From: Ceratodon purpureus
Lineage: Eukaryota > Streptophyta > Bryopsida > Pseudoditrichales > Ditrichaceae
Assembly: GCA_014871385.1 (NCBI GenBank)
Contig: CM026426.1
Coordinates: 84,221,424-84,285,423 of the forward strand
Length of the DNA stretch: 64,000 bases
Direction: 5' to 3'
The notes beneath the pieces are model-generated. The model ran no database searches, was not told the DNA's origin, and saw only the letters and a list, made by a program, of their open reading frames with translations. Shown here one piece after another: positions 1 to 64,000 of the stretch. Each line of letters begins with the position of its first letter. Positions within the stretch are counted from its first letter, which is position 1. A program made the translations under genes and the position numbers.

Positions 1-700
1 CTATCACTAAACGTTCTCGTGTAATTATTTCATTTTTATACCTGTATTTCCAAGAATTTCACATTGTACGTCTTCAATTTATCCTTGTCTTCAATTATTC
101 TATATGTCTCTCTTACTTCTCGTACTTGTTTAATTTTCTCATTGTGTACTAGTACATGATTATTCTTGTACGTATACAGGTTGTACTCCAATTTTATATT
201 TCCATTTTCATCTGGTGTAAATTTAAAAACATATCTTCCAACATTATATGTCTATTTCAATTTTTTTTATATTTCATATAAATCTAAACAGTGCGTGAGA
301 ATTGGTCATAGAAACTATGATTTGAATTTTATTCCTTCCCAAGTTCCCATTATTCCAAGACAATTGAATGTTTTTTTTTAATATTTTAATTATCTCCCTT
401 TTATAATATTATCTCATAATCTAAACCACTATTTATGTTTTTTTTAATTTTATCAACATACTAAAGTATGGGAGTATGTAAAATAAAAGAAATAAAAGTG
501 CGAAAAAATCATTCCATTAAAAATTAGAGTACAAGAACCTATGTATAAAATTAAAAAAAAACATAAATACTGGTTTAGATTATGTTTACACTTCTTTACA
601 TTCAATAGAATATATTCTTCTTCATAAACGTGGTCACATTATTTGTAAATCCTACGGGGTTATCAACCCCCGAAAAACCAAAATATCTCATAGTTGATTA
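1..700. other. AT-rich spacer, no gene seen
   Basis: The stretch is AT-rich with homopolymer runs. The only sizeable open frame is a low-complexity F/Y/S-rich one with no recognisable domain. I see no gene, RNA or repeat boundary here. Confidence 0.6.
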
Positions 701-803
701 GATCCAAAATTTAAACTTGGACCCCATCTCTCTGATCATAGGATCTTCAGGACATTCCCCACAATATCCGGGATATGTCAGATTTGTCTTTTTGGAGCAG
801 ATA

Positions 804-844
804 TCTTGTCCAAACAATTCCAAATTGGATTGTTTGGGACAAGA
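804..844. repeat. Inverted repeat able to form a hairpin
   Basis: Arms at 804-818 (TCTTGTCCAAACAAT) and 829-844 (ATTGTTTGGGACAAGA) are reverse complements apart from one extra base, around a loop of about 10 bases. It lies just before the purine-rich and GC-rich island that follows. It could be the end of a small foldback element or simply a cruciform-prone site. Confidence 0.6.
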
Positions 845-879
845 AGGAGGGGGTAGAGTAGGGGAGCAGAGCAGGGGAG

Positions 880-1200
880 GAGAGGAGAGAAAACCCAAGG
901 GGAGGAAAGTTCTTTGGAGCCCCCCCTCCCCACGGCCGACCACGAGATCAGAGGGGCCGTCCACGTGGACGGCCGCCCCGGGGGCACCCTCGACCGTCCG
1001 CGTGGTCGGCCGTCCGGACCGCGGGGCGGCGGTTCAGCGCCGCACCCGTGGAGTTCCGGTCGCGGCCGCACGACCGGTCGCGTCCGTGCACCCCAACGGC
1101 CGCGACCGGTCCCGCGACGGACCACTTACGGCCGTTGGATTCGTGCCGTTTGACCTAAGTGGCCGTCTAAGGGTTCGGGCAAGCATAAAAGGCTGGCCCT
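880..1200 (+). promoter_or_regulatory. GC-rich island with TATA-like core promoter
   Basis: A sharply GC-rich block in AT-rich surroundings, built from repeated variants of CGGCCGTCC and CGACCGGTC. It is followed at 1184-1190 by CATAAAA, a plausible plant TATA box for plus-strand transcription. A second island with the same CGGCCGTCC vocabulary lies at 4041-4480 in the opposite orientation, also next to a TATA motif. This suggests a repeated promoter module, possibly from a mobile element. No convincing coding region follows on the plus strand. Confidence 0.35.
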
Positions 1201-1204
1201 GCAT

Positions 1205-2277
1205 TCGTTTTATTCACTTGGGTGCTTGTGCTACATTTGCTGGATTTACTTCAGCTCAATTGCGTTCCTCCAAGCTTTTTCCACTCCCCCACGGGGTATG
1301 GTAGGATTGTTTCAAGGTTATCAGCACGGTTTGTTGGTTATTATGAAACCAACAAACTAGTGCTCCATACGTACGATTACTATGTAGCAGTTTGGGGTTT
1401 TATTTTGTTCGTTATGCATTAGATTCATACGAGTTAAAATCATAGTTTTTACAATAAGGAGAAGTTATAGCCGTCGATACAAGGTTGGTTCAGTACACGC
1501 TTACCTGATTTGAGCCATGTTTCATAACGATCGGGGAGGATCGTCGACTCCAAAAAAGAAACACGACTTAGATTTATACGCTACAAATGACCTTGATTGC
1601 GTAGCTGAGCTTAGATGGTAACACGAACCATCACCATGGAGGATGCCTACCTCTTACTTTATGTACGTTATCAATATCACTATTTTTTAAATGACAACTT
1701 ACCATTGACATGGGTTCCGACTAATTGAAGATTTTAAATCTCAAGACACGTAAGCACAATAATTTTCAAATATATATTTTCAAAACTAATAAGAATATCA
1801 TCAATGATCCTTTTGTGGAGATCCATATTTATATAAGAAGCTTTTAGTTTGTACCGGGGATAATGAGCAATCATGTTATGCGGGTAGTTTGGTCGAGTCT
1901 TCATAAAAATAACTTTAGTATAGTTTTGCCAATATTTCTAAGAATGAAATCTACGAAGTATATTGGTTACAGATCACATCATTTTCATAATTAGAATTGA
2001 GACTATCAACTTTTAGGTGGATGTGTAGAGGAATTCCTTTTTCCAAAGAATATAAGAGGTAGAAATTGATCATTCTCAATACACAAGGCCAGATTTGAAC
2101 CAAATACAAATAAACTTTATGAAAAAAATATTAACCAATTTACAAAAATTGAGATTCCAACTTCTTATCACAGTTTAGATTCTAGATATAATTATTCACT
2201 ACTGTGATCTATGTCCTGTAAGAAAATAAACATTATGAAATTATAGAAATTTAAAAAGGTAGATATGCCTTTCTATA
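1205..2277. other. Spacer, no gene seen
   Basis: Moderately AT-rich sequence between the GC-rich island and the kinase-like pseudogene. Short open frames here show no domain signal. A transcribed leader driven from the TATA-like site at 1184 cannot be excluded, but nothing supports it directly. Confidence 0.5.
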
Positions 2278-3757
2278 TCAATATCCCACACGGTAGTGCT
2301 CGTTAGGAGTGGACCACTTGTGTGTATCTCTGAAACGGTTAGTAAGATATCCGAGTCCATCCACCGTTCCCCTGTTGTTCTTGCAAACTCTATCAAGATA
2401 ACCTTCGAAAGCTGTACCGAAGTCTCCGATCTTCTCGAAATGGCATGTTTCTACTGCCTCTGCTTCGTGGTATGTTGTGGACATGTTGCCGCGGGTTGAT
2501 CTTTGCCGCAATCTTCGCGGTTGCGAAATCCTCCGATGTAATATTCAAATCTGGAATGATTTAAATATATTGGCTTTCCTTGTGTACGTATACCACACGA
2601 GGATCCACCCAGTATCGCCTTCTCAAAGTCTCCTCCATCTGATGGGCACTCTCAAAAACCCAAGGAGACCTTCTGGGCTCATCTATCTTCGTCATCAAGC
2701 CCCAATCACAAACCCCGATGTAAATCTTGGACTCATCTTCCGGAAAGTGAAGTAGGATGTTGTCCGGTGACAAGTTATTGTAGAGATAACCATATTTGTG
2801 CATAGCATCTATGATGTTACACAATGCCCAAGCAAGCTCTGTATGCTTACTTCGGAAAAGTCAGAGACGCCTTCCTTGAATCAGACTGTCCTCTGGATTC
2901 ATATTGAAGGTGTAGTGGATGTGGAGGTCATCCGGGGCCTCATTGTTCCTCTGTAGCATGGCTCGAAGGGTCACACCGTTCCACCAGTACATGAATCCGA
3001 CATGTTCCTTCTCATGAATGGCCATGAAGCGGATGACACCACGATGGGGAATCCTTATCGCAAGAGATTTGTTGTTGTGGTCCACACGTGCCAAATCCGG
3101 CCTCATAGACCAATTGAGCGGCCGTTTCTCAGCAAACTCCTAGAATGGTGGGATTTCGGGGTTTGCCTTGATATGAACCCTACGTATCGTAGCATAACCA
3201 CCTCTTTGAATTTTTTTGTCCAAGTAATGGACAATTGCGTAGTCTAACAACACAATCAAATTCCGTTTACGTAAGTTGATCTCTGTCTCTCTCCCAATCG
3301 GAGAATCCCTCCATTTAACAGAGCAACGTCGATGCTTTCTTGAGCTCAGGGGCGCCATTAGTCTCTAGAAGCAATCTGCCTTTGAAATAACATCCTTGAA
3401 GGCCTCGTCTCCCACCCTATGCTCCCTCCCATACTTAAGCACAACATCACAAGCATTCCATAACGCATCATGTGCACGTTGTGTCACAAAATGAAGGTAT
3501 TCGGGCTTCTGTCTCTCCGAATCCCATTGCGGATGCATCAAGAGATCCATAATCTTTTGCTCCATCTCTAACTTGAATTTCTTGGGCCCCTCTTCCTCAT
3601 ACCAAACGTAACAACTGTTGAAGGAAGCAAGGGTGTTCCGCTCGTAAAAATCCACGATGAATGCCGTAACAAAATCCTTGCAACGTAAATTCGGTTTGTC
3701 ATCATATTTGTCCGCCCATTCCCCCACATTCTTCTGCTTTTTGTTCTTCGGCATCAT
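2278..3757 (-). pseudogene. Decayed protein kinase-like gene
   Basis: One reading frame from an ATG at 3757 (MMPKNKKQKN) runs downstream through a kinase-like domain. A glycine-loop-like GGYATIRRV segment with IKA lies near 3160, an N-lobe segment (HRGVIRFMAIHEKEH, YWWNGVTLRAML) near 3000, a catalytic-loop segment YNNLSPDNILLHF and a metal-binding CDWG near 2720. The frame is interrupted at 3365 (TAG), 3140 (TAG) and 2861 (TGA), and the C-terminal part moves to another frame below about 2510. The HRD triad reads YNN, so the catalytic aspartate is asparagine, while the DFG aspartate survives as DWG. I infer a pseudokinase lineage that has since become a pseudogene. A TATA-bearing palindrome lies about 260 bases upstream. 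The kinase call rests on motif spacing read by eye; introns could explain some interruptions. Confidence 0.6.
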
Positions 3758-4016
3758 GGAAGGCCTTCAAGGCTTCAAGCAATCAAATTCGCACCTCCAA
3801 ATGAACCCTCAATTCCCACAAAAAATAATGAGAGCAATTGAATTCCAGAGTTCCAAAAGGTTTTGAAAAAAACCGTTTAAAATTTTGAAAATTCCCCCCC
3901 CCCCCCCAACAAAGAAAGTGACCCCTTTCCTCCATGTGAGAAGGCCACGAATCATCCGCCACTAGCAAGCAGCCTCACGCAAAATTGGGAGAAAAAAGGT
4001 AAATAATGAGGAGGGC

Positions 4017-4040
4017 GGCTTCCTCTATATAGAGGAAGCC
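4017..4040 (-). promoter_or_regulatory. Perfect 24-bp palindrome containing a TATA box
   Basis: The 24 bases are a perfect palindrome centred on CTATATAG. On the minus strand this sits about 260 bases upstream of the ATG at 3757 and next to the GC-rich island at 4041-4480, so it fits a core promoter for the kinase-like gene. Being palindromic, it could serve either direction. Confidence 0.4.
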
Positions 4041-4480
4041 GACCTGGCGGCCGTCCGATCGCGCGACTCCGCCCGAAGGCGTGGGCCGTTTGATCGAACG
4101 GCCGCGTCGGGCGATGGCACCGCGTGGCCGTTGCCTGATGCGGCCGCCTCCGCAGTCGGCCGCGTCTCCCCGCGGTCGGCCACGCAGACGGCCGCCCGAT
4201 CGGACGGCGCTCCGCGGGTGCCCATGCCGATCGCGAGCCGTCCGATCCCGCGGCCGTCCGCGTAGCTGTCCCCGCGGTCGGCAACGGTGACGGCCTCGGG
4301 ATCGGACGGCCGACTCGGGCCGCCCACATCCTACGGGCCGCAATGGACCAAAACTGCCGCATCGTGGCCGTCGGATCGAAGGGCGGCCGTCGCCGGCGAC
4401 CCCTCGGCCGTCCCCGCGAGCCGACGGCCGAGATGCGGCCGCGTGGCGGGATCAGCCAATAGAACGGTCGGAAAATCATT
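4041..4480. promoter_or_regulatory. GC-rich CGGCCGTCC-repeat island
   Basis: About 440 bases of very GC-rich sequence made of many degenerate copies of CGGCCGTCCGATCG, GCGGTCGGC and their complements. Open frames on both strands here are R/P/G-rich by-products of composition and are not reported as genes. It matches the vocabulary of the island at 880-1200 and sits upstream of the minus-strand kinase-like gene. Confidence 0.45.
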
Positions 4481-4493
4481 TACCCTCCCGCGG

Positions 4494-6432
4494 TCAAAAA
4501 GTTATTACCGCGACGTAATTTCGGAGCGTCGGGGACGCCACGTCCAATACAGGGGACGTCCGGGTCGGACCTCCGGAGCCGGGTCGGACGTCTAATTTGA
4601 AAACCCTGGTAGAGAAGGCACTTCTATCCCCTACCTTCATCCCTCCGTGCATTAGGAAGCCATCACAGTTCACGTGTTTTTCTTGAAGAATACAGATCTT
4701 TGAAATATGCGGCAAGTACGATAATCTTTTGACTGTAAACTGGGCGAGACAACCTCGTTTGATGGAGCCTCTCCATTTTTTTTTTGAGTCCCTTACACCC
4801 TTTGGCCCTGGTACCAAACCTGCAGTACTATCGACTTTGCCATTGCAGAGGTCAAAAGAGGGTGTTTCTTCCGGATCCACTACTTCCCTCAGGCAGTTAT
4901 CTGTACAAGGCGGTCCTCCAGCAGTGTGACATAGCGCGGACAGCATCGGACCAATGTCCGCTCTTGTAGACGGGTGTGAGTCAGCTGTAAGGTAGCACTC
5001 AGGTAGAAGTCAGGGCGACCCTAAAACGGACGCAGCACCCTTTCCCCTCGCTTTCTTCTTCGAGACTTTCCGGGCCTTCGTGGTGGGTGGTGCCTGCAAT
5101 CCCGGCATAGAAACAGACTCAGAGGGGTTTTCGACTGAGGCTCCCATCTCCGATACAATGCCACTTAATTCTAGATGCAAAGACCCTTCCCTAATGTTTA
5201 TCAGCGCGTCCGTCTCCAATGGCGCCGGCGATGAACCTAGCGCAGAACAGGCATGATCAGTGTCACCAATCTGAATGCCTGCTTTTTTTTTTTTTTCTGG
5301 AACCACGGCCTTTTGTGGGTTTACCGTCACCTACAGTTCCTGACAATGGTAGTCCCAGTAACCTTGGGGGTACCATGTGCATCACATTTCTTTTTCCTTG
5401 GAGCACGTTTTTTTACAACCTTTGGAGGTGGAACATCAAGGTCGCAGGGAATGGGGAGCTTGTTCAAGTCCGGGAGAATAGTACCACGTCATCCCACTTT
5501 TACTCCACCTGCCTCAGGAGCTTGGGCAGAGCATACCTTCTTTTTCCGGGCACTCTGTTTCTTCGGTTTTTGCACAAGGTTTTCCAGCATCCAGTCCATA
5601 GCATCGCCAGAGACAGTAAGAGTCTTGGATTTAAATTGTCGAGAAGGCTTTCTTCGGTCTGTAGCCTTTGTTTGCCTAGCTCTTGCTTTTCTGGTCGGCG
5701 CTACCAAGTTCCCCTCCTGAGGAACATTAGGTTTTTTAACCTTCTTCCTCGGCTTGGCAAGCAGTTCCTCCGTGATCGGTTTGACAATTCCGGAGTAATC
5801 TTTTGGCCCGTACTCGCATTTATATCTGCCACAACAGGAGAAATTGAGATTGTGAGTGGCCAGTCACGTGAATGTGTGATTGTAGTTCCGTCATTCCAGT
5901 GAAAGTGGCATTCTATAATGTAGTTGACTCCACTAAGTTCCGGACAGTAATTCGTGACAGTGAACCCTAAAAGAGGATATTGTAACCAGGCATAACTACA
6001 ACCAGACCATGAGCAGAACGACACAAATATTCGAACGTTGTTTTCATTAGACAGGGCATGGGCATGGCAGTCGATTAGATAAGAATATAGATGTAAGAAG
6101 CACTTTCCAAACGTACAATGGGAAGAAGTTCCAAACCTGATGACATTGAGAGCAGTCCGAGGCCCACCTGTCGAAGGACCGAAGACTCCAGAGGGGGGAC
6201 ACTAAACCCGATCTTCGATACTGGACAACTGATGTCTGAGTATGTCGACGTTCCCTGAGTCCACATCTCCATCGGCATGGCTACGGACGTTTTCTTTGCC
6301 TTCTACTCCGACCTCTGGTACACCTTCCATTGAACACGGCAAGCATACAGACCAAGCAAAACCACACTCGGACAACGGGCAAACAAGCACATACAGACAC
6401 AATTCAAACCTCGAAAGAGACGACAGCAGCAA
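4494..6432 (-). pseudogene. Decayed zinc-finger/basic nuclear protein, possibly a MULE-type transposase N-terminus
   Basis: Several minus-strand frames form coherent protein-like pieces in order. A possible start MEGVPEVGVEGKENVR lies near 6334. A Cys/His-rich piece (FVSFCSWSGC, VNYIIECHFHWNDGTT) spans about 6200-5880. A lysine/arginine-rich piece (PRKKVKKPN, ARQTKATDRRKPSRQ) spans about 5800-5490. A piece containing RGCLAQFTVKRLSYLPHISK and EKHVNCDGFLMHGG lies near 4780-4620. The last segment (GC..FTVK..., then H..DG..HG) resembles the WRKY/GCM1-type zinc finger that precedes plant MULE/FAR1-like transposase domains; this is a recalled resemblance. A TAG at about 6202 and frame changes separate the pieces, so it is either multi-exon or decayed. 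No DDE core is visible. Confidence 0.3.
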
Positions 6433-9400
6433 TGCTCTAAAACCTTGAAGCCCTAAATTGTCTGAATGGAAGACGTAGTGACATCATGACTCTATTGTAC
6501 AGTCGTTTTTCATCGTGACGTCACTTTTTTTCCCAACCAATCAGTTTTGAGAAGTGCCAGCGTGGTAGTGTCACAATCGTTGTGTCACGCGTCCACCAAG
6601 TGTCTCGGGTGGAGGTCCTCTCAGTGTTGCGTGACGCAAGAAAAGTTACCTCGGTGCGATCGCGGAAAAACCAGATCGCGAGTCAGGGGGTGCCACGCTG
6701 GCGGGCGAGACGTGGGCCCGCCACTACTACATGACATTTAGCGTTCTCCTGCTTATTGCACTTTGAGGTTATGACATTTGAGCATGCAATGAAGAACTTT
6801 CAAAGACCATTAAAATCTCAATGAGCTGAACGAAACGTATGAAGCCTCCGTCAGTAACATACATGGCGTCATCATACTCTTTCTCTTGAGAGAAGTCAGT
6901 AAGATTAATATTTATTACAAGTCAAATTGAGATGTCATCATTCGATCTTTGCGCAAATTCCATTTAAACCGTACAACAACTTTTGATTGCACAAATGCCA
7001 AGTAAAATCATTAGCTCTCCATATTTCCAAATTAGTTACAAATTGTGCATGTTCATGAATCAAATGGTTATTTAATGTTTATTGAATTATGTGGATTTTA
7101 TTTTTGCAAATGTAGTGAAAAACTTTCAAAAAATTTAAGAACACTATTAGTTAAGATCCTAAAATTCATTATTGCAAGACCTTGAGATTCTTTCATTTAA
7201 GGCCTCAAGACTCTTTTATATAAAAAAATATTTTAGTATAAGGACATATGCTTTTTTAAAATCAAAAAAAAAATAAATTAAATGTTGGTGAAAGTTTGTT
7301 TTGTCATTAAGATAAGGACAATGTTTATTGCCTGAGCATGTCAAATATCATAGCCGCCATATTTGGCAATTGCAATCATCCCCAAGGTAATGATGAAGCA
7401 CGTTGAATTCGTATGCAATGCCTATTCATTTGTCCACAAATCTTTTCATTTTAAGAAAGCTATTGAATGTTTTAATAACTATAATTCCAAGAAAATTAAT
7501 TTTAACTATTGTATTACTTCATCGAAGATAATTATATAATAAATTAAGTTCAACTTTATATACAAGGTGGTATCCAAACTTTTGAATTGATATGATTTTT
7601 ATGTTACAATTTCTTTGTCCTGAGAAGATGAAACCGTAGCTATATGCAGTTTAAGATCTTGGGAGCACTGACTTTGTGTTTAGATTTCAAATGCTATAGT
7701 ACGGTATTTTTTTATTTTACTTATGTTTTATTTTTTTAATCTATTTCTACATTTCTATGTTATAAAAAAAATTATTCTATTAAAAAATGCACATTCAAGT
7801 AAGGTTTGTGCAATAAAAAATTGAATTGTTCTTTTAAATTAATGTATGAAAAGACTAACATGTATAAATTATATTTTCTTGTGTATGATTTTTTAAATTA
7901 TTATACATTGATTATTAGTGCAATTCATTACAATGAACAATTAATGAAATTCAATTACAAAAGCCTCTACTTTTGAATTTTATATACATTAAAACGCTTC
8001 TGTACCTTATTGTGAATGACTTGCGGAAGAGATTCTTTTGGTTTTGATTTGATAAAATGCTTCTAATGCTCAAATTCATGAGCTTTGTGTTCGGATCTCA
8101 AATTCATGAACTTTGCAGAGTAAGTGGAGGATACATATTTCTCCATGCGATCGATATTTATAATTGGTTGATGCTCTAAACGAGAAGGATGTGGAGGGCA
8201 ATATTTAATGGTTAGTTCCTGCATGTCATAGTAAAACTTGGGTTTTAAGAAAATAATTAACGTAAATCATTATATTGTATTCACTATCTCCGAATACCTT
8301 AATTACCTGCTGCAAATTTGTTTTTGAACTCAATGGCTACTTGATGCAAAAGATAGTATTCATTAACTGCGTAGCAAACTCGTTTAATAACTATAGCAAG
8401 CTTGCAGAAAAATCTCAAAATTTGCAAATTCAATGATAAACAAATGAAAAAATTAAAATTATTAAAAATTCATATTTCTTTTATTAGAAATATATTTTTA
8501 AAAATGTACTAAACCGATTGGATTCTTAAAAATGGTTCTAAATCACTTTTATAGAAGACCTTGAGCCAAAGTCTTATGGCCTAAATTGGGCCAAAAATTA
8601 CATTTTATAATAAAAGATACTATATATAAGATTTACAACCGGTTGTTGTGTAGAGCTCTTAAAAAAAACTCAACTCTTCAATAAATCACATTTGCACATT
8701 CAAAAAATGACTGAAGAATCAATTAAAAACTTATATTTTTAAATAGAATTCGAAATTTTAAAGATTTCCATTTTATAAAAACACAAATTACACTAAAAAT
8801 TACTTGCTAGTTGCATGGATTACTTTTAGAAGCCACTTAAGTTCATTAAAAGATTCGTAAAATTAAAATATGATTTTATCTTCAAATCGTTTTGCATTTC
8901 TATTGCAAAATCCTTTGCTCGATATCTGAACTAAACCAACTTAATGGATCAATCCTTGAGCTACCAACTAAACCTACGGAGGCAAGATAGCACACCAATA
9001 GCACATTCAAAAACACGTCTAAAAAGCAATAAAAGCTTTGTCTATTTACGTTTAGTTTGTACTTTTAAGCTAAATTAGCAAATGTGAGTTTCTTTTATCA
9101 AAATGTTAGAAAAGTCAATTTGAGACAGCAACAATGATATGATTTAAAGAGATAAGTCTAGACAAAAAAGTTTGAAACTTGCAGTATCTAATTGCTAAAT
9201 GCTATATAAGCCCTAAGAAATACATGGCGTGTTGTTTTTGGTTGAAATGATGTAGCTTGTGAACCAAATCCATTACAAATCAAGAAGATGAAATCTAACA
9301 GATCAAAGAGTTCATTTACAACGTTGTTAATTTCAACCTCTTTAAATTACAACGTTAAACATAATTGCTTTTGATTGTTTTTTAAATAGAAAGTTGTTAG

Positions 9401-9651
9401 CAACTTTTTAAATAAAGCCTACCTTATAATTACTCCTACTGTTTACTAATGCTTGCATTACTTTGGCATTAATATACTAAAATCCATTACACACCTAATC
9501 AACGACTTGAAGTATATTAAATTTCATTAAAAACTTGTAATTTTTTCATTAAATATGTATCTTCACAAGTGTAAATTAAATGAAATTAAAACTTCAATAA
9601 AAAACTGAATGACAAATGTATGTAAAAAAATAAATAAATTGTGACATGCAA
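6433..9651. other. Long AT-rich spacer
   Basis: A short GC-richer patch at 6540-6740 may be the promoter side of the minus-strand gene ending the previous region. From about 6760 to 9650 the sequence is AT-rich with no open frame of interest, no clear repeat unit and no RNA gene that I can recognise. Confidence 0.5.
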
Positions 9652-9653
9652 TA

Positions 9654-10050
9654 CATTAGGGGAAATATGGGGTTTGCAATGGGCCTTTGCTTGAAACTCA
9701 TGCCTCAAAATTTGGCCATGCTCGTGCACTTTTCCTGCTGGCACCATGGTGCCAGCAGGTCGCCAAATCGGCATTTGGGGGTCCAGCCAATCGCTTGTAG
9801 CGAAGGCGTGTGCCCACTGCTGTCACGCCATTGGACAATATGAGCAGTAATGACGCTGTCAACGAGCGTGTACCCACTGCTGTCACACCATTGGACAGTA
9901 GCGGATTCTGTTGTCAGCGGGGCGAATTTTGTTGTCAGCGAGCAAGATATCGATCAATGAGATTTCTTAGAGAGGCATGCATGGGCAACCGTTCACCTAC
10001 CTTCGCGTTGTCTTATAAAGCCCATTGCAGACCCCATATTTCCCCTAATG
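9654..10050. mobile_element. MITE with CATTAGGGG termini (397 bp)
   Basis: Terminal inverted repeats of about 33 bases begin CATTAGGGGAAATATGGGGT at 9654 and end with the complement at 10050, with one or two mismatches. TA dinucleotides at 9652-9653 and 10051-10052 fit a TA target duplication. Internally a segment with CCCACTGCTGTCAC and CCATTGGACA is directly repeated about 60 bases apart (near 9810 and 9870). Both subterminal regions match, in inverted orientation, those of the larger element at 15024-16257, so they are one family. No coding capacity is visible, and the superfamily is uncertain. Confidence 0.75.
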
Positions 10051-10052
10051 TA

Positions 10053-11699
10053 TATGACTGCTCAAAGATAATGTTTTCTAAACGTCCATTTTCATATTTG
10101 AAAATGACTCTCAAAGATTCAATAAATGACTTCGATTTTTTCATGGACTTATAAACGAATGGTTGCTTGTCTCGTAAAAAAAATTAGATTTTTATAATGT
10201 TTCCACTTATAGTCCTACGCTTTGAAATGCATGAATTCAAATAAAGTAGACATAGTTCACACAAATTTTAGGGAATTAATCTTGACCATCTATCAATTAA
10301 AATTAGTTTCAAACTTTTATATGATAAGATTCATTAACATTCCTCTTTAATAGTGTGGTAAATTAAAATTTAGATTTAAAAAATAGTTTGGTCAGGCCTT
10401 CTTCAAACTGATGGTTTAAAATTTGATACTGGCCGAAAGTAATGATCAATAGTGCGTACAATGTTTTCTTAATTTTAATTTTTAGGTTATTTAAAAACAT
10501 TGCTCAGAGAATAGGTAACCCATGCGAAAGCACACCCAACTTCGGATGATGAACACGCAGAGTCGCGGTCGCTTGTTGAGTATTTGTTTTTTAATTGTTT
10601 TTTGAATTGTTACTTTTTATGCTTCTTTATGATTTAATAGACACTTTGTTTTGTGAGGCATGAAATACGGCTTTTATAGTTTGAAGATGGCTCAGGTCTG
10701 TGAGACTATCAAAAGGACGCTTTGGACTATTAACAAAAGGCTTCAAGAGGAATTCAAGAAGTGGAAGCTTAGAGAGCGACTTGTTCCAAGAGCATGGAAC
10801 CATAGAAACAACACGGCAATGTGCTTTGTTTTTTTAACAACACAGTGATTCGATGTAACGAGCAAAGGTAGAGTTGACTGAATTAGAGATTATCATTAAA
10901 TACGTATATGTATATTTATTATGAACTTCAATGATGGTTGTTTTTTTCTTGTTTTAAGTTCTGCTCTTTCAATGAAAGTAACTTTACGATCATACTCATA
11001 ATAACAAAGAAATGAGTTCAGTTCACTTTTTGAATTGTATATTTTTTGTTCATATAAGAGCTTTTTGATTGATGGTAGGACAATGTTTGATTATCAAGTT
11101 TAAAATCACGTTATTCAATTTATAATCTTTAGATACTATCAAATGAGTCGATTTCTTTCCTTCATACTTAAATGTGCAGAAGGTAATATAGGATTATTCT
11201 TTTTTAATAACAGAAGCATTTCTCGAAGACAACAAATACATTATTAGAGATGATCTATTTAGAAACAACTTGTTAGATGGTAAGAATTTCACTATGCACT
11301 GAAATGTGGCCTTGTCTAACTCCTTAGTCTAAGGGAATGACAATTTTGTTTAATAACAACACCAAAAGAGAAAAGAACCCAAATGAAAATAGAAAAACAA
11401 AATTGAAGACCAAGTTATTGAATTAAAAAATTAGGTTTATTATATTTAAGCCTTTTGAGGTTAATATAAATGATATTTAGCAAACCAAATGTGCATGTGT
11501 GATTAAGCTATAGATTTCTTAGAAACCTAGGTAAAACCTACATTCACGTATAGAACATTCCACAACAAGTAAGATCGTTGTGCATGAACTGGTCAAGGTC
11601 TGAATGAGAGTGAAAATCACATTACGAAGATACAAAGAAATTCACAACTTGGTCAATATCTAAGAATGCAATATCACTAGATGATCACTCACACATGTT
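10053..11699. other. AT-rich spacer
   Basis: AT-rich sequence with no convincing gene. A 62-codon plus-strand frame at 10660-10848 (with RLQEEFKKWKLRERLVPRAW) looks slightly protein-like but has no partner exon or family that I recognise. Confidence 0.45.
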
Positions 11700-13951
11700 C
11701 TACTCCAATTGCATCGGTGGAGTGCTAGGCTCTTCGGACTGAACATCAGAATCCTTGTTACCGTTCTCCACCGGCTCTCTGCACTGATATTTAAAAGCTC
11801 GCTCTGCTATCGTTAGGTTAGACAAACTTGTTTCCTCCAGCGAAAGACTCCGGCTAAAGTTGTACCTTAGCTGTTCCATCAGCCTAACTGTTGTTGGGGC
11901 AGTAAACTCTTTCACTACCATCTGGTGTTTACGTCGCTGGTAAACTAGTGTAGGACAAACCAGCTTTAAAATCTTGGGCGCGTTTGAGCATCCGTTTGAG
12001 CATGAAAGTGGAGCCGGCTGATGAGCATCGGGAATTGACTGCGCTGCAAATATCGCAGAGTCTAACGATGCGGATAAATTTGAGTTTGTGATCAACTCCA
12101 CTAATGTATAAGCGCAATCGGTATGCTCTGCCTTTCCCGCAATCAACAGGCTTCGCACCACGTTGCCATGATCCGGGGATTCTACTTCCAGAACCACTTG
12201 ATCAGAGTGTGGTGTATCCGCTCTCGCTGCCATCACTATAATGTCACTCGTCAACGACCAACACTACCTAATAAAATTGGTCTCCGCTCAAATGCGACAA
12301 GCAACCTCTCAAAATTCCTGATCCTGAAAGTGAACACAAATTGATCCGTTGCATTTAAATTTGATCTTGGCAATATGCAAAGGTAAGGCAAGTACATAAT
12401 ACGGGGGAAAACCATGGTAATATTGATAATCTAGGTGGACTGTTGTGCTTGCGCCAGCGCCAACTATTGATGCATTTGATTGTTCTTACGTAACATATGA
12501 ATAGCCGTCACCGTTTTAAGGTGTCAATGAATTTTAAAGGTAGCGGATTTGGTGACACTGACAAATATCCCATAAATTTTATCCTAGATTCAAGCAAACT
12601 AAAGATTTTGGCCATATGAGTACCATTTCTAGCAAAGTATTTGAGTAGAATATCCTCTTTGTTGCCAGCAGTTATGAATACCATTTTAGTCTAGGCATCA
12701 AATCAACTTTGCTGTTTATAGTTTCAACTGGACATACAAACTTTCTGGACTCTGAAATTAGTGTCTACAAGGTAAAATTTATTCACAATTATCTGACCTT
12801 TCATCTGACCTTGCAATAAGGAGGTCACATTGCAAGTTTTACTGTTGAAAAAAGTGACAACAAATGATACATTTTATTTACATTCCGTAGAATTTATCTT
12901 GTAGCAGTATCTTTCAAGGGATATATCTAAATAGCTTCTAAAAATTGACGCTGTAAGAGGCTAACATGATTCGTTTACTGCAAATTTTACTTCAGCCACA
13001 AGGACAATACAATGCACCTCAATGTTACGTAATGAATGCGATAAACGTTATTTTATTTATAATTGTGCAATAGTTCACGCATTCAATCGGGGGATACAAA
13101 ATGTTGTGATCCTAATACATGTCCTGCCTTTAGTTGATATCAAAGGGCACATACTTGCTATCAAGAATGACGCCGACTCCAAGTGCCACGGCCCAGTACT
13201 TTGAGATATAGTGCGAGATATGATTGCTCTCCGACTGTGACTAGCGTCAATATTGTATAATGTGATTTGTAAAGCATTCACTATAGTGACCATTATCAAT
13301 ATCACTCAAGCCGATCTAGGGGTGTCACCCATATCTGGCCTGCCGATTCCTTGTTGTATCCTCCCATCGATTTTTTCAAGACATTCCGGAGTCGTACAAG
13401 CTCCGGTATTGAAAGTTCGTGCAATGGGGCGTGCAACTCGCGAGCAGTGAGTGGAGGATGCCTCCTCTAGTGCGCCCATATTGCTTTCGATTTCACGAAT
13501 GTGCATAAATTTATCATGAAATTCTTGATCACATCGGATTTTCCGAACAGGGGGTGACTAGGATCAATGTCAATTAGTGTTCACAATGAATCAGGTCTGG
13601 AGCCAGCAACCAATAAACCACAGAAAATCAATAAGTTGGTTTTAGAGATTCTACGCAGCACTCAAAGTCATTACAAAGAGTCGATACATTCAACGTACCA
13701 TTCCCCATGGTCTCTTCTTGGAATTGCTCGGCTTTCCACCGTACAAAACGCCATGCCAGCCATTCAGCGGTGGATTCAATCGTCAATTTCCACAAAGCTG
13801 AAGATGCCCAAATTCGTCTAAGTCTATTCAAAGTCTCTTTGGCGATCACAGTGCCGCACACACATTCATTCCGCCTATTGAGTGGAGCTATGAGCTTTGG
13901 AAGAATGACTCTCAAAACGACCTCCTCAGGGATACCATCTATCAATGTCAT
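11700..13951 (-). CDS. F-box-like protein, spliced, host gene
   Basis: Exon A starts at ATG 13951 (MTLIDGIPEEVVLRVILPKL) and ends at 13655 before GTAGAATC, phase 0. Exon B starts after CCTAG at 13557 in phase 0 and runs to about 13306, so the junction reads ..FECC-SPPVRKIRCDQEF... A last exon lies within 12254-11700 (candidate acceptor TATAG before ATGGCAGCGAGAG) and ends ..STPPMQLE. The N-terminal IPEEVVLRVILPKL, followed by LRRIWASSALWKL and WLAWRFVRW, resembles an F-box-like segment, which in known proteins binds SKP1 in SCF ubiquitin ligases. There are no obvious C-terminal leucine-rich or kelch repeats. A middle exon may lie around 13300-13080. A TGA follows ..TPRSA at 13306 if no donor is used before it. 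The family call is by eye. Confidence 0.5.
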
Positions 13952-15023
13952 TGCGAATAGCCTCAATCCAAACTAGATATAAGCTTACAGAACTGTTGCA
14001 AAATGACGAGAACACACAAAACTCTCCACTTATCTTCGTCGTCTTATACTTTTACCTTCAGTTTACCTTCCTAATTCTAAATCGTAGAGTTAACCATTTC
14101 CTGTAGACTAGACCGTCACTTACAAGCTCTTTCAAAGGGGTTTAAACTAATACGGTAACAAGTGATGCTAAACATTGATGAAGGTGATTATGTATTGTCA
14201 AGTGAAGAGCAAGCTACTGATCACATGCATAATCACGCTTGTGGATGTTGCTTAACGATCTAAAGCTTCACTAAATCAGAGGATTCAAGTAGATCTATGA
14301 ACATATGACAATATCTATTAAGGCCAAATAATAGAGCATTCAGATCTTCACCCCCTTGAACCCTAGCATCTTGTAGTAAATCTTTATTTTTCTCATTATT
14401 AGAGTCTATTCTCCTCCTATGACATTGTATGGTCGCCATTTAATATACTATGCAACATCCAGTTGCTGGAGTCAGGATTTTGGAGCTGCATGACCTGATT
14501 CGGAGATTTTGCAAGAACTCATTTGGTCATAACGCGGATTCCTAAAGTCTAACAAACATCAATGAAATTAACTGTTATGATAGCATATCCATGACTTCTG
14601 GCAACATCTTGTAAGTTCAGCATTCCATAATTCACTCCATGTGTGCATGGTTTCATGGTTCAACCAGAGCTCACCTATGAATCCTAGGCATTGAACCTCC
14701 GTGAATTATTAGGCCTATCTTGAAACTCGCCGGTGTGGTAGCAAACAGCTGATGTTCTTTTGTGATGCTTGAACTAGGTTCTGAGCCTCTGTGACGAGGG
14801 ATGATTCTTTACATTCCAATGGAAGTGCTTATTTTGTAGAACATTATAATTCATGTAGGTCCGTGAGAACCACGTGAAACTTCCTCAAGGGCTGTCATGT
14901 TCTTTGATAGAATCACTATGTAATTTGATTTGGGTTAAGTTGGCAGAACTCATAGTGGAACGGTTGATTAATGTTAGCCCCAGAAGCCTAGGAATAAGCA
15001 ACGGTGATGCACAAAGCCCTTTA
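13952..15023. other. Spacer upstream of the F-box-like gene
   Basis: No gene found. The first 200 bases are the likely promoter and leader of the minus-strand F-box-like gene. The rest is unremarkable up to the inverted terminus at 15024. Confidence 0.45.
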
Positions 15024-16257
15024 CATTAGGGGAAATTTGGGGTCTCCAAAAGGCCTTGTAAGATAGCCCGGAATAGGTGAGCTTCTTGCCCAAAAACCCT
15101 TCTGCCGTTGTCAACAGGAGGAGCAAACGTTGCCCGCAGCGGCCTGACAGGGTTCGGAAGGGAGTTGCGTGGCTGGGTTTTGCCTCGTTGGCGCCAAGGT
15201 GTCGACGGTGTTCGTTGAGCGGCAAGGAGTGGAATTTATTGCTCTGCAAATAATAAACTCCCTCGATCCGTTGCCTCGATCCATGGTTTCTTTGATTTGT
15301 TGCCACAACGGTTTAGGCGTGATGGCGCCACCGGCTCTACGCCGTTCACCACCAAGAAAACGCAAGGCTCATCCGACGTTGGTTGCAGCATAATCCATGA
15401 ATCACGATCCAACCTCATGGGGATCTAGTTGCCCTCTACGTCTTGAGTGTTATGCAGGATGACACTCTATACGAGGGAGTTTGGCCGTCTAGCCATACCA
15501 CTAGAATGCACAAAATTTTTGACTATGAATTCAAAAACTTACAGATGTTGTCGTTGCTGACAGCAACCGCAAAAGCTACATGCTGTCAACACACCCTCCG
15601 CCATCACAAACGGCTAATTCCAACTTCCACGGCGTCGCAAGCAAGATACGAGCTACCCTAAACTTCATCCCTAAACCCCAATTCCCAACTTAGGTACTTT
15701 CTCCAATCTATGTGGATGCAAGCCCGCTAGCAGCATTTGGGAGACCACTGCAGCTAAACCCTAAATCTCTATTGCACAATGCGTGAGCATCCAAAACCCA
15801 AATCGAAAAACCTGATGAAGCCTTTGGAGGCCTCCACCGCTCCATCCTGGTTGACAACGCAATCGCGACAACTCTCTTACAGGAATGCATGAGGTTCCGA
15901 ATGACCGTTGGGAGCATTTCAACATCAACACCTTCTGCACGTTGCATCTCAAAGGTGGAGTAGCAACTCGATTCTGGTAGGTGGCCAAACTGAGTCAGTT
16001 TTGCAGGAATTCATAAAGCCCTCCACAGCTGACACCCTTCTCTCTACTTGGATTCTGTGCGCTGCGAAGGCTCCGCTCATGACCTCCGCAAACACACGCG
16101 CAAGGGGGCACACGCCTTTCTGGCCAGACCCCCCAAACACCAATTTGGCGACCTTGTGGCACTATTGGTGCCAGCGGATAAGTGCACGGGCTGGGCCAAA
16201 TTTTTAGGCACGTGGGAAACCCGAAGGCCTTTTGGTGACCCCACATTTCCCCTAATG
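15024..16257. mobile_element. Larger CATTAGGGG-family TIR element (1.23 kb)
   Basis: The termini (CATTAGGGGAAATTTGGGGTC at 15024 and the complement ending at 16257) form inverted repeats of about 33 bases. The right subterminal region (about 16120-16257) matches in inverted orientation the left part of the MITE at 9654, including the stretch around GCCAGC..GTGCACG and TTGGCGACC. The left subterminal matches the MITE's right end. The flanks (TA left, AT right) do not give a clean duplication. The roughly 1-kb interior has no recognised transposase. Short frames such as one near 15111-15365 lack family signal, so it is probably non-autonomous, perhaps with captured sequence. Confidence 0.7.
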
Positions 16258-16364
16258 ATTCAATTTATATGTACACACATTCATGCATTATTGAACTAGA
16301 ATTTGGTAAACTCTGAGGACCTGATGCACACTTGAATGGTATATCGAGTGAATAAACGCAAGTA

Positions 16365-16545
16365 TTATTGTTCCCTAATTTTCTTAGCTTTGGAATCTCT
16401 TACCACAAAATCACAATGGTAAGCGCAAAAATGAACAAAGTTTATAGATACAATATAATTTATCGGACACATGTAGGATCCACCTACATTCGAATCTGCG
16501 GGAACTTCATCACCAATCCACAGTACCAAATCTCCAGCACCAAGG
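16365..16545 (-). pseudogene. 3' side of a host reading frame interrupted by the large element
   Basis: Reading the minus strand away from the CAAGG flank, the frame GAGDLVLWIGDEVPADSN continues open to a TAA at 16365-16367, with a possible splice donor GTAGGT just after ..PADSN. Placed directly after the minus-strand frame on the other side of the element (..GQLGNSVDSL at 31351 upward), the reading frame is kept across the 5-bp duplication. This is what an insertion into an exon would leave. The protein is not recognised. The match in frame is suggestive, not proof. Confidence 0.4.
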
Positions 16546-16567
16546 GGGTGTAAGTATGCTAGACCCT
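16546..16567 (+). repeat. Left terminal inverted repeat
   Basis: G plus the 21-base GGTGTAAGTATGCTAGACCC(T). It is an exact inverted match to 31330-31350, preceded by CAAGG at 16541-16545. Subterminal AGTAC motifs follow immediately (16568-16620). Confidence 0.7.
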
Positions 16568-17691
16568 AGTACTTTTTGAGTCACAGTACAATATATGGCA
16601 AAGTACCTTAGCTTTGTACTTTGAAAAAGCATGAAGCCTCAATGTTTTTGCAGGTTTTGATCTCAGAAAGGAATAGGTAAGATGTCGAAGATCATATTAC
16701 CATTGTTGAAAGGGTTGTAAAACTTAATTGCTCATGTTAATTTTGTACTTATGACGGGTTCACTTCATATGTCCCAAGTACAAAAAAAAAGGAAAAGTAC
16801 AGAAATATTTATTTGAAATAGCATGGATTTTGTTCATTCTCTCGGAAGAGATAGGCAATGGAATGTTCTTTTCAAAACCGTTAGAACATTTGAAGCGAGA
16901 TTACACATTTGGGGTGGGTCTGCATAATTAGTACTGTATAGTTGGCGGGGGGAAAGTGTATGTAAAATTAAGATTTTTGTGGATCCGAACGCGGATTTTG
17001 GGTGCCCAATGCTTGTTCTAAGATGGCTAATCAAAGAATACATGAAAAACCAGTTTCCCCATCATTTCATTTCATACATGCGACAGCGTTCTATCTGTAC
17101 AAAAGGTACTCAGAGTATATAATGTACAGAACTCCGGTAGATCTTGACCGTTTGTGGTGAGCATCGCTCATCTCCACCATCAATTTCTTGCCCCTAGATC
17201 CTACATTTCAGGACGCCAAGCGCCGTCAACGGCTGCCTTGTGTTCTCCCTGCAACTTTCAGTACAGCTATTCCAGCGTGGAGACCTAGTCAGGTGTGCGT
17301 CTTTCTTCTGCTTTGCCTTTCTTCTGCATTTCAACCGCATGCACAGCAGTAGATGCGCACCAGTGCCTTCCCTCAACCACTCAACATACCCTTGTCTTAG
17401 CACCTTCATCTTCTACTAGGTTCTAGGTTCATACAATTGTAGGGGTTTTGTTTAGAGAGAATGAGAGAGCTGAAGGGGTGGAATTTGTATCAGACTATTA
17501 GAAGAAGAGGAGGCTCGAGTACGTCTTTTTCAGGTTTGGAAAAACCTACCACACATTTGGCATTAGCATTTGTATATTTAATCTCCACGTTTTGATTTCT
17601 AGATACTTATATTGTTGTTCAACTTGTTCAGGTGGGAAGTTGATGTAACAGAGGAGTTGAAGAACTTTGACAGGACTTGAGATTCGAGGAG

Positions 17692-17991
17692 ATGGACGAG
17701 CTGTTCGGCCCTGGTGATATACAGAAGGCCGTGCTGAGAACAACATCTGTTGAAGAGGACGAGGTGGAACTATGGTGGGACAAGCGGGAGTTGGAGGAGC
17801 ATTTTCAATTCCTTGCAGACGTGTTCGGATTCGAGAAGCCCTTCGAGAATCATGTTGCTATGGTGAACGCCAGCGTCTTAACCACTCTGCTCCTCATCCG
17901 CATCGGCTTGGATCATGAACGGGAGCTCGCGCAAGATGTAGACATCTGGAACCGCGTCTTTGCAATGTTTATGAATTTTTATATGAGTTAA
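17692..17991 (+). CDS. Small acidic protein, unrecognised
   Basis: From ATG 17692 a 99-codon frame begins MDELFGPGDIQKAVLRTTS and continues EEDEVELWWDKRELEEHFQF, then a hydrophobic stretch (VLTTLLLIRIGL) and ends FMNFYMS. Codon use and amino-acid balance look protein-like. An upstream frame from ATG 17461 (MRELKGWNLYQTIRRRGGSS) followed by a possible donor near 17535 could be an earlier exon, but I cannot settle the splice. It lies inside the 14.8-kb element, on the transposase strand, 1.5 kb upstream of the transposase. No family recognised. Confidence 0.4.
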   Translation: MDELFGPGDIQKAVLRTTSVEEDEVELWWDKRELEEHFQFLADVFGFEKPFENHVAMVNASVLTTLLLIRIGLDHERELAQDVDIWNRVFAMFMNFYMS

Positions 17992-18483
17992 GGGTTATGT
18001 TGATTTCCTGTTGTCGGCCGCAGTGATTACATGCAAGATGTATCATGTGTCTAAAATCTCCCCTTGTAAATGAGGTTCTAATTAGTTGTAGGAGACCTGG
18101 TTTGGTACCTGTCGCACCTGCACAGAAGTTGTCAGGGGTCTTTTTTCATTTTTAACAGGTGTAAACTCTGATCAAGTTGAAGGATCTCGCATTTCTCTAA
18201 GTCACTGCAACTACACTGCTTATTGTTCTGCAAATGCACATTGTTACAAAGATATATTCCTCTACATCTTATTGGACGTTTAGAAATTCACATCCTGTAA
18301 CAGTAATTTTAAGGCAGCCTTCATGTTTATCCACGTTAGCTGGCGTGAAATACACAAGATTCATTTATAAAGCGCCGAGCTTAAAAACTAATAAATATTC
18401 TCCACAGGATCAATATTTATCCGCAATATCAACGTCGACTGGTCAATTCAAAGGAAATGACAACCAATCCAAATATTTACACT
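17992..18483. other. Spacer inside the large element
   Basis: No gene is evident. It separates the small acidic frame from the GTAC cluster and the short plus-strand frames upstream of the transposase. Confidence 0.4.
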
Positions 18484-18529
18484 CGAGGCTCTTATCAAAC
18501 AACACGGTATGCAGTTAATTTAATTATGT

Positions 18530-18610
18530 GCAGTGTGTACACACCGTGAGTACATGCAGTATGTACATGCAATGAGTACACTAAGTTTCCACGTACAGTG
18601 AGTACATTCT
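18530..18610. repeat. GTAC-motif cluster
   Basis: Seven GTAC tetramers in about 80 bases, in degenerate copies of (C/G)(A/T)GTACA(T/C). It is the densest patch of the GTAC enrichment seen throughout the non-coding parts of the 14.8-kb element. Such motif arrays near transposase genes are often binding sites; here that is inference only. Confidence 0.55.
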
Positions 18611-18659
18611 CTGGTAACGGATAATCAAGATCCTATTTTCTAGAGGCGCCGAGTCTAAG

Positions 18660-18863
18660 ATGCCGCCGCCACTAGCAACCCTTTGGCCTCCACGTCGGCG
18701 CCGCCCTGGATTCTCTCTTCTTCTCTGCCTAGTCGTTGTGCTCTGCTGTATTCTGTGTCTACTCGGTGTCGCTTGGAATTCAACTACAGTTTGTGCATGG
18801 CTCTTGTTTTGTTTCCTTGCTAGAATATGCGATTTACAGAACTGTTCGTTAAACAATGTCTAA
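18660..18863 (+). CDS. Short frame with two hydrophobic segments
   Basis: ATG at 18660, 67 codons. It has a proline/arginine-rich start (PPRRRRPG) followed by SLLLCLVVVLCCILCLLG and a second apolar stretch, so one or two membrane segments are possible. It overlaps the next frame by 8 bases. It may be an upstream ORF in the transposase transcript rather than a gene. No family recognised. Confidence 0.2.
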   Translation: MPPPLATLWPPRRRRPGFSLLLCLVVVLCCILCLLGVAWNSTTVCAWLLFCFLARICDLQNCSLNNV

Positions 18864-19224
18864 GTCCACGCAGCAGTCCCTCTTTGTCCAGAGACTGATT
18901 ACTTCGTACTTCCCTGCAAAAGGCTTCCCTCTGGGATTGCTCTCCGCTAGTACCGAGATAGACTCCCTTCTCTACACAGTGGATAGCGAGACTAGCGACT
19001 CCTGTTACGTTTCTGAAACCCCTGTCTCTAAACAAGGGAACCTTGACTATTATCTAGGCAAATGCAACACCGTGTCTGAAGAGTCCCCGAGGCGTGCACT
19101 ATTTGCAACCGCAGTTAGTGTAGATTCCTATAGTAGCTACGAGTACCTGCCTTCTCTATCTGATGTACAATTTCCTATAGGTTCCCCCACTAGTAGCTGC
19201 GAGTCCATTGCATTTAGGCGGTGA
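18856..19224 (+). CDS. Ser/Tyr-rich protein or 5' exon, unrecognised
   Basis: From ATG 18856 (MSKSTQQSLFVQRLITSYFP) 122 codons run open, rich in Ser, Tyr and acidic residues (TVDSETSDSCYVSE, SVDSYSSYEYLPSLSDVQF). The frame stops at the edge of a tandem duplication that contains a short exon-like segment with AG and GTAAGT borders, so this is plausibly a first exon spliced towards the transposase gene starting at 19477. There is no recognisable domain. It could encode a regulatory partner of the transposase, which is inference from position only. Confidence 0.35.
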   Translation: MSKSTQQSLFVQRLITSYFPAKGFPLGLLSASTEIDSLLYTVDSETSDSCYVSETPVSKQGNLDYYLGKCNTVSEESPRRALFATAVSVDSYSSYEYLPSLSDVQFPIGSPTSSCESIAFRR

Positions 19225-19440
19225 CAGGCAACTACAGTTTGGTAAGTTCTTTTACATTTTCATGTGGATGCATTCAAATTGTTTCATTTTCATCGCCTCA
19301 TTGATTGTACTTCGCTCATTGCTATAATCTGCACTCTCTATGACAGGCGACTACAGTTTGGTAAGTTCTTTTACATTTTCATGTAGACACATTTAAATTG
19401 TACTACGCTCATTGCTATAATTTGCACCCTCTATGTACTC
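19223..19440 (+). repeat. Tandem duplication with a repeated micro-exon-like segment
   Basis: Two copies of a roughly 100-base segment share TGACAGGC(A/G)ACTACAGTTT followed by GGTAAGTTCTTTTACATTTTC (starts near 19223 and 19344) and a later GCTCATTGCTATAAT block. Each copy has an AG acceptor directly before and a GTAAGT donor directly after GC(A/G)ACTACAGTTTG. This looks like a duplicated 13-base micro-exon with its intron. Confidence 0.6.
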
Positions 19441-19476
19441 ATCATTTTTATGTGTTCATATTTCAGGGTGTCAGTT

Positions 19477-22400
19477 ATGGGGAATACTGCAAAGAGGCAA
19501 CGAGTGCGAGGGGGTGTTAGTCGACCTGGTCCTGGAGCCAGGGCTGCTGCAGACAGGTTGGAGGAAGAGCAGAGAGCCGTATCTAGAGAGACGGCAAGAG
19601 CACGTAAGGCTCTACAAAGAGCACGTGAGAGAGAGAGAGAGGAGGAAACACGAGGTCTTGCTTCAAACCCTTTACATGATGACACACCTGATCAGATGTC
19701 AGTGAGGGAGTTGAATCGGATCTCTTTGCGTATAGTGAAGTATATTGTTGGAGAGTTGAGGAGTTGTCCCGGTCCTTCTAGTAGAAGAGATGCTGTCGAG
19801 AGGGTCATGAGGCATAATGCTTTTTGGCCTCTATTACCGCTATATTATCCTAGGCCTCAAGAGGCAAAGGTCACATACAGTTTCATAGAGAATTTCAAAA
19901 ACGAGTTGCAGTTGGTGAAGGTGGCAAACTCGAACGAGCGATTAGCAAGAAAGAGTGTTTTATTAGATGCGGCAGTAAGCTTGGGAGTCGATGGAGTGTC
20001 AGCACTGTCACGTGTATTGGATACTTCTACGTCTAGCATCAATATAGCCATGAATAGAAGAGTGTATGGATTGAGTCCTGAAGAGATAGTGCCTCGGCTT
20101 CGCCTCAATCGACAGAAGAGAGGAGGCTTGTCAGATTACGACAAATCCCAGATTGAGATATGGTGGAATGGACAGACCAAGGTTTCGCCAAACAAAAAGG
20201 ACGTTGTTAAACACAGGGTAGGCAGAAATCTGTGGGTGGAGCCTCATCCTACGCACTACCTCTGCGAGACACAGGTAAGACCTTCCACTGAACATACATG
20301 TTGTACATTCATTTTGTTCCTTCTCTGCGTTTTCAATCATAGTGTACAAGGTCGTCAATATCATACCAATATATAGAGCACTATGTACTTGATTTCTTAC
20401 TAACGTAGGGCCGAATGTATTAATGTGGTCAACAAGTACTGCTAATATACAAAGTGGTATAACTTGGTTAAGCAGTTGTGTATATTAAATACTCTGCTTC
20501 TTGTTGTTGTTCTTTACATGTACTTATGTAGTTGACGATGTACGTAGGTGATATTTGTGATAAGTCCTCTGTACTGGCGATGTACAGCTAAGCTTAAATG
20601 TATGAACGCCAATATACTTTGTGTATATGTTGTACTCATCGAGTGTAGGAGTCGTCTATACTCGGTACATTTGGTTAGTGTGTTCGAAGTACCGTTGTAT
20701 TTCTTGTACTGGATGTAAACACAAACCCAAGGATAATGTACTTAATATAGTCCGTTGTATAACTTGTACTTGATTTCATAACATATTGTACCTAGGTTTA
20801 TTACTTTTAGTACAACAAGTATAACACTTTTGGAAAATGTCTCCATGGTTGACAGACAACATTCTTTTTGCGTTTTATGGAGGCTCATCCAGAGTGCAAC
20901 GTGCGCCAGAGAGCCTTCCAGAGGTTGAAACCATGGTGGGTTCGGAAATTGAAGGAACGAAACACATGCTGCTGTATATACCATGTAGAAATGGACTTCA
21001 TGAAGGTTGGATTGAGCCATCTCAGAGATCAGCTAAGGGGGTTGCATTCAAGGATCACGTGCAACTGTGGATGTCAAGTATGTAAGGGTGAGGCTGAAGG
21101 GGCTTGCCATGCACACGAGGCAATTTATAAGCGCATTACAATGATGTGGGATTCCTGTGTGTGCCCGAAAGGAGAACTGGATGTGTGGCACAAGCTTGAT
21201 TGTCTCATGGAAGAGTGTCCAACCAGTGGCTTTCATTTATTTCCCCTTTGCCCTCTGGAGTTGTCTAGTACTGACTCGTTTCTTGTGAAGTGGAAGTGTT
21301 TTGAATACTATGAGGTTGGCGTTGATAAGAGGACTGGAAGGCCCAAGAAGCGGCTCAGAGAGGCTTTCACGGATACTCCTGTGAAAGAGTTTTTGTCGTA
21401 CATGGAGAAAACAGTGTCCACGTTCATCACCCACAACTTCCGAGCGAGGTGGCAGGATGAGCAATGTCAATTAATGATGAAGAACGTCCCGGAGGGAGTA
21501 CTTGTGTCTCATATCGATTTTGCAGAAAATTATAGCTTTGCTATTCAGAATGAAGTGCAAAGTTTGTACTATTTCAGCACGTCCGTAACCATCCTTGTCC
21601 ATATTACAATGTGGAAAGAAGGGGATACCGTAATGAAGCAGACGCACTTTTACATATCGGATGACAAAGATCACGACTCTGCTTATGTCCAACATTGCTT
21701 GCTTTTGCATTGGGACTGGTTAGAGGACTCAGGATTTATTCCGGAGGAACACTGGGTGTATAGTGATGGCTGTAGCGCTCAGTTCAAATGTGCAACAGCT
21801 ATGTACTTCGTGGCTAGATATCCCATGCTCACTAAGGGATGCAAGATGCGGTGGAACTATTTTGAGACTGCTCATGGGAAGGGAGAGTGGGATGGGGCCG
21901 GGGCGGTCGTGAAGAGGGCGTTGAGTGCCGAGCAAATCCAGAATCCTTTGAGGCCATTGGCGAATGCTGCACAAGTTGTTGACTTTCTACAAGAAAAGTA
22001 TACTGAGCGGGTTCAGAGTTCCTACAGGCGGACAAAGATCAGCACGGCTCCACCCCTCTCTCGTGTATTTTGGCACATTGGAGAGAAGGAAGTCGTTCAT
22101 AGTGACAGGAGCATCCGCTGCAACACTCTGCCAGGATCTAAATCACTCTATTCCATCATGGGCTTCTATGAATCTGACCCTACTCTTCTCAGGACACGTG
22201 CTTTATCTTGTTTTTGTATATCATGCGTTGATGGCGATTGGGCTAATTGCTTGAACTCATGTCATGTGCAGGGCTGGAATGTTGCTAGGTTGGTTCCGGA
22301 GAGCGCTTCTTCAGTGGCGGCACAGATGGAGGAAATGGACGGTGAAGGTAATTGGGTGCATGATGGCGTGTCGTTGGTCTTAGGAGACCTGGTTGAGGTT

Positions 22401-22772
22401 GGCGATAATTTCATGATACCTGCAGAAGAGGAGAATGAAGACGGCGTGGATTTCTACATCTTGCAGTGCACCAGATCTAAGTTTGAGATACAGGAGCCCC
22501 TCGAATGTCCATGGGGGGGCATCTTTGCCGCCGGGGATGAAGTTATTAGGGCAAAATACTTCAAGAAGCACGGACGTGGGGATAAAACGTATTTATTTTG
22601 CAATGAAGCTGTGGAGGCGCATGTCGATGCACATCTAGTCAGAGCGTGCAAATTCCCCATGATACTGGCTTCCCATAGGGCCAAGGGCTCTCCAGTATAC
22701 AAGATGTCCAACGAGACCATGAGAGTATGTGAAGATGCTTTGCGCGATTGGTGGGCATTCCATGAGGAGTAG
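19477..22772 (+). CDS. DDE-type (RNase H-like) transposase, two exons, apparently intact
   Basis: Exon 1 is 19477-20274 (MGNTAKRQRVRGG..) and exon 2 is 20856-22772. Donor CAG/GTAAGA and acceptor GACAG join in phase 0 (..HYLCETQ-TTFFLRFMEAH..), giving about 904 residues. The first ~60 residues are basic and Arg/Glu-rich. A Cys-rich region near 330-400 includes CNCGCQVCK. The catalytic-like core contains SHIDFAENYSF (first Asp), WVYSDGCSAQFK (second Asp) and ETAHGKGEWDGAGAVVKRAL. A C-terminal Cys cluster (CFCISCVDGDWANCLNSC) may bind zinc. The SDG..AQFK..HGKG..DG..G..K pattern is one I associate with animal and algal transposases of an RNase H-like fold; I cannot name the superfamily. No interruptions were seen. 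It sits inside the 14.8-kb TIR element and is its likely mobiliser. Confidence 0.7.
20275..20855 (+). other. Transposase intron, GTAC-rich
   Basis: A 581-base intron with GT..AG borders and matching phase 0. It contains about 16 GTAC tetramers, where about 2 are expected by chance, mostly as TGTAC(T/A). This is the same motif as in the other non-coding parts of the element. Confidence 0.6.
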
Positions 22773-22835
22773 TTAACTAGAACTTTGAGTATCTTTGGAT
22801 ACTACAAGTACTCTTAATGTCAAGACCTTAGATGA

Positions 22836-23083
22836 CCATATTCGTTATTTTGAGACAATTTCAGAACTTTGAGACTTTTTGCCTACAATTTCAGCAATTG
22901 TTTTTAGACAATTTGAACTTTTTTTTGACTTTCTAATTATAGGTTATCCTCGACTCGAGGATAATCTTCCCATATATAGTCAAAAAGTTTTTGACAAATA
23001 TAGAATCAATCAAGAAATCAATGAAAAAGCTAGAGTCAAGCATTAAATTGAGACTTTGAAAAGTCTCGATATAACGAATATGG
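22836..23083. repeat. Imperfect palindrome between convergent genes
   Basis: Outer arms CCATATTCGTTAT (22836-22848) and ATAACGAATATGG (23071-23083) are perfect inverted repeats. The centre TTATCCTCGA-C-TCGAGGATAA (22944-22964) is a perfect palindrome about the same midpoint. Weaker pairing (GAGACTTT, TTTTTGACT/AGTCAAAAA) lies between. It sits between the stop of the plus-strand transposase (22772) and the stop of the minus-strand SET gene (23434), so it could act as a bidirectional 3' end or insulator, or be a small foldback element. Confidence 0.6.
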
Positions 23084-23433
23084 TGTTTTAGTGCTTTTTA
23101 GTACTCTGTGTATTTTAATGTAAATTGGAATGTATAATATGTACTAATTTTGGGTACTCTTTGTAGTATTTGAATGGCTCTTTGTGGTATTTCGAGTACT
23201 CTTCGTAACAGTTTGGATACTATTCGTATTTACTTTCTAATTTACTATGACCATTTATTCTTTAACTGGATCGATCCTTCATTGTAATTCAGAACTTAAG
23301 TTCTTTGTTGGACAAAAATGCCGCATTCAAAGGATCTTTGCAGTCAATTGCTGTAAGTACTTCAATGTAGCACTTAGTGTTTACAATTAATTAAACGCAA
23401 GATTCATGTCACTTAGTATTTAGAAAAGCTTTT

Positions 23434-24509
23434 TTATTGTGGTCTACGAGATACGACAAAGGTACTACGCCAGTCCCTACAGTAGCTACTCCCACACTTG
23501 CATGCAAAGGAAGGCAAATCAGGGTCTTCGTAGGTAAAGTCGCAGCCGTAGTCCCAAGTTAACTCTTCATGAATCAAAATGTCTCGATTTGTGAAGAATG
23601 CAACGTGGTAAATGCTCTTGTCCCATTCGTCAATCTGCACTGGAACTTCAATCAAGTTGGCATCTTCACACCTAAAAGAAACACACATTTTCATTAAACA
23701 TAAATAAACGACTTCGAACCATTACAGTAATGCATATCAGCCGGCTGGATTACAAACTTGTGGTTTACAAATCTTCCCACGTTACCAAAAATTTGGGAAT
23801 CCAAGCAGAGCGCAGAGTTGTCATCAAGTTTGGCTTCGGTGGCCCAATCAGCATCCAATTGCATTGCGAAAGATGGTCCAGGTGAGGCTACAAGATTTCT
23901 AAGAATCATCTCTGCATTTGTGAGAATCTCCCCAGCCAACTCGAAGAGAAACACACCTTTTGGAAGGGATCTACTTGCCCTCACCCCCCATCCAGTATGG
24001 CCCGTATGGAAAATCTCTACTGGATACTTCATCCCCTGTTGAACAACACGATTACCACATTCATTGTGGCAGCCACACCTGACACTACATTCTCTAATGA
24101 ATCTGCGTGATCCACGATTACCGCACAAGGCACTAAGCCTCCTCTCCACATAAATCACTAAGCCACCATGCGAATAGAGTTTTTTTTTCCTCTTACAACC
24201 AAGGGAATTGTTGCCACCGTGCTGAAGGTACCGGTCCTTGAGGATGCCACCCTCCTTGTAGGCTATCTCTCCACCTGACTCCTTTCCACATTCACAAGGC
24301 TGCAAAGATTTTAAACAATCCCGAGGCCCACATTTACAACATTTCCCAAGCTTCGGAGAGAAAAGGCTCAAATTCAGAGCGGCCTTCTCATGAACCCTGC
24401 TGTTGGACATGTACCGGAATGGCGACATATAAGCATAGGGATTACAGACTGGAATAGGTATAGCCTCCATCCCCCTCGACAAATCTCCAGGATCAAACCA
24501 GGGCATAGT
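23434..24509 (-). CDS. SUVR-type histone H3K9 methyltransferase (pre-SET, SET, post-SET)
   Basis: A 3' exon 23671-23434 and an exon ending at 23758 join across a GT..AG intron (GTTTGTAATC..TTTTAG) to give FVNHKCEDANL, the SET-domain NHxCxxN signature. In order: WFDPGDLSRGMEAIPIPVCN, typical of SUVR proteins just before pre-SET; pre-SET cysteines (CCKCGPRDCLKSLQPCECGK, then ECSVRCGCHNECGNRVVQ); SET with GWGVRASRSLPKG, GEILTN and ELTWDYGCDF; post-SET CKCGSSYCR. These are the cofactor-binding and catalytic elements of plant SUVR1/2/4-like enzymes, which methylate H3K9 in the nucleus. The 5' end is uncertain. An acceptor CAG before ACTATGCCCTGG at 24509 is phase-compatible with a donor in the next gene upstream. 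No interruption lies within the domain. It is inside the 14.8-kb TIR element. Confidence 0.8.
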
Positions 24510-24787
24510 CTGGTACGGGTCCCAGCCCCCCAAAAATAGCCCCAAAACAGTCAAGGGCCAAGAATTAAACATTGAGACGAATTCTGATTTTCCACCATAG
24601 CTGAAAACATGTTGTAGATACATACACCCACATGCACAAATGAACTCAAAGCCGCACCAAAAATACACAAATAAACAATAACAAAAAAGGGAGCAAATAC
24701 CCCCGGCTCCTTTTTCAGCAGCCTCGTTGCAAGGTTGGAGATACATCACAGTGGCTACATTCCGTAGCCACGTATAAAATCTACTTC

Positions 24788-27665
24788 TTAACGGCGCTTC
24801 TTCCTCTTCTTTACCTGTGCAGGCGCCAGTGCTTGCTTCTCTTGTGACCGTGTCATGACTCTACCTAGTCCAGCCGGAGACTTTACCGGGGCTTGGGGAC
24901 TCTCATTGTCATCCTTAGCGTCCTCACCACCCTCTACGATACCCTGCCTCGCTGCAAAATCTGTGAGCGCAGTAAGAGTTGTATGCTTCGCACTGTATAG
25001 GTTCTCCATCGAAGTCGGAAACTGTTCTTCATCCTTCTCTTGTTCCATCCTCTTTTTCCGCTTCTTCAATCCACTTGTATGGCCATCCTTCCCCGTTACC
25101 CTCTCATCATTCCCCACCTGTGCGTCTTCTTCACCCTGTAGCTCGCCTTCCTCCTGCGTAGGCGCCATCTCTCCTCCAACTCTATCAACCTCCAGGCCTA
25201 CCTCCTCCGTATTTGGCACCTCCTTGGACTTCTTCTTCTCGGCCCTCATCTTTTTCTTCGCAGGTGATTTCTCCGACTCCTTCAATGCAATCTTCTCCGG
25301 TGTTTTGAAGATCTCATCCTCCAGTGCTTCTAGAAACTGCTCTCCTGCTCCAACAGCTGTCTTCACATCATTCTTCCTTGTATTGCGCCCCACCAAGCAC
25401 TCGGAACCAGGAACTTCCACTGCTGCTGTCTTCTTCAACTGCTCTTCACTCACAACATTCGTCTTCAGAGGTTCATGCATCTTCATCGTTGGAGCTACAA
25501 TCTCTTCGATCGGAGCCACAGTATGTTCACCTCCAGCAATCTTCACCCTCAGCGGCTCTTGTGGGTCATACGACTTTAGAGTAGGCATCCTAGCAGCATC
25601 CTCTTCTTCCTCATCTTCATCTTCTGAATCTTCACGCTCCTTGGAATCCACAGACTTCTCACCGTCAGAGTCTTCTTCCTCCCCACTTGAGTCCGTCGTT
25701 CCAGAAGATGATGGCAACTTCAACTGCTTTAACCGCTCATCACCTTCGGACGACTCATCTTCACTATCGAGTTCAGGCTCATTACCCTTACGTCTCACTG
25801 CAGCAGTCTCCAAACATTCATAGACAACCTCATCCACCTTTTGTAGTTTTTTTACCTTGCTTTTAACTTTCGGAACCCCTCCTTTGCGGGTCACTTCCTT
25901 CACAGTGCGTTGCAAAGGGTTTAGCAACGCAGCAGGAGAGATTCCCGGGCCACCGACGAGAGAGCTGGTGGCTTGACTCGCTTCACCCTCAGTGAAATTA
26001 GGTGGTGAAATCCTTGAAGTAGGGTGAGCGATTTTCGGATACGACAAGCCTGAAATCCCACGAAATATATCATTGTTACTTATAATTCTGAACCACATCT
26101 TAAAAAACGGGTACTTCTATTACACGACAGTGTACAACTAGGGGGTGCAGACATTAGTACTGATAATACTAACAAGTCATACTGCATGCACCCATGAACA
26201 ATACCATACGTACATAAGCAAAAATAAATCTTACCTCATAGTATACAATGCGTACAAAAGCAGAGTGTTTGTAACCCGAGTATAAGATGCACGTGTAGTA
26301 CATGAAGAAAAGTACCTAAGCATTAGTCAACATATATAACAAGTAATCTAATGTATCATACCAATGTACTTCAAATACAGAAACCAGATATATCAAGTAA
26401 TCTAAAGTCCTCTTATATTCTTCCATACATTCAACACAGTTAATTCTAAGTACACTTAATGTACAAAAGGACTTCTAATATCACATTGTATACTACGACT
26501 TCTTCTAAGGTAGGGAGTCAATGTACACTCAAATACATACCCTTTAACCTAGTCAGTATATGATGAACTATAAGTGTACTATAAGTATATTGCATTGAAA
26601 TTGCAGTTTCCATTCAGCTCATGCATTAGTACTCTAAACACTGTGAATACGTAACAGTAGCAGTGGACAACACAAATCACGTTGACGAATGTACTTCTTA
26701 GTACTCTAGAGTGGCACGTACTTTAAATGCTGTGCCAACCACTGTTTACAAACTAATCACACTACAAAAATGTATAGTTAGCACACCCTTAAACTACCAA
26801 ACAAAGACCTAGCATACTTACCGTATATTCTGATTCACTCATAAGAGGCTGAACCATACTCCTAGGTACTAACGAATTAGCAAGAATATATAGATTCTAT
26901 GCTTGAAAACTTACCCGCATTCGGACAAGTTGCTCTTGCTTCCTCCATTCTCAGTTGCAAGGTTTTCCTTTGCTCCTCGGCACATCCAAGCATCTCGGCC
27001 CTCTGAAGCAGCTCGGCACTAGGCTCTCCCCACCCAAAACTCTTATGCCAATCCGGATGTGATAAATTTTGGCACCCCTTAGCAGTACATGTACCTCCAT
27101 GCACAAAAACAATCGATGCACAATAGGGATGATACAAGTGCCTACAAGATGATACAATAATGTCACTGTTAGGAAACGGAAATTGACACAGTGAACAAGT
27201 AGAAATCTCCAGAAGTCCACTTCGATCTGAAACCTGTGCACCCTTCTCCTCTGAGTAAGCCATGGGCCGTGGCCAAAATGACCCTAAAACCTTTCCCTTC
27301 TGCAACTCGAACAACTCCGCCTTCAGCGCTTTGTACTGTAAACGATGAGCCTCGATTCCATGTGCCATGTTGGCCACCTCTGCCTCTGCCAATTCTAGAT
27401 CTTCTCTTAAACCCAATAGCCGAGACTGTTCATCGCATAATTGCTCCATTATGAGCTCCATTTTAATTTTCTCCCGATCAACGTCACCTCCCTCACTGAC
27501 CATGGCATCAATCTTCAACCCCTTCTCCACCTTCTGGTGCTTGTAGCTCTCCAAGACACATTCAGACTGCTCCACCTTCATTTTACACCGATCTCTCTTT
27601 TGGAGAGCCTCCTTCTCCCGCACTCTGTCCGCCTCCATCTCCACAGTCAACACAGTGACGAGCTC
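24788..27665 (-). CDS. Coiled-coil/RING protein with acidic and lysine-rich tail
   Basis: One exon runs from about 27665 (or ATG 27638, MEADRVREKEALQK) to 26915, ending GCG-G before GTAAGT (phase 1). It is followed by an exon from 26049 (after TTTCAG) whose first bases GC complete a Gly codon, a clean phase match. The first ~130 residues are charged heptad-like coiled coil. Then comes a RING-like zinc finger: CSLCQFPFP, SSCRHLYHPYCAS, GTCTAKGCQNLSH. The last exon is acidic (SEDESSEGDER, EDSEDEDEEEEDAA) and lysine-rich, ending VKKRKKRR at a TAA (24788). RING proteins are usually E3 ubiquitin ligases; this one is probably nuclear, given its basic runs. A donor CAG/GTAAAG at 24815 could instead splice in phase to the SUVR exon at 24509. 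Confidence 0.55.
26050..26914 (-). other. Intron of the RING gene, GTAC-rich
   Basis: An intron of about 865 bases on the minus strand with GTAAGT donor and TTTCAG acceptor. It holds about 16 GTAC tetramers, most in the context (T/A)GTAC(T/A), where about 3 are expected. It is the counterpart of the transposase intron on the other strand. Confidence 0.55.
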
Positions 27666-27759
27666 CTATACCTCCCTGCCCCTCTCCTTCACCGAATCTG
27701 CGCATCAGGCCAGGAGCAACCAATGCAACAAATTCACGTATGTTAAAGAAATGGACAGG

Positions 27760-28736
27760 TCAACAACAACTCACATCAATTGACAAATCCATTTGAACAC
27801 AATTATTTGAGCAACTTAGAAGCAAGACAGAAACTACATATACAAACGTAGAGATGGAAAGATATAGTTTACCTTGAGTCCATGATCCTCCTCTGCGTGC
27901 ATACTCTGTACCACCTTCAACATCCACCCCTGATCCCATGCCAGACTCGAAAATACCGCCGCTTTCACCCAGCCTCGACTTCGTCCTCCCCTCTTCCCAA
28001 GTTCTGTCTCCTACATCTCCCCTCCTAACCCCTGAACTCCATCCTGGACTTTCCCCATGCACCCCTGGCTCTACCTTAATTTTTGCCCACTCTCTACCAC
28101 GAACCTCTAAGGCTTATCCCCCTCTAGCGTCTTCCTCAAAGCCAACAACTTCTGGACACTTTGTTCATATCGATTAACCTGCCTCTTATTAGTGTCAGCT
28201 CCAAAGGCACACCAATCTACTTTCCCTTTCCCTTCATCGAACTCGACTGCAACACCCTCGGCAAAATGAATCTTTAGGTAAGGAGGAATGTCACTGCTTG
28301 GATGTTGGTAGAGAATTGGGTGAAGGTACTGAATCCTCTTCACCACCCCCGCCTCCTTGCAACCTGCCCACCCATAACCTTGGCGTCCCCCATCGCCGTA
28401 TGGGTCTCCAAATAATTCCTTCAACAAAGCAGGAGACACCCGTCCCTTCCGAAATCGATGTGGGTTTTCGCCATCGCTCGCAAGAGTTGGGTACTCCCGC
28501 ATGAAATCCTCTCGTGTCAGTGCTCGCGGTGGCGGCCGTAACCTCGAAATCTCCAAGTCCACCTAGTCGATCCGCTCTATCATCGGCTTTGGAGTCTTCT
28601 TCGGCGCGGAACGCCTTCGATTCACGTCTACACCCTCAGAGATGTCGGTCTCCTCATCCAGCCCCGCTTGTGCACTCTATCGGGACTTTCTCCCGCTGTG
28701 TGTGCTCCCCGAACGCCGTCCAGCAGACCCCTCCAT
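27760..28736 (-). pseudogene. 5' exon region of the RING gene, interrupted
   Basis: A protein-like frame from ATG 28736 (MEGSAGRRSGSTHSGRKS) continues through LDEETDISEGVDVNRRRSAPK into REDFMREYPTLASDGENPHR, GDPYGDGGRQGYGWAG, YLKIHFAEGVAVEFDEGKGK and VDWCAFGADTNKRQVNRYEQ, ending about 28107. It is crossed by in-frame TAG codons near 28680 and 28565. A further frame 28062-27885 (VHGESPGWSSGVRRGD..RRGGSWTQ) ends at a good donor CAAG/GTAAAC. It lies directly upstream of the coiled-coil exon, so I infer it is the start of that gene. If TAG is not tolerated, translation would begin at a later ATG such as 28503 (MREYP). Family unknown. Confidence 0.35.
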
Positions 28737-29062
28737 CCTCCTTAATCACTTCTCGCAACCTGCCTTTGATCTCCACCTTCTCTGAAGCCACCGATATGTC
28801 GCACCTTCACACAGTCAATCCCGATCTCCTCCAACATGTATTGGAAAATACGCCTCTCCCTCAGAACCCCCCCTCATCGCTACGAAAACCCATTCGCCCC
28901 ACCCTAAACCCTAGAATGAAAAGAAGGAAACTCATACGCCTCGTCCTCAGGCCGTCACGCACAATCTCCTCACCACCAACACCATCACCTCCCGCCGCCT
29001 CAACGACTCTCTGTCAACTGGGGGTGACACCCTACACCCCCGAGGAATGAGGAAGAAGACGA

Positions 29063-29262
29063 CCACCGGTGATCACCTGTTGATGATGGTGAGGAAACGG
29101 TGATCACCGGTCATCCTCAAGGAGAAACTCCCCCAAACTTGCTACCACCGGTGACGGGGCCTTCCACCGGCGGTCACCAGTGGCTCACGATGCGCAACCT
29201 TCGGTCACCGGTTACTGAAGACTGCGATTCTGAACCTTATCCTCTGATCACCGGTTCAATGA
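29063..29262. repeat. ACCGGTGATCACC palindrome-rich cluster
   Basis: About eight degenerate copies of CACCGGTGATCACC-like palindromic motifs (for example ACCACCGGTGATCACC, CGGTGATCACCGG, GGTCACCGG) occur in 200 bases. They lie upstream of the minus-strand RING/SET genes, so they may be promoter elements or recognition sites inside the large element. Confidence 0.5.
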
Positions 29263-30956
29263 GACATTAACTAGTAATTCCATACAGCCCAAGATGTCAA
29301 ATTCTCCATCATGTTAAACCATTATACTATCTTGTACCCAAGAAGAACTATTATGTTTGTGTAAATGGTGTTTTAATTATCTATAAGAATGCTTGTCAAT
29401 TTTAAATTCCTTTTGAACCCATGTACCCTAAACCTCTATTTTAGTTCCAAGTCTCAATCGTAATAACATACACAATATTAGAGTATTAATAAATGTAAAA
29501 AAAGAATAAGGAATACACGAAATACATCCTCCCACTATACTTCATACTATTTTTGATTCACTATGAGCCTCTTAGATTACATTATATGATTTCATTTATA
29601 TGGGTATTAAATGTTTCTACAATCTAAAAATACGAATAAATCACTTATAGAATAATGATAATTCTAAATACATGCTTGCACTAAATGTATTATAATTTTT
29701 TATTAATTCCAAACTACTTAGAATACACCTTGTGATATTGTTTACGTGGGTATTTAAATAGAAAAATAATATAAAGGTATTAAAAAAAAATAAAGTAAAA
29801 AAGAAGAAGGAGATTAATTAAAAAAATAATGACAAAATAAAAATATAAGGAGATAGAGTGAAAGAAATATAAAAAAAATAAAAATTGAAAAAACAAATGG
29901 TGGGAGATTTAAAGGGAAAATTAAGGGCGGAAGAAAAGGGGGGAAAAAAAGGGGGGGGGGGGGGAATGGGGGGGGGAGTAGGTTTGAAAAAGAGGGAGGA
30001 GAGAAAGGGGGGGGGGAGATTAAATGGAAGAATAATAAAATACTAAAAACATAAAAAGATAGAGGGGAAGATGAATAGTAAAAAATACAAAAAAAGATAG
30101 AATGGGAGAGTATTGGGAAAAAATTATGGGAATATTGAATGGAAGAATAATGAAATATTAAAAATATAGGAAGGTAGAGGAGAAGAGAAATAGAAACAAA
30201 TTCAAGAAGGAGATAGGATGGGAGAGTAATGGAGAAAAAAAACATGGGGAGATTGAATGTAAGAGTAATGAAATAATAAAATATAAGAAGATAGAGGGGG
30301 ACAATAAAATGAATTCAATGAAATTCTACAAATTTTATTAAAACTTGGAACCATTTAAATATATGTATATAATATATACATGCATAATTTACGAGGAACG
30401 AAATACAAGTGTACATCATTGGAATCAATATATATTGTGACCCACATTATTTATAGCAAACCCTCATGAATGATTATTTTCCCTCTACAACAATCAACGG
30501 TTCACAATACATGGTGATTTTGAAAATATCACTTTGGAAACTGTCATTATAATATACATACATCGATGAACTATGCTAGATATTGATTTAATTACATTTT
30601 AGATCCAACTAGAATATACTATTATTTGAATTACATGCGTGTTCAAATAAATTAAAATGAGATAATAATATATATACCCTTCCTTACTCATTTTAATATC
30701 ATATTCAATGGAATTTGGGTCGAATAGAATAAACAATACTTCTATTGGGTTAACAAATATTCCATACATTCCAAAAAACGTAGGACATGAACTCTCATCC
30801 AGGCAACATCCACATTAATATTATGCATCTTGTCGAAACCATAGCATATTGCCTTATAAATATTTTAGATTGACAAAGTTGGATGAGACTTAGAGCATTT
30901 CAAATAAAAGTTCGGTGGGTTCCATTCGGGCTTTGGATGCCAACTAGGAAAATAAA
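29263..30956. other. AT-rich and purine-rich low-complexity sequence
   Basis: From 29810 to 30310 the plus strand is almost pure purine with degenerate tandem units like GGAAGAATAATGAAATATTAAAA and G runs up to 12 long (about 29951-29962). The long S/F/P-rich minus-strand frame here is composition, not a gene. The flanking parts are AT-rich without features. Confidence 0.55.
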
Positions 30957-31329
30957 TCACATAGGATTCATTGCTTCCATTCTTGGCCCTGGTTCAACAC
31001 GCGTCAAGGTATAAATGGCTGCCACGGTCGCAAGGTTAGGTGGCCTGACCATAAGAACGTGATACCATGCTGGTCCACCCTGTCTAGTGACCATGTACCA
31101 TGTCACACCATGGGATTCTCCAAAAGTACCGTGTCCTACTCCGGATATAGACACATTCCTTCGCTGCCACCGAGCCTAAGATACCCCTTTCCCGATTGGA
31201 GGATTCACGGATCCAATTTCCACTGTTGATCTCAACTCCGTGGTCAAAATTAAAACCCTGCGCTAATACTGAGTACATTTGAGTACTTTTGTGTAGTTTT
31301 AGTACTCCGCCATTTTGCCACAAGTATAT

Positions 31330-31350
31330 AGGGTCTAGCATACTTACACC
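31330..31350 (-). repeat. Right terminal inverted repeat
   Basis: Exact 21-base inverted copy of 16547-16567, followed by CAAGG at 31351-31355. Subterminal GTAC motifs lie just inside (for example GAGTACATTTGAGTAC near 31270). Confidence 0.7.
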
Positions 31351-31919
31351 CAAGGCTATCTACACTATTTCCTAACTGCCCATTACGGTATTGGCTACTT
31401 GGCTTCATCATAAGGAATTGCATATTCCATTGTGCGTCTCGGGTTGCCATTGCATCCTAGGAAATACGACATCACTTGCTTTCGACGCCCCTCTACTCTC
31501 TCTGCATCCAAGGTCGCGGTAGGCAGTCGACGTGCCTTGGGCCAGGTCAGATCTCTTACTATTGTATCATGTAAGGTAAGCATGAGCTGCGCGCGCAATG
31601 CGGTGTACAGCCGGTGCGAGACCTCGGTCCTTGCCAGCATAGGATCGTGAATCCTTGGGTTGTCGTTAATGGTTAGTTCTCGCGGACTCTATGGCAGTGT
31701 GTGATAGACCTCGTCTACGGTTTCGATGAAGGAGAGCTTCTCCGCCTCTTCCTCCTCGAGCACCATAGATCGCTTTAATGTCTGCCACACGTTGTTGCTT
31801 ACTCGATGGTACATGCAGTCTTCTTCCGTTAAATATCTGGCGCGGTTTTTCTTCGCATCATCACCCTATTGTCCACCACCTATCTTTCTGCGACAATCTA
31901 ACGGCAAATTTTGCGACAT
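31351..31919 (-). pseudogene. Host gene next to the right end of the large element
   Basis: A minus-strand frame from ATG 31919 (MSQNLPLDCRRKIGGGQ) continues through NRARYLTEEDCMYHRVSNNV, LEEEEAEKLSFIETVDEVYH, DPMLARTEVSHRLYTALRAQ and LTLHDTIVRDLTWPKARRL to ..PYDEAK, crossed by TAG near 31868 and 31689 and ending at TAG about 31395. A second frame from about 31456 (DAMATRDAQWNMQF, SQYRNGQLGNSVDSL) reaches the element border and stays open on the far side (16545-16365). The protein is not recognised. Introns or decay could explain the change of frame. The element sits 3' of, or within, this gene. Confidence 0.4.
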
Positions 31920-32999
31920 TCTGACTGTGAACATAGACACTGGCAACTGCAGTTGATAATGAAAGCATACGCTTCCTTACAAACGCTGAAGGCCAGTATG
32001 AGCAATCTTAGCAACTACCACAGCATTACGGCGTTACTGCCATAGTCAGTTGGTCACGTGCTAGCTCTGCACGTTGGCATTGTCAGAATAGATTAGCCAA
32101 ATTTTAAACCATGTGCACTGTGAAGACTCTGTACCCCCCTAGTCGTAAAAACTGCAGTGGTCAAATGTGGGACAAACCACACCTAGAGCAGCCTAGTGTT
32201 AAGTGACATGCCAATCTTATGTACAAAATTGCAATCGAAGAATAATTCTCCTTATCCTGAACATATCAAAATTTTGGGATGATTTATAAATTGGTCATAT
32301 TCCATTTTAATTTTGCATTTTGTATTTCTTTCAAGTTAAATGGTGAAAATTCATCTCAATAAAAAGAAGTACACGAGGGTCTCTATATTTCTCCCCATCT
32401 AGGGTTGCAATAGGTGGCATTAATAGTAGGGAAATTACATTATGGCACTTCAAGTGCCACATTAGCTAAGATCATTCTTTAGTGTTCAAAACCATTGAAT
32501 TTCCTACATTGATGCTGCCTTAAAAATTGCCAACTATTACTCAAATATTTGTTGTCCTTCTAAATGCTAGCTAATACCCATTCTTATAAGTGTGCCATGT
32601 GTACATCTATGCACGATTGGTAATGACTAAAAACTTAGGTGCAATCCGAACATTAATTTAAAGATGTAAGACCTTCTTTTAAGACCACCTCTAAGGACAA
32701 GTGCGAACATACCTTTATTATATAGTCTAAATTCAAATATTGGATTTTCACTCTCTATTCTTAGGATGTTGTTCTCTCCATATGACACGTTAATTATTGA
32801 ACAATTACGAGATATCGCACATGATGGTTCAGTAAAAGTTTGAGTCAATATTGGTTATGCTTTACTGTCGCAACTAAGAGAAAGGAAAAAATATTTTTTG
32901 AGTCAATATTGGTTATGATTTGCTGTTGTGTTTTATGGGGTGGGGGATGAAGCTTCTGAGCTCCGTCTTTCCCGATTAGGAGACAGATTTGTACTTAGA
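31920..32999. other. Spacer before the LINE
   Basis: No gene or repeat is evident. From about 33000 the sequence becomes strongly pyrimidine-rich, which I take as the approximate start of the LINE; no target duplication was identified. Confidence 0.4.
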
Positions 33000-34284
33000 A
33001 AATTTTCTTACCTGCACCATGAGACCTCCTTGCTCTCCCTTGACGCTGTACACCGTCCTAGCCACCATCGCGCCTGTTGCCGCTCTTAGTACCCAGCTTC
33101 TCTGCGTCTTAGCACTCAGTCTCTCCTCCTCATGGCCAGCCGCCAGTCCCCTTGCCCTTGCAGCGCTTATGCCTTCTCTCCCCATATCCCCCACTCTCCC
33201 CTACCTCCGCTACTCGTATGTCCCGCTCCCCAGCCACTACTATCCCCGCCCCGCCCTTGCTAACCTCACCAACGCCAAAGACCCGCCCAAGTTGCCGACT
33301 CGCCTACACGAACGACTCCAGCCACTTGCATCGACACGGCACCCCCCGGCCTCAACAATACCCTCGGCTCACCTCCGCAGCTCCATCCCCAAACGCTCAC
33401 AGGAGCACCTCGGCGTCAACAGGTCCCAGGAGCCCTCAGGCGTCACCGAAGTCCGCCGCCCCACCGAGCAGCCGCTCGGTCTGTTGCAGCTCGATTTTCT
33501 CCCCCACACACTCCCCTTTCTTTACCCCCCCCACACTCTCTTACTCATTTCTCATACTCATACAACATCAACACTCATACATCCCTCACACCACAGTCCA
33601 TTGACTACGCAAACACACACTCACTTCTCTCTACACCAATATCCATCCCCACCCCCCATTCCCTCCCACCCCGACATCCCCCCCATCCACATACTTGTTT
33701 CACAACTTAATCAAACATCTTTACTTTATTCCACACTTCAAAATTACACATTACATTGCTCTCCATAGAGAGGTTGCCTTCATGGCTCCCGTTCTACCAC
33801 CCTACCTTCCTACGCATTCTCTATGCTCACCAACATATCCTCATGCTGCTTCTTCACAGCCAGGCTTCCCTTCCACCTTTCATCGGCATTCTTTCGCATT
33901 CCCATCTCCCACACCACCTGCCTTCTCACTCCCTGAGCACCATCCCCGCCTCTGTCAATCCTCCCCCACCTACTCCCTACCCCCCCCTTGCATCCTGTTT
34001 TCCTGACCTACATCTCCCCGTCCAACTCGCCTCGCATCACTTCCACCGCACCGCCCACGCACATCCCCCACCGTTCCCACCCCCTTCCCATCCGGTCCCC
34101 GTCGACACATCTCCCCTAACCACATCCCCCCCACTATCACTCCCCCAGGTATCCCCCCACACCCACTTCCCCTCCTTTTCTCTGTACTCTCCTCCCGCCC
34201 TCTACTCACTACACTCCCTTACTAACTCTACTCCTTTTTGTGTCTCTCCCTACAGTCCTTTCAATCACTACCGCCCTCGACCCC

Positions 34285-36436
34285 ATGGCCCGCGTCAAGA
34301 CCCTGGCCCCCAAGGTTCCTGTCTCAAAGGCTCCCTCCACGCCCACACTGACAAAGGCATGAAGGGAAGCTCTTCCAACTCAAAGAAAAAAACGTTAGCA
34401 CTCAAACTTATAGCTCTTGCAATTGAACCTCCCCCCGAAGTACCTTCGCCTCCTTATGAACCCATTGGCGTTCGGGACTATCCTGAAGGCTGCGGACCCG
34501 GCCCTCGACCTGACCAGCCCACTCCCGACACCAACACATCCCGCTCCCGTCGACGCTGCCGCCTATTGGAGGAAGAGCCAGACGATAGCGATAGCTCCCA
34601 AGCCGACCGCTCCTCTAACGCTTCCATTGCCTACACGACTCCCACCACCACCTCACACGAACTCATGGCAACGCTCTACCAAGGCCAACCTTCTGCGCCC
34701 CCGGTCTTCATCTTGGCTGCCGCCCTGCCTGCGCTGAACATGCTTACCGCCTCCTCCCCGACTACACCTCCTGCTACCCACGTACCCCCGACCCCCCTAC
34801 TCACCCTTCTTCCGATACTCCACCTCTCCAACCAGTCCACCCTCCAGCGGCCCCCGGGCCCCTCCCCGCCCTCACCACCGTCCATCCCCCTACCTTCTCT
34901 GATTACTCGCACCTCCTCTAGCTCTCCTTCTCGGTCCACGAGCAGCTAAACATACAACGCGGCCTCCCCGAAGCCATCTCCTATGGCGCTGTAGACCTGC
35001 CCACCTCTGGCATGCCGGACTCTGAAGTCCAGGAGTATCACACCTGCAGGCACCCTTTCCCCCATGTCAAACAGCAGCTTTACCCTCACATTAGGCTCGA
35101 TGGTCTTCTCGGCCAATTTCTTCATCTCACCCAAATCCCCTATGGCATAGACATAGATCCTACTTCAGGTCTCTCACATACACACCAAATCGTGATACGG
35201 TTTGATTCTGGTTATCAACAAATGAAGAAACAGGAAATGCAAATAGCTGCCCTAGCTCGCTTTGAGTCAATGGGCATCCGCTTAGCAAACCGGTTTAGAG
35301 AACCCATAGCTGCACTTATTCACCCTCAAACTAAGAACTAGCTAGGGTTTATGAAAGTCGACCTTCTTAACCCGAGCACTGATGGCGTGGCCCTGCTCAG
35401 AGGCCACCGCATCTTTACATTCCAGCTCCAAGACTCCTCCTACGTAGTCGGTAAAGTAGAGAAAGGCTTTGATTTCCCTTCCACAGCAGCAAACCCTAAA
35501 TTAGAAATCAAAAGCCTTATACTGGCGAGATACACCTCTCGACACCTTCTCGGTGAACTCACTCGCTTAGGGTACCTCGCAGGAGCAAATCTGGAATTTG
35601 TAGGTGTCACTAAGCGTACTAAAGAACTTGAGTTTGCAGAAATCACCCTAGCATCTGACAAACTAAAGAAGTACCTCTTAGAGACCCCCATCCTCTTTGA
35701 CAACCAACGCCTGGACATCGCCCTCCCCTCATCGGACCGTTCAGCGAACCTTAGCTCTCCCGAGGCGCTCACCACCTCCATCTTAGTCCGAGGTCTGCCG
35801 GTAGAATACTTGCAGGTGTAGGTCACTGCCGCCCTACACAAGATTCTCAGCCCAAAAAACACTCTGACTGTAACCTACAATCAAGCTGAAGGTGACCCAT
35901 TAGGGCGCCATGATGGAGACGCTACTATCCGATGCCTCAACTCCGCGGTATACACCCATTGGTGCACCCGCAAGGGAGTCCCCTGCTTGGGTAAGCTCAT
36001 AGATTTTGCTCCGCATGCCAAATGGCTGGCTCTGCCCCTATCGCTCAAGCCCGAACCCAGGATCAGAGACCAACCCGTGAGGTTATTGCAGACGCCATCA
36101 CGGCGTTAAAAAACGAAACCCCCCGCTCCTCCAACCCTTAACCAATTCGAGCACTCCCTACACGAGGTTGAAACCCGTCTCCGCACGCACATCACCACCC
36201 TCGGCACCTCCATCAATTCTCACACCACCGACAAAATTGATGCCACTGCCGCCCAAGCCGCCACCAAACGTCAACTTCACCACAATCTCCTCATCCAGCA
36301 GCTGCAGCTCTTGTCCTCCGTCTCTCGCGACTTTGGTCAGCAGATGAGCGGCATTTTTTCGGCCCTCAACCAGGGACCAGCCAAAGGTCCACTTCCACCC
36401 CTCCCACCTTCCCACTCCCACCCCCTCCATGATTAG
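34285..36436 (+). pseudogene. LINE ORF1 protein (nucleic-acid binding, coiled coil), interrupted
   Basis: A likely start is ATG 34285 (MARVKTLAPKVPVSK), whose frame ends after 25 codons, followed by a proline-rich stretch. The best-preserved part is 35012-35818 in one frame: SHTHQIVIRFDSGYQQMKKQ, FRLANRF-like arginine-rich text, then RYTSRHLLGELTRLGYLAGA and TSILVRGLPVEYLQV. It is crossed by TAG at 35339 and 35818 and continues VTAALHKILSPKNTLTV to about 36100. The VRGLPVEYL..AL segment is compatible with an RRM-like fold, common in LINE ORF1 proteins, which bind the element's RNA. A later frame (FEHSLHEVETRLRTHITTLG) could form a coiled coil. It ends ..HPLHD at TAG 36434-36436, overlapping the ORF2 ATG at 36429. 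Confidence 0.5.
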
Positions 36437-37866
36437 ACGCCCCTTGTATCATTACGGGCTCTTCTCTCTCCTTTTGCTGGCTGAAGTGCTCTATGCCCTA
36501 GCAGCCTCTGCGTACTTTGCATCCAATGTGTTGCTCCCCTCTATCAATAAAACACGCATTCTCTCCAGGCACCCCGCTTTGTCTGTTGAATGCTTACTCT
36601 TCGACTTGTCCTCTACTGCACAGCTACCACAAACCAGCCCTCGCTCCCTGGCCAATCCACCCTCCCTCTCTTGCGAACAGTCCCGCCCTCCCACCGCCTT
36701 CCACACCAACCCCTTGTTCTCCCTCCCCGCCAATCTGCCTCCACACCCCAGCCCCCCCCTAACACCCATCACTCAACTCTTCCCCACCACCCCCCCACAT
36801 CTCCCCGCCGCCCCTTGCCCAAAATGTTCCACTGACATCCAAACCCTGGCACCCCTCACCACACCCCCTGGCCCGCCCCACCTCCTCTCCCCCCACCCCT
36901 CCCGCATCTTCTTCCCCACACCCTCCCAACCTCCCTCTCCGTACGGCACCCCCAAAACCCCACCTCTGCTCCTCCGCCAATCCATTGCCTGCACCCCGCC
37001 AATTCCCTTGCACTGCCCCACTAACTTCCATCAAAACCCCCGACCTCACCAGCTATCCACCCCTCACCCCCCTGCCCCATCGCACTCCTCCCAACCTGCT
37101 CCCCTTGCCCCCAAACCGCCCCTCGCTCACGCTCTTCCCCCGCCGACCCACAACCTTTGTCTGCACCGACACAGAGGCGCCCCGATCTCCCCTCCCACCC
37201 ATGTCCCTCCACCGACCCCTATCCATACCCACCATATACCCCTCCCCCTCACCCCCACCCTTGCCCCTAATACCCGGCCCTGCCTCGCCACCTCACCCCC
37301 TCCCACCCCCGGCCCTGATACCCGGCCCTGGTTCTACACTCCCTCGGCCTTCTCACCGCCTCCCCACTCGGCTACCTCCGGCGAGCCCCCGCTCTACGCC
37401 TCTCTTTTCCCCCTCTCCCACCCACAGGGGCCCTGGTCAGCACTCCCCACAACACAACTCCTCCCTCCCCCTCCCACCCCCCCACCTCCCCCACCCCCCT
37501 CTCACTCCCCATTCTTTACTTGACCCTACCTCCCTCCTCCTCCCCATCCTCCACCCCACACTCTCCCTTTTACACAACCCCCTGCACACCCTCTCTCCCC
37601 CTCCACCGCACCCCTTATTTCTCCTCCATATAGCCCCCTCCTCTCAGGGCCAACTCCCCTCCCCACACATACACCTCCCACCCCTCCCACACCTCCCACT
37701 CTTACAGCCCCCTCCCTCCACACTCCATACCAGACTTCTTCTTTACAACTTCTTCCTTGTAAACTCCCTCCCCCTCCCTCGTTGGACTCGGCCTACCGGC
37801 CTCGCCCACATTCTTGTTCACCCATGGCTCCACTCCCCCCACTCCTCTCCCACCCCCTCATCACCT

Positions 37867-37894
<28 letters not shown>
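37867..37894. repeat. Homopolymer of 28 C
   Basis: An uninterrupted run of 28 cytosines inside the proline-coding part of LINE ORF2, where CCC encodes proline. Its true length is uncertain because such runs are hard to sequence. Confidence 0.85.
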
Positions 37895-37897
<3 letters not shown>

Positions 37898-38090
37898 ACC
37901 CAACCACCCCCTCCCTCCTACCCTAGTCTACCTCCTCTTGACACATTCCCTTGCCCCCCCGCCGATGCCCAATCTCTTCTGCTCTGTTCTCCTTTCCCTC
38001 CCACGCTTCTCCAAACTCCACCGCCGCAAACCTCACCTCATCTCCCTTCACATACACATCCTCCCCTCTCCCATCTCCCTTCTCCTCTCC

Positions 38091-38213
38091 GGGGACATCG
38101 AACCAAACCCTTGCCCCCTCCCAATCACCCATCATCACATCACCTCCTACCTCCCCCCTTTTCTCGCTCTCCTCCTCCTTCTCTGCGGCGACTTTGAAAC
38201 AAACCCAGGCCCT
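38091..38213 (+). other. Tandem 2A-like ribosome-skipping motifs
   Basis: In the ORF2 frame, LLLSGDIEPNPCP ends at 38117 and LLLLLCGDFETNPGP ends at 38213. The second matches the 2A consensus D-x-E-x-N-P-G-P preceded by a leucine-rich stretch; the first has Cys in place of the Gly and is probably non-functional. Known 2A peptides make the ribosome skip the final Gly-Pro bond. Here skipping would separate the proline-rich N-terminal part from the endonuclease/RT part. Activity is inferred from the motif alone. Confidence 0.7.
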
Positions 38214-40735
38214 ACTACTTTGCACACAATCCGAAAAACCTTCACCCCATCACAAAAGAAAACCTCTGATAAATACTTCTACCAACACACCATCCGCCTC
38301 CCTACCGAATTTAAACATTTAGCCCCACCCTTCCTCCCCATCCTTAGCCAAACCCACCCCGACCACCTCGACACTCACACCTCCCACCCCCTCCTCCTCT
38401 CCATATGCACCCCTTACTCTGATTCCTCCTTAATCTTCTACGCCCTCCTCCTCACCATTGCTCCCACCCCCTCCAAATGTGAACAACTCATCACTCCTAC
38501 AAACACCACACATTTCCACTCCCTCATGCGCCATCTCCTTGCACTCCCCCACTCCCCAACCACTTATTTTGGCCCCCAACATCCATTAGCTAAATTTCAT
38601 ACCGACAACCCCACCCTCACACAACCTCCTAACACAATTCACAACACCCTTCATGAATTTACTCTTCACACCCCCAACATTACCCTCGAGCTTTTCACCT
38701 CCAAATTTCCCACCCTCCCGCCATCCCTCCTCGCCAATACCTTAGCATGCCTAACACCGCAAATTGGATACAACCACCACCTCCCCCAACCCGTCCCCCC
38801 CACTCCACTCCCTCAAAACCCGACATACACTAACACTCCCACCCAATTCATCACTTGGAACGTCGCCTCCCTTCACACATCTCTCCCTTCTATTCAAAGA
38901 CTCATCCAAAATACCTCGCACCCGCCTGCCTTAATAGCCCTTCAAGAAACCAAATCTAATACCACAAAAACTCACCAATACCTTACCAAACTTTTTCTCA
39001 ATTATAAAATCATCCAAAACCGCACACATCAAGTCAACCAATGCCGTCGACGCCAATACCTCAATTATGCCCCAAACCGAGGTGGCCTCATGACTCTCAT
39101 CCACAACACCTTCTCCTTCCCCGGTAACATCCACAAAATCCCAACCCCGGATACAATCTCCCCATTTCTACAAATTCTTGAACTTCATAACACCCCCCTC
39201 CAACCTCACCTCATCCTCAACCTCTATATGCCATCACACGATGAAGATCTACCACTCCTTCCCCTCATACAAACCACCCTAAGCTCCACAATAGCCGCCA
39301 AACCGACACATACAATCATCTTACTTGGAGACTTCAACCGCGATTTCAACCTCCAACGCGGATACACCAACACCTCTTGGTCCCCCTCCACCCCCTAGGA
39401 CATTGCTTGGCACCACTTCACCTCCTCCCTCCACCTCACATACATCCCAACCAACACCACCTACACCAGACAAAGTGGCGACAACTACACATCCACTAGC
39501 CTCATCGACGGATTTTACATCAAAACTACCTCCCACCCTCACACACCTCCACCACAATCACCACTCTTAATCTTAACTCCGATCATTTCCTCATTTCACT
39601 CCAAATCCCTCCAAACACTATCATTGCACGTCACCCCCTCCCCACTCCTACTGCTACTCCTCGCATCCCAAATGTTATCACCCCCTCCAAACTAAGAGAA
39701 TTTCACCAACACTTCCTTACCGAAAACTCCCATCACATCCAAACACTTACGACTCTCCTAGATACCCCCCTCACGCTATCCCCTCATGACTCAAATGAAG
39801 CCATCCGCCAAATGGATACCATCATTCACAACCTTTCCATCACATTTATCACAACCTGTGCCACCCCACCCCCCTGCCCCCCCACCCCTAACACACCGCA
39901 CTATCAAACAAGGAGGATTCCTCCCTCGCAAATTAACCCACCCATGGAAGAAACACCTCCGCCACTATCATCTCCTCAGGAAACTTATCTACATCATACA
40001 ACATGACATCAACTGGCGCCCTCATCCTACACTCCAAAACCTCCCCCCCAACACCCCTACCCCCCCTCCTATGACTCATCTTTTACGAGCATGGATGAAA
40101 GAACTCGCCAAACTTCGCAGACTAGCCAAAAAAGAAGCCCGCACCATCGTACAAAAACAAACCACCACAAATGTCCAAAAAGCCATCAAACACTATCGCC
40201 ATACCTTGAACACCAAGCCTAAACATATCCACAAAGCCATCTTTAACGAAACAACTAGCCCACCCCTTGACTGTATCCGTGCCCGAAACCAAGCTATCCT
40301 CACCCAGCCCTCCGACATCTCCACTGAAATCTACGCCCAACAAACTCTAAACTCCCAACTAGTGGCCCCCCTCTGTCTTCACCAGACTACACACAATCCC
40401 TCATGCACATGTGAAGTCAAGAAGTACCTTTGGCACGACCTCGACGGCTTCTGTCTTGAAAAACGCGGCACCCCTACCACACCTCTCCACACATACATCA
40501 CCTGCGAAATCTATGATCTTTGTAAAAAACATCTCGCCAATGCCAAAGCACCAGGTCCAGATAAACTCCCCAACGCTGCCATCAAACACATGCCTGAACA
40601 ATTTCACAACCTCCTCTACTTGTTCTGCTCACAATGCTACAAACAAAGATCCATCCCTCTCTCTTAGAAAACAAGCCACTCCATCCTCCTCTACAAAAAA
40701 GGTAACCCCCTGGACCTACCCAACCATAGGCCAAT

Positions 40736-41411
40736 TGTTAACGGGATTTTTACTGGTAGGTTAAAAGAGCAGGAACAGTAAACTGTAGAGGGCAGTAAAA
40801 CTGCTGTTAACTGCGGCAGTAAACTGCCAGATACTGCGCTGGACAACAGTAACTCTGTCCTGGATGAAAACTGCCAGACGGATGAAACTGCTGTTGGATG
40901 ACGGCGGCCAGGGTTAGGGCTGGTGGCGGCTGGTGGCGGCTAGGGTTTTGGATGGGGTTGTAGGGAAGGGGGCTGTGGCTCTCACTCTCTCTCTCTCCCT
41001 CTTGGGCTGAGGGCTCTCAAGTGAGCTCTCTTTTGTGTTTTCAGAGTGTAGGCTTGGAGTTTAGGCTATGGAGGTTAGGATTTGGAGTTAGAAGGAGATT
41101 AGTTCTGTCCTAGGGCAGGGATGATTGATGGCAGGGCTGGATGTACTTGGGAAGCATTAATGACATAGAAGGGGACCTTTTGATCATATGGTTTTGTGCA
41201 CATTGACTGTTAGAGTTTGGGGGTGGATTTGTATGGTGTGTACTTGCATTGATGAGGGTTAAGGTGGCAGAAGTTCCAGTATACTGGTACAGTCCATGAG
41301 CAGGTCAGTTATAGTGGTAGGAACTAGGTGGGCACTAGAATTTTGAGGGTTTTCATTTTTGCTTGGACAGTAAATTAGCTTTCTAAGGGTGAGCTAAATC
41401 GCCCTTTAACA
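40736..41411 (+). repeat. 5' LTR
   Basis: 676 bp, TGTTAACGGG..CCTTTAACA. It is followed at 41412 by TTGGCGACCATGGAAC, a plausible primer-binding site. A CT-rich microsatellite (CTCTCTCTCTCT) lies near 40984. Confidence 0.85.
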
Positions 41412-42419
41412 TTGGCGACCATGGAACAGTTCGGATCATGTGGCTTTTGCTGCACCAGCTAGGATTCTGCTACTGCAGCAGTACGTTGGTGGAAGGCAGG
41501 CTCCGTGGCAGACCAAGGGAGAAGGCCTGTGGCAGATTCTGCCTCAAGCAGTGGCAGAACAGAGGAGCTCATGTGGCTGATGGATCTCCAGCAAAGGAGC
41601 TGAGGGCAGCTCCAAGAGCAAAAGGGAGATAGTCATCTATGATGAGGCAAGTATTTTGTTACTAGTCTGATTTTGCATCCCATGGAACAATAGGCAGCAT
41701 GTATGATCAGTAGTAAACAAATGGAACAGTCAGTAAAAATATACTAGATTTACTGGCTAGTTGAATGTATGGGCAGTAAAAAAAAATGATACAGTAAAAA
41801 AGTAAGTAAAAAATGATGTAGTAAAAAGTAAGGTAAAAACAAAACAATAAAAAAATTACGGTAAAAAAAAAGAGGCAGTAAAAACGAACACCAGGGGTGA
41901 CTAAAGGAAAGGAACCTAGGGACTAGTGATAGGAGTCTGGAAAGGAAACTGGACTAGTAAATCACGAAAGCTAGGGAACACAGTGAATACAGGACCAGGA
42001 AAGTGTAAAACTGCACTAGATTCTCTAAAAACTATAGAGGCAGGACTGGAAAGACCATGACAGACCTCAAGGAATAGACTTGTGAGATTGTATTCGAGTA
42101 GTATCTGGTAAAAATCGTGGTCTATAAGCAGAAACTTAGAAAACCTAAAGGTAGTAAAAAACATTCCAAGTGGGAGCAGAAGCTACTAATAGATCCACAG
42201 AGGACCAGATTGGGGTGGCAAAGGAATGTACTGGCCAGGAACCAGGAGTAAAAAGGACTAGCACGCAGGGACCAGAGGAGGGCTGGGACAGAGATCCACA
42301 GCACCTATCCAAGAGATCACCTGGAGGGGCAGACTCGGCTTACTGGAGAAGCAGGCAGACTAGAAGATCACTACCAGGGAGTACCAGGGAGTACCAGGAA
42401 GGAGAAGCAGTAACTGCAC

Positions 42420-44900
42420 TACAATGGAGGAAGGCTACCAAGGGAGGGACAAGGACGAAATAGCCATGAGACAAGCAGCAGCAAGACTAGCCAGATACCA
42501 GCTCCGGGAGCAGAGGGCAGCAGTTGATACAGACAGGAACATGGAAGGGCAGATTAGCTCTGAGGAGAGCATTGCCAAAGGAGGGACTGGGGACTTGATA
42601 GACATGGACCTTGTAGGAGAAAATTCAAGCCAGGAGACACTGCTTGGAATAAGCAGGAGGACAGGATCGGCTATGAGCGAACCTGGTCCTAGTTTCAAGA
42701 ACTGGCAGGGAGATGAGGAGATCAGGAAGTATGATGGCTCAATGCCATCACCAAGGACCAGCAGAAGGGAGTTTCCAAGACCTGGCGATGGAGACACCCA
42801 GCACAGTTGGAATCCTCAACTGGAGACAACAGTAGCGTACAACCAGTTTCAAGAGGAGGAGAGGAGAAGCACCAGCCGACCTAATACACCAAGACGAGGA
42901 ATACAAACACCAGGGGACTTGGTGGAGACGCTGGAGACACTGAAGAAGAAAGTGGACCAGGTCAGGAGTGAAGACAGGGCCTCAGGAGAAGCAGTACCCA
43001 CTTCGGATCCTACCAGGACCAACAGGCAGGGACAGCAGGCCATCAGGAAGCAGACAGTACAGTTCCAAGGAATGGAGATAGAAGAAGACGAAGAGGACAG
43101 AAGACAGCTGGAGGAGTTAAAGGCTCGACAACTGGCTAGAAGAGAAGCAGAGAGAGAAAGAAGAAACCAGCAGGCAACAGAGGACCTCTATAGGAGGCAG
43201 ATGGAGGAACTAGGCCAAGGAGCCAGGTTCAGAGAAACAATGGAGGCTTGGGAGCAGAAAAAGAGAGAAGAACTTCAAATGAAGGAAGCCATGAAGTTAT
43301 GGCAGAAGACCAAGAGGATAGAGGAGCAGGACCAGGAGAGACAGAGGCAAGAAGCCCTTAGATCCTGGCAGGAGGCTCAAAGGAGGGAAGAGATCAAGCA
43401 GGCAGCACAGAAGCAGGAGGCTATACATCAGGACCTGTTACGCCAGGAGGCTATGCGCCTGTTGAGGGAAGAAAGCCAGAAGCTCCAGGCCCAGCAAAAG
43501 GGGAGTCTATGGCCAGGATATGAACAGTGTGAGGTACAAGGTGGAAGAATTGGTCCTGCAAGATCAGCAGAGGTGATGGGGGTACTAGTTCCAGCGACTG
43601 CTATACCCTAGGGACTAGCAGAGAGCTACTTCCTTAACCAGTCAAGACCAGCAGGTTCATTGGGAGAAGGAGGAGCACCAACAACTTATGTGGATCACCT
43701 GACTGGTGATCTGTACCAGCCAGAGGCACCGAAGTCAGTATACTGGCCAGGAGGAGGAGCAGAAATTGGAGCAGGAGCGCCGAGTGTAGGGACAGGGTTC
43801 CAAAGACAAGCAAAACCAGTTGGAGGGACAATGTATGGAATCAGACCACCAGTGGGAATTGGCGTACCAGTGGCCACAACACCCAGCAGTTACCTAGAAC
43901 GGCCGGTAAGACCAGTTTACCCACCAGTTGGCAGACCAGGCATACCACCATTATCAGGACCAGTCAGTGTGGCACAGAGAAAACCACTGACCTACTCCAA
44001 GTACAAGGAAGGTACAAATCCTGATGCTCACATTCGTCAGTTTGAGCGGACCCTGTGGCATAACGGAGAAACAGATGAGCAGGTCATCATCAATTTGATG
44101 GGTACTACCCTACTGGATAAGGTAGGTGCCTGGTATGAGAATTTTCTAGAGAATCACCTATACTGCTCATGGGAGGATGTCAAGGCTGCTTTCAGGAGAA
44201 GGTATCGGGATCATACAACTGATGAAGCAGTGTACAGGGAGATGAAGTTTTTTAAGCAAGGAGACACTGAGAAGGTGCAGGATTACTATGACAGGTTTAT
44301 GACCTTGATCAAGTGTTTGCAGTCAGATCCAGGAGAGGGATTTCGAATCACCAATTTCAGGGCAGGTTATATGGAGTACATCAAGATTACGACCAGTGTA
44401 GCACCAGTCAAGACCCTGACAGAGTTGGTGGATGCTGCTTTGAGGTGTGAAGAAAACTGCACTGATTCAAGTGGTAAGCCAACCAAGATTGAAGTCAAGA
44501 AGGTGGAGACCACCAGTAAGGCAGCGACTGTGACCAAGAAGGAACCAGGTCAGGACGCCTCTAGGAGAGTCTCTGGCATATGCAAGAAGCTAGGCCATGA
44601 AGATCGTGACTGCTAGTACAACCCAACAAACCAGAGGGGACCAGGTGTTGAGAAAGATGGATATGTACCAGTAGGAGTGAATGTGGTGTCTGCTCAGAAG
44701 CCTGCTGCAGTTTACACCCCTGGATATTAGAGGCCATCCAATCCAAGACCAGGTAATGGCCAGCAGGAAGTTATGGTGACAAGCCAGAATGTTGTTATTT
44801 GTGTGGTGGATCAGGGCACAGGAGTTGGAATTGCCCCCTGAAGGCACAGTGGGACCAGTTTCGAGCACAACAGGACCAGGCGACCAAGAAGCACGGCCAC
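42420..44900 (+). pseudogene. Gag region of the LTR element (fossil)
   Basis: The first part is a long charged, Glu/Gln/Arg-rich coiled coil (for example RRQMEELGQ and similar heptads). It is followed by a retrotransposon gag domain at about 43,980-44,330 (YKEGTNPDAHIRQFERTLWH, YENFLENHLYCSWEDVKAAF) and then CCHC-type zinc knuckles near 44,570 and 44,800. Gag forms the particle and packages the element's RNA. The region looks broken. Confidence 0.75.
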
Positions 44901-45049
44901 CATGTGACAAATGTGGAAATTGAATGGCTCAATGAGCCAGAGGACCTAATTAACGTGGATAGTATGACCAGAAGCCAGGGGCAGAAGGCAGGATTACCTC
45001 CTATTGAAGACCAGTCCAAGGAACCAGAACCAAGGTAGGCCCAGACCAA

Positions 45050-46230
45050 GGAAGACTTGAAGGAGGATGAACGGCTCAGGGATTCTATGCTAGAAGCCCT
45101 GAAAGAGATTCAGCTCAAGGAGGAGCGGGAGGCCAGAGCAGCAGAGCAGACCAAGACTGCTCACTCACATGAAGTTGAGGAGATGGCTGAAGCAGAGATA
45201 CAAGACAGTGAGTGGGCAAGATTCCCAGATTCTGACGTCCTCAATTACAGCTTTAAGACTGATCAAGAGGGACCAGGAGTACCTGCTGAAACCAGTACAA
45301 GGGGGGACCAGGAGCAGGATTATGCAAACTTGGTGGGCAGGAGGATATTGGCCAGTCCAATCACTGTGCCATTGGGTCAGCTACTAGAGATGGCTCCAAA
45401 CATGATTGAGATTGTCAAGGCTTATGTGTTTCGGGAGTTAACGACCAATAATGATTCTGGTCAAGAAGAAACGGCTGGGGTGGAGCAGATGAACAGAAAT
45501 GGAGGTCAACCAGGTCTAATACCCAGCTTGGCAGTAGATGTTGACACGGAATTGCCTATGTTAACTGTGCAGATTGGCAACAGGACCTTGGACAAGGTAT
45601 TGCTGGATGGTGGATCTGGTGTCAATCTCATTACTGAAGAGGAGCAGAAGCGTTTGGGATTGAAGGACTTGCAACCTGCACCTTACAGATTCAGGATGGC
45701 AGACCAAACAGTGGTGGAACCAGTAGGGATAATCAGAAATGTGAAGGTACACATTCATAGCATTCCTTATCTGATTACACTAACTGTGATCAAGAATAAG
45801 GAAGTAAATGAGGAGTATAGTATGCTGTTAGGTCGTCCTTTGTTAATTGATGCTAAGGTCAATCATGACTGGGGTAGAAATCTGGTCACAATTCGAGGCA
45901 ACGGGACAGTCAAGATAGTATCAGTGAGCCAGAAGAAGGGGTCTGGACCAGATTTACCTGAGGTACTGGTCTGCTCCAACTTTACTGAAGGACTCAGAGA
46001 TGAAGAGGAGGAACATTGGCTAACCACAAATCAAGACGTATTGGTTGTTGGGACAGTGGCACTGCCCCAAAAGGATAGAGACCCAGAGCCGGTGGTAGAG
46101 GCAGAAAGGGCTAGTCTAGACCAGTCTGTAACAACCACACTAGGGCAGTCGACCAAGGGACTGGTCGAACAACAAAAGGGGGATAGTGGCCATGTAGGCC
46201 AAGAAGGGACCAGTCTAGGTGACTAGGACA
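45050..46230 (+). pseudogene. Aspartic protease region of the LTR element (fossil)
   Basis: A retropepsin-like segment with VLLDGGSGVNLITEEEQKRL near 45,600 and LLGRPLLIDAKVNHDWG near 45,830, the usual layout for plant Ty3-type proteases that process Gag. Highly charged spacer sequence surrounds it. No polymerase follows; the remaining 1.4 kb is Gln/Glu/Asp-rich coiled-coil-like sequence. Confidence 0.75.
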
Positions 46231-47614
46231 GAGCTGGTGCCAAAGGAGAGCAGACAAGAGGTTCACAGGACCAGGACAGTAGATTTTTCAAGGACAAGGA
46301 GGCACATCAAGACCAGCAGAACAAGAAAAGACAAGACCAAGAGCAAGAGTTTGAAGGCCATGAGCAAGAATTTGAAGACCAGGAGCAAGAGCTTGGAGAC
46401 CAAGAAGATGAGACTCAAGCCAAGTTAGAAGACCAGGAGAATGGGAGTCTGGAGAAGGACCAGCAGGACAACAGTCCAAATGACCACGAAAAGAGAATGG
46501 ACAGGTTGGACCAGGAAAACAGGGACCAGCCAACATGGACCAGAGATGGAGGAGGTAAGAAAAATAAAAAAGAGAAAAATGAAGGAAGTGACCAAGAGAA
46601 ATGGGAACTGCAGGAGGTAGAACAAGAGCAGCGAAGAGCCAAGGACCAAGCTAAGACGCCAGAGGGGTCTAGAGGGGCAGGACATGTGGCTCTAAAAGAC
46701 CAGGGTGGCATTATGAAGGTGTTGGACCAGTTGGTTGAGCACTTACATGTGGTGTTGAGAGTGGCTTCAAGGGGGAAGAAGCTGCTAGAGCAAGAAGACG
46801 GATCAGGTCCAAGTTATCAAGAACTGTTAAACATCAAACTTGACCAAGATGAGAGGATCTGGGAGTTGACTGACCAGCTTCAGCATGCACAGCAGCAGTT
46901 GGTGGTACTCCAGGAGAACCAGCATAAGGAGAGACAGGCTTGGGTTGATCAGGAGGTCGAAGAAAAGGTAGTTAGCACCAGGACGTTGGAGTTGGAGGCT
47001 AGGATGAGCGGTAGGTCGAGGGATTTTAACAGGCTGGCCTTGGAGAACCAACAACTCTAGCAGAAGGTGAAGTTGGCTGAGGTTAGCTCTACTCAGGCTT
47101 CTAAGGGGTTGACCAGACATCTACTGTCTACTTCTAAGAAGCAGACATTGGACCAGATTTTGGTCTATTCGGAGGACCAGGCCAGGTACTTGAGTATTTG
47201 ATGAGGTTTGCTGAGGCTTACCCATCTTATGTTTATTGGTCTGATGATGACCAGGATGAGGGAGAAGACCAGGAGATGCCTATGGTGGGAAGGTCTTTTG
47301 ATGGTGGAGGAGCTTTAAGTAGTGGCATGGAGACCACTTCAGGGACAGGGTCCTACTCAGGGGGAGAATTGGCAGGTATTGCTCCTGCTGTACCATCAAT
47401 ACCTGCAACACCAGAACCACAGGCAGTACCAGGAGGACCAACACCAACAGCAGGATGGACGGCACCAGTTAGTGGCTAGATAGTGGGGGTAGGGCAGAAT
47501 ACCGGTAGGACCAGTAGGAATTTCCGTTTTGATTATTTGCTACCCTTAGTTTTTTTCCGTTAACTTCATAAAACCGGAGCATCTGAGGGCAGATGCAAAC
47601 TAAAAGGGGGATAA

Positions 47615-48311
47615 TGTTAACGGGATTTTTACTGGTAGGTTAAAAGAGCAGAAACAGTAAACTGTAGGGGGCAGTAAAACTGCTGTTAACTGCAGCAGTA
47701 AACTGCTAGATACTGCGCTGGACAACAGTAACTCTGTCTTGGATGAAAATTGCCAGACGGATGAAAACTGCTGACGGATGAAAACTGCTGTTGGATGACG
47801 GCGGCCAGGGTTAGGGCTGGTGGCGGCTTGGGTGGCGGCTAGGGTTTTGGATGGGGTTGTAGGGAAGGGGGCTGTGGCTCTCACTCTCTCTCTCTCCCTC
47901 TTGGGCTGAGGGCTCTCAAGTGAGCTCTCTTGTGTGTTTTCAGAGTGTAGGCTTGGAGTTTAGGCCATGGAGGTTAGGATTTGGAGTTAGAAGGAGATTA
48001 GTTGCAGTCCTAGGGCAGGGATGATTGAGGGCAGGGCTGGATGTACTTGGGAAGCATTAATGACATAGAAGGGGACCTTTTGATCATATGGTTTTGTGCA
48101 CATTGACTGTTAGGGTTTGGGGGTGGATTTGTATGGTGTGTACTTGCATTGATGAGGGTTAAGGTGGCAGAAGTTCCAGTATACTGGTACAGTCCATGAG
48201 CAGTTCAGTTACAGTGGTAGAAACTAGGTGGGCACTAGAATTTTGAGGGTTTTCATTTTTGCTTGGACAGTAAATTAGCTTTCTAAGGGTGAGCTAAATC
48301 ACCCTTTAACA
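47615..48311 (+). repeat. 3' LTR
   Basis: 697 bp, near-identical to the 5' LTR. It is preceded by the polypurine tract AAAAGGGGG at about 47602-47610 and followed by the CCAAT duplication. Confidence 0.85.
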
Positions 48312-50310
48312 CCAATTGCCTTGGCCAACACTATATACAAATTTTTCACAAGCACCCTCACTAACATCCTCTCCGCTTATGGCGAAAAACACCAAATCCT
48401 CCATAGTAGCCAAGAAGGTTTTAGACCCGAACGTTGCACCACCAGACAAATCCAAAAACTTAGTGCTGCACTAGAGGACTCCAAATTCACCAATCAAGAC
48501 ATCTACCCCATTTACATCAATTTCAAAAATGCCTTTGGCTCCATAGACCACGCCAGGCTCCTTTCCATTATGGAAGACTTAGGATACCCAGTTGACGCTG
48601 TCCATCTCGTCGGCAACATCTACACCCACTCTACAACATCCTTCACTGACAAACATTTTGGAACCACTGACCCCGTCCATATCCAACGTGGCACAATTCA
48701 AGGTGACACTCTCGACCCCTATCTCTTTATTCTATTTCTTGAACCTCTCCTCAGATGGCTCCAACGTGATAACCTTGGATACACCTTCAAAACCTCTAAC
48801 ACACATGAAAGCACTGCCGCATACGCCGATGACCTTGCCATCCTCACTAACAACATCAAAGCCCTCCAACTCCAACTCAATAAACTACAACGCTTCAACA
48901 CTTGGGCGGGCATGGATCTTAGCATACCTAAATGTGCCATCACGGGCTGCCCCAACAAATCCCACCTCACCCCAACCGCCTTTAAAGCCTTCATCCAGGC
49001 CCACAACATCACTTACAACAATAATCCACTCCCCGTCCTATCCCAAAATGAACCATATAAATATCTTGGCCTTCAACTTGTCCCCTCTCTCAAATGGACT
49101 CTCCAACGTGACCTCTCCACCAACAAACTCCTTAAACAAAGACAACAACTCCACCTCTCTCCTGCCACACTCCGCCAAAAACTCAAAATTGTAAAAACTG
49201 TTCTTCGCCTCGGCGTCGCTTATGGCTTTCATGCCATCCCCTACTCCTTACCAGATATTTGCAAACTAGACAAAATCATTATAGCAACCACCAAAACTAT
49301 CTGTAAACTTCCCCGTAGCACCCAAACCTTACCACTCAACTTCCCACCAAACTCTTTGGCATAGAAGCCTTCTCTTTTATTAACAACTATATCAAATGTA
49401 TCGGTGAACAACTCCGTGATGTCCTCAATGACACCGGACAACTCGGCATCATCTACCGCGGCCTTGTTCGCTTTATCATGGCCATCCACCAAGGCCCTAC
49501 AACCCTCAACACCATCGCCACCCGCGCTTGCCTCCACTCCCCAACCACCCGCACCATTGCCCTCCTCCATCAAGCAGAAGTGCAAATCCGCAGTCTTGAT
49601 GACTCCTTCCCCCACTCCACCACACCACTTGAGCTCTTATGGATCGCCAATAAACATAAACTCCCACCCTCCTCCCCAAATTCCACCCTCCCCCCACTGA
49701 ATTACCCACCACTACCCCAATCCCTCCACCCCCCCACCCTTCCATTCTCTCCCACCCTGCTCCCATCATTACCACTCCTCCCCCCCGCCCTCTCCCCCGC
49801 CCGCCTAAAACGCCTTCCCCTCTCCCAAATCCTTCACATCACCCCCTTCTCACGCATCGACAAAGACTCTGGTACCAAATACCTCTCTCACAAATACCAC
49901 TGCTCCTGGACCCTCCCCACTCAACACACCTACACCCTCTGGCTCTTGGGGAAACATCTTTTTCCATACAACAATCCAACCCTTACCAACCACAACATCA
50001 ACATTCTCCATACCTTCTACCTCACCCGCCAACACAACCACTACCACACCATCCTCTCCAAACACTTCTTCCAAACACAATTCACTGACTCCCGCCACTG
50101 CACTAACCTTACACAGCTAGAACACGTCCACGTCTCCATAGCGGAATGTAATCCTGACACAGACATCCTTACCTCTCGCCCCCTCATCATTACACACTCC
50201 AACCAATCCCACCTTTACGACAACACTGGTAAATACATCTTGGCAATTCCAACCCCTCGCCTACAATGGCTCTGGTATGCCATATTTAACTATTTCTGGA
50301 CTGTCCAGAG
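48312..50310 (+). pseudogene. LINE ORF2, 3' part: RT domain and C-terminal region
   Basis: This continues the RT interrupted at 40735: ALANTIYKFFTSTLTNILS, then EGFRPERCTTRQIQ (motif 2a-like), IYPIYINFKNAFGSIDH (motif A, with Asn where the catalytic Asp is expected), IQRGTIQGDTLDPYLF (motif B) and AAYADDLAIL near 48830 (motif C with both Asp). The thumb-side EPYKYLGLQL follows near 49060. A frameshift near 49355 moves the frame to FGIEAFSFINNYIKCI..., and the C-terminal region then stays open, passing through a proline-rich stretch and YHCSWTLPTQHTYTLWLLG, to about 50310 or the stop at 50471. Sequence after 50310 already resembles the local palindrome-repeat region, so the LINE 3' end is near there. 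Confidence 0.75.
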
Positions 50311-50412
50311 TCCAGAATTAAGTAATCACCCGATAATAGACCTGATAAATTTAGAGCATAAATGTAACAATGTATGGGAAGAACCGTCGTGGACGGGCTC
50401 AGAAGTATTCAT

Positions 50413-51120
50413 CACAGGATCTCTCGACACCGAACTTGACCAAGATATAAGTAAATTGCGAGCGAGATATTAAAGAGCAGAGGACATTTGGGCTCCAGAG
50501 TATGTGTCACGAGATCCCCTGATAGCAAACCTGACCCAGATAATTATACGTACATTGCGAGCAATGAACGGAAAACAGAAGGGATTTCGGCTCTACAATA
50601 TTCATCACGAGATCCCCAGCACCCAACTTGACCGAGATATACATACATTGGGATTACGGTAATAGAAATGAATAGAAGAGATGGGGGCATATAGGATCTC
50701 CGATCAAAAAACTTATCTCCAATCAGAAGGAAGAGAATTAACTCAGGAAGAGAATTAACTCAGACGGACTCGTCATGGGATCTCCCGATGTCGTACCTAA
50801 ACAGCACATAGGGTCTCCGATCAAAAACATTGTCTCCCTATACATTTGCTAACGCAGATTCCATGGCTAGCTTGGGAATGATTCTACACGTCGGATCCAT
50901 GATCCACGACGAAGTTGCATACACCACTGCATCAACAGTGACCAACGGAAGAAAGGAAGAGATGTGGGCTCGGAAGTACTCTACCATTCATCGGGGGATC
51001 CCGCGATGTCAGAGTAGAACCATGGATATCACATGGCAAACATACAATCAGGTACAAGGCTTGCGGCCTCGGAAGTATTTTTCACGCAATACCCCAATAT
51101 CAAACATGACCGACATATTA
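50413..51120. repeat. Degenerate GATCTCCCGATG-type repeats
   Basis: Loose copies of GGATCTCYCGA(T/C) followed by A(A/C)CTTGACC(A/G)AGATATA occur at 50413, 50508, 50608 and 51090. A fuller GGGATCTCCCGATGTCGTACC with CCTAAACAGCACATAGG is at about 50780 and a GGGGGATCCCGCGATG at about 50993. They belong to the palindrome family arrayed at 57873-58230 and 62113-62693. Confidence 0.5.
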
Positions 51121-51692
51121 TACTGTGAAGCAGTTTTGAAACTATTCTAGATTTGCTACTACTAAATTTATTCTAAACCATGGAAATATTAGAATACGAA
51201 ATATACAAATATGAAAGCATCAAATGAAACTCTGTTTTTTATTCAAAGCAACTTTGTTTTGAAGGCATTCCATTCAGAAAGTAGTTCACAACCCACACGG
51301 GGGACACCTTCGACAAGAGTTACAAAAAGATGAATGTGATCTGTTTTTACATCTATGGTTACCAAACATCGTAGGATATAACGATCTTGCTAACTACTTG
51401 CTAAAGTCCCCTTCCGATCTCTGAGTTGATTAGCAGCAAGAAGTTAAACATGTGGAAGATGCCTGCAAGTTCAGAAGCAAAGAGAAAAACAGGATCAGAT
51501 GGTATGAAGTTTAGGGATTAAAACCGACATGTGCAGGTCTAAAGCACGGACTCATCCTCTTGACACTCACCACGAACTCAGCATCAGGCAATGGAATTCT
51601 GCGCAAGACATACAGCAAACGTAATCTATTACTATGAAAACATCAAACTAAGGACAAGGTTAAGGGTTCTGAGGAGATAACATTTCACCTAC

Positions 51693-52028
51693 TCACTCAT
51701 GTGGAGGGCTCCCCAAGTTCTCGCTCCCCTCCTCATTAGAATCAGCCATAGAGAAGCCCTCGCCGGAGGTGAGGGGAAACTTGATGTTGGAAGCGTTCAT
51801 AATCTCCAGTTGCTCTATACCATGTGCAATAGTCCAATCCCACTCCACACCAGGCTGCATTAGGCGTGCAATGCGGTTCCACGAGGGAATGGCTACGCCG
51901 CGACCACGGGCGCGTTCCACCGCCATAAACTACGGACGAAGCTCCTCCACTCCTTGTGGGGAAACAACCACCTCCCACACGTCTGGCGGGTAACTTGACA
52001 CCCTAAAACTACCGCCCGCCCTCCTCAT
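51693..52028 (-). CDS. Small unrecognised protein, one in-frame TAG
   Basis: From ATG 52028 the frame reads MRRAGGSFRVSSYPPDVWEV, VVSPQGVEELRP, a TAG at 51930-51932, then FMAVERARGRGVAIPSWNRI, ARLMQPGVEWDWTIAHGIEQ and ends ..SENLGSPPHE at 51693. The composition is protein-like on both sides of the TAG. No family recognised. A segment 130 bases upstream (52157-52290) is duplicated upstream of the next minus-strand gene, suggesting a shared promoter. It could be a remnant, a spliced gene or a read-through case. Confidence 0.35.
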
Positions 52029-52156
52029 CACGGCAAATGAACTAGAAGAAGATGAAACAGAAGGGAAACTGAAGTTGGAACAACTATATCGTCACGGTAA
52101 GGAACTTATGCTTATGAGGGGGCGTATTATACTGTGAAGCAAAAATGAAACTCATT

Positions 52157-52290
52157 CAGAAACTAACATTTTTGACACGAGGAAGGGTTTAGGGTTTCCC
52201 GGGGATGAGTAACGGTCAAGCAGTGACGAGGAGGGCGTTCTTTAATAGAGAATGAGGAAGACAGGTGACTCAGACGTAATCATCGAGGGA
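52157..52290 (-). repeat. Duplicated promoter-like segment, copy 1
   Basis: About 130 bases matching 54376-54506. Both run CAGAAAC(T/A)AACAT..TTGACACGAGGAAGG, then ACGGTCAAGCAGTGA, then CTTTAATAGAGAATGAGGAA and GTGACTCAGA(C/T)GTAATCATCGAGGGA. Copy 1 continues into a palindrome copy. It lies upstream of the minus-strand gene starting at 52028. Confidence 0.6.
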
Positions 52291-52786
52291 TCTCCCGATG
52301 TTGTACCTAAACAGCATATAGGATCTCCAATCAAAAAACTTTAAACAGTTTTGGTGTGCGACGTTATTTTCTGTGCGATGTTAGTTTGTGTTTTCTGGGG
52401 AATAAATTTATTTTAACTTTGCAATCGGTCAATTACGTCCTGCCGATCCAGTGCATTGCGATATTCACACATTCAAACCTATTTAACAAATTCAAGTAAC
52501 CGTGCTCATACAACCACCATTACAGATTGAGAATTTACAATTACAAGTACTTCATGTCATCTATTCAAAATTTAGAACCGGGCTCAATGGCAACTAAAGT
52601 CTGTGAAAGTACTTAAACAGAATTGTCCAGAGAACAAGAACAGTAGGAATGTTTTTACACAAAATCTCCTACGTGTCCGCTGAAGCATAGAACTACAAAA
52701 GCTGCCTCAATGGCACCTGAAGTCTCTGACTACAACATATCCGCTACATCAGAAGTAAAATCCTCCTCGTATGGCATCCACCACAC

Positions 52787-53392
52787 TTACAGGTCCTTGC
52801 GGTTTTCTTCCATTTTGTTGAGGTTTTCTTCCAATTTGTTGATGGCGGCTTGATATTTGGCGAAAGAATATCCAGTCACTTTCGGAGATGCCATTGTCGG
52901 AGCTGGCATTGTTGGAGCTGGAGCAAGCTCTGTCTCCATTGTCTCTTCTATCTCCATTGTCTCTTCCAGGTGGTTCTTGATGGAAATGACCTGATTCTTG
53001 ATGTACTCAAGTTGGTTCTTCTTGTTCCTTGGAGGGTGCATCACCCCAGTTGCATTTGCAACGGCCACAAATTGCCTCAAAGCTATGTCATTCCAAGTTC
53101 CATCCCATCCTTCAGAAACCATCCCCGAAACTTTGTCGAATTCAGGTACTTCATACTTTGTTGCCTCCTGAAACTTGGCCACGTCCTTCAGCCAATGTCG
53201 TAGACATGGCAGCTTCACAGGTGCATCTTTCATGAATTGAAACTGATTTCCTCTCCTTGCTGCTGAATCTTTCCAGACTGGAAGCTCTGGTTGCTTGCAA
53301 TCTCCTTTGAAGACCAACTCGGGTTCCTTCTGGGAGGTTGAAACATCCTCAATCTTCATCTTCCCCTTCTTGAGAGTCGGATCCTGTTCCAT
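52787..53392 (-). CDS. Unrecognised 201-residue protein with C-terminal coiled coil
   Basis: ATG 53392 (MEQDPTLKKGKMKIEDVSTS) to a stop at 52787, uninterrupted. The N-terminal part is lysine-rich. The middle (LPCLRHWLKDVAKFQEATKY, EGWDGTWNDIALRQFVAVAN) looks globular. A Pro/Ala/Met-rich linker (APAPTMPAPTM) is followed by a likely coiled coil (INKLEENLNKMEENRKDL). No family recognised. It may be one exon of a longer gene, since the sequence upstream to 54376 is spacer ending in the duplicated promoter-like segment. Its position between palindrome repeats and the DUF7869 gene suggests it belongs to the same element; that is inference. Confidence 0.45.
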   Translation of the reverse strand: MEQDPTLKKGKMKIEDVSTSQKEPELVFKGDCKQPELPVWKDSAARRGNQFQFMKDAPVKLPCLRHWLKDVAKFQEATKYEVPEFDKVSGMVSEGWDGTWNDIALRQFVAVANATGVMHPPRNKKNQLEYIKNQVISIKNHLEETMEIEETMETELAPAPTMPAPTMASPKVTGYSFAKYQAAINKLEENLNKMEENRKDL

Positions 53393-54375
53393 ACCTGGGA
53401 ACTGTAGAAAAAAAAATTCAAGAGAAAAATATTAGAAAATTCTAGACCCACATGAAGTTCATAAAACCAGATCCGAAAGAACCAATAACCACAACACACT
53501 TCAAAGAAACTAAAAAATTGATGACAAGATATGTTATCTCAAACCCTTCAACTGAAACACATGATGTATATGAATGTAAATCCACCTCCAGAGCCCTAAA
53601 CCCTGAACCCTAAACACTAAATCCTTTTTTCTACAAGTTCAACGCACCACTTAGCCAAATTTCCACCTCAACAAAAGTATTCGATCGACATGTGTTATCA
53701 GTAGTACCCCTCAAACAAACTACCAATTCGTTAACAAGTAGCCCAACAAATGTCTCGAGTACACATCAATCAACTGCGTCTTTACCTCAAGAAATGAAAC
53801 CCGCTCAACTCGTCACGATAACAGTGATAAAAGTTAGACAAAAATGCAACAACATACAGTGGGATCAAGCTGTCGACATTGTATGTCCATATGTATTAGG
53901 AAAACGACGACTCCAGTGGACCAAAACCTAAATACATGCCAACCGTATCTGCTCAAACTAATACACCAGCTAATCTCACCTGATACACAACGTCTCAATG
54001 ACTTGTGTTGCTAATTGCTCAAGAACCCAACAGTCTCGATACGCAGCACAACAAAAAACGCAACGAAGAGAATTTCAACTAAAAATTGAAGTCGATTGGC
54101 CACGGCCCCTGCATGTGTGCATTGCTCTCACCTGCTCGAGAACTTGCGTTGCTTTCTACTGCCGCTGCCAAAGTCGCTGCTGAACAGAACGCCCGTGTTC
54201 AAGTTTATTGACAACAATAATACTGGGCGTATGAATCTGCAGTTTTTCTCCTTCCCCCCTTGTTCTGAAAGCTTCTACTTCCTTCCTCCAGTTTCCCACT
54301 ACTCCATCTGCTTCCACAACCAGTCTCCACGTTGCGCAGTCATGATCGTGTAGGTTCTTAAAGTGTCACAAATCT
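53393..54375. other. Spacer upstream of the 201-residue gene
   Basis: No convincing coding sequence. There is a telomere-like CCCTAAACCCTGAACCCTAAAC stretch near 53593, which is an Arabidopsis-type repeat in degenerate form. Plus-strand frames at 53692-54353 lack domain signal. Confidence 0.4.
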
Positions 54376-54506
54376 CAGAAACAAACATCATTGACACGAG
54401 GAAGGATGATATTACACGGGGATGAGAAACGGTCAAGCAGTGATGACTCTTATTTCTTTAATAGAGAATGAGGAAGACAGGTGACTCAGATGTAATCATC
54501 GAGGGA
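54376..54506 (-). repeat. Duplicated promoter-like segment, copy 2
   Basis: Direct repeat of 52157-52290 with scattered differences, in the same orientation relative to the downstream minus-strand gene (52787-53392). It ends in a degenerate palindrome copy (ATCGAGGGATGACCCTC). Confidence 0.6.
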
Positions 54507-54833
54507 TGACCCTCTGTAGTTCTTAAGTGGCATAGAGGATCATGGATCAACTACGTTAGCTCTCTCTAAGTTTGCTAAAGCAGCCTCCATAGATTTCTTA
54601 GGAATGGTTCTAGTGGACGGGTCCTTAATTTTGACCAATTTTGAAACAACGCTGCACCAAGAAAGACCCACTCCGGAGCACGCGTCTCCACTACCCACTT
54701 AGCAGACCAACAGTTACGGTATTTCAATGCAAGGTCTGTTTCCGCGCTACGAGGTTCCCAAAACTAGAATCAAAAATTTCCCATGGTTTACATGGCCTTC
54801 CTCTCTGCATACAGCAGTCGCTGCTCTTCCCTG

Positions 54834-57800
54834 CTATACAGGACAAATGAGTGGATCATCAGGTCTCAAAAGAACCCAGCTGCCAGGCCGAATATCACGC
54901 CACGGATTGAAAGGACTCTGCGGAGCTTGGTTTGCTGGGCCACAATACGCTTCTGGTCCCTCATCCTCAGGAGTCACATCCTCAAGTAAAAATTGTAAAA
55001 ATCTTGGGCGCGGTACTCCGTTGGATACGTCCCTCCAGTCATGGCTTGGCCACAAACCTTCTAACAAATAAGGATTTGTCACTGGCAAAGGCTTATCAAG
55101 CTCAGACAACAAACGAGTCCAGTAGTCAACATAAGGCCCAAAAGCTGCTGCAAATCCCTTGCATTTTGCCATTCCATTTTTCCAGTACTCAATGTACTTT
55201 TGGAGTCCGCACTTCATGAAATTCTTGTTCTTAGTGGCTTTGGCTGCATTATCTCTCGCCTTCACCTGATTCCCAGTAGATTTAGGAACCTCCCTTCCCC
55301 ACATAGGTTTGAACGGAACTGGATTCGGTGAGCCGTGAGGAAGTTTTGGGCCGCCATCCATATTTTCATTCCACAATCGAATAGGGGGTCTGTTGAGGGG
55401 TAGCCATTGTGGGTCGACGGCTGATTTCTTGTACCTCATAACCGGCCAACCATCATTGTCCACATAGAACTTGAAAAGGTGCATCTCTCCAAGTCCAATA
55501 AGGCGTGCTGCACCACTACTTTGATAGCCTTTGATGAAAGACTTGAAGTCTGCAACCTCTTGAATGAACTCCGGCATGAATGACAACTCCTGGGACTGCA
55601 TGAAGGCCTTCATTAGATCCACTAGAACACACGTATTCATGCTTTTTTATGCCTTCGACAAATGGCTAAAATAAGCGTCAATATCTTCGTGCGTATGACC
55701 CACTAGTAGAAATCCAGCCTGAATTTCCTTGAAAACACCCCGTGCAGTCAGCAGGGAGAGAAACGCCATGAGATATTGGTTCTTGTTATCTTTGGCGGAG
55801 TTATCCAGTTGAAGGTATAACTTCCTCGGTAAAGGTTTCGACCCTGGGACATCGGGGGATCCCTCGATACGCGGTAAAATGTCGAGGCACCTAGACTTCC
55901 CCCTCAACAATGTCTCAAACATTGAGTTTTGCGGGGGGTACTCAAATAGTTTCCCAGACTCCCGAAATGAGGGGCCTTCCAGTCGACGGAATAGCCTCGC
56001 CAACGACGATATTGTGGCGTTAGAATCTCCTGGCCAACACTGAGGACAGTAATGTGCATAGGCGCCATCCCCGTGCCCATGTGAAACCATACCAGTGACG
56101 TTCATGGGAAGTTGGCCCAAACCTTGAGTAGCCATTCTTGCTTGGTGAGCAAGATGCTCCTCCCGTTGGCTGACTTCAGAATGAATTCTTGAAGTTGGTC
56201 ACATGTCGAGCATTTCGCAAAAGAACTTCCAACTGGTTTGATTGCGATATTGTTGAAGAGTGAACTTCTAATTCTACTAATTGTAGACTGGCTCACTGTA
56301 GGCAGACCTAATGAAACATTTGTCTGCAAAGCACCGGAACGTTCAAATGGCTGGTGAAGCAAAGAAAGAGACGCACGCAAGCAAACAAGCTCGAAGTATT
56401 AGACGACAAATTAAGACAAATCACCGAAGACGGGAAAAAGAGTTATATATTGCATGACGTAGGTAGAGTGCAACGATACTATAAGACAGAGAACGGACTG
56501 TCAATATGAAAGTAACCTTTATTGGGAGATCTCCCGATGCAATGACACTACAAGAAACGCGAAGCAAGGACTCATACCTCATTGGCGTCAGCCATCACCC
56601 GCTTCCAGTTGTTGCCTGCTGGAAGATATTTCAGAGTGTCCACTCGTCCATTTCCGATTCCTCGCATTTGATGGGGCATCTGATCTGCAGTCTCGTCTAC
56701 AATAGCAGCAATAGTACCCATGACTTGAACTGTTCCGATCCTCGGTCGCTTGTAGCCCTTGTTTCCATGCGCTGTTGATAGAACCCCTTCGTTGTATCTT
56801 TGGACAAAGCTATGAAAAGTTGACTTGGGAACTCCGTGAATAAGATACCACGCAGTCGCGCAAACTTCCAAACCATGCAGCGTCAAGTACTTCCTCCTAC
56901 TGTCACCGTCGAGTGAATGCATCTGTCCACCCGCCGCAATCGCGTATTCCTGTCTTCGCTGAAAGGATTTCGAATAGAATTTCTTACGCACTATTAGTGT
57001 GAGCTCTTCGGGAAATGTCTGACAGCAATGCTTCGAGCAGCATCGTTCGAAGCTAACCTTCCTCACTTCAGCATCCGATGTCTTCATATTGTACAGCAAA
57101 CGTTTTTCATGCGTTTTAGGTTTCCGCATTATAAACCGGTAAGGTGCCTTCCGTCTGCCTCCAAGGTGCTCCTGTGGATCTACCTCCATTGGGATTCGGG
57201 AGAAGTGCTCTACTGTTGACCGAAGAGAAGGGCCGTTCGGGAATTTGCATTCAGATATCAACCAACGCTCATTACTCATTATGGCATCAGTGTCCCCGAC
57301 AAAGACGTCGAGGATTGTCACTCCAATGTATCCCTCGCCCTATCTTCCGTCTCGGAAATACTCCTCCGGTTCTGAGCAGAACACTCTACCGGAGGCTATA
57401 ACCGCACCCGCAAGGTCCACTTTCTGAACTTCTAGACCAATCCAGGATTGTTGACGAACGTATTCAACATTGTTCGTGGGAGGACCCTGCAACAATGCAA
57501 TCGCATCACCAGCTCTCCAGAGGACTGTTTGATTCAAAGCATCCCTCAAAACGATGCAGCCTCTCTGGCGTGGTTCGAGGAAGAGGTCCTCTGCGTCCGA
57601 CACGATGCTTGATGGTCGCACAAGAATAAATTCTGAAGAGCCAGGTGGAATGCAAACTCCAAGCCACTGCCCAGAAGGATTAACGTCGACAACAGATCCG
57701 ATTCCAACATCTCCGAAACGGGGGACGACAAGCTTCACAGACTGCCCGGGTCAAAGCTCATCTGAGCGAGCAGTTGATTCCTGAGAGAAGTCGTGACGGG

Positions 57801-57852
57801 AAGGACCCACAGACGGCATCTGGGGACCGTCACTATCACTCTCAGAGTCCAT
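54834..57852 (-). pseudogene. DUF7869-type transposase-like gene, interrupted
   Basis: Exon 1 from ATG 57852 (MDSESDSDGPQMPSVGPSRH) to 56578 ends NE before GTATGA, phase 0. It is crossed by TGA near 57752 and TAG at 57340 and contains a Cys-rich DNA-binding-like region (FERCCSKHCCQTFPEELTL). Exon 2 starts at 56323 after TTTGCAG in phase 0 (TNVSLGLPTVSQSTISRIR) and includes KCSTCDQLQ. The core lies near 56100-55660: LYLQLDNSAKDNKNQYLMAF, then GFLLVGHTHEDIDAYFSHL, the LDN..NKN..VGHTHEDID pattern of the DUF7869 family, which has an RNase H-like transposase fold. A TAA at 55647 interrupts the frame, which then runs to 54834 (..RPDDPLICPV). Part of the middle of the core seems to be missing near 56110. 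It is probably not functional. Confidence 0.65.
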
Positions 57853-57872
57853 TTTCACGAGAGCCAAAGAAG

Positions 57873-58230
57873 TATCGGGGGATCTTTCGATGCGGGTCTA
57901 AATTCTATTGGATCGAGGGATCTCCCGATGAGGGTCTCCAATGAAGTATCGAGGGATCTCTAGATTATGGTCTAAATCCTTTAGGATCGGGGGATCTCCC
58001 GATGGGGGTCTCTTGATGAGGATCTCCAAAGAAGTATCGGGGGATCTCTCGATGAGGGTCTAACTTCTATAGGATCGGGGGATCTCCCAATGGGGGTCTC
58101 TCGATGATGATCTCCAAAGAAGTATTGAGGGATCTCTCGATGAGGGTCTAACTTCTATAGGATCGGGGGATCTCCCGATGAAGGTCTCTCAATGAGGATC
58201 TCCAAAGAAGTATCGGGGGATCTCTCGATG
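57873..58230. repeat. Palindrome array, 88-bp period
   Basis: Copies of (G/T)ATCG(G/A)GGGATCTC(C/T)CGATG start at 57873, 57911, 57947, 57985, 58035, 58073, 58123, 58161 and 58211. From 57947 two alternating copies repeat every 88 bases with linkers such as GGGTCTAACTTCTATAG and GATCTCCAAAGAAG. The array lies immediately upstream of the minus-strand DUF7869-type gene (ATG 57852), so it occupies that gene's promoter. Confidence 0.8.
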
Positions 58231-58786
58231 AGTGTAGTTGGGTCCACTAAGAAGCAGCCTCCACCTCGCCTCCCCCTGTCCGTACAGTAAGATTACTGTC
58301 CGTACAGAATAATTTCTACAACAACACGGAAATCACATAAGTGCAGTTCATTCCACCAATATGCAACATGCAAGGGTTAATCTTAACTAGAAATTCCCCG
58401 ATAACTTTGCAAATTCTACATAATCCGCGGAGAACTACATGAACAATTCTACTTATAATAGGGGATTCCGCGATGGATCACATGATCAGCACATGTAACA
58501 TATACAGGAGATACCCTAAACCATTCAAGAGCAATAAAATAACCCCGATTGACAAAAGATCTTCCAAGGAAAGACCGAGATCATACCTGCGCTCCCTGCG
58601 AATGTAATCGGCCGCTCTAAACACCCGAGCAGGTGCTCCCTCCGACTCCTCGAATGATTCTCCGGCACCTCAATCCCATCCTCGGTCCTCCGCAACCCTC
58701 CAATCTTAGGTTCTACCACCCGTCTAAGGTTCTACAACCCGTCTACGACATGCTATGTTGCAGGAAACTGGTACTCTGAAACGCGC

Positions 58787-59053
58787 TTATGAAACAACTT
58801 TGAGGAGACTGCTCTGAATTGATGTGAATGAATCAGGAGATGGCGGTCCAGCAGAGAATTCAAACGGAGAATCCCCGCCAATTGAGAAGGGGGAAACAAG
58901 ATCGAGCCCTTCAGGTTTGAATTCGAAGGGAACATACATGTCATGATGCATAAACCATCCAGCAGTACTTTCGTGAGGGTGGTTTCCATTCATGATGCAG
59001 CGCCACTCGATCTGTCCCCCCTACTTCTGTAGGAGTGTCCATATCATCACCTG
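58787..59053 (-). CDS. Short unrecognised frame
   Basis: A minus-strand frame from ATG 58993 (MNGNHPHESTAGWFMHHDMY, VPFEFKPEGLDLVSPFSIGG) ends at 58787. An overlapping frame from about 59053 (MDTPTEVGGTDRVALHHEWK) covers the start. The composition is protein-like but short, and the two frames overlap, so it may be an exon or remnant. No family recognised. Confidence 0.25.
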
Positions 59054-61232
59054 GTCCACTACTGTACGATAGTCGCTCTCTACAAAGGACCAAGATGTAT
59101 TTATATGTCAAGATCTGTTACGTAAATAGCCACACCAGGGCATGATTTATTAGAGTCACGTACCACGTCCTTTAAGCCACGTTTCTGTTCCCACACTTTT
59201 TATGGGAGTGCCGGCGTAATAGGCCAATTCTGAGTTCAAGCTTGAAGGTTCACGGTTCACGGTTTCAGGTTTCAAGGGTTAGGGTTTAGGGTTTAGGGTT
59301 TATCTATTTTAGAATTTTTGGGGTCACATAAAACTTAGGAGGGACTATCTAATTTATACACCATTCAAATGTTTTTTTTTTTTTTTTTTTTTTGAAATCA
59401 CATAAATCTCGTAAGGGTCAATTTTATTTATGGTGTCTTGAAGTAAATGACAAGCATCACCAAATGCCCCCATTTTGCATTTACACACCATTCGAATGTT
59501 TTTTTTTTTTTTTTTTTTGAAGTGTCCCGAATTTAACGTGCTACATAGTTGTTCATTAACATATGTATTTTTTCGGCAGTATCAAATCTAAAACGCCTTT
59601 CATTTTTTTTTTCAGTGATGGTAGTACATCGCATTGTTACTTTTTTATATTCATTCATGTGACCTTTCACGTTCTGAAAATGAGTGACTCTTCAAAACGT
59701 GACTCTTCAAAACGTGAATTTTTAATCGTGCCTCTTTGTAATTTTCTAGGGATTTAATGTGTTGGTATTTAAAATATGGTGCATCACAAAGTAAAAATTG
59801 AATTCAATCTCAATTATGATGTGAATGGTTTATGTATTTAAGTCACACATGTAAGTATTTTCTTTAAAAAGCGTCGAAGTAACGTTGTGTATAAATGCTA
59901 AATTTTAATTAAGGTATCTTTATATCACCTAACCTTTGTTATCAATGATTTTAATTTATAACGGGAAATTTTCTGATAACATGGTACTCTTATTTATGAC
60001 AGGAAATTTTAAGAAGATAATATAAGGGTAAAATGAATGACTTAACAGGTCGCGTGAAACTAATTTCAAAGAAAAATGACTTGCACCATTTTCTTTTTAA
60101 AAATAATGATTTCATAATGACTGTTGTTGGATCTATTATGAGTCTGATTTATCAAGTATGAAAACGTGAAGATGATTTATATCTTGCAATAAATCAATAG
60201 TGGTTGCCACTATTTAAGGTATTCAAATGAAAATTATATATATAAAAAAAGTTAATGGTGGTTTCTTGAGAATGGTAGAGTTATAATCCATGCGCGGTAC
60301 CATGTGGATGACGGTAGGACAACCTGTAAGGGGAACTCCATATTAGTTCTTTGAGCTCCAGGTTTATTTATCTGGGAGTATCTATTATTGCATCTTCTAG
60401 TATGTGACATAAATCTCTTGAGGATCTATCTAATTCATGAAATCTCGAAAGGCGTACTCCATATTAGTTGTTTTTAATTTCATTTTTCTTCTATATTTCA
60501 TTCCCGTCTCCTTTAACATGGCATTCTCTATTCCACCATATTGCATTCCATTCTCTTTAATTTTTCATTCGCTTCTCTTTTATCTATGATTTATTTATCT
60601 TTTATTTTTCAATGTGCGTTTTCTTTTATGCCCGTGATATTATTATTTCCTATTATGAGTTTTGTTTTAATTCTTATTCAATGTAATTCCCCTCTCGTTT
60701 ATATTTCATTCGGTTCTCTTTTATAAAGAACCTTTTTATTTTTTTAATTTTAAGATTTCATAATTTTTAATTCCCACTTACTTTTAAAAGTAATCCCATT
60801 AAACTCTTTTGATTCAGTTCATTCTATTTTATATATATATATATTTTTCGTTATTCTGAATATCCAATTTAATTTTCAATTTTCTTTGTTCATTTCTCAT
60901 CGTTCATTAGTATCCAATTAATATCAAGGGGTCACTTCAATTGACTGCATGCACTCATGGTTCAGAGATTGGTGCCCCTTACTGTACGTCGTTCTCCTCC
61001 AAGTACCTGCTAACCCGTTTTCTTTTTTATAATGGTACTAAGATTCCACTATACAGTGCAAAGAGGGCTCCCTATCATCATCATGAGGGTCGCGATAGTT
61101 GCTCCTTCGCTCTACCTCGCTTTCGCGCCTGGTATGCTGTAGGTCGCTCCGAGTCTCCCGCGTTAGTCCGCTTGTTGTAGCTTCCGTATCGAGAGTCTTA
61201 GGTCGTCGTGGTTGCGTCTGTGTCGAGTTGCG
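59054..61232. other. AT-rich spacer with telomere-like and poly-T tracts
   Basis: Contains GGTT(AGGGTTT)n at 59277-59302, an interstitial plant-type telomere repeat of about 3.5 units. There are also two poly-T tracts (about 59371-59393 and 59500-59518), each preceded by ACACCATTC(A/G)AATG, which indicates a local duplication. Otherwise AT-rich with no gene. Confidence 0.5.
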
Positions 61233-61330
61233 AGGGAGGTTTAGGGCGATTGAGAGGTGTTTGGCAGTTTTAGGGTGATTAATTCGTGTTCGGGAGGTTT
61301 AGGGCGATTGAGAGGTGTTCGGGAGGCGAG
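61233..61330. repeat. Short tandem repeat, about 58-bp period
   Basis: GGGAGGTTTAGGGCGATTGA followed by GAGGTGTT(T/C)GG is repeated at about 61234 and 61292, with a weaker related unit between. It lies in a GC-richer patch that could be a promoter or leader region. Confidence 0.5.
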
Positions 61331-62112
61331 TCAGAGGTGTCTTTTTTCGCATTTGAGAGGTCTTTGGGAGGTGCACTAAGCCGAGATCGAGGCAGAGCTT
61401 TTGGATCGGGGGGCGGACAAAGAAATCAGATCGTCGGAGCGTGCGTTGAGGAGGAAGACGAAGCAGCGGACGAGTGGTTTTTCACCTGCGAGTGCATTCA
61501 CAGGTACTTTTTTCTCTACATTCTTGGGTGAATCGGGTCTGTTTCCCGTTGCTGTCTCCTCATTTGTGTTTGAAGTTGCCAATTCTTCCAACATTGCTCG
61601 AGTCTTATGCGTTGGTATTGTTACTTGCATTGTCGGAACGAGTAGAGGGACGTGAACTTAAAATTTGTCATTCTCATTTTTTGTTTGCGATTTCCCGTGC
61701 ATCGTGCCATCGCCGTGCAGAGTTTGCAGGCAGCTATGGCAGGGAGTTCATCCAGAGGGCCTGGGACCGCAAAAATCTGAGAGGACCCGTAATTTTTTTT
61801 TCTTAATCTCAAATTCTGTGCTTAGTGACATTTTTCCTTTACCACATCTCGAAATACCTACGTCCCAGTCCGTCTTATAATGAAGAGCAACATTAATAGA
61901 GGTTCTGTGAGGAGCATTCTCTTGGTACTGTAATTAGTTTCCGTAGAGTATCCACATCCATATAAACCCAGCTCCAGCTCTTATTTACTGTAAACCCTAA
62001 GGTTTGAACATAAACTGTACGGATCAGAGAACCTCTTCCAACACAATACACTGTACTGACAGTGTAACAAACTTCAGTGATATCCGTTGATGCAATAAAA
62101 ATGTCCTTGGTC
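61331..62112 (+). other. Possible leader region of the 62.8-kb gene
   Basis: Short plus-strand frames (for example one from ATG 61286, MFGRFRAIERCSGGESEVSF) are protein-like only in part. The region could contain a 5' exon, since the gene at 62779 starts just after a good acceptor (TTCTGCAG at 62765). No firm gene model. Confidence 0.3.
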
Positions 62113-62693
62113 CATCGGGGGATCTCTCGATGCGTCAGTATCCCTTTCCATTCTTTCGGAACGGCATGCCATCGGGGGATCTCCCGATGACCTTTTCATT
62201 TGAAATCACCATTGATGCGTCAATATCCCATTACCATTCTGTAGGAACGGCAAGCCATCGGGGGATCTCTCGATGACCACTCTGCACATGTCCTTGGTCC
62301 ATCGGGGATCCCTCGATGTCTTGGTATCCCCTTCCCATCCTGTGGGTATGGTAGAACATCGGGGGATCTCTCGATGACCCAGTCACTAGAAACCATGTTA
62401 ATAAAACATAAAATTATAACCAGGTAACCTCACCGTGGACAATTAACTGTATGGACTGTGCTATTTTGCTTAGGTGTCATATCGTTGGTCCATCGGGGGA
62501 TCCCTCGATGTGTTGGTATCCCCTTCCCATCCTGTAGGTATTGCAGAACATCGGGGATCTCCCGATGACCTCAGTGCCCTTTCGTGCCTCTAATTTTTTC
62601 AATGGTACTGTAAGATAGTTGTTGTCCTCTACGTAATACGCATAGCCCCTTATGCGTGTGTATCAATCGAAGTCATCGAGAGATCCCCCGATG
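62113..62693. repeat. Cluster of eight palindromic sites
   Basis: CATCGGGGGATC(T/C)C(T/C)CGATG copies start at 62113, 62170, 62256, 62300, 62357, 62491, 62549 and 62674 (the last inverted). They are separated by related linkers (CAGTATCCC..TTCC, GTAGGAACGGCA). Two are one base shorter. They end 85 bases before the ATG of the plus-strand gene at 62779. Confidence 0.8.
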
Positions 62694-62778
62694 ATCCGAT
62701 TTTTATAAGTGTTAACTGATTTGGAGCAGGGATTTGACCAACAGTGATGTATGTCTGTTCTGCAGGAATGAACAAATA

Positions 62779-63996
62779 ATGGAACCACCATTGGACCACA
62801 AGCCCGTGAAGCTGTTCCCCTTTGTCGATCACTGGATCCATGGATACAATCAAGTCGGAGAATCAAATCCCTGCGCAGTTTACCGCTGCGATAAGAACGT
62901 CACCGCATGGGCGATGTCGTGGAAGGATACAGCAGGAGGCATTGCCGTCATTGTCCCCCACCTCACCTGTGATTCGCGGATCCATTCCCCGATTGGATTA
63001 AACGTTCTCGAACTGAAAGGCCTTGATGTGGAGACAGCTATCATGGTGGTGGAGGAGAAGATGCCGAAGTCCGATCGGACTGTAACTTATGGACTAATCC
63101 TCGACCTCGGCAAGCTCAGCCTGAATCAGTGTGCATCCCTCACTGCCAAGGGGTTCATGTACCTGCCGGAGGATAAGGCGAAGTGGACTCCGGCACAAAT
63201 TGAAAATCAGTGGAACCTAATTGACGAGGCGCGAAGTGAGGTTGCAGCTGCTGCTCCTGTTCCATCGCAGACTCCAACTGCGTCTACTCCTACCAAGACG
63301 CGGGGCACAAAACGTAAATCTTCCTTGATCAATGACGGGGAAACTGCGGTGCCGGACACAGGGAAGGGCAAGAAGGAAAAGGGTGATGACAAGCTCACTC
63401 TCTAGCAGTGTGTGACAATGTCAGCTTCGCATATAGAGAAGCTGGACAAGACCAAGCAGACGGAGATGAAGAACCTGTACAGCGAGGCGTTTGAACCACT
63501 GTACAAGTGGGGCCACAAGAGGCTCAAGGATGAGAACGATGCGCCAATAACTGTGCATTTCTCAAAGCTGCACAGGGCCCCTCCAGGTTCAATCGTCTAC
63601 CGAGGACTTGTTCCGGACAGGTTAAAAGCCTTGACGAGCCAGGCGCGCATCGCTCCGAGGTACAGTGGAACAGATAGAGAAATCACTGTACTTCCACTGA
63701 AGAAGGGACCTTATGGACCGGATAAAAAAGTAGAGTATTTCAATACACCTTCGGAGAAGAATCAGATCAAAAGCTCCACGAACTTCTTCATCATTGGGGA
63801 CCAGCATACGGTTCAGTGCTACCGGGATCTCGTCGAGAATGGAGAAAATGCTGGGGCTGACAAAGACAAGGCGTCAAAGTTCTCAATCATCCCAGTGTGG
63901 GCGCCCAAACCTGAGCACATCAAGCTCATGCTCCTCTCACGTGTCCTAAACCAGGATATGGCGGGCCCACAGAAGGAGCACACATTCATGATGTAG
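62779..63996 (+). CDS. Protein with a possible ParB-like domain, one in-frame TAG, runs to window edge
   Basis: The exon begins after TTCTGCAG at 62765, with ATG 62779 (MEPPLDHKPVKLFPFVDHWI). One frame runs to 63996 with a TAG at 63403-63405 between ..GDDKLTL and QCVTMSASHIEKLD. Parts in order: a globular N-terminus (VTYGLILDLGKLSLNQCASL), a Pro/Lys-rich nuclear-signal-like linker (KTRGTKRKS), then HFSKLHRAPPGSIVYRGLVP, an arginine-containing segment, and TNFFIIGDQHTVQCYRDLVE. The IIG-D-QHTVQCYRDL text recalls the G-GxHR motif region of ParB/sulfiredoxin-fold proteins, as an inference. It ends at ATG-TAG, or at a donor AT/GTAGGT, 4 bases from the window end, so the gene may continue. Eight palindromic sites precede it. 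Confidence 0.45.
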
Positions 63997-64000
63997 GTGC

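Follow-up and report, generated by a model that had tools for sequence, protein, structure and literature searches.

Transposons with enzymes that erase silencing marks (TET/JBP) or write DNA methylation are already known. Fungal DNA transposons carry TET/JBP dioxygenases (excerpt of PMC12730594), and retrotransposons of charophytes and dinoflagellates carry DNA methyltransferases (excerpt of PMC5890265). In oomycetes, HarbingerS and MuDR-type DNA transposons have a gene for a histone methyltransferase with a SET domain (Kojima & Jurka 2014, as given in an excerpt of PMC12730594). SETMAR arose differently, by integration of a transposon downstream of a host SET gene (excerpt of PMC6326780). 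Among DNA transposons, Sola2 elements produce 4-bp, AT-rich target duplications (excerpt of PMC3627910). Ubiquitin has been linked with H3K9 methylation in two systems: the SET domain of Clr4 is stimulated more than 250-fold by H3K14ub (excerpt of PMC8443253), and SUVR4 binds ubiquitin and produces H3K9me3 (excerpts of PMC7218100 and PMC4260354). Here we describe a locus where the ends of a DNA transposon enclose a putative transposase gene and a gene with RING and SUVR-like SET regions.

Ends of the element and target-site duplication

The element spans positions 16546–31351 (14,806 bp) of the 64-kb stretch of DNA that was analysed (the window). Its right end, originally placed at 31350, is corrected to 31351. 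The borders are formed by the following features:

16542–16545, no strand: left target-site duplication AAGG, matching 31352–31355
16546–16568, plus strand: left 23-nt terminal inverted repeat GGGTGTAAGTATGCTAGACCCTA
31329–31351, minus strand: right 23-nt terminal inverted repeat
31352–31355, no strand: right target-site duplication AAGG

At the left junction ...CACCAAGG is followed by GGGTGT, and at the right one ACACCC is followed by AAGGCT. The left flank is partly a repeat itself. The original prediction of exactly matching inverted ends holds, but the length of the perfect match is 23 nt instead of 21. A duplication on both flanks had also been proposed and is indeed observed; it is, however, the 4-bp AAGG rather than CAAGG once the ends are taken as symmetric, because the final C of the repeat had been counted into the right-hand copy. 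The 21-mer of the ends is found only at these two sites in the window with up to 3 mismatches allowed, with no other end-like match at 16 or more of 23 positions, and it has 0 occurrences across 100 shuffles. Matching inverted repeats together with AAGG at both edges, as expected for a TIR (cut-and-paste) DNA transposon, are thus present in this one copy.

Putative plus-strand transposase gene

The left part of the element and the gap that separates it from the minus-strand gene contain:

17671–17988, plus strand: candidate for a small coding exon or gene, open over 106 aa and with a strong codon-position GC pattern
19477–20274, plus strand: first transposase exon, beginning at the presumed start ATG
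20275–20855, plus strand: transposase intron, GTAC-rich
20856–22772, plus strand: transposase exon 2, with the stop codon ending at 22772 (coding to 22769)
22773–23433, no strand: gap between the convergent genes, GTAC-enriched

Spliced translation of the two exons yields 904 aa with no internal stop, in agreement with the uninterrupted spliced transposase proposed earlier. The intron starts with the donor CAG/GTAAGA, belonging to the top 0.5% of 7150 GT sites, and ends with the acceptor GACAG. The label "transposase" is based on motifs and on the location of the gene within the ends; a family match does not contribute, as a Pfam search of this protein gave none at E ≤ 10, with filters that discard most weak matches. 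The structure predicted for the transposase exon (mean pLDDT 32.4) was too poor for use in a fold search. We infer splicing, DDE catalysis and competence for transposition. The gap between the convergent genes also contains a 22-nt imperfect inverted repeat (22835–22856 and 23063–23084).

Probable minus-strand RING-SET gene

The opposite strand carries the second gene, listed here from its 3'-end:

23434–23671, minus strand: final exon with the remainder of SET, the post-SET and the stop codon
23758–24509, minus strand: exon with pre-SET and most of SET
24815–26049, minus strand: long linker exon, acidic and lysine-rich
26050–26914, minus strand: intron between the RING exon and the linker-SET exons
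26915–27665, minus strand: exon with coiled coil and RING, upstream border uncertain
28110–28562, minus strand: probable extra upstream coding exon, 151-aa open frame, with a weak junction to 27665

The SET and RING/coiled-coil regions had been described as two genes. Both regions are present, but four exons can be joined across GT-AG sites into one open frame of 991 aa; most likely, a single gene encodes RING and SET in one protein. The donor of the RING exon scores 8/9 (top 0.5%; such donors occur at 0.27 per kb per strand), and its phase fits the acceptor at 26050, around which the GC content changes from 30% in the preceding 66 nt to 46% in the following 67 nt. The introns 24510–24814 and 23672–23757 have weaker splice sites, with donors of 7/9 and 6/9, respectively; the latter intron, 86 nt long, splits the SET domain after NH. 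We doubt that the element has distinct RING and SET genes, even though an in-frame ATG at 26098 might start a SET protein and the stop of the RING frame at about 26880 might end a RING protein. The 8/9 donor lies just before that stop and has a phase-matched acceptor, and the only nearby ATG sits upstream of the acceptor, in sequence that is AT-rich and resembles an intron.

The eight zinc ligands of the RING are readable in the sequence, but no Pfam RING score reaches its cut-off (the lowest E is 0.00076 with the exon alone and 0.002 with the spliced protein). RING domains are frequent in ubiquitin ligases. A search of four single-exon frames against NCBIfam gave nothing above the cut-off. 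Part of the terminal repeat, 13 nt long, recurs in the RING-SET intron (26809–26821) but was discarded as evidence, given that 8 of 400 random interior 23-mers have matches at least as long elsewhere in the interior.

Identity of the SET domain and its residues

In the spliced protein, Pfam detects Pre-SET (7.7e-11) and SET (1.2e-16), and the post-SET CxCxxxxC can be read in the sequence; all three signatures named in the original prediction are therefore found. Among solved structures, the SET region matches EHMT2 (5.4e-32) and SETMAR (7.3e-25), as well as Clr4 and SUVH6. Identity to a provisional SUVR4 sequence is 40% over 318 aligned positions. The comparison with this one sequence also reveals the SUVR-type SET insertion and the NHxCEDAN motif, both of which EHMT2 lacks. 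The SRA domain, the mark of SUVH proteins, had no match in the spliced protein, and WIYLD, the N-terminal domain of the SUVR1/2/4 subfamily, had none in the spliced protein or the upstream exon; the N terminus may be incomplete. Judged by sequence, the SET region is SUVR1/2/4-like. This type is what points to a streptophyte host, probably a plant or green alga.

In a MAFFT alignment, the equivalents of Dim-5 W161, R238, F239, N241, H242, C244, N247, D282 and Y283 are kept, whereas those of R155 (H), Y178 and F281 (W) are altered. Y204 is altered in both alignments, to F in the HMMER alignment to EHMT2 and to W in the MAFFT alignment, which places the gapped stretch differently; D209 is kept in the former and is K in the latter, where the gaps differ. 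The provisional SUVR4 sequence, which belongs to an active enzyme, also differs at the R155 and F281 equivalents. The inactivity of SUVR2 was attributed to changes at the equivalents of R155, Y204, F281 and N247 (excerpt of PMC4260354). Three of these four positions are altered here, with N247 kept. With the key catalytic residues retained and three of the four SUVR2-inactivity positions changed, methyltransferase activity appears uncertain from the sequence.

These changes are compatible with another role, in which the SET part would be a weak or dead SUVR2-like decoy or dominant negative that binds SUVR partners or ubiquitin and shields the transposon from silencing. SUVR2 functions in silencing without catalysis (excerpt of PMC4260354), and elements do encode anti-silencing factors, such as the Vandal regulators of MuDR elements and TET/JBP (excerpt of PMC12730594). 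On the other hand, the N241, H242, C244 and Y283 equivalents and the post-SET cysteines are in place, and the provisional sequence of the active SUVR4 differs at the R155 and F281 equivalents as well. We consider such a decoy possible but on the unlikely side.

GTAC signature across the element

GTAC ranks first among the tetramers of the two terminal 450-bp segments. It is enriched in both subterminal regions:

16569–17545, no strand: left subterminal region, GTAC-rich (13 GTAC in 16546–17545 at a shuffle mean of 2.4, reached in 0 of 300 shuffles)
30901–31328, no strand: right subterminal region, modestly enriched in GTAC (5 copies in 30901–31351 vs 2.0, reached in 13 of 300 shuffles)

The ratio to the shuffled expectation is 5.5 at the left end, 2.6–2.8 in the RING-SET and transposase introns and 1.2–1.3 in the two flanks; borders of the segments were chosen after viewing the GTAC profile. 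There are 16 GTAC in 20280–20850 of the transposase intron, and 6 in 22770–23430 of the convergent-gene gap (shuffle mean 1.8). Since the tetramer was found from the ends, the introns and exons are outside the discovery set: ranked against the flanks among 136 tetramers, GTAC is first in the RING-SET intron and second in the transposase intron, but 104th in the SET exons and 102nd in the transposase exons. It ranks tenth in the gap between the transposase and SET genes and 81st of 136 in the segment 28.7–30.9 kb, from which the signature is absent. In 700-bp windows, the left end and the two introns reach 10–14 GTAC, compared to at most 7 in 138 overlapping flank windows.

The tetramer is not restricted to the element, as the flanks are mildly enriched: 94 GTAC vs 71.7 shuffled in the right flank (0 of 60 shuffles reach this number) and 41 vs 35.2 in the left one. 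The region 58236–62700 has 18 vs 9.7 (2 of 300 shuffles), and a gap in the neighbouring DUF7869 locus (56199–56574) has none. The intron of the RING-SET gene has the same strong GTAC signature as the left end and the transposase intron, an argument for the gene being part of the element.

This shared signature bears on two other explanations. The ends could be unrelated to the SET gene, either as chance repeats or as two insertions flanking a host SUVR locus, and the segment without the signature, as well as the mild enrichment of the right flank, would fit this. Against it stand the 23 exactly matching bases, the absence of the 21-mer from shuffles, the duplication located exactly at the outer edges, the lack of further end-like matches and the signature common to the unit, making such an arrangement very improbable. 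Alternatively, RING-SET could be a recent passenger, a host gene aboard one copy with no role in the transposon. Host gene fragments are common cargo of transposons, a single copy is visible in the 64-kb window, and the introns are retained, as in DNA-level capture. However, the gene is long, open and probably fused to the RING region, and the signature in its large intron suggests long co-residence; we regard a mere passenger as unlikely.

Searches for other copies and relatives

No second copy was found in the window by blastn (E ≤ 0.01) or by tblastn with both spliced proteins as queries (E ≤ 1), nor was an empty site, the joined flanks matching no other copy there. The remaining collections are non-eukaryotic and carry little weight. 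In viral contigs, the terminal repeat had 0 matches, and pattern matches numbered 0 for the transposase exon, 7 for one SET exon and 4 for the RING exon, none confirmed as a relative. The transposase exon had 4 pattern matches and no confirmed relative in prokaryote genomes, and 0 matches in plasmids.

Proposed function of the element

The best explanation, which we favor with some reserve, is one 14.8-kb cut-and-paste DNA transposon with a putative DDE-type transposase and a convergent, chromatin-acting RING-SET accessory gene. The earlier proposal of one mobile unit gains from the ends, the target duplication, the open transposase frame and the SET region, with the GTAC signature recurring in introns. 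The 23-nt ends would be the substrate of the plus-strand transposase. The protein from the minus strand would consist of a coiled coil, a RING, an acidic linker and then SUVR1/2/4-like pre-SET, SET and post-SET, the SET part presumably taken over from a silencing factor of plant type. This protein would most likely work on chromatin at the element and at its relatives. The mechanism we favor would have the RING put or recruit ubiquitin onto histones and the SET domain dock at the ubiquitin and then write or read H3K9 methylation. As a result, the element might set its own chromatin state, in self-restraint or stealth, or fend off host silencing. The likely function is thus element-driven control of the chromatin of itself or its relatives; that the protein is an active enzyme, what it acts on and which way the effect would go are what we infer.

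More tentatively, the protein may be a fusion of a ubiquitin ligase and an H3K9 methyltransferase, so that one transposon protein would write both the licensing ubiquitin and the H3K9 methyl mark, placing or hijacking heterochromatin on itself or on rivals. Such a RING-SET protein would offer, within one polypeptide, a natural model of the link from ubiquitin to H3K9 methylation reported for Clr4 and SUVR4. A plant-type H3K9 methyltransferase gene with a RING in a DNA transposon would also raise a direct question, whether imposing heterochromatin, on the element itself or on others, benefits the element.

Comparison with known systems

The original prediction that no element of this kind had been described was too strong, because SET-bearing DNA transposons of oomycetes, HarbingerS and MuDR, are already known (excerpt of PMC12730594). 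Among the matches listed from the open-licence literature, none described a DNA transposon with a SUVR of plant type, and none a transposon protein combining RING and SET. What appears novel is the combination of the SUVR type, the probable RING fusion and a transposase without a family match in a SET-bearing DNA transposon. The locus resembles HarbingerS and MuDR elements in being a DNA transposon with a SET histone methyltransferase gene, and differs in the host group, the 4-bp duplication, the SUVR type and the RING fusion; compared by Pfam alone, its transposase gave no Harbinger-type match at E ≤ 10. A 4-bp duplication is shared with the Sola superfamily; its sequence is AAGG here, whereas the duplications described for Sola2 are AT-rich.

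The diverse DNA transposons with TET/JBP likewise have a captured epigenetic enzyme, but one that acts on DNA methylation, not on a histone mark. In the retrotransposons, too, a mobile element carries a writer of a silencing mark, with streptophytes as one host lineage; the differences are the retrotransposon class and the mark, DNA methylation. Arabidopsis SUVR4 and SUVR2 have pre-SET, SET and post-SET of the same type; in the pieces examined here there is no WIYLD match, and a RING and a coiled coil lie upstream instead. Finally, SETMAR also joins a SET methyltransferase to a DNA transposon, whereas here it is the mobile element that holds the SET gene.

Boundaries of the element

The left end of the element, a 14.8-kb DNA transposon in the 64-kb window (44.8% GC), is GGGTGTAAGTATGCTAGACCCTA at 16546–16568. 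Its exact reverse complement occupies 31329–31351, confirming that the inverted ends in the original prediction are real. The 21-base core of this repeat occurs in the window only at these two ends, even with up to three mismatches allowed, and was absent from 100 shuffles. Directly outside the repeats, the left flank ends and the right flank starts with AAGG; therefore the unit spans 16546–31351 with a 4-bp duplication. The duplication was initially given as CAAGG, but one of these five bases is already part of the right repeat, being its final nucleotide. The element as an object is well supported.

Transposase gene

The transposase is encoded by two exons, which join as proposed earlier into a frame without internal stops:

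19477–20274 and 20856–22769, plus strand: transposase exons, 904 codons plus stop, open throughout

The junction has the donor CAG/GTAAGA and the acceptor GACAG. No Pfam family matched the protein at E≤10, nor did any NCBIfam family match its second exon at E≤1; a single-sequence structure model had a mean pLDDT of 32.4, too low to be used. Read by eye, the motif order HIDFAEN ... YSDG ... HGKGEWDG suggests a putative DDE catalytic core. The gene is called a transposase because of its place in the element, its length and this motif order. Immediately upstream of its start lies a tandem duplication (19222–19435; two repeat pairs spaced by 119 and 93 bp, 92% alike).

Probable RING-SET gene

Every part of the minus-strand SET gene is present, in agreement with the complete signatures reported originally. 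After removal of an 86-nt intron within the SET domain, which splits NH-KCEDANL, Pfam detects SET (1.2e-16, whole model) and Pre-SET (7.7e-11); the best solved relative of the region is EHMT2 (5.4e-32). In the N-terminal linker frame the first ATG past the likely acceptor (26050) is at 25588, and the only one upstream of it, at 26098, has AT-rich, intron-like surroundings. The RING exon ends with the donor CGG/GTAAGT (sites scoring at least this high make up just 0.5% of the 7150 GT sites in the window), whose phase matches the acceptor 26050. Joined, the four exons give 991 stop-free codons. Both predicted genes, RING and SET, lie inside the element, but they are probably one gene. From the sequence, its product would comprise a coiled coil, a RING (eight ligands readable by eye, Pfam score under cut-off), an acidic linker and SET, in this order. 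An additional exon, 28110–28562, may precede the RING exon.

GTAC signature

GTAC was selected from the two terminal 450-bp stretches of the element, where it came first among 136 tetramers for enrichment over the window flanks (13 observed vs 2.5 expected). The ranks below refer to segments left out of this selection; dinucleotide shuffles agree with them.

GTAC by segment (rank among 136 tetramers; observed vs expected from flank density; shuffles reaching the observed count)
Left end: 0/300
17000–19450: rank 2
18501–19450: 1/300
Transposase exons: rank 102
Transposase intron, 20275–20855: rank 2; 16 vs 1.6; 0/300
Transposase-SET gap, 22773–23433: rank 10; 1/300
SET exons: rank 104
RING-SET intron, 26050–26914, between linker and RING exons: rank 1; 17 vs 2.4; 0/300
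RING exon: rank 40
26901–28562: 9/300
28700–30900: rank 81
Right end: 13/300

Counts climb to 10–14 GTAC per window in the element's left end and its two introns, compared with a maximum of 7 per 700-bp flank window (n=138, overlapping). The right flank is also enriched (94 vs 71.7 shuffled, 0/60 reaching 94), including 58236–62700 (18 vs 9.7, 2/300), and the left flank contains 41 vs 35.2 (47/300). The contrast between element and flanks is therefore one of degree: 5.5-fold over shuffled at the left end, 2.6–2.8-fold in the two introns and 1.2–1.3-fold in whole flanks, with segment borders set after the profile had been viewed and with window flanks and shuffles as the comparison. The simplest reading would be that the RING-SET intron has long been in the same sequence environment as the element.

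Other features

The RING-SET intron contains a 13-nt exact piece of the terminal repeat (26809–26821) starting with the splice-donor-like GTAAGT; 8 of 400 random 23-mers matched equally well, so chance is possible. Palindromic ACCGGTGATCACC-like motifs cluster at 29000–29300 (inverted repeat 29058–29077/29099–29118), in a part of the element without the GTAC signature. A purine-rich tandem array follows at 29807–30326 (2.5 copies of a ~115-bp unit or, alternatively, four 81-nt copies).

Spliced genes are also seen in the window, together with a LINE-type reverse transcriptase, an LTR retrotransposon and a DUF7869 match, a combination that identifies the DNA as eukaryotic. The LINE-like element (33000–50500, reverse transcriptase 5e-23) is apparently interrupted by the LTR retrotransposon (~40.7–48.3 kb, gag 2.2e-10, end repeats 96–100% alike). 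The frame 37524–39395 has NPGP motifs, read by eye and presumably 2A-like. Minus-strand open frames at 54837–57750, one with DUF7869 (6.1e-35), are possibly a second transposon-like gene; 88-bp tandem repeats with GGGATCTCCCGATG adjoin them.

SET type and possible role

The SET region is 40% identical to a SUVR4 fragment over 318 positions and, like this fragment but unlike EHMT2, has an NHxCEDAN motif and an insertion of the SUVR type. With this provisional SUVR4 reference, the SUVR type is a lead. Pfam found neither an SRA nor a WIYLD domain in the gene. Among DIM-5 residues, W161, R238, F239, N241, H242, C244, N247, D282 and Y283 are kept, and R155, F281 and Y178 are changed to H, W and L. 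In the HMMER alignment to EHMT2, Y204 is F and D209 is kept, whereas MAFFT, which sets this gapped stretch differently, gives W and K. The inactivity of SUVR2 is ascribed in PMC4260354 to changes at R155, Y204, N247 and F281; as these positions are partly kept and partly changed here, the protein may or may not be an active enzyme.

SUVR4 is described as binding ubiquitin, which alters its conversion of H3K9me1 (PMC7218100, PMC4260354); PMC4260354 states a shift to H3K9me3, and PMC7218100 contains two conflicting statements on how the product depends on ubiquitin. Clr4 is reported to be stimulated >250-fold by H3K14 ubiquitin (PMC8443253). A RING and a SUVR-type SET in a single chain could combine a ubiquitin step and an H3K9 methylation step in one protein. 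Its most likely use would be chromatin control over the element and its relatives, which might act as restraint, stealth or anti-silencing; a serious rival is that the protein is a decoy.

The original prediction knew of no such element. This was too strong: according to PMC12730594, SET methyltransferase genes are carried by HarbingerS and MuDR elements in Phytophthora, and many DNA transposons of fungi contain TET/JBP genes; PMC5890265 describes DNA methyltransferases encoded by retrotransposons of charophytes and dinoflagellates; elements of this kind are therefore already known. Compared with the known SET-bearing transposons, the new features are the SUVR type, the probable RING fusion, a transposase without a Pfam family and the likely streptophyte host.
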